Assembly (NCBI GenBank): GCA_021234155.1
Contig: JAJEKV010000057.1
Span: 5,673,821-5,737,820 of the forward strand
Direction: 5' to 3'
DNA: 64,000 bases
Source: Isoetes taiwanensis
Lineage: Eukaryota > Streptophyta > Lycopodiopsida > Isoetales > Isoetaceae
In this document: positions 1 to 64,000 of the stretch, in pieces
How the letters are laid out: every line of letters begins with the position of its first letter
Position numbering within the stretch: the stretch's first letter is position 1
Program-made: the position numbers and the translations under genes
The notes under the pieces: model-generated
Told to the model about the DNA's origin: nothing
The model's database searches: none
The model's input: the letters and a program-made list of their open reading frames with translations, nothing else

Positions 1-39
1 CGCTAGGACATCTCTCCTTGTTTTTCCTAACAGATTATC

Positions 40-600
40 TCAATACATCTGTTGTCCTATCTGCTGTTCTGGATTGAAGACTGTCGTAAGCCAAAGTGTC
101 TTGGGTCCTGTGTGTTTTTGCAGCCATGCTCGCGTAGCCTTGTCTGTCCAGTCCTCATTCCATTTGCTTTCATTTACCAGGTCGCTCAGGTTCATCCCCA
201 TTTCTCTGGTCCACACTGCCAAGTCCTTAAACCATCTACTGCTCGTGATGATGTGTGATTTTGCTGATTTGCTGATTGCAATGCTCGATAATTTCTTTAG
301 TTTCCCACCTGCATTGTCTCTTATTAGATATCTAATAGTCTTCTCCCATGCCCTCACCTCCATTGGTTTTACGCCTGTCTCGTGATATACTATGGTACAT
401 TAGTGGTGTGTTTGTTCTCGACTTAAATTCTGTTTATGCCCAATCGTCAAGATCCCTTCCTGTTTTTTCCATTTCTTGTCTGTTAAACCCGATCCCCAAG
501 CTTCAGCCCCATATAGCTGCGTCGTCACGACCACTGCACTGAACAAATAGCATTTGATCTCCCAGTCTATTATTCTACTTTTATTACATAAAATTTTCAT
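40..600 (-). pseudogene. LINE post-RT C-terminal region
   Basis: Frames at 400-600 and 40-363 continue the LINE protein after the RT. They include LYGAEAWGSGL, a typical post-RT 'Y-G-x-E-x-W' block of plant and animal LINEs, and a Trp/Lys-rich region with no zinc knuckle visible before the window edge. The two pieces are in different frames. Nothing here suggests a separate host gene. Confidence 0.65.
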
Positions 601-1834
601 ATTAAAGTAACTCCCAATGGCTGATTGGAATCTGGCATCTGCACCTTTAGCCCATTTCCCTGTGCCGTGTGCGTCATACCCCAGATATCTATATACTCTG
701 TTGATTCTTCTAGTTCTGTTCCCAAATACCTAAATGGTCTGTGTCTGTTCCTATTACCGAAGATGACTATTTTGGTCTTTGTAAGGTTTACTGTTAACCC
801 TGTCCTTTCGCAGAAGATTTCTAGTAACTTCAGTAATCTGTGCATTCCTTTGTTTTTTGTGGCCATCATGCTCAGGTCATCAGCATATAACATGATGGGT
901 ACCTTGGTGTCCCCTAGTGTAGGGGCATCCATGTCCCCTTGTTGCTCTGCTATGAAGTCTTGTAATGCATCTATGTATATTTCGAACAATGTTGGGAATA
1001 ATGGGCACCCCTGTTTGACTCTCGTGTCGCAGTTTATTGCCTGTCCCTCCTCTTCCATTTTCGCATATACCTTGTGATACATTCTTGCAATTGCTCCTAC
1101 CATGTCTCTTGGTGCGTGCATATCTATCAGTCTCTGTAGGAGCTTCTCCCTCGGGACTGTGTCGAAAGCCTTCTAAAGTCTACAAAGCAGCATACTACTT
1201 TCTTCCCCTGAGTTCTATTCTGCTCTATTAATATCCGAAGGGTTACTAGATGATCAGTGGTTGAGTGTTCTGGCCTGAAGCCTGCCTGTCCCTGTGCCCT
1301 CATGTTTCCTGTTTTTGCCCATTGCTTCAATTTGTTATCCAGTACCTTTCCAAACCATTTTGCAAAGATGGAGCTCACGATTATTGTCCTGTAATTTCCA
1401 GGTTCCTGTCTGCTCCCCCCTTTGTGTAGAGGTATGACCCTGTTGTAAGCCCATCTGTCTGGGAGCCCCGTCTGTATTATACCATTGAAAATGTCGGTAA
1501 CCTATTTCCCTATTGCAGTATATGTACACTTTAGCAATTCCACAGTCAATCCATATAAGTCTGGAGCTTTGTTGTTAGCCATCCTGTTTAGTGCCATCAT
1601 CACTTCCTGTACACTGAAACACGGTCTATCCATCTCTTGTAGTGCTGGTATTGGCGCTGGGGATGCCCCGGTCTTATATAGTTTCTCAAGGTATTTCTCC
1701 CATCCAGATGCTCCAATGCTGTCCTGTGTGTTCTCATTTTTCCTATTCCCCTGTCCCTTCCTTTTAATTCCTTTCCAGAAATTTTGGGGTTGTTTTTTTA
1801 GCAATTTAGCCAGTCCCCATTGGTGTTGTACCAA
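597..1834 (-). pseudogene. LINE reverse transcriptase, frameshifted
   Basis: Three overlapping frames together give a recognisable RT. At 1502-1834 is the pre-RT segment with NKAPDLYGLTVELLK, corresponding to the usual KAPGxDG block. At 1127-1378 is the fingers/palm part with QAGFRPEHSTTDHL and a VCCFVDFR block that leads into an interrupted KAFD motif. At 597-1121 come KQGCPLFPTLF and the catalytic box MLYADDLSMMA (palm motif C), then GLTVNLTKTKIVIFG. At least three frame changes separate these pieces, so no functional RT can be made. Family assignment is secure from motif order; the clade (L1-like or other plant LINE) is not resolved. Confidence 0.88.
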
Positions 1835-1863
1835 ATTTTTGTTTCTCTTTTACTTTAGCATTC

Positions 1864-2235
1864 TTAAGTATACCGCCTTTTCTGTTTGATATGTCTCTCT
1901 GCCTTTATGCGCTCTGACTTTTTTTTTTGTTCCCTGCACTCTTCATCATACCATATTGAGGTCTTAAAGGCATTATTTCCCCTGGGCACTGTCCATTCCT
2001 GTGATCTTGCCGTCTGTGTCCACTGTCCATTCGTTTCATCTATGCTTGTATTTTGTGCTTGTTCCTGACCTGTTTTGGCGTTTAGATCTCCTATTAGGAT
2101 CATTGGTTCCTGTTCCTTCCATTTCATCATATTCTCCCCCAATTCTAACAGTTCTAGCTTATCACTGTTTGGCGGATAATATGCTATAATCAGAATTAAA
2201 TCTTTTTTGTTTTGCAATTGAATACTTAGTATCAT
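1864..2235 (-). pseudogene. LINE endonuclease domain (EEP family), C-terminal part
   Basis: The 123-codon frame contains LILIIAYYPPNSDK and then MILIGDLNAKTG. The GDLNA block is the conserved Asp/Asn core of exonuclease-endonuclease-phosphatase folds used by LINEs to nick target DNA. The N-terminal catalytic residues (N and E of the first blocks) are absent because the copy is truncated. The tail is lysine/arginine-rich (ECREQKKKSERIKAE), as in the spacer between endonuclease and RT in many plant LINEs. The next downstream fragment starts in another frame near 1834. Confidence 0.8.
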
Positions 2236-3600
2236 GTATCTTAGTCTGTTCCAAAATCACACCACTTTGCTGCATATTTAGGGCATATGTTGTTGTCCTT
2301 TTTCTTTAATGTTCAAAATGTGATAGCAAAGGTATCATATGACTTTGTTGTTTTCACTTTATTGAAAAACCATGGTAAACCTATTTTCATTGATGAAAAT
2401 AGAAACATGATTATGTCTGTTCAAATCATACCAGTTAAGCTTGTTTTTAGAGCATATCGTCTTGCGGAGCTCCTTACTTCTTAGTTATACACTCCACATA
2501 TGTATATTTATTTACATTTTATTCGAAAAGCATAAGGAAATTACCTCTTTGTTTGGATTTACGATAAGTAAATCATATGCAATACAAACACAAATAACCA
2601 CTTGATTTATCTATATCATTAAGGAATCAATCCCTCTATTTGCAATACAAGACACTTAGCAACTGGAAACTACTAGTTGGTTCAGTTATTCTGTACTTAA
2701 AACATTTGACATATGCTTAAATTACATACTGTCGAGCCTATATATAGCCATGCATCCATATAAAATTGGGTAATTACAACTATTTTAGATGATGTAGTTG
2801 CAAATAATAATTGCCTCAATGGCCCTTTTGAGCCTACAAATGGGTAAATAAAATCATTCAAAACCACGCAAGGTCTGCTTGAAGTATCCACACTTTAATA
2901 AGCTACTTAATTTTGCAAGCGTTATACTTGGGTTTCATACAAAGGCGAGCCTTCAAGTAGAAAAGTCCTGCAAGGCAAATGGAACAAATATCAAAATAAT
3001 AAACAAAAAGAAGACACCCTTTTGCAAAGCACACTCTGCATGGTTTAGGATTGCCTCTTATACTCTGTTTAGTCTTGTTAAACATTAAGGAAACTATCCA
3101 CAGATTGACCTATAAATCACTCAGACAAAAACAAAAAATATACATATAATTTATACTCAAAATCAATCTAGGACATTATATAAGTGCTCTCAATCCTTGA
3201 ACAAGAGATGAAATATTAAGCATAAAATATGGACTCTTACCTGTCACTAATGACTTCCATTTCGTGGGCATCTTGTACTTGCACATGATAAAGACATACT
3301 TTTTAACTAAATATACAAATTTGAAGTTGGAGTTATACCGCTCAAAGTTGTGACGAGCTTGCCGAGTTGACCCTCCTGGTAACTCAGGATCTTGTCAAAA
3401 CTTAAGGCTAGATTTATGTTGGTGTGAATTTAGGTGAAGAATTAAATCTTCCTTTGCAATTGAAATTCAAGTCTAAACTCAACAGACAACTATGCTTATG
3501 CATTCAACATATTCATAAACTTAATATATTCCAATCTCTAATTGAGCAACTAGAGAAATGCTTCACCAAATCAATGATCGACCCATGAGGACATGGGTTA
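2236..3600. other. AT-rich non-coding stretch
   Basis: I see no reading frame with family features, no RNA gene and no clear repeat. All short frames are under 85 codons and lack recognisable motifs. Confidence 0.6.
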
Positions 3601-4260
3601 AATTTTAGAAGAGGAGACTGTAACGGTCCTGGCCACTTGATGGGTCAATATTACATATTTATGTATGTATGTACAGATGCATGGCATGTATGCAACATGA
3701 GTCTAGGGTTTTGTCTCTTTGGAGAAAGGATTGTTGCACAGCATGAAGGCAGGACCCAAGATCCCTTTTTAGTGATTTTTCTTTTGTTGGAAATCTTTCT
3801 GAGTAAGCTTTTCGGGACGGGTCTGATCAGCCTAAAATTCGTCCGTATGCAAAAGTTATAACAGAAATTGTGATGCTGAGTCAGAGTTGACTGCACTATG
3901 TATGTTTTTCTGCAGTTTGATTCTTGGAGTCAGAAGGCGATCTTTTAAGGCACAAGCAATGGGAAAGGGTCCAGAGATCTATGCACGAAGAGATTCTCAA
4001 GTGGAGTTTTGCTTTTGATCAATTGGGGTGCTATGAGTTGCCATGATTAGTCTGTATATGATTTTTGCATGTGCATATGATAAATTATGAATTTGTTGGA
4101 GACTCCTAAGGCTACGGAAGTAACTAATAAGTGGAAACATCTCTATAAGGGCTGATTCTGAGTCAAGAATGGCCAAAAATTACCTGAGAAGCACCAATTT
4201 AGCATGGAAAATTCAGAAAAGCAGAATTGAATTGGATTTGGTCGGCACCAAGCTCTCCAA
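3585..4260 (+). repeat. Possible remnant of a gypsy 3' end and LTR
   Basis: At 3606-3618 a purine-rich run (AGAAGAGGAGAC) is followed at once by TGTAACGGTCC. This is the arrangement of a polypurine tract next to an LTR starting with TG in many plant Ty3/gypsy elements. I cannot find the matching LTR end or a second copy in the window, so this is only suggestive. Confidence 0.3.
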
Positions 4261-4261
4261 C

Positions 4262-4449
4262 GCCATTTTGTGTTCATTTTTGTGTTCATTATCTTATCTT
4301 ATTCTTGGTAGCCTTTTAATGTTTGGTTATTGTGTTTGGTGATGGGGCCTAGTCCCCAGGTTTTAGATGGGCTGTTGCCCTTGTATGTGCCGTCCCATAA
4401 CCCGTTGGATTCCCGTGGACGTAAAAATTCATCTTATCTTATCTTATCT
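4262..4449 (+). repeat. 5'-truncated LINE 3' end with TTATC microsatellite tail
   Basis: The segment ends with CCGTTGGATTCCCGTGG, ACG and a TAAAAATTCATC run, then TTATC repeats. The same layout (a CCGATTGG...CCGTGGACGATAAAA end followed by a short tandem tail) is seen at 47161-47240 and 50845-50903, where the tail is CTTC. I read it as the 3' end of a related LINE. The tail continues at 17601-17666, on the far side of the gypsy insertion. Confidence 0.55.
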
Positions 4450-6051
4450 TGTGACGTTCCACGTATTTATACGGTCTACTATACGGGACTCGTACAAATA
4501 CAAGCACGTCACTCCCTAAAGGTACGCTACCATGGGGGTATGGGAACTTAATTGCAACCTAGGGGATTACCTTAAAAAGGATTAAATTAGCTATGCTAAT
4601 TTAACACATTAATAATAATAACCTATAACCTAGGAAATTAGGCTAATTACCATCACCTGCCCCAATCAAGTGGGTAGCATGGGGATTGCCAAGTTTGGAT
4701 GCCAACTTGACCCCTATCCCTGGGATTGACTCCTCCTAATCGACCAAGGAAGGCCAGGAGCTGAGCGCCATCGTACACATGCTGCAGAGAACCACCATAT
4801 ACCGTCGTCCACGTGGCGGCAAAGAAATTGAATTCTCAACTCCCCGGAAGATGGGCGCCCCATGGAAACGAGTCGGCCAGAATTCAGGTAGGTGGCTATG
4901 TGAATTCTAATTAACACTTGGTTGTGTCCGTCTCTCTCTATTCTCTTTGTGAATCAATCATAGAAACTAACCCTTGATTGTACAAACAAGTTCTCTTTAT
5001 ATTCAATTCTTGGTCTTATTCTGAAAGGATGGATTGTTAGTTCTTTGTTTAATCGACTCAAACGGGGGGATTACGGGGGGTAGAGGCCTCAACCAGGTGT
5101 CTTGTAGTATGCTCCTAGATAGCGCCCTGTAGAGTCCCATTTGATGCGGCCTGTGCACAAGAACCCACCGGGTCCTAGATGCTATGGTCTGGCTTAGCAC
5201 CAGACAAGGAACACAGTGGTGACATGAGGGGTGGGGTCTTGCATGAGCATACAAGGCTCACGAGACTCCCTACATTGGGCTAGGCGATGGCCTGGGTCCG
5301 CGTTGAGGGGCGGGTATGGGTCCGACACTCCCCGGGTGTAGTGGTGTGATCCGTATGGAGCACCATGCACTTTGAGTAGATTTAGGGTGAGTAAAGTCGG
5401 ATGCGGATGCGGGGTCGGTGATGCGCACGTATTCTCTAGCTCACCCATGGAACCTTTGTGATTACGGAAGGGGCGCCTCCCGCCTGCCTCATCGGACCGG
5501 CGTCATGAACCACGAGTAGGCTCGAGGAGGGTGATGCCCCGAAGTTTGCGTCTCAGGAAGGCTATAGCAAAGCCATAGCATGAATTGACCCATCGCAAAG
5601 TGTGCGCGGGGAGGGGCGGATGGAGTGGACAACCCTAGCCAATGCTCTATGCCCGATAGCGCCATGCCAAGACTCGGTCTCTGCTGATCTCTTGAGGCTC
5701 GGTAGTCGGTCGATCCTCCGGAGTCTGGTGGGGGTAGAACACGGGTTACGGGTGTTTTCGTAGGATTAGATGCATATTCTATGCCGTTGGTATATTAGAT
5801 GGATCGCCACCCTTCGTGGTGGTTATTTATGTATATTCATCTTTGTGTGCTAACCCTTGTATTCATGCTTCCGCGACGTAGGAGTCCCAAGGCGTGGGCG
5901 AATGACCTTCGTGTCCTTCTTTTCGGGCCTCATTTCATAGATGGACCCGAAATAGGCGGAGGGGCCACGCTCATGGTGAGATGATTGCCATGGGAGGGAA
6001 AGTCCTCGTATGTATCGTCGAGGGTCATTATATATATTCCGGGAGCGTCCA
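4450..6051 (+). repeat. 5' LTR of the chromovirus
   Basis: This aligns through its whole length with 15978-17600, starting TGTGACGTTCCACG and ending near GGGAGCGTCCA. The two LTRs differ by many substitutions and small indels, for example 4651 against 16180 where the 3' copy has an extra TTGGGAAGGCGC-like insert. The insertion is therefore not recent, or the sequence is of poor quality. The exact 3' boundary is uncertain by about 3 bp. Confidence 0.9.
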
Positions 6052-6054
6052 CGG

Positions 6055-6068
6055 TGGTATCCAGAGCC
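6055..6068 (+). promoter_or_regulatory. Primer-binding site, tRNA-Met type
   Basis: TGGTATCCAGAGCC matches the plant consensus TGGTATCAGAGC, complementary to the 3' end of initiator tRNA-Met, with one extra C. It lies 3 bases after the LTR end, where minus-strand DNA synthesis is primed. Confidence 0.8.
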
Positions 6069-6804
6069 CGTGATTTCGGTTGTTGAAATCATAGCACCGG
6101 CCAAACACTAACTCAGTAACGCGGTAGTTAGGAGGAGGCTAAGTCAATGTGTCGTTAGTTCTCTTTGTTGTTTGGCTTGGTGTTAGGTTAAGTTAAGAAA
6201 TTGTAGCTTTGAAGTGGAGGGGCCAAGATTGGAGGCTTACCGGTGTCGGTGGGTAGCTCAATTGGCCGAAGGAGATGGTTTCCTTGGATGGGCGTGCTTG
6301 AATTACCCTAGAGCGATCCAACTCGTGCGAAAAATAGTCAAGGGCAGGCCCAAAAACGAATTCGGGCGCCGCTTGCTTTTTGTCGCTTTGCAGTCAAGTT
6401 AGAAGCGCCCGAAATGCTGTCGGCGCCCGACCCGTCAGACTCGAGTCAACGCGGGCCCGCCAGGTCAACTCGGGCGCCGCTTGCATTTCGACGACACCCA
6501 GTCGAGGCAGAAACCCGTATAATGCCATCGGCGCCCGACCGTATGTGGCGCGTATTTCCGCCGTATTTTTTTTTAATAATAAAATTTTGAAGTTAATAAG
6601 GAAAAAAAATTTTGAAATTTTAAAAGTTAATTGTCCGTTTAGCAAACCATTTTCTGTCATTTGCTTTTGCTTCCGTGCCTCCAACCGCCTGAGCCGCCCT
6701 CCGCCATCGCCACCAGACCGGACTTTGATCCTGCGCCTTTGTGCCTTGTGCATCTTAGCGCCCCCTTTGCCATCCCCTTCGCCACCAGCGCCGCACTACC
6801 CGCT
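6069..6804 (+). repeat. Leader with two GGGCGCC-bounded direct repeats
   Basis: Two related segments of about 70-80 bp lie at 6363-6440 and 6470-6540. Each begins TCGGGCGCCGCTTGC and ends TCGGCGCCCGACC, so each is bounded by an inverted CGGGCGCC/GGCGCCCG pair that could form a stem. An AT-rich run follows (6560-6640), then a C-rich segment (6661-6800) that looks like a 5' untranslated leader of the next frame. Confidence 0.6.
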
Positions 6805-7640
6805 ATGGCCATTACCAAGAGCGCTCCGGACCCGTCCACCATGAGCATCGTGGAGATCTACGCCATGATTGCTAAGCACATGGCTACTGACCCAGCCCTC
6901 ATCGACATCTTGTTGGATGAGCTGGTCAATAGGTTTGAGAACAACGATAGGATTCCATATCCTGTCTATCACTTCTCAGAGCCATTCCTCATCCGGCTGA
7001 ACCTACGCCAGCTCCCATATACCCTTGTTGAGCAACCTGATATGGTAATGATGCTCATCAAATTTTATCCTCCCGAGCGGGGAAGGCCATACGGAGGAGG
7101 AAGATGTCGGGGCCGGAGGCCGAAGCCCGTATTAGGGGTTTTGCCGGGGGAGGGCGACCGGGGAGATTGGCCGGGTGACCGGCTTTCGGGGTAGGGAGTA
7201 CCGGTACCTCGGGGACGGCTTTGCCGTCATTGATGGCAGAGCCATTGAGGTTCCCCCATACCACTGGCATGAGGGTTCCAACAGCTTTGTCTGGGGAGAA
7301 ATCCCCGACATTAGCATAGACTATCTGACCACTATTCAGATAGATATGGGTCTGCGACCACAACGGTACCATGGCCCGAACTTAATCGCCGCGCCGTGCA
7401 TGACGCGGCTTTTGCTCGAGATCCAAGAAGACCTAAGGAGAGCTTCGGGAAGAGCGCGAGAAGTTGGAGCAAGATGAGCGGGACCGACAAGATGTGGGAC
7501 CAACAGGGAAGAGGTGCATCCGGGAGTGGCTCGAACCCAAAACCCCGCGATCCCGACCGTTAAGCTCGAAGGAAGGGAGTTGCCCATAAGGCGGCAATCA
7601 ATACAAGGATAAGTTAAAAAGACTGGGGCTTTTGGGAAGA
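6805..7640 (+). pseudogene. Unknown protein preceding and perhaps fused to the H3-like sequence
   Basis: An ATG at 6805 in good context (GCTATGGCC) opens a frame with MAITKSAPDPSTMSIVEI and then an all-helical looking segment (IDILLDELVNRF; LIRLNLRQLPYTLVEQ). The frame shifts near 7075 and resumes at 7175-7477 with REYRYLGDGFAVIDG and EVPPYHWHEG. It shifts again into a charged stretch (EKLEQDERDRQDVG) near 7470 that leads towards the H3-like sequence. I recognise no family. The constant coding character across three frames suggests one ancestral protein of about 280 residues, or the N-terminal part of a longer protein ending in the histone fold. It sits where no standard gypsy gene lies. Confidence 0.5.
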
Positions 7641-8041
7641 AGACCAGCTCCCGGCCAGGAGGCGCCAGAGAGTGGATAACTCCGGCGGTTCTTTGGGGCT
7701 AAGGCAGTGCCAACATCGTCGGGGCCTCGGCCACAGGCGGAAGCCTCATCGGTTCGACCGGCACCGTGGCATTGCGGGGAGATCCGCCAAATTTCAGAAG
7801 TCCACGGACCTTCTGATCAGGAAGCTGCCTTTTCAGAGGCTGGTACGGGAGATCGCACAGCAATTTAAGACCGATCTCCGTTTCCAGACCTTTGCAATTT
7901 TGGCGCTCCAAGAGGCTGCTGAAGCCTACTTGGTAGCACTTTTTGGTGATGCCAATCTTTGCGCTATCCACGCCAAAAAGGGTCACCATAATGCCTAAGG
8001 ATTTAGCCCTCGCCCGTAGGATACGGGGGGAGCAACCTTAG
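7641..8041 (+). pseudogene. Histone H3-like sequence inside the retrotransposon
   Basis: From 7741 the translation reads KPHRF, then after single-base slips TVALR, EIR, KFQKST, and then a long unbroken histone fold (7795-7975): [44 protein letters not shown]. One extra A near 7978 shifts the frame, after which [14 protein letters not shown] and a stop at 8041 complete the H3 C-terminus. The ATGG before KPHR matches the end of the H3 tail, but the remaining tail is hardly recognisable. Leu at the position equal to H3 residue 90 is H3.3-like, while Phe at 41 is H3.1-like. Odd residues are Q for D77 and F at 87. No CENH3-type loop-1 insertion is present. Slips at about 7756, 7777, 7788 and 7978 break it as written. 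H3 identity is certain; capture by the element is inferred from position. Confidence 0.9.
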
Positions 8042-8238
8042 CCTACTTGCGGGGATCCGCGTTTGTACATATTTTTTTGTGATAATTAATAAAAAGGCTT
8101 TTATTTTGAATTAAAAGTTTAATGTTTTTTAAAATTAAAAATCGCCAACGTCGGCTTTAATAAGAGGGTTTTAAAGGGGAATTTTGTAAGGTTATTTTTA
8201 AGCGCTTCTTTTCCTCCCTCTCCTCCCTTCTAGCGCCA
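8042..8238 (+). other. AT-rich spacer, possible 3' and 5' untranslated regions
   Basis: The stretch after the H3-like stop is AT-rich and contains AATAAAAAGG near 8088, a possible polyadenylation signal. It is followed by a pyrimidine-rich run (CTTCTTTTCCTCCCTCTCCTCCC, split at 8205-8231) just before a new ATG. This looks like the boundary between two transcription units. Confidence 0.45.
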
Positions 8239-8725
8239 TGGCTGCGCCGCCGTAGAGCTTGCCGCCTTTGGTACCTTGATGGAGAGAAATGGGATCCACC
8301 GGGTTCCCTTCGACTGCTGTAGCCTTTGCTATGCCAACGATAGATCTCCTTGCCAACATGCAGCGGCATCCGGGACCTACGCGGATTCCTTGACTTTTAC
8401 ATGGAGGAAATGCTTCCTCTCGTTGTATTCCTCTAGGGATCCTCCCCACTTGTATTTGGGCGGGGAGATAGTTCGGGATGCTGGGGGGGACACACATGCT
8501 TATGATGTCCTGAAGGGGAAACTCCGATGGGGTAAACACCTACCAGTGGTCCAGCATCAGGGGCAGCAGTATCTGGAAGCTACTTTCGCTCTAGCCATCC
8601 TCATGGACCAATACGTTGAGGATGAAACCTTGCCAGCAGAGAAGGGCAAGCTGCGGGAATCCCTCAGGAGGGGGATAGCGAAAGCATATCCGGAATGGGC
8701 GACTTTGCCCGTTGGAAAGAGCTAG
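8239..8725 (+). pseudogene. Unknown ORF, first of two related repeats
   Basis: An ATG at 8239 in strong context (GCCATGGCT) opens a frame that meets a stop after five codons. A longer frame in another phase runs from 8276 to 8725 (149 codons). Its second half carries LPVVQHQGQQYLEATFALA and then KGKLRESL. The same pattern (LPVIYHQGQEYLLLDD) recurs at about 8779-8830 in the next frame, so the two frames probably derive from one protein with a duplicated domain, now split by a shift near 8700. I do not recognise the family. Confidence 0.5.
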
Positions 8726-9642
8726 CAGAGGAGTTACCACCGCGCCGTGACCCATCTATAGGCTTGTCAGGGTTAGACGGCCTTCCAGTTATTTATCACC
8801 AGGGGCAGGAATACCTTCTCTTGGATGATATTATCGGGGCGTATCGCGTAGTGGCGGTTCGGCATAGCGCCAAAGACCATGTACTCTACGAGCTTGCGGA
8901 GTATTGTATGGATGATTTCATCGACTTCACTTCTACCGAGCTTCCTCGGGAGGTGCACGGCTCTTCCGATTCCGTCGGGGAGACTCTAGAGCGGCGGAGA
9001 CTCTACTACGTCTTCGTGATTTATCGTGATGCGGGGAACCGGCCGCAGCTTGCACCAGATGCCTTCACGGCTATGGGACCTCACGTCCCAAACATTAATA
9101 TGGTGGAGGTTCCCTCCGACTCAGATGATGAGGGTGAAGATTTATACCATAACCCTGCGCACAAGAAGGAGGAGCAACAGGAGCTCAAGGAGGAAGAAGT
9201 CCCCATGGACCTGGATAAAGAAGTGGCAGCATCTGAGACTTCGCAAGGGAAAGTGCTGGGTAACCATCTTACCCGTTTCTTTTTGTCGGCCTTCAAATAC
9301 GGACAAGTCCTCTTCATAGCCCGAGATCTAGCGCCAGAGGCTGAAGCTTCATGGTGGGCCCTCCGTGCACTCTCTACACTAGCCGGCCACAAGAAGCTTC
9401 CCTATCGTACGTTTACGTATGTACTCGTACGACGGGATCTTGCCTTGACGGCCTTGGGTCAGGACATTGCGCCTTGGATGGGCATGAAGCTCCTCACGGC
9501 AGCCCCATTGGCCGTTGCCTATCCACCAGAGGTTGCATCTGTTGCGGCTGCCACAGTAGACCCTGGGGTTACTCTGCTGCGACACCGACCGCCTCCACCA
9601 CCTCCTAGGGCTAAGGATCAGGAGGCAGGGCCTAGTTCCTAG
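8695..9642 (+). CDS. Intact 315-codon ORF with acidic centre, not a standard gypsy gene
   Basis: This is the longest clean frame in the element. Its N-terminal part repeats the HQGQ-YL domain seen in the preceding frame. Residues about 140-180 are strongly acidic (SDSDDEGEDLY; KKEEQQELKEEEVPMDLDKE). A globular-looking segment follows (HLTRFFLSAFKYGQVLF; WWALRALSTLAGHKKLPY), and the C-terminus is proline-rich (RPPPPPPR). No gag, pol or envelope motif is present and no transmembrane segment is seen. It overlaps the preceding frame by 31 bases, so it may continue that protein. An acidic protein next to an H3-like one recalls histone chaperones, but no chaperone fold is recognisable, so that is speculation. 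Confidence 0.55.
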   Translation: MGDFARWKELAEELPPRRDPSIGLSGLDGLPVIYHQGQEYLLLDDIIGAYRVVAVRHSAKDHVLYELAEYCMDDFIDFTSTELPREVHGSSDSVGETLERRRLYYVFVIYRDAGNRPQLAPDAFTAMGPHVPNINMVEVPSDSDDEGEDLYHNPAHKKEEQQELKEEEVPMDLDKEVAASETSQGKVLGNHLTRFFLSAFKYGQVLFIARDLAPEAEASWWALRALSTLAGHKKLPYRTFTYVLVRRDLALTALGQDIAPWMGMKLLTAAPLAVAYPPEVASVAAATVDPGVTLLRHRPPPPPPRAKDQEAGPSS

Positions 9643-10626
9643 TATAATTTTGCTATGAAAAATGTATATATATATATATGTTTTGCTAGTTTCTTTTCTT
9701 ATATATTTATATATGTGTGTTCTGGGATTTTCGGTTGGCAATTGAATGGACCATATTGACAAATGGTGTACCTTATTTACTTATTAAATACAAAGTTCTC
9801 TTAAGGAGTATTATTGAATTGTGTGTTTTTCTTTATGACATCCTCTTCAAAAGTATTAAAACTTTAGAATATAATGGAATTACAAAATGTTCTCTATTTA
9901 TTCCAACTATGTTGCAGAGGAAAACATTTGGGAATATGAGGAGAGAATCACCGATATGGTTAGGAGGGGCGATCGGGCCTTGGACCGGGACTATGGCCGA
10001 GATATGGTGAATATCCAGAGTGGGAGGAAGGCTATGAAACCGAACCACCGCCACCAGGGGAACTCTACGACCCTGACAAAGGGCTAGAGATAGTTAACAT
10101 TCTCAGGGATCGAGCTTTCGAGGATCTGAAGATGACCCTGTGTCGTACCTGGGACTATTGGAATATGACCAGGCCGCGAAGCCTTCGAGGGCGCCAACGA
10201 CCATCTTTGGCAACTCTTTTTATGCGATCGCGAAGGCTCTTTAACCTTCTCGATTATCAGCCCAACATGGGAGTACCAAGCAATCATTGTCCAAGCACGG
10301 GCGCGCTATAAACTTCGTCCGAAGCATGCGGAGAGTACGCTCACGCGATCTGTACCCCTTCGCCAACCCCTAGGCTTGGTCTCTTCCGTTTGTGTTTTCG
10401 TTGTTGTGTTTACGTTTGTGTGCGGTAGAACTTTAAAAGTTCCCATTGTATCATACCTACTTTTGTCTCAATCCATGTATCAATCAACCCGTTGTTATAA
10501 TCAACTTGAATGAAATACAAATATTGTCTTCTCGTTTGTATATACTTTTGTTTTGATTAACTTAAAAGGGATTGTACATTAATGTAAATCTGCTTATATA
10601 TTCATGAATGATTCCTATAGGCGGTT
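9643..10626 (+). other. Spacer with short broken ORF
   Basis: A TA-repeat lies at about 9665-9720. A 66-codon frame at 9887-10087 (EENIWEYEERITDMVRRGD) and a second piece to about 10310 look like remnants of one coding sequence. From 10380 to 10560 the base composition becomes that of a 3' untranslated region. No family is recognised. Confidence 0.4.
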
Positions 10627-11490
10627 ATGCGAACGCCGCTTGGCAAACACCCTCCAACGCCCGGAGGCTCACCCCCTGAGCAGGAATTGATGTTAATGAA
10701 AAGGCAACTTCGGGCGAAGTTGAGGGCTTATGTGTTGCATACCAATCCACTCGCCACATGCCGGGGAGGGCCGGACGGAATTACCTCCGCGACCATTGAG
10801 TCCACGCACTTGACCATCTCCTCCCGAGAGCTAGCCCCTGCAGGCTCCATGAGAGAAGGACTCATGCTAAGCGTCAACGAAGTTCCTCTAAGGATAGCGC
10901 CGCTTCCTCGCATTCAACCACTTCAGGTTCTTCGGGGTCCTCGCTATCAGACAGTGACCATTCAAGGTAAGGATAAGGAATACCGAAAAACCCGTTGATA
11001 CTGACTATTACTAGTATATGGAAGAACAGGAAGTTGGCTCGGGTTTGATGGAAAATCCAGGAGGAGGCTTGAATGCGGAATCTTGGTTGGATGAAATGAA
11101 GGAATTCGGGAAGTCCTATGGAATGACGGAGAAAGATCTGAGGGAAGGTCGCCACCACGAACCTTACCGAGCTGCCCGTATTTGGTGGAAGGGTTACGCC
11201 CGAGCTAAACACGGATAGGAGCGGATGCAAGTTCGGGGAAGTTTGCTAAGGCTTTTAAATCGCATTACGTGCCTCGCGGCGCACAAATGCCAACAGATTC
11301 AGACCTTCTGAGGTTGGAGCGGAAGGGCATGTCCGTGCAGGCCTACACTGGCAGCGCAATTCATGCGTTTGAGGTTTATGCGTGCGGGAATGAATGAGAA
11401 AAAAGCGTTAGAGGGCTACATTGAAGGGTTGGCCCCATCCATTAAACGAATGGTCAAGGCCATCGACCCAAAGTCGAGCTTGTAGGGGAA
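10627..11490 (+). pseudogene. gag (capsid) remnant of the chromovirus
   Basis: The frame at 10627-10998 holds a basic segment and the frame at 11018-11218 holds AESWLDEMKEFGKSYGMTE and RIWWKGYARAK. The latter fits the Trp-rich middle of plant gypsy Gag, where a W is followed by A at the capsid core. Another frame at about 11240-11395 continues with AKAFKSHYVPR and LERKGMSVQAY, the usual 'L..G.MSV.EY' block of retrotransposon gag. Several frameshifts separate these blocks. The start is uncertain. Confidence 0.7.
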
Positions 11491-11724
11491 GCTAAGGCAT
11501 TAAGCCTTGAGGAAGACACGCCAAGGAGCCGGTATCTGCGACACGCTCCTTACTACATGACCACGGCCGCCCACACCTTACAAACCCCGTTAAGCCAAGT
11601 CCGGGGCCCTCTCGGCCACAATTCTTATGGACGCCGGGGAGAAGAAAGTTGCTTTTAGCACCGGATAAGCGAGAACAATTTGGTAAGGAAATTGGGGCCT
11701 CTTTCACGGTCCATTCCTAAAGAG

Positions 11725-11800
11725 GCGGAGAACAGCTCCACCGGGATAAGGCATGCTACCGGTGCATGAGGCCTGGACACTTCATGCAGGGAATTGTCCG
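11725..11800 (+). pseudogene. Gag zinc knuckle (CX2CX4HX4C)
   Basis: Translation gives KACYRCMRPGHFMQG and, after a one-base slip, the final C. This matches the retroviral-type CCHC knuckle at the end of Gag that binds nucleic acid. It sits between the capsid remnant and the protease, as expected. Confidence 0.75.
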
Positions 11801-11929
11801 TGCGTCCACGCTAGACGCTCAGCCGCCATGGCCGACTGGATTGGGAAGATTTGGAGTCCAATCTTGCCGCGGAGGACGAGGCTCCCGAAAGTACATTCAT
11901 GGTGCGTCTCATATTCTTGCCGCTATAGA

Positions 11930-12200
11930 AGCAGTAACGCTGAAAGTCAGCCTTACGTTATTTCTACAATAGGCCAAGTAGGCGGTAAGCCCTTCATAAT
12001 TTTGATGGACACGGGTAATGCGCATAATTTTGCTTCTCCTAGAATGGCCAGGTGCTGCCCATTATTTGGAAGCGTTGAGATCCCTAAGCCGGTCACATTA
12101 GCTAGCGGTAAGATCGGACACACTCATGGCCGGCCGTATTAACCTTAAAATCACGCATTTTGCCGGGTGCACCGGTTGCCTTGGGTGCGAATTAATGGAC
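11930..12200 (+). pseudogene. Aspartic protease remnant
   Basis: The frame carries VGGKPFIILMDTGNAHNFAS, with the catalytic DTG in the position expected for gypsy pepsin-like proteases (usually DSGAT or DSGSTHNF). VTLASGK follows. This enzyme would process the Gag-Pol polyprotein. The frame is lost after about 12140. Confidence 0.85.
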
Positions 12201-12430
12201 ATTGGCAAAATATGATCTTATTGTGGGAATGGAGTTTTAGCGTCTGCGCTGGGGCCCACATAGGATCGTGAAAAGCGGGGAGGTCACCTTCAACGCCGCT
12301 AATGGAGCCACGTGTGGCGATAAAAGGTGATTCATTACACTCCGCCATGCGGTCAATGTCAATAAAGCGACTAGGAAAAGCTATCTGCGCGGAATGAACT
12401 CTTTTGCCTCATTAAACTTGCTTCCATTGA

Positions 12431-13075
12431 GTGGGACTCAAAGCGGCAAAGACAAATGTCGGCGCCTTACCATCGGACATTGCTACCCTTCTTAGAGAAT
12501 TTAGCGACCTTTTTTCGGATGAGATCCACAAGCTTCCTCCTTTCAGAGGGGTGGAATGTGAGATAACTCTTGAACCAGGTACTAAGCCTACCAAGCAAAG
12601 CCCGTCACCAGAATGAGTCCTCGGGAGTTAGCGAGCTTAAGAAGCGCGACTACAAGAGTTCTTGAATTTGGGGTTTATTCGCCCAAGTGTTTCACCATTT
12701 GGGCTCCTATTCTTTTTGTCAAGAAGAAAGATGGCTCCTTAAGGATGTGTATTGATTATAGGCAACTCAATAAGCATACCATCAAGAATCGCTATGCTTT
12801 GCCTAGGGCGGATGATCTTATGGACCCGATTACAAGGAGCAAAATATTTCTCAAAGATTGATTTCGCTCCGGGTACCATCGGATAAGGATTAAGGAAGAG
12901 GACATCCATAAGTCTGCTTTTTCATACCCGGATATGGGCATTATGAATTCTTTGTCATGCCTTTTGGATTGACCAACGCCCATAGCGTTTATGCGGTTGA
13001 TGAATGACATCTTCCGCCAATACTTGGATGACTTTGTTGTCATTTTCTTTGATGACATTCTCATCTATAGTAAAA
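12431..13075 (+). pseudogene. Reverse transcriptase of the chromovirus
   Basis: The pre-RT segment (LREFSDLFSDEIHKLPPFRG) is followed by [20 protein letters not shown] and [19 protein letters not shown], both standard gypsy RT blocks. After frame breaks the catalytic box appears at about 13015-13072 as [17 protein letters not shown], with the FxDD active site. At least three frame changes occur. The enzyme copies the genomic RNA into DNA. Confidence 0.92.
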
Positions 13076-13079
13076 CCCC

Positions 13080-13860
13080 TGCAGCAACATGAACAACATC
13101 TTGATTAGCTTTGCAAAAGCTAAAAAGCCATCAGACTCTTTGCCAAATTCTCTAAATGCAAGTTAAGCCACTCAGAGGGTAGACTATTTGGGGCATATTA
13201 TCTCCAGAAGGAATTGCTACAGACCAGCTAAGATAGAAGCGATAAAAGATTGGCCCATTCGGCTAATGTTTGAGAGGTCCGGAGTTTCTTGGGACTCGCG
13301 AGGATATTATCGGAAATTTGTTAAGGATTTTGCAACAATTGCCGCACCTCTTACTAATCTCACAAGGCATGACAAAATAAAGGATTGGATGGAACATTGG
13401 AAAACAAAAGTCCAAGTCGGCTTTGAAGCTCAAGGATGCCTTAACATACGCACCAGTCCTTACCTTGCCCACGATCACGAAAAGGATAAATCGGTAGCCA
13501 CCGACGCTAGTAAGATAGCTCTTGGTGGAGTTCTAATGCGGGAGGGGAGAGTTGTTGCTACGATTCAAAGAAGATGAGCGATGCGAGCAGCGATATCCTA
13601 CCCATGACCGAGGAATTCTTTGGCGGTTGTTCGTGCTCTCCGTATTTGGAGACACTACCTTCTTGGTAGAAGATTTCAGCTGCATACGGATCATCGGGGA
13701 ATCTCCGCTATTTATCCACCCGGCCAAATCTGAATCGTCGTATGAGCAGATGGATGGAATTCCTCGAGGAATATGACTTGAGATTGTATATAAACGAGGG
13801 AAGCACAATGTGGTTGCGGATGCTTTGTCACGTCATCCCTTCATAACCCGCACCCATTGT
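13080..13860 (+). pseudogene. RT connection and RNase H remnant
   Basis: The segment has GHIISRRNCYRPAKIEAIKDW (split here as GHIIS and AKIEAIKDW), matching the usual 'GHxxS..G...DP.K' block. YYRKFVKDFATIAAPLTNL and VATDASKIALGGVL follow, and the latter is the RNase H 'TDAS' block. Near 13790-13835 KRGKHNVVADALSRH is readable across frames, the end of RNase H before the integrase. Confidence 0.88.
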
Positions 13861-14079
13861 AATGCCATTTCCACACTCACCAAATGAGTTTGGGAAGCAA
13901 ATAGAAACGAGACCTTGGTCACGGATCCCGAATTCATGTAATATTTGGGAAAGTTTGGGTAAGGAAGCCCGTCTGAGATAGAGAGCGTGAAGCATTCCGT
14001 TCATATAAGAAGGAGGGCAATTTATTATATTACAAAGATAAGTTGTGTGTTCAATGACCCGGGGTCGCGAAAGCTGATT

Positions 14080-14660
14080 CTCCATGACACACACAACAGC
14101 CCTATAGCGAGGACATGCGGGTTTTATGAAAACTTACTTTAAGATCCGCTCCGGCTATTTTTGGCCTTCCATGAAGAAGGATATTGCTAGGTACATCAAG
14201 CGATTGTCGGGTTTGTCAACAAACCAAATTTGAGCAATTAAGAGTTCGGGGAGTTGCAACCTTTGGATGTGCCCAACGCCAAGTGGGAAGTCATAACCAT
14301 GGATTTCATTGTGGGGCTTCCGCGTACTCTCCGTGGGTATGATGCCTTAATGGTGCGTGGTCGACAAATTATCAAAGATGGCTCACTTCACGCCATGTCG
14401 CACCACGGACACCGCCTTCGACACCGCCTTGCTCTTTGCAAAGGAAATTTTTCAGGTTGCGCGGGATGCCAGGAGAGTAATTGTATCGGATAGGGATCCT
14501 AAGTTTGTCGGTGCATTACGGAAGGATTTCTTCGCCACCATCGGAGACCAAGCTTGCCATGAGTACAGACCTACCATCCTCGAGACGGATGGTCAAGCGA
14601 GCGTGTCAATCGTATTATCGAAGATATGCTAAGCTATGTATGGAGTAAAAGCGGTCACAA
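14080..14660 (+). pseudogene. Integrase core remnant
   Basis: A Cys-rich piece near 14205-14225 reads C-VCQQTK, the HHCC zinc finger end. The catalytic core follows with WEVITMDFIVGLPRT (first D), MVDKLSKMAHFTPC and VIVSDRDPKFVG (second D). The third block, normally HPQTDGQ-ER with the catalytic E, is present as ETDGQA before a frameshift near 14595. Integrase inserts the cDNA into the genome. Confidence 0.9.
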
Positions 14661-15149
14661 TGGTAGGATTATATTTACTTGGTGGAATTAAGCCAGTTGG
14701 ATACAAAGTAAGAGTCTTCTAGAATGTCTCCCTTCATGATAAATTATGGCTATCAATGTCTTACTCGGACACATGGCATAATCCTGTTTCTAAAGTGGAG
14801 GTCTCTCAACAACTCCTTTTAGAAATGCGAGGCCTTGGTGGAAGAAGTTCGGGGTTACTTATTGGCGCACGCAGTGTCGTCGAGGAAGAGTCTAGCGGAT
14901 AAGCACCGAACCCCACGAATCTTCAGGTGGGCGAATCGGTTTGGCTTAAGATCAAAGTAAAAACAAGCCAAGCTTAAAAATTGGTAATCAGAAGAAGTTG
15001 GCACCCGGATGGGGGGGAGTTCGGGATTCTTGAGCGTGTGGGAGAAACAGGCATATCGCTTGGACTTGCCACCCGGCTTGAAAATCCACAAGGTCTTTCC
15101 GTGAGTCTTCGAAGCAACATACCCTGATCCGAGGAGGAGGTTTTGGATA

Positions 15150-15450
15150 CCCCTACCCTCCTAGAAATGACTGAAGAGCAGCTGGAGATAGTGCGAAGCT
15201 CTTCTTGATCGAGCTTACAAAGCAGACCCGGAAGGACTCAAATGTTGCAATACTTGGTCAAGTGGAAGCACTTACCATTTGAAGATGCTACACGGGTGAT
15301 GAAGATAGACCTTGAGAAGCACTATCCGGACTTCATGCGGGAATCTCAAGGTCGCACCATCAACGATGCTATCAACCCCGCTCCGTGTAAGCTTGAAGGC
15401 TTGATTGACCGAGAATCATGTTTTAGAGGGGTAGACGATCATATTATATG
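15150..15450 (+). pseudogene. Chromodomain at the integrase C-terminus
   Basis: The frame from 15242 gives MLQYLVKWKHLPFEDATRV, which fits the chromodomain core 'YLVKWKG-p-EATWE'. Upstream fragments at 14940-15110 carry the usual post-core integrase segment. A C-terminal chromodomain defines chromoviruses and is thought to direct integration to marked heterochromatin. In this copy the aromatic cage is incomplete and the frame is detached. Confidence 0.85.
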
Positions 15451-15964
15451 ATAATAATAACCGATGATGAGATCACCTTCGTGTTCTCTAGGACGTGGTG
15501 TATTGTTGATGTTGACATGACCGCGAATTGCTAGGAAGACATCTAGTAAATAGACTGCGTTCATCCCGGCCATACGGGGAACTCCACCATTCCTTATGCC
15601 ACAATGAATTGCAAGCCGTACACATGATAGATTCCCTTCTAGATATTTTTTCTTTTATTTGTAGGGGGTGGTCCCTTCAACCACAACTTAATCATATTAT
15701 TAACCTACGGGTATATGGTTATGTGCAGGCCAGTGAACAAGTCGTCACCTGCCTTGTATAGAGGGTTGCTGATGACCCAAATAAGTTTGTATCGGGCACC
15801 TTGGTGCTTATACTTTGATATTTTAACTTCAATGTATTACTGTCAGAATTACTATAATCTCAACGCATTAATGTTATATTCTTAACTTCCTTTTCTAATT
15901 CAGTGCTTTACGTATATGTATTCAATTAGCTAACCCCAATGCTGAGGACAGCATTATTTTTTTT
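15451..15964 (+). other. Non-coding 3' region of the chromovirus
   Basis: Between the chromodomain remnant and the polypurine tract I see only short frames without motifs. The region fits the 3' untranslated part of the element. Confidence 0.6.
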
Positions 15965-15977
15965 AAGGAGGGGAGAA
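15965..15977 (+). promoter_or_regulatory. Polypurine tract
   Basis: AAGGAGGGGAGAA directly precedes the 3' LTR. It is the expected primer for plus-strand DNA synthesis. Confidence 0.85.
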
Positions 15978-17600
15978 TGTGACGTTCCACGTATTTATAC
16001 GGTCTACTATACGGGACACGTACAAATACAAGCACGTCACTCCCTAAAGGTACGCTACCATGGGGGTATGGGAACTTAATTGCAACCTAGGGGATTACCT
16101 TAAAAAGGATTAAATTAGCTATGCTAATTTAACACATTAATAATAATAACCTATAACCTAGGAAATTAGGCTAATTACCATTTGGGAAGGCGCCACCTGC
16201 CCCAATCAAGTGGGTAGCATGGGGATTGCCAAGTTTGGATGCCAACTTGACCCCTATCCCTGGGATTGACTCCTCCTAATCGACCAAGGAAGGCCAGGAG
16301 CTGAGCGCCATCGTACACCTGCAGAGAACCACCATACCAGTCGTCCCTGTGAAGCAGCAGCTGAATTCTCAACTCCCAGAAGATGGAAGCGCCCCATGGA
16401 AACGAGTCCAGCCAGAATTCAGGTAGGTGGCTATGTGAATTCTAATTAACACTTGGTTGTGTCCGTCTCTCTCTATTCTCTTTGTGAATCAATCATAGAA
16501 ACTAACCCTTGATTGTACAAACAAGTTCTCTTTATATTCAATTCTTGGTCTTATTCTGAAAGGATGGATTGTTAGTTCTTTGTTTAATCTGACTCTGAAA
16601 CGGAGGGATTACGGGGGGTAGAGGCCTCTGAACCGTGTCTTGTAGTATGCTCCTAGATAGCGCCCTGTAGAGTCCCATTTGATGCGGCCTGTGCACAAGA
16701 ACCCACCGGGTCCTAGATGCTATGGTCTGGCTTAGCACCAGACAAGGAACACAGTGGTGACATGAGGGGTGGGGTCTTGCATGAGCATACAAGGCTCCCC
16801 GAGACTCCTCTGATGGGCTAGGCCCGACAGCCGGTCACGTTGAGGGCCGGGTATGGGTCTGACACTCCCTGGGTGTAGTGGTGTGATCCGTATGGAGCAC
16901 CATGCACTTTGAGTAGATTTAGGGTGAGTAAGTCGGGTACGGATGCGGGGGTCGCTGATGCGGCACGTATTCTCTAGCTCACCCATGGAACCACCGCGTG
17001 ATTCTCGGAAGGGGACGCCCCCGACCGCCTCATCGGACCAGGCGCCATGAACCCGGGAGTAGGCTGGGAGGGTGATGCCCCGAAGTTTATGTCTCCAGGA
17101 AGGCTATAGCAAAGCCATAGCATGAATTGACCCATCGCGCAAAGTGTGCATGTGAGGGGCGGATGGAGTGGACAACCCTAGCCAATGCTCTATGCCCGCC
17201 AACGCCATGCCAAGACTTCGGCCTCGCTGATCTCTTGAGGCTCACCGTCGGTCCCGATCCTCACGGGAGTCCGGAGGGGGTAGAACCCGGTTTCGGTGTT
17301 TCAGTGGGATTAGATGCATATTCTATGCCGTTGGTATATTAGATGGATGCGCCACCCTTCGTGGTGGTTATTTATGTATATTCATGCTGTGTGCTAACCC
17401 TTGTATTCATGCTTCCGCGACGTAGGAGTCCCACTGAAGGCGTGGGCCGAATGACCCCTTCGTGTCCTTCTTTCGGGCCTCATTTCATAGATGGACCGAA
17501 ATAGACGGAGGGCCCTGCTCATGGTGAGATGATTGCCATGGGAGGGGAAAGTCCCCGTATGTATACGTCTGAGGGTCGTATATATTCTGGGAGCGTCACA
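15978..17600 (+). repeat. 3' LTR of the chromovirus
   Basis: Starts TGTGACGTTCC and ends GGGAGCGTCACA. It is the partner of 4450-6051 and is followed by TATCT repeats. Confidence 0.92.
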
Positions 17601-17666
17601 TATCTTATCTTATCTTATCTTATCTTATCTTATCTTATCTTATCTTATCTTATCTTATCTTATCTT
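17601..17666 (+). repeat. (TATCT)n microsatellite
   Basis: About 13 perfect pentamer copies. Together with 4432-4449 this is the interrupted tail of the LINE fragment described at 4262-4449. Confidence 0.9.
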
Positions 17667-18876
17667 GTTGGACTTGTATTATTGCTTTTGTCAATTTATT
17701 TACATGTCATAAAATAAAGCTAAGTACCCATGGATGGAATTGGGTTACATCTGAGCTTAGCAGCAGAGGAGATCGGTGCATTAAGAGCTGGGCAGAGTAA
17801 TCATAAGTAGTAAGAATATGCATTGTTTGAATAATTGTCTAACTATGGAAAATTCTAAGGATTGGGATAAAATATCTTTCTTAGCTCATGGAGATGGGGC
17901 CAGTGCTGGGAAGTAGCCTAGCATAGGACCCCTCGGCATCAAGGATTTCAGCATCAAGTTCGTATGTGGATCTTGAAATGGGAATAAGCAGTCATCCGAC
18001 ATCAAGGATTATTGAGATTGAGACGAGTCCACATGGGTACAAGGAGAGCTATGAGAAGATTGGGGGTTTCTGAATGTGGTTATAGCGTGAAGTACTGCTA
18101 GCCTGAGTGTATAACTGTAAGTTTCTAAGTTGTTGCACTGTATTTTATCAAGAGCATCATACCTAATGGATTCAAAGTATAAACGGTATGGGATGTTGTA
18201 TCTAATTTAAAAATGTTTTTGGGGTGGGGTGTCTTCCTTTTTCCGACTGCCAGTAACGCCGGTAACACTCCTTTTTCCAGCCAAAAGCGTGATTTTGGCA
18301 TCGGAATTCTTATTAGGGTTTTTTTCCTGCTCTTTGGCGGTGGGTAACAGAGCAAAGAATTTTTTCCTTCTCTTTGGCAGTCGGTAACGCAGCAGGAATT
18401 CCATTATGCTGGATTATGGCTCCTCTCACCAGCTTTTTTTCAGATATGGAATGTTTCTCTTTCAGCATTAGCATCCGGCAAATGCCGGGCATCCTTTTTC
18501 GGCTTTGCTTGCAGATTTTGGTTGTGCCTTACGTTCATTTCTTCTTTCAAATAAGCACCAATGGGTTCTAATCTTTGGCACCGTCCAGTCTTTTACCAAT
18601 TTACTACCATCTTTGGTTTTGTGAGAGAGAATAAAGCAATCTGGTAGGCATGATTTTAGGATTCAGTTATGGTTTTAGGATTTTTTTTTTTTTTTTTTTT
18701 TTTTTGAGTAGGTAGCTTGATGTAAATTCATCTCTAACATGCTTGACTAATAAGTATCATCCGGCAAACCTCCTCTCTTTTTTCGACGTTGCTTGCAGGT
18801 TTGGGCTCTGTTGCTAGCTCCCAAGATAGCAGGGCTGGATCTTTAGCTTTATGTAAGCAATTTTATTCCTCGAGGC
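17667..18876. other. Non-coding flank of the DNA transposon
   Basis: No gene is recognised. A short imperfect repeat (TTCC-T-CTCTTTGGC-GT-GGTAAC) occurs at 18325-18350 and 18364-18390, and a run of about 25 T lies at 18680-18705. Confidence 0.55.
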
Positions 18877-18880
18877 TGGT

Positions 18881-18958
18881 AACAAAGTTTAAATTGAAAC
18901 GCACTTATTTGCTCCAAACGCACTTCAAAAGGAATCTTTGAAAGATTCCCTAAAAAAA
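18881..18958 (+). repeat. Left terminal inverted repeat of the DNA transposon
   Basis: GTTTAAATTGAAACG and ACTTATTT match the right end. After ACTTATTT the left end has an extra 25 bp in which CAAACGCACTTC is the inverse of the matching right-end segment. A small palindrome (GGAATCTTTGAAAGATTCC) follows at 18931-18949. Confidence 0.88.
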
Positions 18959-19283
18959 GTCCATTTTGAGGGTTTGTTCGTGCCAAGTGTGACAATTTAG
19001 CTAATTTAGGCACCTTTTTTGAGGGGTTGATTGAACATAGCCTGTATGCAAAAATATGTAATAGCTATTTTCATCCTTCTAATTTGGAACAAAAAATAGC
19101 TACTTATATGAAGTGTAGCAAAAAAGGGGCAATAAAAAAAACAGCAAGGGTAGTAGAGTGACAAAGAAGTGATATATTCAAAGCTTGTGAAAATTTTACA
19201 AAATTATGAACAAAATTATCAAAAATATAGGACATTTTGACAAACCCTCATCGCCTACACTTTCTGTTCTTTACATGTTCGAG

Positions 19284-22200
19284 TCATCGGACAAACTTAC
19301 ATTTTGCAGCAATACCAGGATGCATGTCATCCTCAGACTCATTTAGTCCCTGATCCGTAGAGTCTTCATTCTCACCTTCACTCTCAAAACTGGATGTACT
19401 CGAACGATCTTCTTCCTCACTTTCTACAAGTGAGTCTTTATCATCATCTTTTTTGGCCACCTTTCTAGGTTGTTTGTCTAATCCACATGCTGACCTTATT
19501 AATGTTTGAGTGACCGCACGTAACTTATTAGCAGCAGTCAGAACAAAGTCATATGCAAGAACCTTTACTTCAGCTAGATCTATGACAGCAATGTTTGCTT
19601 TGGACTTTGCTCTCCTTCCCACTCCCTGTTTTTACCATCTCCAAACTGTAACTCCCACTGAAAGCATTGGCATCACTTGTTCGCATCCAGTGCACTTTTA
19701 ATTGAGTGGGAATTCCATCCTGTCTTGTTACCTCCAGTACTTTAGCTAGCCAGAATGGCTTCCCAGATTCATCATTATCAGCTGGGACAGCTATGAGCAT
19801 TCCTTTCTGAATCTCTGAGACTGAACCAGATACCCGAGCAACTTGTTGTGCCGTGCGTCTAGGGCCAGTGTACATGACTCTGTCATCTTCATCTGAGCTA
19901 GCCATTATCTCTACATGTTCTTCTTGATTCTCAACTTGCATAGGGAGAGTTTGCCTAGATGGCCAGTTGAATGTAACTGGTCTTCGACCTTGTAATGAAG
20001 CTTGTAACATGTCACGTTGTCGAGAAAAAAAACTGAGGCCACCATAAAGCATCTGCCTCCCCAAAGTGGTTAGAGCATGACTGAATACTTGTCTCAATAT
20101 AATCCAATGATTTGTTTGAGTCAAATGCTCTTCCCTCCTTTTTACTCTTTGTGATTTCTTTCAAGCTTTTTAGAGGCATTTGCTCTGCAGAGAGCATAGA
20201 AGTAGTATTGGGGATGGTGCAAATGAATTGAATAATACCTTTGGTCGCCAATCTTTGCAAGGATGTGGCATATTTCTTTCCTTGTAAGATGGCCTTGCCA
20301 TCTACGAGTGAGAATTTGATCTGATGCTGAAATGTAATGTTTCTCAAGGGCTCAATTGCATAGCAGCCCAATTGATCTCTCCGAAAAATCCATTCCTTGA
20401 AATCATAAGTTTCTTCCAATAACTCGATGTCTGGACGAGGATTGTAGGAATCTTGAATAACCTCAATCATTGCTGGCAGGCTGAGAGCTTTTTTTCGAGC
20501 AAGACGTTTAGAAAACCTACTGAACATCTGATCAATATGATCGTGTATATGACCAACAAGCAGGAAATCAATCTTCACCTTCTTGAAGATTTGTTTCTCA
20601 ATTAGCATGGCACAGTAAGCAAACAATGCCTGATTCTTATTTTCTCTTGTCGTGTTGTCTAGCTGAAGATATAGAACCGATGGTATATGTTCTAGATTGG
20701 AAAGAAGCTTATTCAATATTGTGATAGTGAGATTTGGATCAGCATGAATGTTTGGATAGTTCAAAAATGCCTTACAAGATAGTTTCCCATTAAATACCAT
20801 AGCACCAACAACATGCAGGTGTATGAAATCTTCTTCAGGAGCATCCTTAGGCACATTGACAAAATGTAGTAGGGTGGTCTTCTTCTGGTCCATTCCATCA
20901 ATAACAACCGATATGTAGTTGTGGTTGTTCCAGTGCTTTCTTCCTGTGTTTTGTCAATTTTCTCCTTTCCAAAGATTGTTGTTCTCTGTGCTTGTTCAGT
21001 TTCTCTTTCAATGCATCTGAAATGAAAATATGTTCAGGAAAAAACCTACCATTGAGTAGAACTTGGCAAGAGCACGTTGTGAAAGCTTATCTTTAGTGTG
21101 AAGTATCCTTGCATTTTGTCTCTGAGCTTTTAATTCAGAGCATGTAGCACAAATAGACATCCGGTGCTTTCTAGGAATAGACACGCGGGAAAACTTTTTT
21201 TTCCAGAGCACAATGAAGTAAGAGTAGCATACATGGCGTTCTCCAGCCTCAACACACATGTCCTTATAATTATTGTAGACTTCACGTTTCGTGAAGTTGT
21301 CACTAAGTGGTACATAGGGCTGTTAGGGAGTTTCTCGCATGACTCCTTAAAGAAACCTTCCATCCAGGAAACACATTAAAGGGCATGAATTCTGGATATA
21401 CTTACTGAATGGCAGTAGTCATTAATGCCTGGATTCTTGTCAAGCCTTTTCTTCAGGCGGTGAAGTCGTCTGCTGCCTAAAGCATGAATCAATTTAAAGG
21501 CTGTTTGATAGATGGTGTGGCCACCAGCTGTGTAAGTAAACCTTTCACCATAATCTGGCCTAATATTGAAGGCTAAGTAGCCCCTTTGGTCTAGCAGAGT
21601 CATTGAACTATAATTATCACGAATCAACCTCAATTTCTTTAGTCCAATCTTAATCAAACAACGTTGAAAACAACAGTGCTTTGTATGTGTTGCCCGCAAG
21701 TGAGCCTCGTCCATAAGTTTCTTTCTTCTTTGCGATGTACATGCTTTCTTGTGTAAGTTTCGCTTAAGGTTTTCACTCGCAGAAGCTTTGAATTCGAACA
21801 TAGAGTCTTGTGGCTTTGCTACGTCCTCGTCTGAGAGATCAAAATGAGGAGTTTCTTCATCTGACACGGGAGCAACAGATGGTGTACTAGTAGAAGCTGA
21901 GAGGTTTGGTATGGGCAGGTCTTGGAGGGAGCTGCTTTCCCTCTCTCTGGGAAAAAGTAGTTGAGGTTGGTGACGTAGTTGAGCAGCTCCTGAAGTGTCA
22001 TAGAATACAGGAGTTGCGTGGCGCTGACTGCTCCCACTTAGTGTAGTATCAAGTACCGAGATGGATGGAGTTGGTGTGATTTGCCTCCGGGGAGCTGGAC
22101 TATGGGAAAAGGACTAAAACGAATTGGAGGAGGGAGTCTGAGCTCGTCCTCCCTTGCTGGAGTGAAATGAATGGGTGGAGGCAAGTTTCGTTGTTCTGTG

Positions 22201-22442
22201 GGATGTGGTGGAGTAAAACGCATTGGTGGGGGCAAACGTCGTTCAGGAGCAGGCTGTGGTGGAGTAAACTGAACTGGTGGTGGAAGCCGACGAATACAAA
22301 CTTCAGGGCTGGGGCTTTGAATATCAGAGACAGAAGTTTCGTGCCTACTACCTGGTGACTTTGGAGCAGGTGTGAAAACCATTGGAGGAGGGAGCCTGCG
22401 AGCAGGACAGGGAGGCTCTGAAGCTCTTCTATCTCCAACCAT
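19284..22442 (-). pseudogene. Probable transposase with DUF7869-like RNase H-fold domain, frameshifted
   Basis: Read from the ATG at 22442 to the stop at 19284, the protein would be about 1,000 residues. The N-terminus has five copies of a proline motif (RRLPPPMVFTP, RRLPPPVQFTP, RRLPPPMRFTP, RNLPPPIHFTP, LRLPPPIRFSP). A Cys/His and Arg/Lys-rich region follows (21376-21867, HTKHCCFQRC) and then an SICATCSELK zinc-type block near 21150. The catalytic-looking core holds VVIDGMDQKKT (about 20903), YLQLDNTTRENKN (about 20675) and VGHIHDHIDQMFSRFS (about 20550), which I recall as the hallmarks of DUF7869 proteins. A C-terminal FWLAKVLEV-...-KVHW block (about 19735) resembles a Tudor/BAH-like module, and the end is acidic. 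Frame slips occur near 22095, 21315, 21015, 20930, 20025 and 19630. The one at 20025 is a run of eight A. The exon structure is unresolved. The transposase role is inferred from motifs and position. Confidence 0.75.
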
Positions 22443-23628
22443 AGTCAGCAAGTAGCGGCGGACGGTATAAATTTATACGATACAGAAGCAGAAACGTAAG
22501 CGAACGGTATAAATTTATACAGAGATGGTATAAATTTATACAGAGAAGGTGTAAGGCTAAACAGAAACAACATAAATTTATACGAAACTTACAGATATTC
22601 GTATAGGAGACGTTATGGAGAAATGCTATACGGAAAGGCACAGAACAGAGGTACTTAAGCCTAGCGACGGCCGGTCTATTTTCTATATATCGTTGCTTTC
22701 GGTCGGCGCCAAGGCCGCATCTTTATATATCTGACCCCAATTTGCTCCTCCGAACAGCTATAAGCGAATCCATACGGTCATGGCCACGTAAGTCTCTAAT
22801 CGGTACCATTCTAGTTCCGCATCTCTTTTAATCTTCTTGTTTTTGTTTTGTCTTGGGTCTATGGTATAAATTTATACCGAGTCTATGGTCCCGCGGTATA
22901 AATTTATACCGAGAGGGTTCTGCAACGGTATAAATTTATACCGCCGGCTCGACGGTATAAATTTATACTGGTTGCGAAACTCTCGAGATATAAATTTATA
23001 CCGCCGTGCTTTCGGGCGTATAAATTTATATCGTTCCAAAATCTCTTTATTTATAAATTTATACTCCCCGAGTGTTCTCAACAGAATCGGTATAAATTTA
23101 CACCGCCTCGAAAGACGAGCGGTATAAATTTATACCGTTGCAGAGCCCTCTCGGTATAAATTTACACAGAAAGATATTACAGTCGTTCAATGAAACAGTT
23201 CGTAAACACTTGCGGTATAAATTTATACGGGGATACCACTTGCGTGGTTTAAATTTAAAATAGGTGTCGAATGTCTAAAGAAATCCGGAACCATACTATT
23301 TGAACACTAGTGTTGTGTTTTAAGGTCTATTTCCAGAGAAAAAGGGGTAAAATAGCGCGAATTTAAGGTTGTTTAAGGGTTTAAGCAACTTTTCTTAGAG
23401 CTAAAGTGTTTAAAATTGTGGTAAAAAACTGTTTTTCTAACGTAAAAGGGGTTCTTTGCGCCTTTTCAGCCTCAAGCTTGTTATCAAAAGCAAGGGACAA
23501 CCATCGAAGGCACAAACGTCGAAGATGCAAAACTACGAACTGAAAGATGTGACATGGTACGTCCATAGGGGAGCAAGGGAGCGCTACCCCACTGACGCGT
23601 GGCGGATGATTACTACCCCGCCGGCGAG
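22443..23628. promoter_or_regulatory. Divergent promoter region with about 15 copies of a 16-bp palindrome
   Basis: GGTATAAATTTATACC or a one- to two-base variant occurs at about 22464, 22506, 22527, 22571, 22863, 22895, 22927, 22954, 22987, 23017, 23050, 23089, 23121, 23153 and 23214. Spacing in the right-hand cluster is mostly 27-40 bp. The spacers are unrelated to each other. The core TATAAATTTATA is a perfect palindrome and contains a TATA-box-like TATAAAT on both strands. The region separates the starts of the transposase and methyltransferase genes, so it may control both. Confidence 0.8.
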
Positions 23629-23814
23629 ATGACAAGCTTAACTGCCACAGAAAACGAAGATGAGATTCATATGAACTGCGTGAACGACGACGGGGACGTT
23701 GTGTACATTCTAAATAGCAGAATGCTTCGTATCAGCATGTGCAAGCCTAAAGATGTTCATGATTACATTGCGGATAATTACAAGCTTGGCTATGTAAGTT
23801 GATCTTTGTGGCTT

Positions 23815-23832
23815 TACCGTATAAATTTATAT
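23815..23832. repeat. Single palindrome copy in the first methyltransferase intron
   Basis: CGTATAAATTTATATCG lies inside the 70-base intron 23794-23863. Three of the five introns of this gene thus carry the motif. Confidence 0.7.
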
Positions 23833-24893
23833 CGTCAGCTTCCTAATTTAACCTGCACTATAGGACATAGTGGACATCCTTTCATGTGTGACACTTTGTG
23901 ACGAGAAGGTTATGACCAAAGGTCTGTGGTACCCACGTTCTAAGGATGAGGTGGAGAAAGATAGTGAACCGAAAGAGGAATAAGAAGAGGAAGAGGAGGA
24001 AGAGGTGGTGACGAGAGGAAAGGGTAAGAGGCAAGCATTGGTAGTAGACACACAGCCCAAAAAAAAGTCAAGGACCACAAAGGCTTTGACTATAGAGGAG
24101 TCAGCAGAAGCGCTTCAAAAGGCCCCTGGGGCAGATATTGTATTGCGGCCCTCAGACAAGTCGAGTGCTATTTTGAAAAGGGTTAATGTGAGACCAAGCT
24201 GCTAAAGCAAACAATTTCTTTGACACTGAGCACAATTAAGAGGCCACCAAAGAATGAAGATGTGGTCAGAGTGCTTCAGGTGAGAAAGTTATACGCGGCA
24301 CATGTGGCTATCTTAAAGCAAAGAATGAGAAGGAATCCACATGCACATGTGTCACCACTCGTTGTCATGGTAGACAGAAGTCAGGTCAACCAACTAAAAG
24401 ATTATAGGAAGGCAGACTTCGAAGATTATACGTATTATGTTCTTGGTGGCACACATAGTTATAAAGCAAGAAAAGAACTATCAAAAGAAGAAAGCCGAAA
24501 CGAGGTCTGGAAGAGTGTGGAAGCGCACATTTATGTGGGGCTAACAGATGAAGAGGCTAAGGTCATTGCCATGAGCCATAATCTCGACAATGATTTCAGA
24601 TTAAAGATGAGCCTTATAGACAAAATCCGATTCATGCACCGAGAGTATGTGGAGTTCAAACAAATGCATGGAGAGGACTTTAAAAAACAAAAGAACAAGC
24701 TCCAAGAACTTGGGAAGCCTGTGTGACAGAGTGTTGTCTAAGTTATGATTCAGATAAGAAGCCCATAATGGCTGTGAAGCAGTATGACAACTACTTCCAG
24801 CTTGCTTTCAGAGACAGTCAAGTAAGTACAACATTTAAATGAGTCTTTCAATAGTATGTTTATCGTGGTTTAAACTGTGTAGAAGCATTGAGC

Positions 24894-25070
24894 TGTATAA
24901 ATATATACCAACCATGGAAGGGTGCTACTGTATAAATTTATACCGAGCCCTGGCTCGGTATAAATTTATAATTTATACCGGTCCAGGGCTCGGTATAAAT
25001 TTATACCGAGCCAGGGCACGGTATAAATTTATACAGTGGCACCCTTCCATGGTTGGTATAAATTTATACC
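24894..25070. repeat. Long inverted repeat in a methyltransferase-gene intron
   Basis: Two arms of about 80 bp pair with few mismatches. The left arm carries ACCAACCATGGAAGGGTGC, then CACTG/TACTG and the palindrome, then GAGCCCTGGCTCGG. The right arm is its inverse. Five copies of the TATAAATTTATA palindrome sit inside, so palindromes are nested in a larger palindrome. The intron (24822-25130) would fold into a strong hairpin in RNA. Confidence 0.85.
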
Positions 25071-26141
25071 ATGACATAAAACTCTGGTACGCTCTTCAAC
25101 ACTAAAGTACTTGACTTTGACCTTTAACAGGTGTGGGATCTTCAAGAAATAATTTTTTGCATGTTCGAGGATGGTGAACTTAAAGAGCAAACTAGCTCCA
25201 CTGGAAAAAAACCGAAAAAAGTAGTGAGGCAAAGCAAAAAAACATGAGCATTGTGCTTTGGACGCAACTACAGGGTCTCAAGAGCAAGGAAATTATTGTG
25301 CGCCTTTTAGAAAATGTTGTGGCCAAAGAATTCACTTTAAATGAAATGGCTAAGGAGGCTAAGACGTAAGCCTCATTTGCTTTGTCGTGTACTTTTTTTA
25401 TTCACTTAGAATTACAATCTTTTTCTTCTTCCAGTCAGAAGGACATTGTCACCTGTCAGTCCGAGTTGATGAAGCAACTAAACCTAGAAAACTGGGAGGA
25501 GTGCAAGCTTCTTTACCCAACTTGTACGACAGACAACACAATCAGAGAGCACGCGGTTAACTTCAGTGGCTGGGTGAGTTTTGCAGAAAACATGTTTTGT
25601 CTTCCAGCCTTTTGTCACACCGTTCTCTTTACGTAACAAGAAGAAAGGTACGCAATGGGCTTTTGAACCTCGGTTCAGAGGGGCCAAAGAGGAAAGGAAG
25701 AGACAAGGCCATTGAGCGAGGTGAAAAGAAGTCGGCTCTAGCGCTTTTGACACTAGCTACTTAAAGATTCACAACGCTTGGGTGGGGCCGGCTTTGTATA
25801 GGGTTGTCTGGGGGTGATTGCACCCGGTGCCGGGGACGCTTGTGGAAAAGCAAAACTTCACATTGTGCATAGCCGATATTCCTTATGCCTTTAGAATTAA
25901 AGATAGCGCCTTCGATGATGAGGCTTTCACGCATTCGCAAGTTCGTGCTTTTTTGGACGACCTCAAGGAAGTCACGCTATCTGCAAACTGGAGGGTAATT
26001 ATTTTTCATTCCGACCTGTAGACCATGTCCGTGCTCAAACCTATAGGAGCGGTCTGCAACGCCGGCTTCGAGACCTGTATTTGGTAAGCCTTTCATACGT
26101 TTAAAGCTCTTCTTTTTACTGTAACTCCACGGTATAATTCT

Positions 26142-26286
26142 TTCCACAGTTGCCTTGCTGTATAAATTTATACGGATGGAGCTGGTATAAATTTATACAG
26201 CATGGCAACCGTGGTATAAATTTATACAGCAAGGCAACCGTCGTATAAATTTATACAGCAAGGCAACCGTGGTATAAATTTATACC
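26142..26286 (+). repeat. Tandem palindrome units in the last methyltransferase intron
   Basis: Palindromes lie at about 26158, 26183, 26212, 26242 and 26270. The spacer CAGCAAGGCAACCGT (or CAGCATGGCAACCGT) recurs three times, making a roughly 30-bp direct repeat. The inverse of the spacer (GTTGCCTTGCTG) stands at 26142-26158, so the block also has an inverted component. The intron is 26084-26337. Confidence 0.85.
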
Positions 26287-27452
26287 GCTACACTACTAGG
26301 ATTACTTATTTTCATTGTTTTCTTTCTGCTAATTTAGAATTACTATATTGACTGGCAGGCTGAAGACGAACGTCAAAGGACATGGTGGTGGTCCGCACTT
26401 AGTGAGCTGCTTCGAGCATTTCCACATAGGTTATTACAGCGCAGACACCAAAAAAGCCATGGTACATTTCAATACGCAGAATGAGAAGACGCCTCCATGC
26501 AATGCTTTCCAGTTCCCTGCTGTCTTGCAAAAGTTGAGAGACCCACAGAGACAAGGCGTTGTGGTCCCATTACCAGAAGTCCCATTACAGTGGTTTTGTC
26601 GCCCGGGTGACTGGATTTTGGACGCATTCTCTGGAACAGGCACCACAGCAGTTTGCGCCCTTAAGCAAGGGCGTAATATTGTTTCAGTTGATATAGAACC
26701 AGGCAAAATAAGTTTCATCGGGATCAGGATAAGCTCCTGTGAATCGTTTCCTGATGAAAATGAGGAACTGGGAGCAAAAAATGGTGCTGGGGATGTTAAA
26801 GGCACTTACACAGAAATCCAGCCTCCTATTACGGGAAGAAAAGATGAGGAGGTGGAGTTCGTGGACCTGGAGCCTGTGGAGCCAGAGCCCGCCAAACCGC
26901 CTGTTCCAATAGCATTAGAATCAGAAGCAGGCATCTCTGGCTTTGTGGCCTCACAAGAGACAGATCAAAAGGGGTACGAGAGTCTCGTGGACTGGGAAGA
27001 GCCTCTTCTCGTATGAATTGATACAGATAGATTGAAATGTCAATATATCATTGCATGGTTGTTTGAGTGCCTCTCTTGTTTTATTTTAAACTATGTACTA
27101 AGAATTGTAATACATATTTATGGTAATTTGTAAACTGAAAGCTTTGTGTCTTCAACAATGTTTAATTAGAACAACTCTTTCTTGCTCCATGATTTCAAAC
27201 TCTTTGTCTTTTTTACGTTTGATTTTGGTAAGTGTGCAAAAAGACAAACTGTATTTGCTTCTATTTTCGTCAATAAGAACTTGTTCAGTTTCCAAAAGTA
27301 GTGTTTTTCTCCTCAAAACAAGCATTTTTTTTGCCTGCTTTCTTTTTAAAATGAAATAGCTTTAAAAATGTTGCTTTTTCTGTGGTATTCCGAACGCTAG
27401 GTGCTCAACAATCTATTTTGCTCCCTATTTTGTCTGTTTTTTCAAGTTTTTA

Positions 27453-27516
27453 ATTTTTTTAAAGGAATCTTTCAAACGCACTTCTTAAATAAGTACGTTT
27501 CATTTTAAACCTTGTT
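27453..27516 (-). repeat. Right terminal inverted repeat of the DNA transposon
   Basis: On the minus strand this reads AACAAGGTTTAAAATGAAAC, then GTACTTATTT, then GAAAGATTCC and an A-run. It pairs with 18881-18958. TGGT follows immediately at 27517. Confidence 0.88.
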
Positions 27517-30500
27517 TGGTGTCTTGCCCTTGCTTTAGGCCATAAATCTTGCTTTTATTTTAACCACTTGCTTCTGGAGCAGAGCAGTTGGGACTCCACA
27601 ATTGGGTCATCATTTGGAGCAGAGCAGAGCAGTTGCAACTCCATCAATCAGGTCATCGTGAGTTAGTACAGTAATATGGTAAGCTTCTCCGAACAACTAT
27701 TGCGGCTTTTGATATCAATTTAGTAGAGAAAAACAGTTGATATATTTTCAGAAGAAAGAAGGTTTTAAAGATGTTGCAATAAACTTAGCCTGTTTTCTCT
27801 ATTTTTGAATGTCGATTTAAATTATGTTGTTACGTCAGATTTTGGCACCACCATATTCTTCCACTTCCAAAATGCACTCAATACTGCACTAGAACTGTGA
27901 GCACGGGCACACATATAAATTCTAAATCATTAAGATTTTATTATGATGAACAGGGAACTAAGTTCTGAGGCTGTTATTCTATTTATCATAGGATTAAATC
28001 CTACATTGTAATGAACTTACTTTGTATATTCTATAGCATGACATAGATAACAAATTCTTTTTCTATTGCTTTCTTTGATTAGATAAGTACACCGATGCTA
28101 TTATGAGTGGCATTCAGATTCATCAAAGCTAACTTGGCACTTTTGATGACTGCTTCCAGTTGTGAGAGCCCAAATAGGAATGGACAGGAGCTTCAATAAG
28201 TTAGAGCTTCCAGTAAAATGTTTTTTGCAACAATACCATCTCTCTTTCATAGCCACTGTGGTATCAAAGTCCTCCTTAGATTCACAGTTTTGGAGCCAAT
28301 TGATTCTTAGCTTGAGATTTGAAGAGAAGCCATAGGACATGGGTACATTACCATAGTTTTTCTGGACTGGAGCCTTTCTTCCCGAATAATATGTCAACTA
28401 GAACGGCTTTTGTTTTGAAGCTTGGACTTCTTCTCTTTTGCCTCTGTTCTGAGAATGGGATAGTGCAGGCATACGCTATGGTAACTTTCAGTTAATGAAG
28501 GAAGCATGTCAATTGCCCCGCATATATCTGCATGTATTCAGATATTTTCGTCCAAACTATTCAAAGATAACTTCATTGCCAAGACTGTGCGATTGCTATA
28601 CCAACGTGAAAGAAACTACTGCATATGCTTGAAATAGTGGAGTCCAGATTAAGCAGAACCCTTATACATACATAATAGGATTTTGGAGGCCAATAGCTCT
28701 GCACTCAAATGTTCTTATAACCATCGCATATAAGTCATGTGATACTGTTGTAGCATTTGTAGCTTTATATTTGATGTCATATAATTTTAGCATATCTAGG
28801 AACTCATTTTATTTCATTATTGACAAGATCAATATTTCGATGTGATTACAAATATAAGAGGTCTGGCAGTAGCACTTCTTGCTAATAAGTTCTATTGTGG
28901 ATTGACCCCGTTGGTGCTATTGGCTTAGCTGTCTACACGACATTTAATTGGTCAAGGGTTGTTTTTGAAAACGCAGGTATGCATGTTTTCTCCTGCTAAT
29001 GCCTCTAAGGTGCGTGCGTGTTAGTTATAGAAAGAGCCTTGCAAAGGAAAATAACCTTCACAAGCGACAATGTTGTTTGTTTCCCCTACCTTCAATTCCT
29101 TATTTTCTTATACAAGTTTCGTGCTGGTGCATCATAGAGTTAGAGCTGTTCCAGTTACCAAGGCATTTCTTCTTTTGCGATCTCAATTAGATCATAGCCA
29201 TTTTCATCCATAATCTGCAATGTGATTCTCTATTATCTACTTACTCATTGTTCTCCAAAACTACGTCTCAGTCTAGAATTTGGAGATGGAAGAAAATGGA
29301 TTATGCATTTTTGCTCACAGTGGAAATGAGAAGGAAAGAATGGATAAGGGTTTTTTAAACTTTCCATTTGGCATAGGGAATGCTTTGTCTATTGCTCTAC
29401 CAAAATTCTAGTTTATCTACTTCAAAGCACTTTGGAAACGGTGAGACAATGTACTCTGCTATTTATGTTCTTGGTGGTGTTGCAAACAAGCTGTGACTTT
29501 TATTGTTGCAACCTTATATCTTAATATCACATGCTTCCGAACATCTGCAAGTTTCATCTGCCTTTTCAGATCCTAGCAAGGATATCATTTTAGCATCTTT
29601 TTTCATCCTCTCTGCCGTAATTGCCTAAATGTTCCATTTTTCTAAGCTTCTTGAGCGTAAATACTGATAGAGCAGATTTCAAAGCTCCCCAGCGCAGAAG
29701 TGGAAATGGATGGATCAGGATATGAAATGCCAAGGTATGTTGCATAATCAACCCCATTCCAACTTTTTTCCCTTCCAATCAACGATGTCAAGAAGTATTG
29801 AGCTGACCTTTGAAGTTAAGCAACGTGCAGCATTCTGAAACCAAACATTATGTTGCATTGCTGATGTGGCATATGCTGTTTTGCAGGTGTGAGATGGGAT
29901 GACAAAAGTCTAGAGTTCAGAATCTATGGAAACATCTATTTGCACATATACATTGTGAAAGCTAATCTTCATTTATGCTGGAGATCTTGCATCATGCTCT
30001 GCGCTTCAAAGTTTGTTATATATAGTGGAAAATTGTTCTTTTTTTCTTCATACGCAAGAACAAGGATCAAAAGCTGTTCATTAATTCTGAAATCATTTAG
30101 AACAGCTTACAGAGTATTTCCTTTACATCGAATCAACAGCTACATGAATTAAATTGTAAGTTTTTTTCTTCTGACCGCGCAACTTCAAATGATAAGATAC
30201 GACATGAATTGGTTTTCTAAGTAAGTTAATTGATTCTGTAAGCATTTCTTCAGTAAAGTAAGCGGTGATAGGACATTAAAGAAAAAGCCTGCTGCGTTAG
30301 AATCTCTAGCTCCTTACCGATCTAAATTGATGAGTATTGTGAGGCATATGCCTTTTTGTTGATTATCTACGTTTATTTTGTTCACAAGAAAAAAGGCAAG
30401 CCAAGGTTTTGTCAGGTGAACCAGTAATAAAGACAAAACTTTAGTATGGGGTGCAGATAAATCTGTGTTCTACCTAATGAGGAACTATCACATCTTAATG

Positions 30501-30764
30501 TTAATTGCTTATGCTAAAAAATTATTGGCAATACAAAAAGTAGATGCTTTCAAATTTGTTAATCAAACAAAGGCGTAGTTCTTAAAACACCCTACTTAGG
30601 CCACAATCCGATGCATATACACTTCTTGGTGTTGCCCGGCAACATCTATAAGACTTTTTGGTATTTGGAACGGCAAAAATGGTATTTTTTTGGACATAGC
30701 GGTCGCTTTTTTCCATTAAGGTAGGAAGACATTTGATGGGCCACATGTGAGCAACACAGCGATC
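27517..30764. other. Non-coding region
   Basis: No convincing gene. A short duplication (TTTGGAGCAGAGCAG...AACTCCA) lies at 27574-27645. A 98-codon minus-strand frame at 28101-28397 has no recognised motif and is probably chance. Confidence 0.5.
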
Positions 30765-30826
30765 GCTTTTTTTTCCAATAGGACGCTGCCTTGTGGCGTG
30801 ACGTTAAAATCTCTTCTTCTTCTAAA
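30765..30826 (+). repeat. Truncated 3' end of a SINE with TCT tail
   Basis: GGACGCTGCCTTGTGGCGTG followed by ACGTTAAAATCTCTTCTTC repeats the end of the copy that follows (30980-31046). Only the 3' part is present. Confidence 0.65.
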
Positions 30827-31046
30827 ATAGTCCTGTGGTAGGACGTTAAACTGCCATACCCAAGGTCACGGGTTCAACGCCTCGTTGTGAAAGTGGCCAT
30901 GCAATGTAAAGTTGGTGGGGGAAGGACCCACTTCAGCAATGTAAAGTGGTGGGGGCAGGACCCATCTGGGTGTGTTGTAAAGTGTCACATGTCCGATAGG
31001 ACGCTGCCTTGTGGCGTGACGTTAAAATCTCTTCTTCTTCTTCTTC
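30827..31046 (+). mobile_element. tRNA-derived SINE
   Basis: The 5' part reads GTGGTAGGACGTTAAACTGCC, split from AAGGTCACGGGTTCAACGCC, where GGTTCAACGCC is a pol III B box and the first block resembles a tRNA A-box region. The 3' part is GGACGCTGCCTTGTGGCGTG-ACGTTAAAATC with a (TTC)n tail. Two internal GCAATGTAAAG-TGG units lie at 30901-30950. It follows directly on the tail of another copy of the same family. It would depend on a LINE for movement. Confidence 0.7.
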
Positions 31047-34000
31047 TTTATTTCCATAAAGGTAGGAAGACATTTGACGGGCCATATGTGAGCAACGGCT
31101 ATGGCGGGCAAAATATTGCAACACCAATGCAAGTGTTTTAATACATCAGTGGCCTGATGCATTGAAAACCTCAAGAGTTTGCGTGACACATTTCTTATAT
31201 GACCTATGATAACTAGCGGAGGTCATCTTCTAAATCTATACAAGGAACCATTTTCGATGACATTTTGGGTCATACAAGCCTGAGGATTATTATATCAGCA
31301 TGCATGTTGTTCATTCTGCTATAATATTGTTGTGTCTAAAGCCTGGAGCTATTTTGTTGAGGAGCTTTTCAAAAATTAGCATCCAATATATGAGCCTACC
31401 TTCGGGATGAATTGTCTCACGTGATAGTCATGAGACATTGTGGGCAGTTTGATTCAATGACTCGCCTGTGTATTCATTTTTACCCAGCTAAGATGTTAGC
31501 TGTCGGAGAAATAAAAATATCAGGGGGGCACCCAACAAAGTTCAAAATTAGGCCTTGGTGATATGCACATGTGGAGATGCACACTTAGAGTTCTATCAGG
31601 AACTACACCAATGAACCAAGACAAAATTTTGTGTCTTGCATTTATGTACCTATTTTTTATTGATGTAAATTACTTCTAAGGGTGACATTTTGAGCATAAA
31701 TTTTGGATCTGTCTTTCCAAATTTTCGTCTTTAGAGATAGATTTAACTGCCTCACCACATTGATGATGCTGCCATTAGACAATTTTAATAACAACTAGTC
31801 AAAAGCACGTTTGATTACTTTTTACAGAAATTACTTGTTTTGATAATGTTCTTTTGTCATTTGTAATACGAAGTTTGATAATGTTCTTTTGTCTCTAGAA
31901 TTTGTAATACGAAGTTTCCTATATCAATGTCATCAAAAGCGGTGCTAATTTCTAGTTACAAAATAAAAAATGTAGTTTCCCTCTTCCAAATATAAATCAC
32001 ATGTTCACAATTACAGGGTTTGCTAATCCTGCCATGTTTGCTAGTCATTCAAACCTTGCTAAACAAGGTCAATTATTTGGAATGCTAGTTCAAGACGTTC
32101 AAACCTTGCTAAACAACAACAGTTATTTGGAATGCTAGTTCAGGAAATAGTTATTTGGGATGCTAGTTCAGGAAAGGGGATGTAGAAAGGATAGAGGTGA
32201 AAAGGGCAATGATTGAATGGAAAATAAGAGAGGTACTTAGTATCAGACCTAGGATAAAGGGTTGCCACTTTACTAATTAATTATCAATGTTCCAAATTCT
32301 TGACTATTCAACGGCTATTCTTTGAGGTGGTCTTTTCCTGGGGTTGTATGAATCTGATGTGGCAACAAGTTTTTTTTTCATGGGCAGTTTCTTCTTTATA
32401 GATTTTCTTGTACCAAATCTTGAAATCTTTGATGTAGAGAGTAATCTGTTGTCGTATCAACTTGCATGGATGGAGAAACCTGGTGTTTGCATGTAGATAT
32501 CTCAACCTGGCTGAGATGCGTACATGACTAGTACTTGAATGCTAACACCACTCACTAGGCTAGAAATCTGAAGTGTCACATTCTGCCCTGTAATACACTA
32601 ATAGTTGGCAAAAGATGCTAAGTGAAAGTCTGCAAGATAATTGTATCTCATAGAGCAATAAATGGCTATAAGATCTGAAGCGAAAAAAAGAACCTCATAG
32701 CAAATTGCAAGGGTCTCAGGTGGCTGTATGGCTGAGAAAAGCAAATAAACAACAAGACCTTATTTGGCTAAAAAAAAGTTATTAGAATCTCTAGCAATGG
32801 ATACTTTGGCTTTCCGTCATCAATAACCTCTAGGAGAAATATGCGGCACTCTTCCTCTTCCTGCTTGTCCTATCTTTGCAAAAAATGAAAGAAAAAGCTT
32901 CAATTAGTTTCAACGATCTTCAGCAAAGGGCATTCACAAGCTCTATAACATAAACTCTCAAATGCAACTATCAATGCAACAACGACAATTACAATTGCAG
33001 CTGCAATAATATAACTGCAATAATATAGCTGCAATCTAACATTTTCAACAATTGGAACTGCGACTCCAACTGCGACTTCACCAACAAAAACTACATCCTA
33101 ATGCGAGCAGTGACACAAATATAAATTATAAACTAAGAACAAATCTGCAGCAATAGCACAAATATAAATATGAAGTTTGTTGGGTCTCCTATGTAAATGG
33201 GTGACTATGGCAAAACCAACATTGGCTTAACTCATTGCTATGATCTCTTTGCTATAAAGAAATCCATTTTGAATTGTGTTAAATGCAATTAATTCCATAT
33301 CATGACTTACAATCTACTCCTATTAGTAATGTATAAACAGTACCTTACCTGAGGGGAATGAATTGCCCATGCCCTTATATGTGATGCAGATTTCTCAAGG
33401 TGTAAGAACCATTTGATGTTTCAGGAGGACTTCTCTCCAGCCCTTCACTATCATTCTTCTTCTGCAAGAGGAAGTGATGAGTTCAGAAACTGCATACCAT
33501 GAAGCATCTTAGGACATTAGATCTACTAGTCGAAAGGAGTAAAGGCAGAGTGATCCTACAAAATGCAATAGAGGAATTCAATATTCATACCTACACGATT
33601 TGTATATGGGCATGTTATCTCCCACGATCTATGGATTGACTGGAGTGACTGACTCTCACTTTCAAGTAATTTCGATATAAATAGTGCAGTACAAATCAAA
33701 TACCCATACATTCACGGTTTTGGCTTTTGAAGAAATATCCTTCCATGGACAAAGACTCCTCAAGCAACGCCATGTGTCTTATCTAGAAGAATTCTGTGGT
33801 TTATAGTTTTTGTAGATTGGGGAAAGAAATGCATCCCTGAAATATGAAGCTTGTGTACCCCGTAGACACCAAATTGTTGTTTGATCTGTTGCCATCCTCT
33901 ACATCAGCTGGATATTTTACACATTGGGGGAATTATAATCAATGAACGCATGGCACAAAGAAGGCCATCAAGCTAATAATAATTAGGCTTACATTCTCAA

Positions 34001-37000
34001 ACTGCACTCAATGAGCAATGGTGACTCACTTGAATTTGAATGTGTAGATGGTAGAAGAGCAACATTCTAATGATCACGGAATTGCATGATGCAAGAGGGA
34101 AAAAAACACTCAAAGCATGGCAAACAAAAATGAAATCTGTAGAACACGCTGGAATAGAAGCAGAGATTGCTAATAAGCAAGACTAGAAGAGGGGCATATC
34201 TCTTAAGCTAAGCAACATTGTTTGCAAAATAAAATAGACAGGCTAGCTTTTCTATAACATCTCTTATAAGATCTATATCACTTTGTTAGCATTTGTAAGC
34301 AATCAGCTTCACTTTGAAGTTATGAACATATGTTTAAACATGCAGCAGGAAATGTATTTCGCTCCATTTTTACACTTACCTTAGTTATTTCAAAAAGGTG
34401 CGCCTAGCATCATTTGTGGGCCCTTTAACAAGCCTTTCAATAAATTGTCTTGGATGAAAATGGAGCTTGTTTGAGAGAGTAGCCTGCATCATTCTAAAAT
34501 GTGGGCAAAAGAGGTTATAATACGCCTAACTTTCGGGGACCTCCATAGCAAGCTCGATAACACAGTGCAACATTTCTCAAGTCAAATGCTTCCAATAGCA
34601 AACTTCACACCATGCATGCATAAAGATCTTCGTGTCACACATGTGCCCTACCTATAAAAGGTTTCCTATAACCGTAGCTAAACCTAGAGTAAATTTTAAT
34701 CCTAGGACGAGATGCAACAACTCAATTTACAATCCCACATTTGCATCATAGGCAAACGTGCTCTCGTGCCAAGTAGCCTGGAATCATTTTCATAGTGGAA
34801 TTGTGCCTTTGTGTGACCTAATGGAGTCATAACGATCCCACATTTGCATCACAGTGCAAACAGGGCTTTGGCAAAGTAGCTAAAATCATTTTCATAGTAG
34901 GATTGAGCCTTTCTCGCAAATAATGGAGTCATATATGTGGCATGTAGCTCACGAATGCAAAAAGCAAATGATATTCCAGTACCTGCATGGAAGAATGCTT
35001 GCACGGATTGTATGTGCACAGAGCTCCACATGTTAAATTAAACCTAACAAGTTTGCTTTATAAATAATACATATCTTAGTAAGATGCCTAAATTATCATA
35101 CTTCCAACTAGCCAGTAACATTACTTACTACAATCAGTAGCTGATTAAGGGTCTTATGGGGGTATTCTTGGAATGCATGCTCTGCTCCTCCCTAATGTCC
35201 ACAAAGAAATCAAGTACAAAATCGGTGTATGTCAGCCTGGCATTATTAGTAGCTACATATAACACTTCAAACACAGTGTAAGATCTCATTTATCACATTC
35301 AAAAACTCCTTGCAAATACTTGGATAGTGCATAACAAACTCCGCTAGAAAAATAGGCACTCCCTATGCACTAAGCTAGTGACATATTTTTGAATCAGCAC
35401 AAAGGCATGGGTTAATCCGTACCTTTTGAGGTGCTAATGGTATATAATATGGACAGGGTAAATGCCTCTTACTTCATTCCAGACCTAGATATGTCACATT
35501 GGAAATAAAAAACACTTTTGAACCTTGTTGAAGATAAAACACGAGCTGATAGTAGTCAAATGAGGCTAGAGCCAATCTATGAAGCGAAGGCATCAGGTCA
35601 ACCTTTAAAGTTGTGAAATCCATTTTTAGCACCTTAACGCCTCCTTTAATTAAACAGCTTGTAGCCACCATGTGCCTCATTCTTCCTCTCAGACCGCGAG
35701 CAAGAAATGATCTATATCATAATCCACCATTTCGAATTTTCTAATGCAGATCCTTAATGAAAGCACAAAAAAATATGTAGAATTAAAGTGTTCTTCCAGT
35801 AAGCAAAGGGTCATCAAGCATTCCCCCAATCCAGAGCAAAAGAACTGGCCGTCTTTCCCCTTTGTAATACAAAATTATGAAGGCGAAAGCCAGGGCAAAA
35901 CGTAAAAGCAAAGGTGCCTTATAGTACGTCATTGTTCCAGCATGCAGAAGATAGGGTGAAGCTTATGTGAATCCCTCTTCTTATACATTCTATTCTATTC
36001 TTAAAATCTGATTTTGCTGCAGCATGCAAAATCTCCCATGGTTAAGGAAAAAACTTGTGCAAAATTAGCAGAATATATCAGGCCATATTAAGAGATGGCT
36101 GCATAGAAAATATCATGCCATATCTACTCTTGATGTAACAAAAGCTAGTATCCACATGTTAATTTCAGGCTCAAATTTCAAGTCCAAATGTTGTACTGCC
36201 CCAAGACTTATATTTTTAAGGATAAATGTGGTTGTCTAAAATGGACTGCCAGCACATACAAAGAGCCGTAATCAAGTAGACATTTATTAAAATTATCAAC
36301 ATTGAAACATCACGTAACATTTCATTATTAAATGGGTTCTGCATATGAAACTTATCCATTATTGGAGCACTTCACCAATCATTCCCTTCCTTTGCTACAT
36401 GATTGAAAGGAAATTGTTGTGCGATATAGATCCCTAATGCTATTAGACTTTACAGCTACATTATGGATGTCAATGCGATTGCAATAGACAGCTCTGAATG
36501 AGATAATTTATCTAAACAAAAGAAATTCTAGAAACTTATTTAAAAGAAAAGAGTGGATAGCTTACAATCCCAAGTGTATCTCAGTGCATAGACATCTACA
36601 AGGTCAATGCTCCATAAGTGGCCATATAATACTTCTCAAAATAGAAGATAATGTTCCACGAATTTTTGACTGCTTGAACACTCTATTCACTTATGTAATC
36701 GAGAAAGGTATACCATTTTACCTCGAAGTAAGTAAGTAACATGTGCATACTTAAGTTCACTCAATGGTATTAAGAAACAGCATCTAATCTATAGTAGCAT
36801 CTTTGTCCTTAATTTAGATGGCAATAGCAATTCCAATCACACTCAGGCACAAGCAAACTCAGCCCCTGCTCTTGAAGAATGATCATAGTAACTATCTTTC
36901 CATCTCACATAAAGCTCCCAAGATGCTACATCTGCAATAGGAAAATGCCACAATACTTGGTCTGGCATATTGTATTTACCAAACTGTTATAGCATATAGA

Positions 37001-38320
37001 TTGCAAGCCATCTTCTATATGTCTCTGTAGCTTCATCTCATACACATTGTGGTACAGAAGCTTAAGCCCAACACATACTTGAATGCAACCACTGTGATCA
37101 GATCCACATAAGATACTTCTAGCAAATGGATTTGATATCATAAACCAGGACATGAAGCATACACTTTTCTAGTATCCTGGTTACAGAGCTTGGCCGTTTT
37201 TCCTAAAGGAAATTCAAGCCAGATGCAAAACAGAGCATATATCTGGAAAGCTTTCTTAATCTACTTGTGGCTTGTGCTTGAGCAATTGCACATAGACCAC
37301 GATTGTTGCCGGGGCTTGGCCATAGGCTCCCTAAATCGCAATCTCTGATAGCCTCATTCCAAAAGACAATATCTTGCTAGAGTATTTTTGGAAAGAGTCC
37401 CATTGTCTCCAACATTTGTACAGATCATGGAACTTGCAGGACAGTGCAGGAAAACAAATGCAAAGGACAAGAAATAGAATGGAAATGAAAGCTCCTATTG
37501 TCACCACTTCCTATAGCATCAATAAACGTTGATTGTGGAGTCTCAAAATTATACAATTATGGCCTTTGAGCAGGCAACGCTCTTGTCCTAATGGGCCGAT
37601 CATTCCCTTATCTGATTGTTGTAGACGAAGCGTTGTTGAAACTTCAGCTGTTTAGTATATGAAATTGTCTTGCTCTCAAACACAACCGTCATACAGATAT
37701 GCCAAACTTCTATTAGAAAAAAAAATCCAAATAATAAAGCTTCTATTCGAGGCTGAAGATCAACAGCTTGACGGTGCCTAGACTTGTTGGATTGGCAGAG
37801 AAGTTGTTGTTAATAGACTCATGGCATATATTCAGTTTCTTGTTTTAACTAATCCAGCTTGAATCGCCAATGGATCAATCTTGCCTCCTGATTTTTCAGA
37901 GGTCTAGTTCAAGCAATAGATCAAAGCCTAGAATGCATCATTTGGCTATGCTTAGAACAAATCTAAAAGCAACGGACCCAAAAAAAAAGGGCAGAAAAGG
38001 AATAACCATGCTTGCTTGCACAATGCAACCATCCGACAAACAGGCAATTTCACCATTTGCCGAGCTCTATCCTGCTAGATGATGCCATAACCTAACACCA
38101 ATTCGATTCTTACATGCCAAGAGGACTCCTACATACCTGGTCCGTAACAGTTGTATGCAAGTAGAGAGCTCTCTCTATCTATATCGATCAGCAGCAAAGG
38201 AGCTCCTCCAGTGCAATGCAAGCTGCATAGATTGCATTGCAAGCAAGCAAACTGATCAGTTTTGATCAGTTTTGTATTGATGTTAGGATGACGATCATAA
38301 GTTTAAGATAAGATACCTGT
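31047..38320. other. Long non-coding region
   Basis: About 7.3 kb without a recognisable protein or RNA gene; frames are under 76 codons. Two small imperfect tandem duplications are visible: TTTGATAATGTTCTTTTGTC with GTAATACGAAGTTT at 31843-31915, and TTCAAACCTTGCTAAACAA with TATTTGGAATGCTAGTTCA at 32046-32170. Exons of a gene with long introns could be hidden here. Confidence 0.5.
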
Positions 38321-38452
38321 TAAGAATACTAAAAGTAGAGGCACTCCTCCAGTGCAAGCGACCTCTCCTGTGTAGATTCAAACTGCTAAGAATACTAAAA
38401 GTAGAGGCACTCCTCCAGTGCAAGCGACCTCTCCTGTGTAGATTCAAACTAC
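38321..38452 (+). repeat. Two perfect 66-bp tandem copies
   Basis: The unit begins TAAGAATACTAAAAGTAGAG and ends AGATTCAAACTGC (second copy ends with ACT-AC). Part of the unit (CGACCTCTC-TGTGTAGATTC) recurs once more at 38459-38478. Confidence 0.9.
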
Positions 38453-38843
38453 CTCGAACGACCTCTCTGTGTAGATTCTGGCAGAGCCAGCCGGTAGGCC
38501 TAGCCTAGAGGGAAAAAAACGCAGCGAAAATAGAGATAAAATAGAGATGGAAACACTTCGGCAAAACGAGCTAATTCGAATTCTTGTTTCTCTCTAATGC
38601 GAGAATAACTTCCAACGCTCTGAACAAGCTGGAATTTCCCTGTATTTTCTTCACCGTAGATCAAATCTAACGACTCTAAGACTATCCGTCTGCACAATAA
38701 TCCCAGGTGGCTGCAACGTGGATAGCTTCAAATTGCTTTAAAGTCTCAACTCGTGTTTGTGCAAACGTGCGAAAAATAATTACAAAAGCAAATAATATCT
38801 ATTCTTGCCAATATCAATATGTATTGTTGTCGAAGTTGCACAT

Positions 38844-38924
38844 ATGAAAGTTAAAAGCCGAGTAAAAACACATGCCCGGGCTAATTGTCTTGGCATGTGT
38901 TTTTACTCGGCTTTTAACTTTCAT
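38844..38924. repeat. Perfect 33-bp inverted repeat with 15-base loop
   Basis: The left arm 38844-38876 begins ATGAAAGTTAAAAGCCGAG and ends CACATGCC. The right arm 38892-38924 is its exact complement. A second, partly overlapping imperfect pair (GGGCTAAT-...-GGCATG at 38878-38897 and CATGCCAAGGCATTAGCCC at 38922-38940) extends the fold. It lies about 200 bp upstream of the S1 gene start. It could be a MITE remnant, a small-RNA precursor or a foldback. Confidence 0.9.
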
Positions 38925-39122
38925 GCCAAGGCATTAGCCCCACAACGGCCGGGCACCCGTTTACTAGTTCCTACTTACAATACTTACAATCTTTAAATGG
39001 CGAAAAACACCAAAACCACCAAAAAGGGCGAAAATGAACCCTTAAACCCTATGGAAGTCTGCTAGTGCAAAATTTGTGCGATAGCTTCAATTCTCATTCT
39101 GACGGCAGTGCTGGTTGCGGGG

Positions 39123-42100
39123 ATGCTTGGGCATTCACTATATAGTGGTTTTACCTGCATTAGTTCGCAGCAGGCTTGCCAGGTACTGTCGTTTTATCCT
39201 TTAATTCATTCTACGCATCTCTTCAGTAACAATGCAGCTATCCAGGTTGAGGCTTCTGCTAGATTAGGATCCGGATTATTAAATTTGGCATGCATCAATC
39301 GAACTAGTCGAAAAATATTTACAGATTGTTGGAGCATTGTACCTCTAGCCTCAGATAGCATGGTAGAAGCCTCAGGCTCTTCTGGCAGTCCTTTAATTAA
39401 TTCAGATGAAAATTTTGGATGGTCAAGTGTCAGGGAAAATAATGTGGACAATTCTCAGGGTCTACAGCTTTCGTTATCAAGTTCATTACGGGGTCAAGAA
39501 GATGAATTTACAGTGGCACGTATAGAACAAACTGCAGCTGAGCCAACGTTTCTGGAAGAGAATTTTGGGCAGACCGATGTTTCAGATATAAGCATGGATG
39601 GTCCCAGTGGTGGAGGTAACATTGCACTGCAACAATTACGCTTAAATAGACCTTGTATGGAGGAAATAGGAATTAAAGAACCTAATAAAGCAGCCACTGG
39701 TTCTCTTATATCGTTACTAAAAGGTAATATAGAGGGTGCTGGCAGAGGCAGAAATAACAGCACACAGTGGAAAAACTTCACAGATGATAAAGATGGCTTT
39801 GAGGAGACAGAACTTGAATACTATATGCCAAAGGTAGGGGATCGTGTGATGGGCATTGTTGTATCTGGAACTGAAAACAAGCTTGACATTGAAATAGGGG
39901 CTCACAGGCTAGGTTTAATGATCCAGAAAGAAGCAATGCCACTCGATAAATCTGCCCCAGAAACACTTAAATGGGAATCCCCAGGGAATGTTTTTGCTGC
40001 CTCTAATATTCCAAATACTGGTCAAGCGAGACTAGTTGGAAGCCGTAATGCTGCATCCATGGAACATCAACCTGGACAATTTTTGAATGTCGGGACTGTT
40101 CTTTATGGACAGGTTATTGGCATAACCGACAGTGGTAGGGCGGTTCTGTCTGCACGGGAAGTTGCACGGCAGATTGCATGGCAGCGCATAAAACAGGTAA
40201 ATATTGAATATCTTTGTTTCAGGTAACACATTCTGGGCCAAACTATCTCGTCTGCATGCAGATCCGGGATATGGAAGAGATTATTGAAGTCGTCATTGAA
40301 AGCTGCAACCAAGGAGGCTTAATATGCACATTTGAGGTCTTATTGAAATTCTATATGTTATTATCGCGTTTTCTTGAATCATTAATAACCAATTTTGTTC
40401 CAAGAAAGTGGAAGTAAATTGGGAGAGCTATTAAATGGATCTTCATATCTAGTTCAAATGCTGCTGATTGTTAATATATTTGCTTTGTTTAAAACTAGTG
40501 CGTGTTTGCAGGGAATTCGAGCATTTCTACCTTTGAAATTTATACAGAACTCATTCAGCCCAAATTTCTCCTTGAAGGATTACGTAAGTCTTTTGGTTTT
40601 GATTACTTAAGCTTTTATAATGTACAGTTTAAATGATTACATGGGTTTTTATAGCGTCCTTGCTACATGATGAAAAGTGGATTCTGTTAGTTTTGGTATT
40701 ATAAAATGATAGTTGCAGGGGGGATTGTTTTTTCTTTGTGGCTGTGGGCAGGGCTCAAGGAAAACTTGCATGCAGGAGGTGTGCACTTGTCACCTCTTGT
40801 TGCTTTCATTTGAGCTTGAACGTATTCAAGTCTACAACATGTCGAGTTCTTTATGACTGCTTGGACTCACTGGTAGTGAAGAGCAGCCTAAGTCTTTCCT
40901 AGGAATTGCATAATCTGGAAATTGTGAGCACCTCCTTACGTTTAAGCTGATGAGATCGCTCTTCATCATGTTGTACGAGCTTATTGATGTGTTTGTTGAA
41001 AGTAAGGGGGCAGTTCATACACGGGGAGTTATAAGGAGATATGTGCTCCTCAAGCTATTTGCACTTTGCGTGCTGAAGTTTCATACCTTGTGTGTCAGTA
41101 TTTGATGTCTGAAAGCAGCAGTCATTAATAAGAATTGAAAGATTTAAACACTTTGCTTTAAGGTACCTTGTCTATATTTATTCCATATGTAGATGATCAG
41201 GTCCACCATATGATATGCCCTCCCATGATAAGATGGCAGAACTTCATGCACTGTGCTAAAGCAATTTTGAAAGATGGTCAAGATCAAAACCTAATCTTTC
41301 CATGCTTAGAAGTCTAATAAAAATACATATGAGATTTTCATGTTTGATGGTATAAGTGTGTAAGTTCGTGAAAATATGTTTATAGTGCTAATAGGAAGTA
41401 CTGAATTTTGACTTTGAAACCACATTTACTACCATTGGGCATACATTACGTTACCAGAATTCTTTGTCTTCGAGGACAAATCAGCAGGATGTGGAAAGGT
41501 GCTCTAATTACATAAATGCACAGAATGTTCATGCAGCCTTGAAGTTCCTGGTGTGGGGCGGGGGATAACCTTTCCCTCTCTCTCCTCCTTATTATGGCAG
41601 AAAATTGAAATCTCTTGGATTATGTCAGAAATTTGCATGGGTACAAAAAGAAATTTCTCCATGCGGAACTGGGTGTAAGCTTTCAACATTATATGAAAGG
41701 GGCACGATCTCAATGGAATGTGCATTATGTCTTTTCTGACAAAGCGAGGCAGGCTGAAGGCTATGGATCAGCTAGCTTTGAATAAAACCTTGGATAATGG
41801 CTGGGACAAAGAGGGATTGAGCTGGATCTGTATATGAGGGCTTACCATGGAGGACCTAATCCTTAATAAAAATAGGATTCAGGATTAGGTCAGACAGAAG
41901 TGGTAGGTACACTAAAAATGTGGAATATAGAGAATTGAGTAAATCCTGCTTTATGCAAAATAAAAAACCTGAAGAAATGCATACCAGAAACAGAGGCATA
42001 GCTTTTTCGACATGGCGGCTTTTAATGTGGGTAGTATCGTGTTAGATTTGTGTAGCTTTAAAGAGATTAAATAGATGATACAAATATATATAATAATAGC

Positions 42101-43401
42101 AGGAAGAGATGGAGAAGATTACAATGGTAGCAACTCTCCATAGGATGCTTATTGGATGTGGAGAAATTTAAATTTGAAAGCTAGTTGTCTTATAGACCTG
42201 ATGGTTTTACAAGATGGAATAATACATTCCCTCTTTTTTGTAGCTTAGTCAACATGTTTCTGACTAGGAAGGAACTTTGGACCATTGGTACACTGTGTCT
42301 CATTAACCTGAACTTGAAAATTACTATTTGTTGTCATAGATGATAATTCCAATGCAAAACAAGGGACTTAGTGTGCCGATTGTTTTTCAAAATTCATGAC
42401 CTTTGGCATTGTGGAGCACCTAAGAGTTTTTCACATGTTATTAAAGGTTTGGTGTTTATATTTTTAGATTGGAAAGCGTATGCGGGTCTTGGTGGTTGAA
42501 CTGAAAGAATCAGAAAATCAGCTGATTATAAGTGAACGAGCCGCATGGGTAGGACTTCCCAATTTGCTACTTACATCTAAGATGAAGTCAATGATTCTGA
42601 TTTTTGCCATCTCATGTCTTAGTTAAGCTTCTGATGATCCGCTCTTTTTTAGCTTTCATGCTATGAGTTCATGGCTGTTAAAGAAAGGAAACAGACATCT
42701 TATTTTTCAGGTTCTTGATGCCGTGAAACCTGGTTCATTAGTTGAAGGAATTGTTACGAAGGTCCTTGACTATGGCATAGTTGTGAAACTGGATGGGACT
42801 GACATAAGGTCTAAATAATTTCTCAAATCAGCTTTAAATTTTGTAACAAATAAGCTTGTTATATTAACTTCGCCCCGTTATTTTGCAGCGGTTTAATTCA
42901 CATATCAAATATCACGAACCAGCATGTTCCTGATATCAGAAAGACATTCACGCAGGGGGAGAAAGTGAAAGCAGTAGTTATACCTTCTCCAAAAATTGGG
43001 AAACTTTCATTGAGGTACATGAGAATCTTTACTGTTGGTTGAATAACTGCGTGTTTTGCTGCAAATTAAGTTTTGCTTTTACAGTACTGCTGCATTAGAA
43101 ACATCCCGAGGGTTAATGCTACAAGACAAAGAGGTAACCAGAGGTCATCTTAGATAGGATAGCTCAGATCTAACTTGGTTAATAAATGTAATTCTATCTG
43201 AAATGTCTGTAGAAAGTGTATTTGGGAGCAAACAAAGTATTGGAAAGGCGAAAGTACAAAAGAGACAAATTTGTACAGAATGTGAAGCAAAATAAACAAC
43301 ATTTCAAAGCACGTGCGGAAGCTGAGGAGAGAGAATTTGCAAATCGCGAATGGTTTGATTTTGGGCTGTCTAGTGAATGTGGTAATGAGCCTATCCAATA
43401 A
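39123..43401 (+). CDS. Plastid-type S1-domain RNA-binding protein (RLSB/PDE338-like)
   Basis: Eight exons join in one frame: 39123-40196, 40262-40336, 40512-40583, 42468-42548, 42711-42808, 42889-43014, 43085-43133 and 43213-43401, giving 587 residues. All junctions are GT-AG. The N-terminus is Ser/Asn-rich with few acidic residues, compatible with a plastid transit peptide. Three S1-type OB folds are seen: from residue about 236 (KVGDRVMGIVVSG), from about 363 (EVVIESCNQGGLICTFEGIR, AFLP, then RVLVVELKESENQLIISERA), and a canonical one from about 440 (PGSLVEGIVTKVLDYGIVVK, GLIHISNI, GEKVKAVVI, KLSLS). AREVARQIAWQRIKQ before the second domain and LMLQDKEKVY after the third recall the plant RLSB/PDE338 protein that binds plastid rbcL RNA. 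S1 identity is firm; the exact orthologue is an inference. The start at 39123 is the first ATG in frame. Intron 3 is long (1.9 kb). Confidence 0.85.
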
Positions 43402-43926
43402 TGGTATATACTGTAATCAAAGCAAATGTACAGTTGGTAATATAATTGTTTGTCTGATGAATTCATAAACTGATCCAAGATTTGTTGTTATAACGTGGAT
43501 TAGGCGTTGTTTCTAAAGGTAGGCATTTACAAGGCACCTACTTAGAACGGAAAATGGGGCCACTCTTATAACTTACTATACATGGCAACGAAGACAAAGG
43601 CAGGACGATAAAATAGTTCTATGTTAGAGTCGGTTTTCATGAGCCTCAAAACGCCTTTGACTTCCAAGCCAGGGCGCAGCTTAACCAGTTCCCATGTCAG
43701 TTCATACCTGCAGCAAGCCGTCCACGACAAGCCTTGCTTCAAGGCTGCTCCGAGGCAATCTGATGGTGCTAGTGACAACTACTAAGGTCAGGAAGTATCG
43801 CACAGAAACTGCACACAAAAATGACCGGACTTGGGTTCACGTGGTCAGGTCAGGTCGGGCCCAAAAAGCCCTCGTAGAAACACACCCTAAGGGTGCATCC
43901 CCATTAGGGCAAAACTGGTTTTTCTT
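43402..43926. other. 3' flank of the S1 gene, non-coding
   Basis: No gene recognised. CCAGTTCCCATGTCA at 43689-43703 matches the repeat unit at 46563, and the match resumes at 43927 (TCAAGAAGATCCATTCC), so about 220 bp are inserted or exchanged between these points. Confidence 0.45.
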
Positions 43927-44754
43927 CCCCTTCCACATCAGCAAATCAAGAAGATCCATTCCTATTGTGACCTGATTCTGCCACCTCCACAAGCATATCA
44001 CTAAGATATATCTCCACGGGACCCTACCAACACCGTACTTCCACTCCACAAGCATATCACTAAGATCTATCTCTACGGGGGACTGTTGTAATCTCTTCCA
44101 CTAAAACTATGATCGTACCATCCTCAAGCATCATGCTACTACAGAGCCGTACTTCTCCATCCACGGTGGGTCTATGTGTATCTGACATCCATGTCTTCCA
44201 TGCCCCCACAAGAACTCGAACTCAAGATCTGCTCTAATACCAAACTCTAATACCAAAAGTATCATTCTTTAACCTACAGGCCTAACCAACTAGTCAAAAC
44301 ATTGGATGTCTATGGGAAATCCATCCCACCCTCTTATGGTGTTGTTAAGAAACACCCCAAAGGCACATCAGTAAGATCTCTCGAATCCATCTCCATGGGT
44401 CCGTTATGATGGATATGTCTCATAATTTATGTATGGATCAAGTAGATGAAAGAAGCTATTCAACGCTTCTTTGCGTACTTGGATAAGCCAGTTTCGTGCA
44501 ATCCAGAAATAAAAGACAACGAAAGATGAAGTGGAAGAGGAAGTGGGAAGGGAAAGCGAATTAAATCTCGAGAGAGGAGAACCTTCTAGAACAACCCCGA
44601 CATGAACATAGTCAAGGATACAATGATACCCGAGAACTTGGAGGATGTAATAGATAATTTTGAGTGTGGTAACTATACTGACACATTGGACAAAAGTTGA
44701 GGAGAGGTCACACCTATGCCAAGATAGTGGATAGTATAAAAAGAGGTATGGCTG

Positions 44755-45558
44755 CCGGTGCCTTTTTTGGCTCCCGAAATCGGGGTCTCGCGCGGACCAA
44801 AATGGCTTAAGCGATTTTGAGAAAATCGCTTAAGCGATTTTCAAAGGGGAAGGTGAAAATCGCTTAAGCGATTTTCGCTTTCTGGCCAGGTGATTTTCGC
44901 TTTCTGGCCAGGTGATTTTCTGGCCAGCGACTTTTGCTTCATCTCTGCTAGGAAATTTCTGCACAGAACTTGTTCCTTCTTCCTGAATTTCGACGATTCT
45001 TGAACATCTTGTGCCAAAAGATTGATCTTGTTCAGTAATATGCACTCTTTGGACCGGAATTGCGTCTTTGGGATCTGCTGGATCACCGCTGCTAGAAAGC
45101 TCCGGCTCATAACCTGTTTCTTGTTTCTCAATTTCCACGATTCTTGAAGATCGAGCGCCGGAAGGTTGAGCTTGTTCAGAAATCTGCAGTGTCTGGGGGT
45201 GAATGGAATTCGAATTCTGTACAGAAAATGAGCACAAGGCCTCAACAGAGTGATGCATGACGATTTGGTGATGCGCATCATTTGAAATTGCCGCAGGTTG
45301 AAGTACGCCGGAAGAATCAGGCGAATCCACGACATTCAAATCCAAATGAAAATCCAGATTCTTGTGATTCGTCATCCATAGCTGCTGCGAATGCGGCCTG
45401 CAAGCTTTCGTTCGACTACGTTGTTAGCCCGCAGGAAAATCAGGCAGGAAAATCGCTTACGCAAGCAGGAAAATCGCTTAAGCGATTTTCATCCCCAAAA
45501 TCGCTTAAGCGATTTTCGGGCGCCGAAGACCCCGATTTCGGGAGCCAAAAAAGACCCC
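44755..45558. mobile_element. MULE-like non-autonomous transposon, 804 bp, 9-bp target duplication
   Basis: GTATGGCTG flanks the insertion on both sides (44746-44754 and 45559-45567). The matching place in unit B (51703-51720) and unit C (54561) is uninterrupted GGTATGGCTGCTTTGG, an empty site. Terminal repeats of about 33 bp pair: the left has CCTTTTTTGGCTCCCGAAAT and then CGGGGTCT, the right is its inverse. A 9-bp duplication points to the Mutator superfamily. Several AAATCGCTTAAGCGATTT palindromes sit just inside both ends. Confidence 0.88.
44830..45375 (-). CDS. 181-codon ORF carried by the MULE-like element
   Basis: The frame starts MTNHKNLDFHLDLNVVDSP and runs to the inner left end of the element. 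Two related segments (QAQPSGARSSRIVEIE and QDQSFGTRCSRIVEIQ) show an internal duplication of about 55 residues. The frame's end is encoded by the palindromic repeats. DFHLDLN resembles an EAR-type LxLxL motif, but this is a short match. No transposase motif is present. It may be a captured gene fragment (Pack-MULE) or an ORF without function. Confidence 0.4.
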   Translation of the reverse strand: MTNHKNLDFHLDLNVVDSPDSSGVLQPAAISNDAHHQIVMHHSVEALCSFSVQNSNSIHPQTLQISEQAQPSGARSSRIVEIEKQETGYEPELSSSGDPADPKDAIPVQRVHITEQDQSFGTRCSRIVEIQEEGTSSVQKFPSRDEAKVAGQKITWPESENHLARKRKSLKRFSPSPLKIA

Positions 45559-47160
45559 GTATGGCTGCTTTGGAGAGGATTTGGCCGCTATAGGTCCTCT
45601 TTTCCAAAAACTGGAAGCTTTGAATGATGGTTTAAATGCCTTCTGCCTCTAATTGGTTGCAAATATGTGTCAGATGACTTCGTGCCAATTATTAGAGACT
45701 ACCCAATGGATGACGTGCTCGACAGTGATGTGAATTTTGGTGCCAACTCTCAAGAATTCACTAAGATTTGTGATAAAATGCGACACAGGCCACTCGAGCC
45801 CATTCTTGATGCTCTAGCTAATGATCGAAAATGATAAAATGAATTCAGGGAGCAATTGCAAAAAAAGCAGGAAGGTCTTGTAAATTATGCTAATGATATC
45901 GATCAAGATATTCCGCATAACAATCGGATACATCGATATGGATAGTGATGCCCGATGGAATTAGGTCAAAGAACAAATAGATAGGGCGACACACAAAATG
46001 ACTGTTAAGATGTTGTTAGGGAATCTCCTCCATCAAATGCAGAGGAGAAATCAGGATAATCAAACATGGATTGACCTTAGCCTAATCGCCATTGCAATTC
46101 TTCTAAGCTTCATGGATGATCTGGATGTTATTATCTGCAATAATATAGTTGTTCATTTTCTAATATAATAACTTCTCACCTTAGACTAATTGCCATGGCG
46201 TTTATTTTAAATCTGAACTTTAAACTTTTAAGAATTATTTCTCGAAAATTCCATCATAGATTTTTCTAATTCTTCTTGTGATAGATTTCTCATATCATGG
46301 CTTATAAGATGGAAGAATTAGAATTTTTCGGAAATGTTAAAGACTTTGAGAATAACGTTGATCCCTTTACATTCGGCTCCACATTATACTTGGTAATAGA
46401 AGCTTTCTATATTTTTCATAAATTTTTCCTTATATGTACACTCATGGAGGACAATATATTGTGAGTATGTAGATAAATTCTTTATCTCGGAGCTATAATA
46501 GAATTTCAAAAAAGGTGTACGAATGAACCCATTTGGGTTCATCAAGGGACAACTCTAGTGTTGACCAGTTCCCATGTCATCAAGAAGATCCATTCCTATT
46601 GTGACCTGATTTTGCCACCAGAAGAAGACAAAAGAATTCTCAATAGAGATATTGTAAATGGACAAAATTCTTACAAGAGTACAAATTGTTCTCTGCTAGA
46701 AGACAAACTGAGTTTCAATTTAAGTTTCTTGGAAGTAGGCTGGAACTTTTTATATCAAATCAGTTTTCTGTGCCATGTAGGCTAAAACCAGGAAGAGAAA
46801 GTACGTTGGTTTTTATCCTATTTTGGTCTAGTGGGGATGCACCCTAATGCAATGGGGTTTGACAGTGTGTTTTTACAAAATACGATCCATTTAGTTAATG
46901 CACAAATAAGCAAAACATTGGGCTCTTTATTGGAGCTCTTTTCCTTTTCTTTTTTTTAATGTGCATTTGATGATATTGTGTGCTCACAATTTCAACAACT
47001 GTAAATCATGTCCACTCTTGCGACCATTAACATGTGGCAGTGTGACATCAGACATCACACATGATTTTTCAAAAGAGTAACACGCTAAAGACAGGTCAAA
47101 ATACGCAAGCTCCTACATTAGCGGCAGCACGTCAATGCACATGTGTACTAGCCTACTTTT

Positions 47161-47240
47161 CTTGCTGCACCCATGTAATTTTGATCCCATAGGCCGATTG
47201 GCCTCCGCGGACGATAAAAGAACCTTCCTTCCTTCCTTCC
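47161..47240 (+). repeat. LINE 3' end with CTTC tail
   Basis: GATCCCATAGGCCGATTGG and CGCGGACGATAAAAGAA followed by CCTTCCTTCC match the 3' end of the LINE at 47968-50903. It is 5'-truncated. The copy at 53345-53405 in unit B has a shorter tail. Confidence 0.75.
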
Positions 47241-47989
47241 TTGGCTAGTGGGATTTTGTCGGATGAGGGACTCTGTATTTTAACAAATTAGCTAAAATGA
47301 ATTCTCAAAATCGGCTTACGAGCAATATCTAAAGTCTTATTAACTAGGATTTGGAGTGAGGAGAGGGCCAAAAATGAACAAGCAAAGGAATGGAGCATTC
47401 TTTGCACTTCCCAACATCGCGTAAGAGCAGGTTGTTTTAGGGATTTTGTAAAATCCTAGCCGTCGAAGCAAAATTTAGAAGATCAAATGGCACGATGCTT
47501 CAGGAATGAGTATGTACGTAATGTTGTTTAGTCACTTTGGCTTAACCAAATGAACTTTACATCTTGAACCACCATAGCCTAACCAACTGGCCAATTAACC
47601 AACTGGGCTTTACATCCGGAACTAGCCTTGCCTAACCAATTGGCCAAAACATCAGGGAAATCTGCCCCACAAGCACATCACTGATGTTGTAATTTTCCTA
47701 GCCAACGAAGTAAAATTCTGAAGATCTAATGGCATGAATGAGTATGGATAACTTTCCTTAACCATCCAGGCCTAAGTAACTGGCTATAACATCCAGATAT
47801 TTACAAGAAATCCATCCCACCTTCCAAATGCTGTTGTTAAGAAATGCCCCACAAGCATGTCACTAAGAGCTATCTCCATGGGTCCGTTGCAATCTCTTCC
47901 ACTAGAACTATAATTGTCCTCGAGCATCATGCTTTTGCTGCGGACACAATCAACACCCTACTTCCCTCTCGCAGAGGCAACTTGGCCAC

Positions 47990-48355
47990 GAGGATCGGAT
48001 GACAGCCAGGTCACTCGCTTTGGCAGACAGTTGCTCCTGCTAGGTGGTATTTTTGACTTCATAATTTGCAATGGCCTGTCACAGTGGCCCGCTTCTCGCA
48101 AGTGCACCTGGAGACAGGACAATCAGGGGGGAGGGTCTAGTGTGGTGGACTATGTGCTCATAGTTGCGCAAGATATGCATCTCATCAGTCGTTTCCTGGT
48201 GGGCACCGACTTTCGGGACGAGGAGGTCGACTCAGATCACCTCCCACTTTATTTGGACATGGTTTGGCAAGCCGCCCGGAACCCCACTATGCCAGACCCC
48301 TCGCATCCTCGATTCTGCATGGATTATGAGCGAGGCGAGGAGGACTTCTGTTGAG
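47990..48355 (+). pseudogene. LINE endonuclease, C-terminal part
   Basis: The frame contains FDFIICNGLSQWPASRKCTW, GGSSVVDYVLIVAQD and EVDSDHLPLYLDM. The VVDYVL and SDHLPL blocks are the final catalytic motifs (D and H) of LINE EEP endonucleases. The N-terminal half of the domain is missing because of 5' truncation. Confidence 0.82.
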
Positions 48356-48399
48356 ATGCTCATGGATGCCCCCGGCAATTTGCGGACCCCCACACTAGA

Positions 48400-50720
48400 A
48401 GCGTGAGACGGACCCGGTTGGAGTGACCTATTACGGGATGCGGCCGGGCAGGTGCTGGCGACCCTCCCCCCTTCCGTGCGCCTTCAGGGGACATAAACAT
48501 TTCCAGCGTAACGGTGGTTTGATGCAGAGTGTAAAGAACGCAGCGCCCGGCCCGCCACACCGATCCGTGTACCCATTTGCGAGCCACCACACAAATCGCC
48601 CATCCGGAAGGAGACAAAGGCGCGGTATTTGTCGTGCATCGTGGGGAGATGTTCGGCCGCTAAACACTCATCCTCGAACCTTTTGGCGCAGAGTGCTTCA
48701 AGGCCCGCCAAACTTTACGAGGGGGACATCACACCCGGCAAGGGGAAATAAAGATTTGCAGCAGCTCTATGACCCATTGTGGACGCCTTTGTCGCCCATA
48801 CCCCCACCAGATGGCCCCCCATTGGTTCTCGCAGGAGGATGTTGTGGAGGGCCTACAACGGGCGGCTAATGGGAAGGCGGTGACCTCGATGGTATGCGGT
48901 GCCGAAGTTACTCAAATGGGCGGCAGGCGGCCGGCCGGTGCCGATCCTCACTATCCGTTTCAATGAGCAAAGGTGAAGGTTTCCCCGACAATGGACCACG
49001 CTGTGGTTGTCCCCATTCACAAGGCGGGCGACCACACCGTCCGCCAATACGGACGATCATGGTCGATTCCATTATTTGCCAAACCGTTGGCTAGCATTCT
49101 CGAGCAGGTTGACCGGCCGGGCGAAGGCGGCGGATGTGCAAGCCCTCACACAAGCGGGCTTTAGACCCGCCACTCAACGATTGACCATATCTTTTACATT
49201 GCGTGCACCGATTGAAGACGGCCAAACCATTGGCGGGACTTGTATTGCTTTTGTGGACTTAGCGAAGGCTTTTGATCACGGTCCCGGGGAAAAGCTATGG
49301 GCTAGGCTCTGCGTCGGGGCTGCAGCTGCTGCGTGTAGAAGGCCATATACTGGCTGTATGAGAGTTGTTTTGGCGAGGATCGGCCCGAGCCGGGCCAAGC
49401 ATTCACCAAGTAGTATCGGTCCCAGCAGGCTGCCCCCTCACCAACACTTTTTGGCCTCTACATTGACCCGGTTAGAGCCGGCTTCTGCGAGCATGGGGGG
49501 ATGGCATACTGGCTTTGCACCGGGTCATCCCGCCACTCATCTATGTGGGCGATGTTGACCTTTCCGCCCACACCCCGAAGCTATGCGATCTCATCTCGGA
49601 TGCCTAGAGACATTCTCGCGGGGCTACTACGGACATGCGGCGTGAATATGGCCAAGACCGGGGTGGTTCTCATATCCTCACGCCACTCCACGCCTCCGCG
49701 CACTCACATATCGGGGCGGCGCGGGCGGTCCGCCCACCACCTAGGGGTGGAGTTCCCCTCCCGCCTACTTTGGGGAGGCATCTATCCACTTTGCGGGTGA
49801 CAAAGTCGAAAGCGCTTTATGCCATGCCGAACAACAATCACCGCATGAGCTCTATGATTGGGGCCATCGGGTCACACTCTGCTTTTGCGCCGGTCGAGCC
49901 TCGTCCTTAAATGCGGGTCGAGGTTTGGGGCGCGACCGGAATGACTTGGAGCAAAGTGAAGGCATTTTGGCACGGGCACTTGGGGTGAAACCTTCAGTCC
50001 CCTATCGCATTCTCGCCAGTAGAAACTAGATTCTTACACGCCGGTGGTCGACCTTTTGATAGACACATCGTCTATTTTTTAAAGTGGTTAATATGGGTGA
50101 TGCTTTCGGCCTCCGCGACAGCTTCGCCGCCCATGGCGGATTTCGGGGCTTTGTTGGAGGGTAAGAGATCGGTGGTTACGCCGATGGGGCGTCGCAGAGC
50201 ATAGATGCGTCTTGGTGGACCTGAGGCGCTTATCGCGGCTAACACTGGGCACACGAGCGCTTGCTTCCTTGGCGAAGCTCGGGACCACTGGCTCTAGAGC
50301 AGTCAAAATGGCCCATTACAAGGAGCACATTAACCCCGCATTGGCGGGGCCCGCAGACTCTATCTGCGTTCCCGTACAAAAGCCTTGAGACTCATTGCCT
50401 CCATTCATACGAGGTGCCCACTATCTTCGTCGAGGCGGGCAGGTGGATTGGGGAGCCCCGTCAAACAGGCTCTGTCCGGTCTTTGTCAAGCGGGTGCCAT
50501 TGAGGATGAGTCTCACACTTTCCGAGTTGCCCGGCATTGATCAGATCCGAGGGCCGGATATATGTTCCCTTAGTACGACCGGACTTGCCCCTACATTTGC
50601 TGATGAACACCGCCGTCGATGCGTGCTCGGGGTCGTACATTCAGGAGGTACCGGATCTGCGAGCCCACCTTTCCCCGGTGCCGGGCACTACGGTGCGGTA
50701 CATGAGTGTATATATTTTTG
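48400..50720 (+). pseudogene. LINE reverse transcriptase and C-terminal region, frameshifted
   Basis: At 48980-49080 pieces of the PIHKAGD block appear (VVPIHKAGDHTVRQYGRSW). At 49007-49560 QAGFRPATQRLTISFTLRAP and CIAFVDLAKAFDH give the RT fingers and the palm motif A Asp. The YADD-type box appears as YVGDVDLSAH-like across frames near 49535, and SRMPRDILAG, NMAKTGVVLIS and GVEFPS follow. Later frames (to 50720) carry ERRAFESHCLH/EDESHTF-type text resembling the CCHC end of LINE proteins. Many frame changes show it is dead. Confidence 0.8.
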
Positions 50721-50903
50721 TGTGTTTTTCATTTTCGTATATTGGAACAGATTGTCGGCCGTTGATTCTTTGCCACCAGTTTTTCCTCGAAACCCCTTGA
50801 GGGGGGTTTTTAATCCGGGTAGTAATCCGCTTGCTGCGCTTTTATATTGGGCCCCATAGGCCGATTGGTCTCCGTGGACGATAAAAATACCTTCCTTCCT
50901 TCG

Positions 50904-53900
50904 TCCACAAGCATATCACTAAGATATATCTCCACGGGACCCTACCAACACCGTACTTCCACTCCACAAGCATATCACTAAGATCTATCTCTACGGGGGG
51001 ACTGTATATCACTAAGATCTATCTCTACGGGGGGACTGTTGTAATCTCTTCCACTAAAACTATGATCGTACCATTCTCAAGCATCATGCTAATTCTCAAG
51101 CATCATGCTACTACAGAGCCGTACTTCTCCATCCACGGTGGGTCTATGTGTCATCTGACATCCATGTCTTCCATGCCCCCACAAGAACTCGAACTCAAGA
51201 TCTGCTCCAATACCAAACTCTAATACCAAAAGTATCATTCTTTAACCTACAGGCCTAACCAACTAGTCAAAACATTGGATGTCTATGGGAAATTCTTATG
51301 GTGTTGTTAAGAAACACCCCAAAGGCACATCAGTAAGATCTCTCGAATCCATCTCCATGGGTCCGTTATGATGGATATGTCTCATAATTTATGTATGGAT
51401 CAAGTAGATGAAAGAAGCTATTCAACGCTTCTTTGCGTACTTGGATAAGCCAGTTTCGGGCAATCCAGAAAACTAAGACAAGAAAGATGAAGTGGAAGAG
51501 GAAGTGGGAAGGGAAAGCGAATTAAATCTCGAGAGAGGAGAACCTTCTAGAACAACCCCGACATGAACATAGTCAAGGATACAATGATACCCGAGAACTT
51601 GGAGGATGTAATAGATAATTTTGAGTGTGGTAACTATACTGACACATTGGACAAGTTGAGGAGAGGTCACACCTATGCCAAGATAGTGGATAGTATAAAA
51701 AGAGGTATGGCTGCTTTGGAGAGGATTTGGCCGCTATAGGTCCTCTTTTCCAAAAACTGGAAGCTTTGAATGATGGTTTAAATGCCTTCTGCCTCTAATT
51801 GGTTGCAAATATGTGTCAGATGACTTCGTGCCAATTATTAGAGACTACCCAATGGATGACGTGCTCGACAGTGATGTGAATTTTGGTGCCAACTCTCAAG
51901 AATTCACTAAGATTTGTGATAAAATGCGACACAGGTCACTCGAGCCCATTCTTGATGCTCTAGCTAATGATCGAAAATGATAAAATGAATTCAGGGAGCA
52001 ATTGCAAAAAAAGCAAGAAGGTCTTGTAAATTATGCTAATGATATCGATCAAGATATTCCAGACACAATCGGATACACTGATATGGACAGTGATGACTGA
52101 CTGGAATTAGGTCAGCAACAAATAGATAGGGCGACACACAAAATGACTGTTAAGATGTTGTTAGGGAATCTCCTCCATCAAATGCAGAGGAGAAATCAGG
52201 ATAATCAAACATGGATTGACCTTAGCCTAATCGCCATTGCAATTCTTCTAAGCTTCATGGATGATCTGGATGTTATTATCTGCAATGATATAGTTGTTCA
52301 TTTTCTAATATAATAACTTCTCACCTTAGACTAATCGCCATGGCGTTTATTTTAAATCTGAACTTTAAACTTTTAAGAATTATTTCTCGAAAATTCCATC
52401 ATAGATTTTTCTAATTCTTCTTGTGATAGATTTCTCATATCATGGCTTATAAGATGGAAGAATTAGAATTTTTAGGAAATGTTAAAGACTTTGAGAATAA
52501 AGTTGATCCCTTTACATTCGGCTCCACATTATACTTGGTAATAGAAGCTTTCTATATTTTTCATAAATTTTTCCTTATATGTACACTCATGGAGGACAAT
52601 ATATTGTGAGTATGTAGATAAATTCTTTATCTCGGAGCTATAATAGAATTTCAAAAAAGGTGTACGAATGAACCCATTTGGGTTCATCAAGGGACAACTC
52701 TAGTGTTAACCAGTTCCCATGTCATCAAGAAGATCCATTCCTATTGTGACCTGATTTTGCCACCAGAAGAAGACAAAAGAATTCTCAATAGAGATATTGT
52801 AAAAGGACAAAATTCTTACAAGAGTACAAATTGTTCTCTGCTAGAAGACAAGCTGAGTTTCAATTTAAGTTTTTTGGAAGTAGGCTGGAACTTTTTAAAT
52901 CAAATCAGTTTTCTGTGCCATGTAGGCTAAAACCAGGAAGAGAAAGTACGTTGGTTTTTATCCTATTCGCCACGAAGCAAAGGAAGAGGCCTATTTTGGT
53001 CTAGTGGGGATGCACCCTAATGCAATGGGGTTTGACAGTGTGTTTTTACAAAATACGATCCATTTAGTTAATGCACAAATAAGCAAAACATTGGGCTCTT
53101 TATTGGAGCTCTTTTCCTTTTCTTTTTTTAATGTGCATTTGATGATATTGTGTGCTCACAATTTCAACAACTGCAAATCATGTCCACTCTTGCGACCATT
53201 AACATGTGGCAGTGTAACATCAGACATCACACATGATTTTTCAAAAGAGTAACACGCTAAAGACAGGTCAAAATACGCAAGCTCCTACATTAGCGGCAGC
53301 ACGTCAATGCACATGTGTACTAGCCTACTTTTCTTGCTGCACCCATGTAATTTTGATCCCATAGGCCGATTGGCCTCCGCGGACGATAAAAGAACCTTCC
53401 TTCCTTGGCTAGTGGGATTTTGTCGGATGAGGGACTCTGTATTTTGACAAATTAGCTAAAATGAATTCTCAAAATCGGCTTACGAGCAATATCAAAAGTC
53501 TTATTAACTAGGATTTGGAGTGAGGAGAGGGCCAAAAATGAACAAGCAAAGGAATGGAGCATTCTTTGCACTTCCCAACATCGCGTAAGAGCAGGTTGTT
53601 TTAGGGATTTTGTAAAATCCTAGCCGTCGAAGCAAAATTTAGAAGATCAAATGGCACGATGCTTCAGGAATGAGTATGTACGTAATGTTGTTTAATCACT
53701 TTGGCTTAACCAAATGAACTTTACATCTTGAACCACCATACCAACTGGCCAATTAACCAACTGGGCTTTATATCCGGAACTAGCCTTGCCTAACCAATTG
53801 GCCAAAACATCAGGAAAATCTATCCCACCCTCCGAATGATTGTGTCAACAAATGCCCCACAAGCACATCACTGATGTTGTAATTTTCCTAGCCGACGAAG

Positions 53901-54150
53901 CAAAATTCTGAAGATCTAATGGCATGAATGAGTATGGATAACTTTCCTTAACCATCCAGGCCTAAGTAACTGGCTATAACATCCAGATATTTACAAGAAA
54001 TCCATCCCACCTTCCAAATGCTGCTGTTAAGAAATGCCCCGCAAGCATGTCACTAAGAGCTATCTCCATGGGTCCGTTGCAATCTCTTCCACTAGAACTA
54101 TAATTGTCCTCGAGCATCATGCTTTTGCTGCGGACACAATCAACACCGTA
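50904..54150. repeat. Tandem unit B of the ~3.2-kb repeat
   Basis: Aligns with unit A without the MULE-like and LINE insertions. Small local duplications occur at its start (ATCACTAAGATCTATCTC repeated at 50976 and 51006; CTCAAGCATCATGCTA repeated at 51075 and 51093). It includes its own copy of the LINE 3' end near 53345-53405. Confidence 0.8.
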
Positions 54151-55185
54151 CTTCCCCTCCACAAGCATATCACTAAGATATATCTCCACGGGACCCTACC
54201 AACACCGTACTTCCACTCCACAAGCATTTCACTAAGATCTATCTCTACGGGGGGACTGTTGTAATCTCTTCCACTAAAACTATGATCGTACCATCCTCAA
54301 GCATCATGCTACTACAGAGCCGTACTTCTCCATCCACGGTGGGTCTATGTGTCATCTGACATCCATGTCTTCCATGCCCCCACAAGAACTCGAACTCAAG
54401 ATCTGCTCCAAACCCTGATATGAACATAGTCAAGGATACAATGCTACCCGAGAACTTGGAGGATGTAATAGATAATTTCGAGTGTGGTAACTATACTGAC
54501 ACATTGGACAAGTTGAGGAGAGGTCACACCTATGCCAAGATAGTGGATAGTATAAAAAGAGGTATGGCTGCTTTGGAGAGGATTTGGCCGCTATAGGTCC
54601 TCTTTTCCAAAAACTGGAAGTTTTGAATGATGGTTTAAATGCCTTCTGCCTCTAATTGGTTGCAAATATGTGTCAGATGATTTCGTGCCAATTATTGGAG
54701 ACAACCCAATGGATGACGTGCTCGACAATGATGTGAATTTTGGTGCCAACTCTCAAGAATTCACTAAGATTTGTGATAAAATGCGACACAGGCCACTCGA
54801 GCCCATTCTTGATGCTCTAGCAGATGATCGAAAATGATAAAATGAATTCAGGGAGCAATTGCAAAAAAAGCAGGAAGGTCTTGTAAATTATGCTAATGAT
54901 ATCGATCAAGATATTCCAGACACAATCGGATACACTGATATGGATAGTGACGACTGACTGGAATTAGGTCAGCAACAAATAGATAGGGCGACACACAAAA
55001 TGACTGTTAATGCAGATGTTGTTAGGGAATCTCCTCCATCAAATGCAGAGGAGAAATCAGGATGCAATTCTTCTAAGCTTCATGGATGATCTGGATGTTA
55101 TTATCTGCAATGATATAGTTGTTCATTTTCTAATATAATAACTTCTCACCTTAGACTAATTGCCATGGCGTTTATTTTAAATGTG
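54151..55185. repeat. Tandem unit C, truncated
   Basis: Follows unit B head to tail. It lacks about 350 bp after CTCAAGATCTGCTCC (54405), where the text jumps to AAACCCTGATATGAAC, and ends near 55185 in GTTTATTTTAAAT, where similarity stops. Confidence 0.75.
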
Positions 55186-55340
55186 ATGTATGCTATAATT
55201 CTTGAATTCCAAATGCTTTTATCCGTATTTCCTCCTTGCATGTCTATTCATGATAGAACCTCGACTCGTATACACAGAAGTCGAGTTAATACTTCAGTAT
55301 ATACTAAATACAGACGTATTTAGGGGACGATGACATTAAT

Positions 55341-55518
55341 GCCATCGATTCGCGTAGCGAATCGCCATTCTTGCACGAGACGAGCATGCATGCATTGCAT
55401 GCGTCGCATGCATGCATCGCATGCATTTCTAGGCCGTTCACCAGGTTGAGGGATCGCTACTTATTGCAGAGTTCTTCATCGACGTTTCATCGGCACTTTC
55501 TCATCTCTCAGCAGTATC
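55341..55518 (+). repeat. First ~180-bp direct repeat, rich in GCATGCAT
   Basis: Starts GCCATCGATTCG, contains GAGCATGCATGCATTGCATG and further GCATGC palindromes, and ends CAGCAGTATCCATGG. The second copy is at 55730-55913. The CATGCATG units resemble plant RY elements, but no gene follows that would make a regulatory reading likely. Confidence 0.8.
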
Positions 55519-55729
55519 CATGGCTTCTATTCTTTGATCTCATGCGGAGGAGGGGCTTCTTCTTGCATGAGCTACGCTTTCTTGGCCTTTCCTATCCTTT
55601 CTAATCTCTTCTATCTTTGCCCTTTTGTCCAGCCTAGGACAATCTTCAACCTTTTCTCCTCGGATCTAGTATTTGAAGTTCTCTGGTATCGGGATGTTGT
55701 TGTGTTCATGCAGTCGTAGTGCAAGAATG

Positions 55730-56436
55730 CCATCGATTCGGCGTGAGCTTAATCGCCATTCTTGCACGAGACGAGCATGCATGCATTGCATGCGTCGCAT
55801 GCATGCATCGCATGCATTTCTAGGCCGTTCACCAGGTTGAGGGATCGCTACTTATTGCAGAGTTCTTCATCGACGTTTCATCGGCACTTTCTCATCTCTC
55901 AGCAGTATCCATGGTTCCCACCCTTCCCCCCCTTAAAATTGTTATTTATATGTTCATATTTGTTATAATTGTCGGCGGCACGCGCGGACCAGCCCCTCGC
56001 TTTTTCGAGGTGTAAATGTTGTTTTTTGTCGCGTGGCACGCGTGACCAGCCCCTCGCTTTTCGAGGTTTTTTCTCTATTAGTTTTTCTGTTGGTGATGTG
56101 CAGGTCCAGGGGTGATGCGCGACTTCGGTATTCTCGGTGGAGCGTGGGTTTTTTTTTTGGGAGCGTTTAGCAGCCCTGCGTTGTCCAAGCCCCTTGCCGA
56201 GATTTTATCGCGAGGGTTTTTCCTCGAAAACCCGAAAGGGCGGGGTTTTTTAATCCCGGCGATAAACTCTCGGCAGGTACACTAGCCAACATCTATAGCA
56301 CACAATTTTATTTGGGGTCCAGGTGTTATAACTGGATATTCCCTATGTTTTTCATTTTTTGGGTAGCCTGCGATGTGCAGCTACCCACCCTATACCATTG
56401 TAGAAAAAACTGCTGAGATGAATGAAAAGCCTATCT
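55730..56436 (+). mobile_element. Insertion ending in a LINE-like 3' region, flanked by a ~43-bp direct repeat
   Basis: TATCGGGATGTTGTTGTGTT and the following CATGC-AGTCGTAGTGCAAGAAT stand on both sides (55687-55729 and 56437-56480), like a long target duplication. The insert begins with the second copy of the 180-bp repeat (55730-55913). It continues with a CCAGCCCCTCGCTTTT repeat (55990, 56044) and a TTTTTCCTCGAAAACCC hairpin resembling that of the LINE at 47968, and ends GATGAATGAAAAGCC. Confidence 0.55.
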
Positions 56437-56480
56437 ATCGGGATGTTGTTGTGTTCATGCGAGTCGTAGTGCAAGAATTG

Positions 56481-57299
56481 TAAATGAATCATATTTTTTG
56501 CAATTTTTTAGCGACCTAAAGGCTTTCTTGCTTCAAAGGCACTATGACCATTAAAAGAACACCCTTTATATGCAGGCCGCAAGCTACTTGGAGCAAAAAG
56601 AGACCGTACTTTTTCTTAAGTTAATGAATGGGTGCTTATATGGGTTGTTTCATGTATTAATTTCATGGCTGGTATAAATGCAATATGCATGTAGAGAAAT
56701 CATCTCTCTTTTCATAAGTGGTTCATCTTTTGCAAGCCTAACAAAGTGTATGTTCCAAACCAATGAGAAACTGGGCCCCGATTTCAACTTTGTCAGGTAA
56801 TCAACTCATCATTTCTTAGTTTGCTTGTAAATGCCAAGAAATAAAAATTCTTGTTTTGTAAGACAATTCAATTAGCTTAAACCATTTTCATGTAAATGTT
56901 GAATTTATGAAGAAAGAAGATTTCAATATATGCTAGACTTTTACAAGTTGGAAAAATAGTTACTTAGTAAGATTTACAAAAAGGCAAAGGAACCTGTTAT
57001 GAATATGAGGGAAGCTTGTTTCCACAATCAACTTCCCAAGTGCTTAGTGTTCTGATGGGTGGCCAAATAAAGAATCAGACAGCACCAATCAAGGTTATAT
57101 AGAATCCACCTACTTGAACAATTGTCATAAATGCACAATAGAGTGTAGAGCATTGTTTAACAGTATCACAATATGAGGATGCATACTCATTTGCCTAAAT
57201 TGGCCATGATATGCTCATTCCTAATGCAGAATTATTAGAATTAGAATTAACTAATTTCATGCCCACTTTAGACCTTGAAAGGTCATGTAGCGAACAAGC
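56481..57299. other. Non-coding stretch
   Basis: AT-rich; no gene or repeat recognised. Confidence 0.55.
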
Positions 57300-58118
57300 A
57301 TACATTTATTGTTCACAGTTTCAATACTAATGAACGGTGTGCTTCTATAGCTCTGAAGTAGAGACCAAGCACCATAGGATCATTATCTAATAAAGATGAG
57401 AAATTAGCAGCTTGTATACAGAATCTGGCCCAGATCTCTTCATAAGCTGAACAGTGCAAAAATACATGAGTCTCATCCTCGACCATGTTCAGCTTGCATG
57501 CTTCACAAAATCTTTCTCCTTTTGGAGTCTTCGACCATCTGCCTGTTTCCACATGTAGCCTGGGGAAACTTGTTCTATACCTTGCAATGTACTTCTTCAG
57601 GAAACTTGGCAATTGAGCTTTCAGGTAGTTACACTAGCAAAGGGTTTACCTCTGATGCATATGTGATCATCCGTGAGCCCTTGTTTGCCCAAAGTTTCTC
57701 TACAACTCGTGTCTGCACCAAATCTCGAGCGCTAAGAGCTATGTCCGGCAACTGATGCATAGATAATCCCCATTTTTCAGCCCATATAGTCACCTCCCGA
57801 CACCAGCTTGATGATGATGATTGCGCCAATGCCATCTTAGGCAAACACCCATCTGGCTGTTTGTGAAGCCTTACAACAAAGTTCAGTGTCTGGTATAGTG
57901 CCTTGGCCTCAAGCGGGAGCATGTCAGATTCTACAAGTAGTATCGCATATGGGATCTGTGATTTAATCCCTAATTCCTCCCTGAGAAATATCTTCAGGAC
58001 TGATTCAATTTGAGTCCATTGTTGTGTTGAAATGCATAGCCCCCAGATAGGTGATCCATACAAGATTACGGTCTGTACCAACGTCTTGAATAAGATTTTT
58101 TGAGCCCCCAGTCTGTGA
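57300..58118 (-). pseudogene. LINE C-terminal fragment
   Basis: The minus-strand frame 57629-58081 begins VQTVILYGSPIWGLCIS, the usual post-RT block of LINE proteins (normally LxYGxExW). The frame 57313-57612 carries a zinc-type cluster, FCEACKLNMVEDETHVFLHC, that is the CCxHC end of many plant LINE proteins. The two frames are separated by one stop/shift near 57615. The RT itself is absent; the sequence is cut at 58118 where the CACTA-like end starts. Confidence 0.82.
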
Positions 58119-58680
58119 CACTACAAGGGATAGTCGACCTTCAACGACGTCCACAGGTTGAAGAACGACGTCTAATCGTCTATGAACGACGACAACGTCG
58201 TTTGACGACTTTGACATCATTCAACGGCATCATAGCGTCGTTCATCGACGCCACACGGAGCTGATGTGTCGCGTCGGCCGGCGTGGCATGGTGCTGTTGC
58301 CAAGCTGGCAGGCCTGCGTGTCAAGACACGTCAGCTAGACGTCATTTAACGACGTCTTACAGCTGATGTGTCCACCATGCCTGCGTGGCATGGTGCTGTT
58401 GCCAAGCTGGCAGGCCTGCGTGACAAGACACGTCACCTAGCCATCATTCAACGACATCGCACAGAGCTGACGTGTCCACCATGCCTGCGTGGCATGATGC
58501 TATTGCCAAGCTGGCAGGCCTGCGTGACAAGACACGTCAGCTAGACGTCGTTCAACGACGTGTAGTACGAAGATTTTAACACGTCAGCTTGACGTGTTAA
58601 ACGACGTGGCATACGAAAATTTTAACACGTCAGCTTGAGTCGTTAAACGACGTGCGTACGAAAATTTTAAGATAAAAACA
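58119..58680 (+). repeat. CACTA-like terminus with AACGACGTC subterminal repeats
   Basis: CACTACAAGGGATAG at 58119 matches the typical CACTACAAGAAA-type end of CACTA transposons. The following 550 bp are packed with ACGACGTC, GTCGTTCAACGAC and related words in both orientations. About 2.5 copies of a roughly 115-bp unit (with CTGCGTGGCATG and GCCAAGCTGGCAGGCCTGCG) occur at 58265-58550. The opposite terminus was not found in the window. The same words recur at 59750-59785 and 62435-62470. Confidence 0.6.
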
Positions 58681-58724
58681 ATATCCGATCTATCTATTCT
58701 CAAGAAAAAAGTAGGGCAGATCCG

Positions 58725-59054
58725 ATGGCGATAACCCGAAGCAAGTGTCGAATCCTTCGGATGTTGAAGGACTTGGCTACTTGTGCAGGAGGTAGGCCTG
58801 CTAGTTCAAGGCGCAGGTCATCAGTCGCGAAGTCAGCACCGGTAAAGGGAAACAGATGCAAGGGAAAGCAGAAACTCAGATCATCAAAATCAATGAAAAA
58901 ACTTTCCACTGATCAATCCAACACCAGCAGAGAGCCCGAAAAAAAGAGGTTAAAGATTGTTCACGTTGTGTCTGACATGTCCTCGGATGATGACTCAGAA
59001 GACTCCGCAGGATACATTGGCTATGCATTTCCCAGGCATACCATCATAGGCTGA
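58725..59054 (+). CDS. 109-codon basic/acidic protein of unknown function
   Basis: The ATG at 58725 lies just after the subterminal repeats. The protein starts MAITRSKCRILRMLKDLA, has Arg/Lys-rich clusters (SSRRRSSV; KGNRCKGKQK; EPEKKRLKIV, possible nuclear localisation signals) and then an acidic patch (SSDDDSEDSAG). No domain is recognised. Its place suggests a small gene of the CACTA-like element, but a captured fragment or a chance frame cannot be excluded. Confidence 0.4.
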   Translation: MAITRSKCRILRMLKDLATCAGGRPASSRRRSSVAKSAPVKGNRCKGKQKLRSSKSMKKLSTDQSNTSREPEKKRLKIVHVVSDMSSDDDSEDSAGYIGYAFPRHTIIG

Positions 59055-59300
59055 CCAAGATGTTTTTGTAAATCAATGAAAATATCAATAAAAAAGTTCC
59101 CCCCGGAATTTCCTCTCCCCAAGGCCCTGGGGACCGACGGGCGACCTCCCCTCTCTGGAGCCGCGATTTGGCTCTGCCAATGGACTCAGAACGTCGACAT
59201 TGCCCTGGGGACCAAGTTCCGTGGCCAGAAGACCACCCGACCTCCAAGAAGCGCCAAAGTAGCTCATGTCCACCACACTCGTTGTCAATTGGCCTAGGAT

Positions 59301-59730
59301 GTGGATGCGGGATACTGTCGTGGAGGGCGTGAGTGTTTCTTTCTTTTGCAAAACCGACCTTGTAACTTGCTCCCTAGGGTAATTTCGCCATTCCGGACGT
59401 ATTGGCGAGGTCGATTTGCCATTCTGGAGCCTCCCCGGTGCCCGAACGACAAAACACTGTGGTTTCTATAAGGTCGACCGCAGGACGCTCCGCGGTTTGA
59501 CAAGTTCTCCCGGACCGATCTGGAATCTTTTGGGCCTTCCCGAAGAGGGGCCACTGAACGGAGGATTCAACGGTCGGATAGGGGAACCGGGCTCCGGGAG
59601 GGTGATCGTTAGCGTGCGGCCCCCCGGGGGAGCGCTGCCAGGAAGGGCTGCCTCGGGAACTTTTTTGGATCCCGCCTCCTGGGGCCCGGACTCTCCCCTC
59701 TTGTGATGGAGCCCTGCAAGGTCCTCATGT
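59301..59730. repeat. GC-rich repeat R, copy 1
   Basis: Begins near GGATACTGTCGTGGAGGG and ends GAGCCCTGCAAGGTCCT. Similar copies are at 60672-60984 plus 61651-61772, at 62002-62412 and at 63357-63780. Open frames appear on both strands in each copy but change with small indels, so I do not call a gene. Confidence 0.8.
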
Positions 59731-60671
59731 CAGCTACATAGTGGACGCCACGTGTACGACGTCGTTGAACGACGTCATGTACGTGGCTGCCACGTCAGCA
59801 ACGGCGCTGGCAATGCCGCGCTCGATAATGTTGTTTAGTCACTTTGGCTTAACCAAATGAACTTTACATCTTGAACCATCATAGCCTAACCAACTGGCCA
59901 ATTAACCAACTGGGCTTTACATCCGGAACTAGCCTTGCCTAACCAATTGGCCAAAACATCAGGGAAATCTATCCCACCCTCCGAATGATTGTGTCAACAA
60001 ATCCCCACAAGCACATCACTGATGTTATAATTTCCTAGCCGACGAAGGAAATTCTGAAGATCTAATGGCATGAATGAGTATGGATAACTTTCCTTAACCA
60101 CCCAGGCCTAAGTAACTGGCTATAACATCCAGATATTTACAAGAAATCCATCCCACCTTCCAAATGCTGCTGTTAAGAAATGCCCCACAAGCATGTCACT
60201 AAGAGCTATCTCCATGGGTCCGTTGCATTAGAAGTATAATTGTCCTCGAGCATCATGCTTTTGCTGCGGACACAATCAACACCGTACTTCCCCTCCACAA
60301 GCATATCACTAAGATATATCTCCACGGGACCCTACCAACACCGTACTTCCACTCCACAAGCATTTCACTAAGATCTATCTCTACGGGGGGACTGTTGTAA
60401 TCTCTTCCACTAAAACTATGATCGTACCATCCTCAAGCATCATGCAACTACAGAGCCGTACTTCTCCATCCACGGTGGGTCTATGTGTCATCTGACATCC
60501 ATGTCTTCCATGCCCCCACAAGAACTCGAACTCAAGATCTGCTCCAATACCAAACTCTAATACCAAAAGTATCATTCTTTAACCTACAGGCCTAACCAAC
60601 TAGTCAAAACATTGGATGTCTATGGGAAATCCATCCCACCCTCTTATGGTGTTGTTAAGAAACACCCCAAA
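59731..60671. repeat. Junction with AACGACGTC words plus partial copy D of the ~3.2-kb repeat
   Basis: The first 90 bp (GTACGACGTCGTTGAACGAC) resemble the CACTA-like subterminal region. From 59829 (TTGTTTAGTCACTTTGGC) to 60671 the sequence matches the end of unit A/B and the start of the next unit, but lacks the coding-like middle. An almost identical copy is at 62413-63356. Confidence 0.8.
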
Positions 60672-61795
60672 ATGGATGCCGGATACTGTCGTGGAGGGCG
60701 TGAGTGTTTCTTTCTTTTGCAAAACCGACCTTGTAACTTGCTCCCTAGGGTAATTTCGCCATTCCGGACGTATTGGCGAGGTCGATTTGCCATTCTGGAG
60801 CCTCCCCGGTGCCCGAACGACAAAACACTGTGGTTTCTATAAGGTCGACCGCAGGACGCTCCGCGGTTTGACAAGTTCTCCCGGACCGATCTGGAATCTT
60901 TTGGGCCTTCCCGAAGAGGGGCCCCTGAACGGAGGATCCAACGGTCGGATAGGGGAACAAGGCTCCGGGAAGGTGGTCGTTAGCAGGGTTGCCCTTAAGG
61001 CCAAATTTGTCTAAGCATAATTTAGAAGGCCAGGCGAATAATAGAGTTGCAAGATTAGCTATGCTGGCGAATGTTTTCTAGACACGAATGTTTTTTATAG
61101 AAATCTAGGCGAATCATGGCCAATATTATTTTGCCAAGATTTGAGTGTCTTTATTTTTCAGGTGCAATTTCTGAGGTGAAATTTTATTCACCGCATCCAT
61201 ATTTAATAAAGGACAAATACCACAATTGCAAATGAGCATGTGGCTTATCGTTGTAGATAAAACAAATCTATTAAAAGGAAGGTCTGTAAAAAAATGCTCT
61301 CCAATGCATCCATAGAAGTATTTGAAACACAATGACTACAAAATAACTCTTAAAATTATCATATGTACCTGGATGGATATGGAGAACAGATAGGTTATGA
61401 AGAAAGCCTAGAATATTAGGCGAATCCTTAAAAAATCTTCGAGAAGGAGGGTAGAGGATAAGGCGAATCCATAGTTATGACGCTTAGTGGATGTGGCGAA
61501 TTTTCAAGTGGAGTGAGATTTGTTTGTAGAGAAGTTGGCTAATTTTATTTTTTTCATCTACAACGGACCCTACTAAACCATAGCGTCAAAATTTCTCGAT
61601 ACCCTTGAAAAATAGCCTTTTGGCGAACTTTCGTCCTTAAGGGCTACCCTGGTCGTTAGCGTGCGGCCCCCCGGGGAGCGCTGCCAGGAAGGGCTGCCTC
61701 GGGAACTTTTTTGGATCCCGCCTCCTGGGGCCCGGACTCTCCCCTCTTGTGAGGGAGCCCTGCAAGGTCCTGGCCTCGTTTGACTTGGGGAAGGG
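60672..61795. repeat. Repeat R, copy 2, split by a MITE
   Basis: Copy 2 runs 60672-60984 and resumes at 61651. The interruption is the 666-bp element at 60985-61650. Copy 4 (63357-63780) is uninterrupted at the same place (near 63660). Confidence 0.85.
60985..61650. mobile_element. 666-bp MITE with 10-bp target duplication
   Basis: GGTCGTTAGC flanks both ends (60975-60984 and 61651-61660). The terminal repeats are AGGGTTGCCCTTAAGG on the left and CCTTAAGGGCTACCCT on the right, about 16 bp with one mismatch. The interior is AT-rich with repeated GGCGAAT words and no coding frame. The 10-bp duplication suggests a Mutator-type or related family, different from the element at 44755. Confidence 0.85.
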
Positions 61796-62001
61796 TGCCA
61801 GCTCGGTTGCCCCGCAACGGGCTGCCCCAACCGTTCTAATGCTAACCCTTTGACCTAGGCCTTCTCCGAAAATTCCGAAAATTGGGCTGTGTGCTGGAGA
61901 TGAATTAGGAATCCAGCTGGCAAAAAATCAGAATTTATTTTCGTACAATGCATTAATTACGAATTTATGAGTGTCTTGCCCCTGCAAAAGCGCCCAGCTC
62001 A
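61796..62001. repeat. Tail segment shared by both 2.7-kb duplicates
   Basis: Runs from TTGACTTGGGGAAGGG to GTGTCTTGCCCCTGCAAAAG and recurs at 63787-64000, up to the window edge. No gene is seen. Confidence 0.75.
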
Positions 62002-64000
62002 TGTCGTGGAGGGCGTGAGTGTTTCTTTCTTTTGCAAAACCGACATTGTAACTTGCTCCCTAGGATAATTTCGTCATTTTGGACGACTTGGCGAGGTCAA
62101 TTTGCCATTCCGGAGCCTCTCCAGTGCCCGAACGACAAAACACTGCGGTTTCTACAAGGCCGACCTCAGGACGCTCCGCGGTTTGACAAGTTCTCCCGGA
62201 CCGATCTGGAATCTTTTGGGCCTTCCCGAAGAGGGGCCCCTGAACGGAGGATCCAACGGTCGGATAGGGGAACCGGGCTCCGGGAGGGTGGTCGTTAGCG
62301 TGCGGCCCCCGGGGGAGCGCTGCCAGGAAGGGCTGCCTCGGGAACTTTTTTGGATCCTGCCTCCTGGGGCCCGGACTCTCCCCTCTTGTGATGGAGCCCT
62401 GCAAGGTCCTCATGTCAGCTACATAGTGGACGCCACGTGTACGACGTCGTTGAACGACGTCATGTACGTGGCTGCCACGTCAGCAACGGCGCTGGCAATG
62501 CCGCGCTCGATAATGTTGTTTAGTCACTTTGGCTTAACCAAATGAACTTTACATCTTGAACCATCATAGCCTAACCAACTGGCCAATTAACCAACTGGGC
62601 TTTACATCCGGAACTAGCCTTGCCTAACCAATTGGCCAAAACATCAGGGAAATCTATCCCACCCTCCGAATGATTGTGTCAACAAATCCCCACAAGCACA
62701 TCACTGATGTTATAATTTCCTAGCCGACGAAGGAAATTCTGAAGATCTAATGGCATGAATGAGTATGGATAACTTTCCTTAACCACCCAGGCCTAAGTAA
62801 CTGGCTATAACATCCAGATATTTACAAGAAATCCATCCCACCTTCCAAATGCTGCTGTTAAGAAATGCCCCACAAGCATGTCACTAAGAGCTATCTCCAT
62901 GGGTCCGTTGCATTAGAAGTATAATTGTCCTCGAGCATCATGCTTTTGCTGCGGACACAATCAACACCGTACTTCCCCTCCACAAGCATATCACTAAGAT
63001 ATATCTCCACGGGACCCTACCAACACCGTACTTCCACTCCACAAGCATTTCACTAAGATCTATCTCTACGGGGGGACTGTTGTAATCTCTTCCACTAAAA
63101 CTATGATCGTACCATCCTCAAGCATCATGCAACTACAGAGCCGTACTTCTCCATCCACGGTGGGTCTATGTGTCATCTGACATCCATGTCTTCCATGCCC
63201 CCACAAGAACTCGAACTCAAGATCTGCTCCAATACCAAACTCTAATACCAAAAGTATCATTCTTTAACCTACAGGCCTAACCAACTAGTCAAAACATTGG
63301 ATGTCTATGGGAAATCCATCCCACCCTCTTATGGTGTTGTTAAGAAACACCCCAAAATGGATGCCGGATACTGTCGTGGAGGGCGTGAGTGTTTCTTTCT
63401 TTTGCAAAACCGACCTTGTAACTTGCGCCCTAGGGTAATTTCGCCATTCCGGACGACTTGGCGAGGTCGATTTGCCATTCCGGAGCCTCCCTGGTGCCCG
63501 AACGACAAAACACTGCGGTTTCTACAAGGCAGACTGCAGGACGCTCCGCGGTTTGACAAGTTCTCCCGGACCGATCTGGAATCTTTTGGGCCTTCCCGAA
63601 GAGGGGCCCCTGAACGGAGGATTCAACGGTCGAATAGGGGAACCGGGCTCCGGGAGGGTGGTCCTTGGCGTGCGGCCCCCCGGGGGAGCGCTGCCAGGAC
63701 GGCTGCCTCATGAACTTTTTTGGATCCTGCCTCCTGGGGCCCGGACTCTCCCCTCTTGTGATGGAGCCCTGCAAGGTCCTGGCCTCATTTGACTTGGGGA
63801 AGGGTGCTAGCTCGATTGCCCCGCAACGGGCTGCCCCGACCGTTCTAATGCTAATTCTTTGACCTAGACCTTCTCCAAAAATTCCAAAAATTGGGCTGTG
63901 TGCTGGAGATGAATTAGGAATCCATCTGGCAAAAAATCAGAATTTATTCTCGTACAATGCATTAATTACGAATTTATGAGTGTCTTGCCCCTGCAAAGGC
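62002..64000. repeat. Second copy of the 2.7-kb tandem duplication (R - junction/D - R - tail)
   Basis: The order repeat R (62002-62412), junction plus partial unit (62413-63356), R again (63357-63780) and tail (63787-64000) repeats 59301-62001 without the MITE. Sequence identity is very high, so the duplication is recent compared with the differences among R copies. The right end lies at or beyond the window edge. Confidence 0.85.

Follow-up and report, generated by a model that had tools for sequence, protein, structure and literature searches.

A DNA transposon of Isoetes taiwanensis with its own ParB-like/DNA methyltransferase gene and noncoding palindrome arrays

The element and its two genes

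The window analysed was a stretch of 64,000 nt from Isoetes taiwanensis (GCA_021234155.1, contig JAJEKV010000057.1, positions 5,673,821 to 5,737,820, forward strand). It contained an element with two divergent genes (Table 1). As the first-pass annotation of this DNA had described, the element had inverted ends and TGGT on both sides: the left end, aligned with the reverse complement of the right end, matched it at 27 of 30 terminal bases (score 45; maximum of 26 among 3000 random window pairs, 0/3000 equally good). An Rfam scan of the window gave no match at gathering level.

Table 1. Features of the element in the window (positions within the 64,000 nt).
Feature	Position	Strand	Remarks
Target-site duplication TGGT, left	18877-18880		4 bp
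Transposon	18881-27516		8.6 kb; terminal inverted repeats, TGGT duplication, two divergent genes
Left terminal inverted repeat	18881-18910	+	starts AACAAAGTT
Transposase gene, broken	19287-22442	-	outer limits set by eye, using open frames
C-terminal BAH-like domain of transposase	19594-19850	-	approximate, mapped via P0007 residues 693-809
DUF7869 core	20012-20953	-	PF25273, E 1.5e-51; predicted RNase H/integrase-like arrangement in modelled homologue P0007
4 palindromes GTATAAATTTATAC (up to 2 mismatches)	22465-22583		transposase leader; spacing 42/21/42
11 palindromes	22864-23228		shared promoter/first intron of methyltransferase gene
ParB-like/beta-class DNA methyltransferase gene, broken	23525-27013	+	about 8 coding pieces, by eye
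1 palindrome	23819-23832		intron
ParB-like N-terminal domain	24190-24720	+	box YVLGGTHSYKAR
6 palindromes	24895-25069		intron; plus 76-nt inverted repeat, 96%
Segment matching helices after ParB-like domain in homologue model	25244-25368	+	weak parS-binding likeness
Methyltransferase motif IV	25857-25898	+	FTLCIADIPYAFRI
5 palindromes	26160-26285		intron; 29-bp tandem units
Methyltransferase motif I	26606-26659	+	GDWILDAFSGTGTTAVCA; PF01555
1 degenerate palindrome	27011-27024		2 mismatches; spans stop codon, may be chance
Right terminal inverted repeat	27487-27516	-	starts AACAAGGTT (minus-strand reading)
Target-site duplication TGGT, right	27517-27520		4 bp

The minus-strand gene had been annotated as a probable transposase, and the profile search proposed with that annotation did find DUF7869 in its core. 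The gene was nevertheless broken: alignments with the homologues P0007 and P0008, which extended over 21738-19594 (tblastn), confirmed two frame changes (around 20027-20061 and at 21304-21307) too tight for an intron. The structural match of the predicted transposase model scored under the caution line of the tool, a PDB sequence search with the transposase profile gave nothing better than E 0.4, and no paper naming DUF7869 was found in the literature collection searched.

The plus-strand gene showed both expected domains, a ParB-like part (phrog_1033 match in 24187-24726, E 2.9e-5) and an amino-methyltransferase (N6_N4_Mtase profile match in 26333-27016, E 1.2e-9; matches to phrog_498 and phrog_67). 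Motif order was permuted, as previously proposed, with motif IV (ADIPYAF, around 25875) ahead of motif I (DAFSGTGTT, around 26620), which is the beta-class order; motif IV read D[ILA]PY instead of DPPY, and mostly AD[LI]PYGF in sibling copies. Six exons had been counted, but the gene model made by eye needed about eight coding pieces, and the window copy of the gene was also broken: homologue alignments placed frame changes at around 24672-24702 and 25205, too tight for an intron, and an in-frame TAG lay at 26019-26021, where relatives have Gln (by eye). Judged from these reading frames, the window copy is dead in both genes.

Structural comparison of the homologue model (P0001; mean pLDDT 50.4, with a poor methyltransferase half) placed the predicted N-terminal part in the ParB N-terminal fold. 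Its alignments to ParB and Noc reached residues 371-377 at an rmsd of 7.9-8.9, a weak likeness. The Arg-rich CTP box of ParB proteins is GERRxRA. A box of this type was absent from the Isoetes protein and the position read GGxHSxxA, with GG[TNSC]HS in the window, in box-keeping relatives and in 18 of 24 loci (by eye). With GGxHSxxA in place of GERRxRA, the ParB-like part may not work as a CTP-dependent clamp.

Sibling copies and gene linkage

Twenty sibling loci of 9.9 kb each, picked by best HMM scores from roughly 1400 candidates overall, were fetched from the same 1.66-Gb genome as the window. Conserved ends were found, as the first-pass annotation had expected of further copies: left ends started AACAAAGTT, AACAAGATT or AACAGAGTT, element length was 7.5-8.8 kb, and 4-bp duplications were perfect in 9 of the 10 siblings whose two ends could both be placed, the exception (L019) having no matching target duplication. 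These nine siblings and the window copy carried the hallmarks of cut-and-paste transposition (inverted repeats and a duplication of constant length).

Independent movement of the two genes had been named as evidence against a single element. In 15 of the 20 loci, transposase homology lay on the opposite strand from the methyltransferase and upstream of it; the other 5 had no transposase inside the fetched 9.9 kb, though one of them (L017) had a DUF7869 match 10.1 kb away. Among the 150 top matches per family, 23 methyltransferase and transposase pairs lay at most 12 kb apart (0.33 expected). The two genes travel together as a single mobile unit, and a single-copy artefact was ruled out by the sibling copies. 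End type, 4-bp duplications and both genes are shared by siblings and the genes lie together far more often than by chance, which strongly supports the original proposal of a DNA transposon with a ParB-like/methyltransferase gene of its own.

Median dN/dS for the sibling methyltransferase exons was 0.05, in a sample biased towards low dN/dS and intact motifs by the choice of siblings with the best HMM scores and of stop-free stretches only. At the sequence level, these exons bear the signature of purifying selection, with catalytic motifs kept. No Adiantum protein was among 8 transposase relatives, though Adiantum methyltransferases were abundant, and no transposase pieces were found in the Adiantum methyltransferase proteins checked.

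Palindrome arrays

The element also contained palindromes, which were absent from the earlier account of it. Twenty-three exact copies of TATAAATTTATA lay within the element (about 0.001 expected), and the rest of the 64 kb had none; with mismatches allowed, there were 28 sites of the GTAT-N6-ATAC type with an AAATTT core, and GTAT-N6-ATAC with any core was not found in the window outside the element. Genome-wide, GTATAAATTTATAC occurred 12,556 times and a reversed control 17 times. Spacings of 41-42 bp made up 86 of 136; helical phasing is not claimed, since tandem origin accounts for part of this spacing.

The palindrome core differs between subfamilies, while the GTAT/ATAC half-sites were constant across different cores. 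TCCGGA was the core in 20/20 siblings. The match between core and subfamily is not strict: L034 had mainly GAATTC cores alongside AAATTT and mixed intermediates, L035 had three TCCGGA-type sites outside the alignable part, and L021 had one degenerate AAATTT-type site. The variant cores TCCAGA (31) and TCTGGA (28) resembled CpG decay, and therefore host methylation probably reaches the palindromes.

Proposed function and alternatives

By analogy with the VANC/VANDAL system, it is rather probable that the ParB-methyltransferase binds the palindromes and is concentrated on its own family, a sequence-addressed self-marking. The element would be one member of a large family of cut-and-paste DNA transposons, mobilised by the DUF7869 transposase with its integrase-like core and BAH-like tail, which would leave the 4-bp duplications. 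The ParB-like part would recognise GTAT-N6-ATAC palindromes as ParB does the 16-bp palindromic parS, which would concentrate the methyltransferase on copies of its own family; N6-methyladenine or N4-methylcytosine written there would keep the promoter and introns open, or regulate transposase expression. The arrays make self-modification by the element, which we infer, likelier, and the palindrome centres, which differ between subfamilies, suggest that the subfamilies may each put a mark on their own DNA.

A more tentative and somewhat doubtful extension is a two-part address, in which the ParB-like part would read GTAT/ATAC and the methyltransferase would modify the variable core, core and enzyme specificity switching together. 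Core hexamers would be of RAATTY type (AAATTT, GAATTC) in one branch and TCCGGA in the other, each a restriction-type palindrome; L034 would be core switching caught in mid-course, and each subfamily would own a private epigenetic mark, distinct from competitors and host.

It is unlikely that the palindromes instead serve to dock the transposase, or a transcription factor of the host, for expression control, with the methyltransferase acting elsewhere or unspecifically. Four sites in the transposase leader and 11 near the divergent promoter would suit such docking, but 23 of the 28 belonged to the methyltransferase gene, in its introns or its promoter/first-intron region; the first was 3584 bp from the left end of the window copy and the last noncoding one 1231 bp from its right end, unlike usual transposase sites, and a host factor common to all subfamilies would leave the differences in their cores unexplained. 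Marking of copies for silencing or self-restraint, limiting host damage rather than opposing silencing, has a precedent in N4CMT of bdelloid rotifers, which is reported to write 4mC at transposons and to support silencing (PMC8885841). We regard this role as improbable here: an element-borne writer under selection is easier to explain by benefit to the element, and arrays of target sites in noncoding DNA recall the VANC system, which opposes silencing. Part of the arrays, judging from their repeats, did arise by tandem and inverted duplication, and spacers of adjacent 42-bp units were identical at 60% of bases; that the palindromes are functionless minisatellites spread passively by replication slippage and inverted duplication is nonetheless very improbable, given palindrome columns of 1.4-2.0 bits against 0.3 or less in most flanking columns, 54 half-flanks spread over 39 different contexts, and the same half-sites kept around different cores.

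Should the enzyme mark the palindromes of its own element, a natural DNA-modification system addressed by sequence would exist in plants and evolve new targets within one genome. The ways in which mobile elements escape or direct silencing would become testable, non-5mC marks in plants would have a source, and natural pairs of ParB-like proteins and palindromes would be at hand for work on DNA-binding specificity. With a two-part address, the element family would have the counterpart of a modification system that brings along its own array of targets, but in a eukaryote, on a transposon and with thousands of sites.

Comparison with known systems

The published systems are compared here through excerpts of the reports cited. 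Elements of the Sola-1 superfamily also make 4-bp target duplications, a likeness to the window family in duplication length; Sola2 elements do the same (PMC3627910). The ParB fold is common to bacterial ParB/Noc/KorB and the modelled homologue, and the phage DNA methyltransferases phrog_498 and phrog_67 are matched by the Isoetes methyltransferase part, but the Isoetes gene differs from the bacterial and phage proteins in its eukaryotic introns, transposon linkage and altered CTP-box residues (by eye). A phage origin was considered and rejected: the 40 phage records matched by P0001 (tblastn) were all below 60% identity and fell short of 80% query coverage in every case. In the two match regions inspected, from Leozinho and Octadecabacter, the genes were short methyltransferases of about 230-245 codons, and no close phage parent was found in this set. 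A pattern search of viral contigs with tblastn confirmation confirmed no relative of either protein.

VANDAL elements have a MuDR-type transposase and 9-bp duplications, whereas the Isoetes family has DUF7869 and 4-bp duplications; VANC is not known to be a methyltransferase or a ParB protein. The MuDR-type assignment of VANDAL is also given in PMC12730594. In Arabidopsis, VANC is an anti-silencing protein with arrays of short motifs in introns and intergenic parts (PMC5735166, PMC10398659). The likeness lies in an accessory system encoded by the element and in noncoding arrays of motifs that differ between subfamilies and have spread through tandem repeats. Unlike the sites of the Isoetes family, the VANC21 and VANC6 motifs lack palindromic symmetry (PMC5735166, PMC10398659), and demethylation has been demonstrated for VANC/VANDAL, whereas marking by the Isoetes enzyme is a proposal.

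Fungal DNA transposons with TET/JBP enzymes belong to other transposase lineages. They resemble the Isoetes element as DNA transposons with a DNA-modification enzyme, which is a dioxygenase there and not a methyltransferase (PMC12730594). Retrotransposons of dinoflagellates (Symbiodinium) and charophytes carry captured C5 methyltransferases and, as mobile elements with a DNA methyltransferase, may likewise mark their own DNA (PMC5890265); those are host-origin 5mC enzymes in retrotransposons, whereas in Isoetes a bacterial-type amino-methyltransferase is carried by a DNA transposon.

The closest layout is that of algal ParB-methyltransferase transposons, in which a single element has the methyltransferase gene on one strand and the transposase on the other. 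In a brown alga, a 21.5-kb DNA transposon carries a ParB-like and N4/N6 DNA methyltransferase gene opposite its transposase, and self-modification has already been proposed for it (PMC12477816). It is likened to the smaller green-plant elements by gene layout and domains, and the excerpts of its report make no mention of a palindrome array such as that of the Isoetes family (PMC12477816). ParB-methyltransferase transposons are thus known from algae; the land-plant family, with its core-switching palindromes, adds a new form of them.

One mobile unit with two genes

As the first-pass annotation had claimed, the window element is enclosed by inverted ends (27 of 30 bases agree; score 45 against a maximum of 26 for 3000 random pairs) flanked left and right by TGGT, its transposase lies on the minus strand around a confirmed DUF7869 core, and its plus-strand gene joins a ParB-like piece (phrog_1033, E 2.9e-5) to a permuted methyltransferase (PF01555, E 1.2e-9), in which motif IV precedes motif I (beta order). 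Both genes are broken in this copy: homologue alignments bridged four frame changes, at gaps too short for an intron in each case, and there is an in-frame TAG; the six-exon model formerly proposed therefore holds only approximately. The inverted repeat in an intron could fold as a hairpin RNA from which small RNAs might arise.

Features of the window and duplications flanking the sibling copies
Feature	Coordinates	Strand	Evidence or remarks
Whole element, 8636 bp	18881-27516		Inverted ends and TGGT at both flanks
Transposase gene with DUF7869 core		Minus	PF25273, E 1.5e-51
ParB-like/DNA methyltransferase gene		Plus, divergent from transposase gene	Profile matches of its pieces
In-frame TAG	26019-26021	Plus	Gln in relatives, by eye
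Intron inverted repeat	24895-25069		Arms 76 nt, 96% complementary; loop 23 nt
Retroelement remains	600-1501, 13167-13574		Reverse transcriptase (PF00078), weak RT RNase H match
Long open frame	39066-40223
Two-copy 53-bp tandem repeat	47542-47647, 59849-59954, 62534-62639		Near-identical
Adjoining tandem arrays	58277-58670		Units 104 bp and 46 bp
Sibling 4-bp duplications			AAGC, GTGA, CATT, AAAC, GGTT, TTAA, CTAA, TAAG, TAGC; nine two-ended siblings

Elsewhere in the window, the three places of the 53-bp repeat point to a single dispersed repeat family. No Pfam match was found for the long open frame, which by eye we take to resemble an S1-type plastid RNA-binding protein from green plants.

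A search of the genome, which has 1,658,258,908 bases, gave 1442 initial candidates for the methyltransferase family and 9901 for DUF7869, 150 of each being scored. Twenty siblings (loci with methyltransferase relatives, among the best-scoring of the 150 matches; 9.9 kb fetched around each) were compared pairwise, and shared ends were recovered, with borders both sharp and common between copies. Both ends were located in ten siblings, which measured 7475-8817 bp; AACA started each end in all ten, and nine had perfect 4-bp duplications, L019 being the one without a match (CACG/CCTG). A single end was visible in nine of the remaining ten, and neither end was found in L011. The two genes were linked in most copies: transposase homology was upstream and divergent in 15 of the 20 siblings (in L025, at an odd place), and 23 methyltransferase-DUF7869 pairs were less than 12 kb apart, versus 0.33 expected (150 matches per family, fetched loci included). 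Twenty-one of these pairs were divergent, 17 of them at 5.0-6.1 kb. The two genes thus form one mobile unit with conserved ends and duplications.

Methyltransferase gene models (P0015-P0051) were also numerous in Adiantum nelumboides; several carried Asp protease or retroelement domains, and these multi-domain models are probably annotation chimeras of transposon copies.

Constraint on the methyltransferase

The enzyme is constrained. Of 24 loci (L011-L034), 23 had the motif I pattern, 21 had motif IV and 18 had the ParB box. For the motif I exon of 20 stop-free sequences (190 pairs, 53 kept by a dS filter of 0.05-1.5, none of them involving the window copy or L034), median dN/dS was 0.05 and all 53 pairs were below 0.7, values skewed downward because the loci were best-scoring matches and stop-containing stretches were omitted.

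Palindrome arrays and their cores

The element carries noncoding arrays of palindromes (GTAT-N6-ATAC) whose core differs between subfamilies. In the window element GTATAAATTTATAC (core AAATTT) had 28 sites at up to 2 mismatches, 18 of them exact and 27 outside the coding model; all 23 occurrences of its 12-base core in the window were inside the element, and no GTAT-N6-ATAC was found in the window outside it. Palindrome columns held 1.4-2.0 bits, most flanking columns 0.3 or less and directly adjoining bases up to about 1, with 39 contexts among 54 half-flanks (27 sites; 27011 dropped). Another palindrome, TCGCTTAAGCGA, occurred 4 times outside the element and its duplications (18877-27520), mainly in the right part of the window, and the 12-mer AATCGCTTAAGC 9 times to the right of the element.

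GTATTCCGGAATAC (core TCCGGA) replaced the window palindrome in all 20 siblings (4-19 sites each, up to 2 mismatches), with 127 sites inside the ten two-ended copies versus 0 in 18,951 bp outside (window flanks included). The AAATTT type was not found in 19 of the 20, L021 having one degenerate site; L031-L033 were of the TCCGGA type. Across L011-L034, GTAT-N6-ATAC occurred 197 times, whereas the median count of the other 4-6-4 inverted pairs was 4 (TTTT and AAAA reached the most, 76 and 74), and 180 of 190 TCCGGA-type sites (up to 1 mismatch) were outside coding alignments, which span 80,615 of 222,424 bp.

Genome-wide, GTATAAATTTATAC was found 12,556 times versus 17 for a reversed control. 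L035, chosen solely by its palindrome cluster, proved to be another, incomplete copy (29 palindrome sites; 80-87% identity to the window element over three main alignments), with three TCCGGA-type sites past its alignable part.

L034 is a mixed copy, kin to the window type (protein identity 61-64% over the ParB-like segment and the two methyltransferase segments, 47-50% between these segments); within 215-3424, five of its sites had a GAATTC core, and AAATTT, GAATTT, AAATTC and TAATTT each stood at one site, as if the core were changing over. The commonest altered TCCGGA cores in L011-L034 were TCCAGA (31) and TCTGGA (28), the CpG deamination products of TCCGGA, and from this sequence signature the host therefore probably methylates these sites.

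Proposed mechanism and known systems

We infer that the ParB-like part would attach to the palindromes of the element and the methyltransferase would lay a mark on it. The parS sites of ParB proteins are 16-bp palindromes, which fits such binding; the parS-binding part is weakly recognised here, and the CTP box appears altered. Such a mark might either oppose or support silencing; a 4mC writer of rotifers supports it (PMC8885841).

Literature titles and abstract openings, mostly outside subscription papers, named no land-plant case of such an element, and likewise no palindrome arrays. The noncoding arrays are similar in arrangement to those of VANDAL21, where VANC21 binds to motifs that are arrayed across introns and intergenic regions and amplified via tandem repeats; VANDAL6 motifs differ (PMC5735166). 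The gene arrangement is that of Sola1-1_Ec32 from a brown alga, in which a ParB-like/methyltransferase gene lies on the strand opposite the transposase; that paper, which cites green and red algal cases, suggests that proteins of this kind attach to the transposon encoding them and modify it (PMC12477816). The 4-bp duplication is compatible with Sola.
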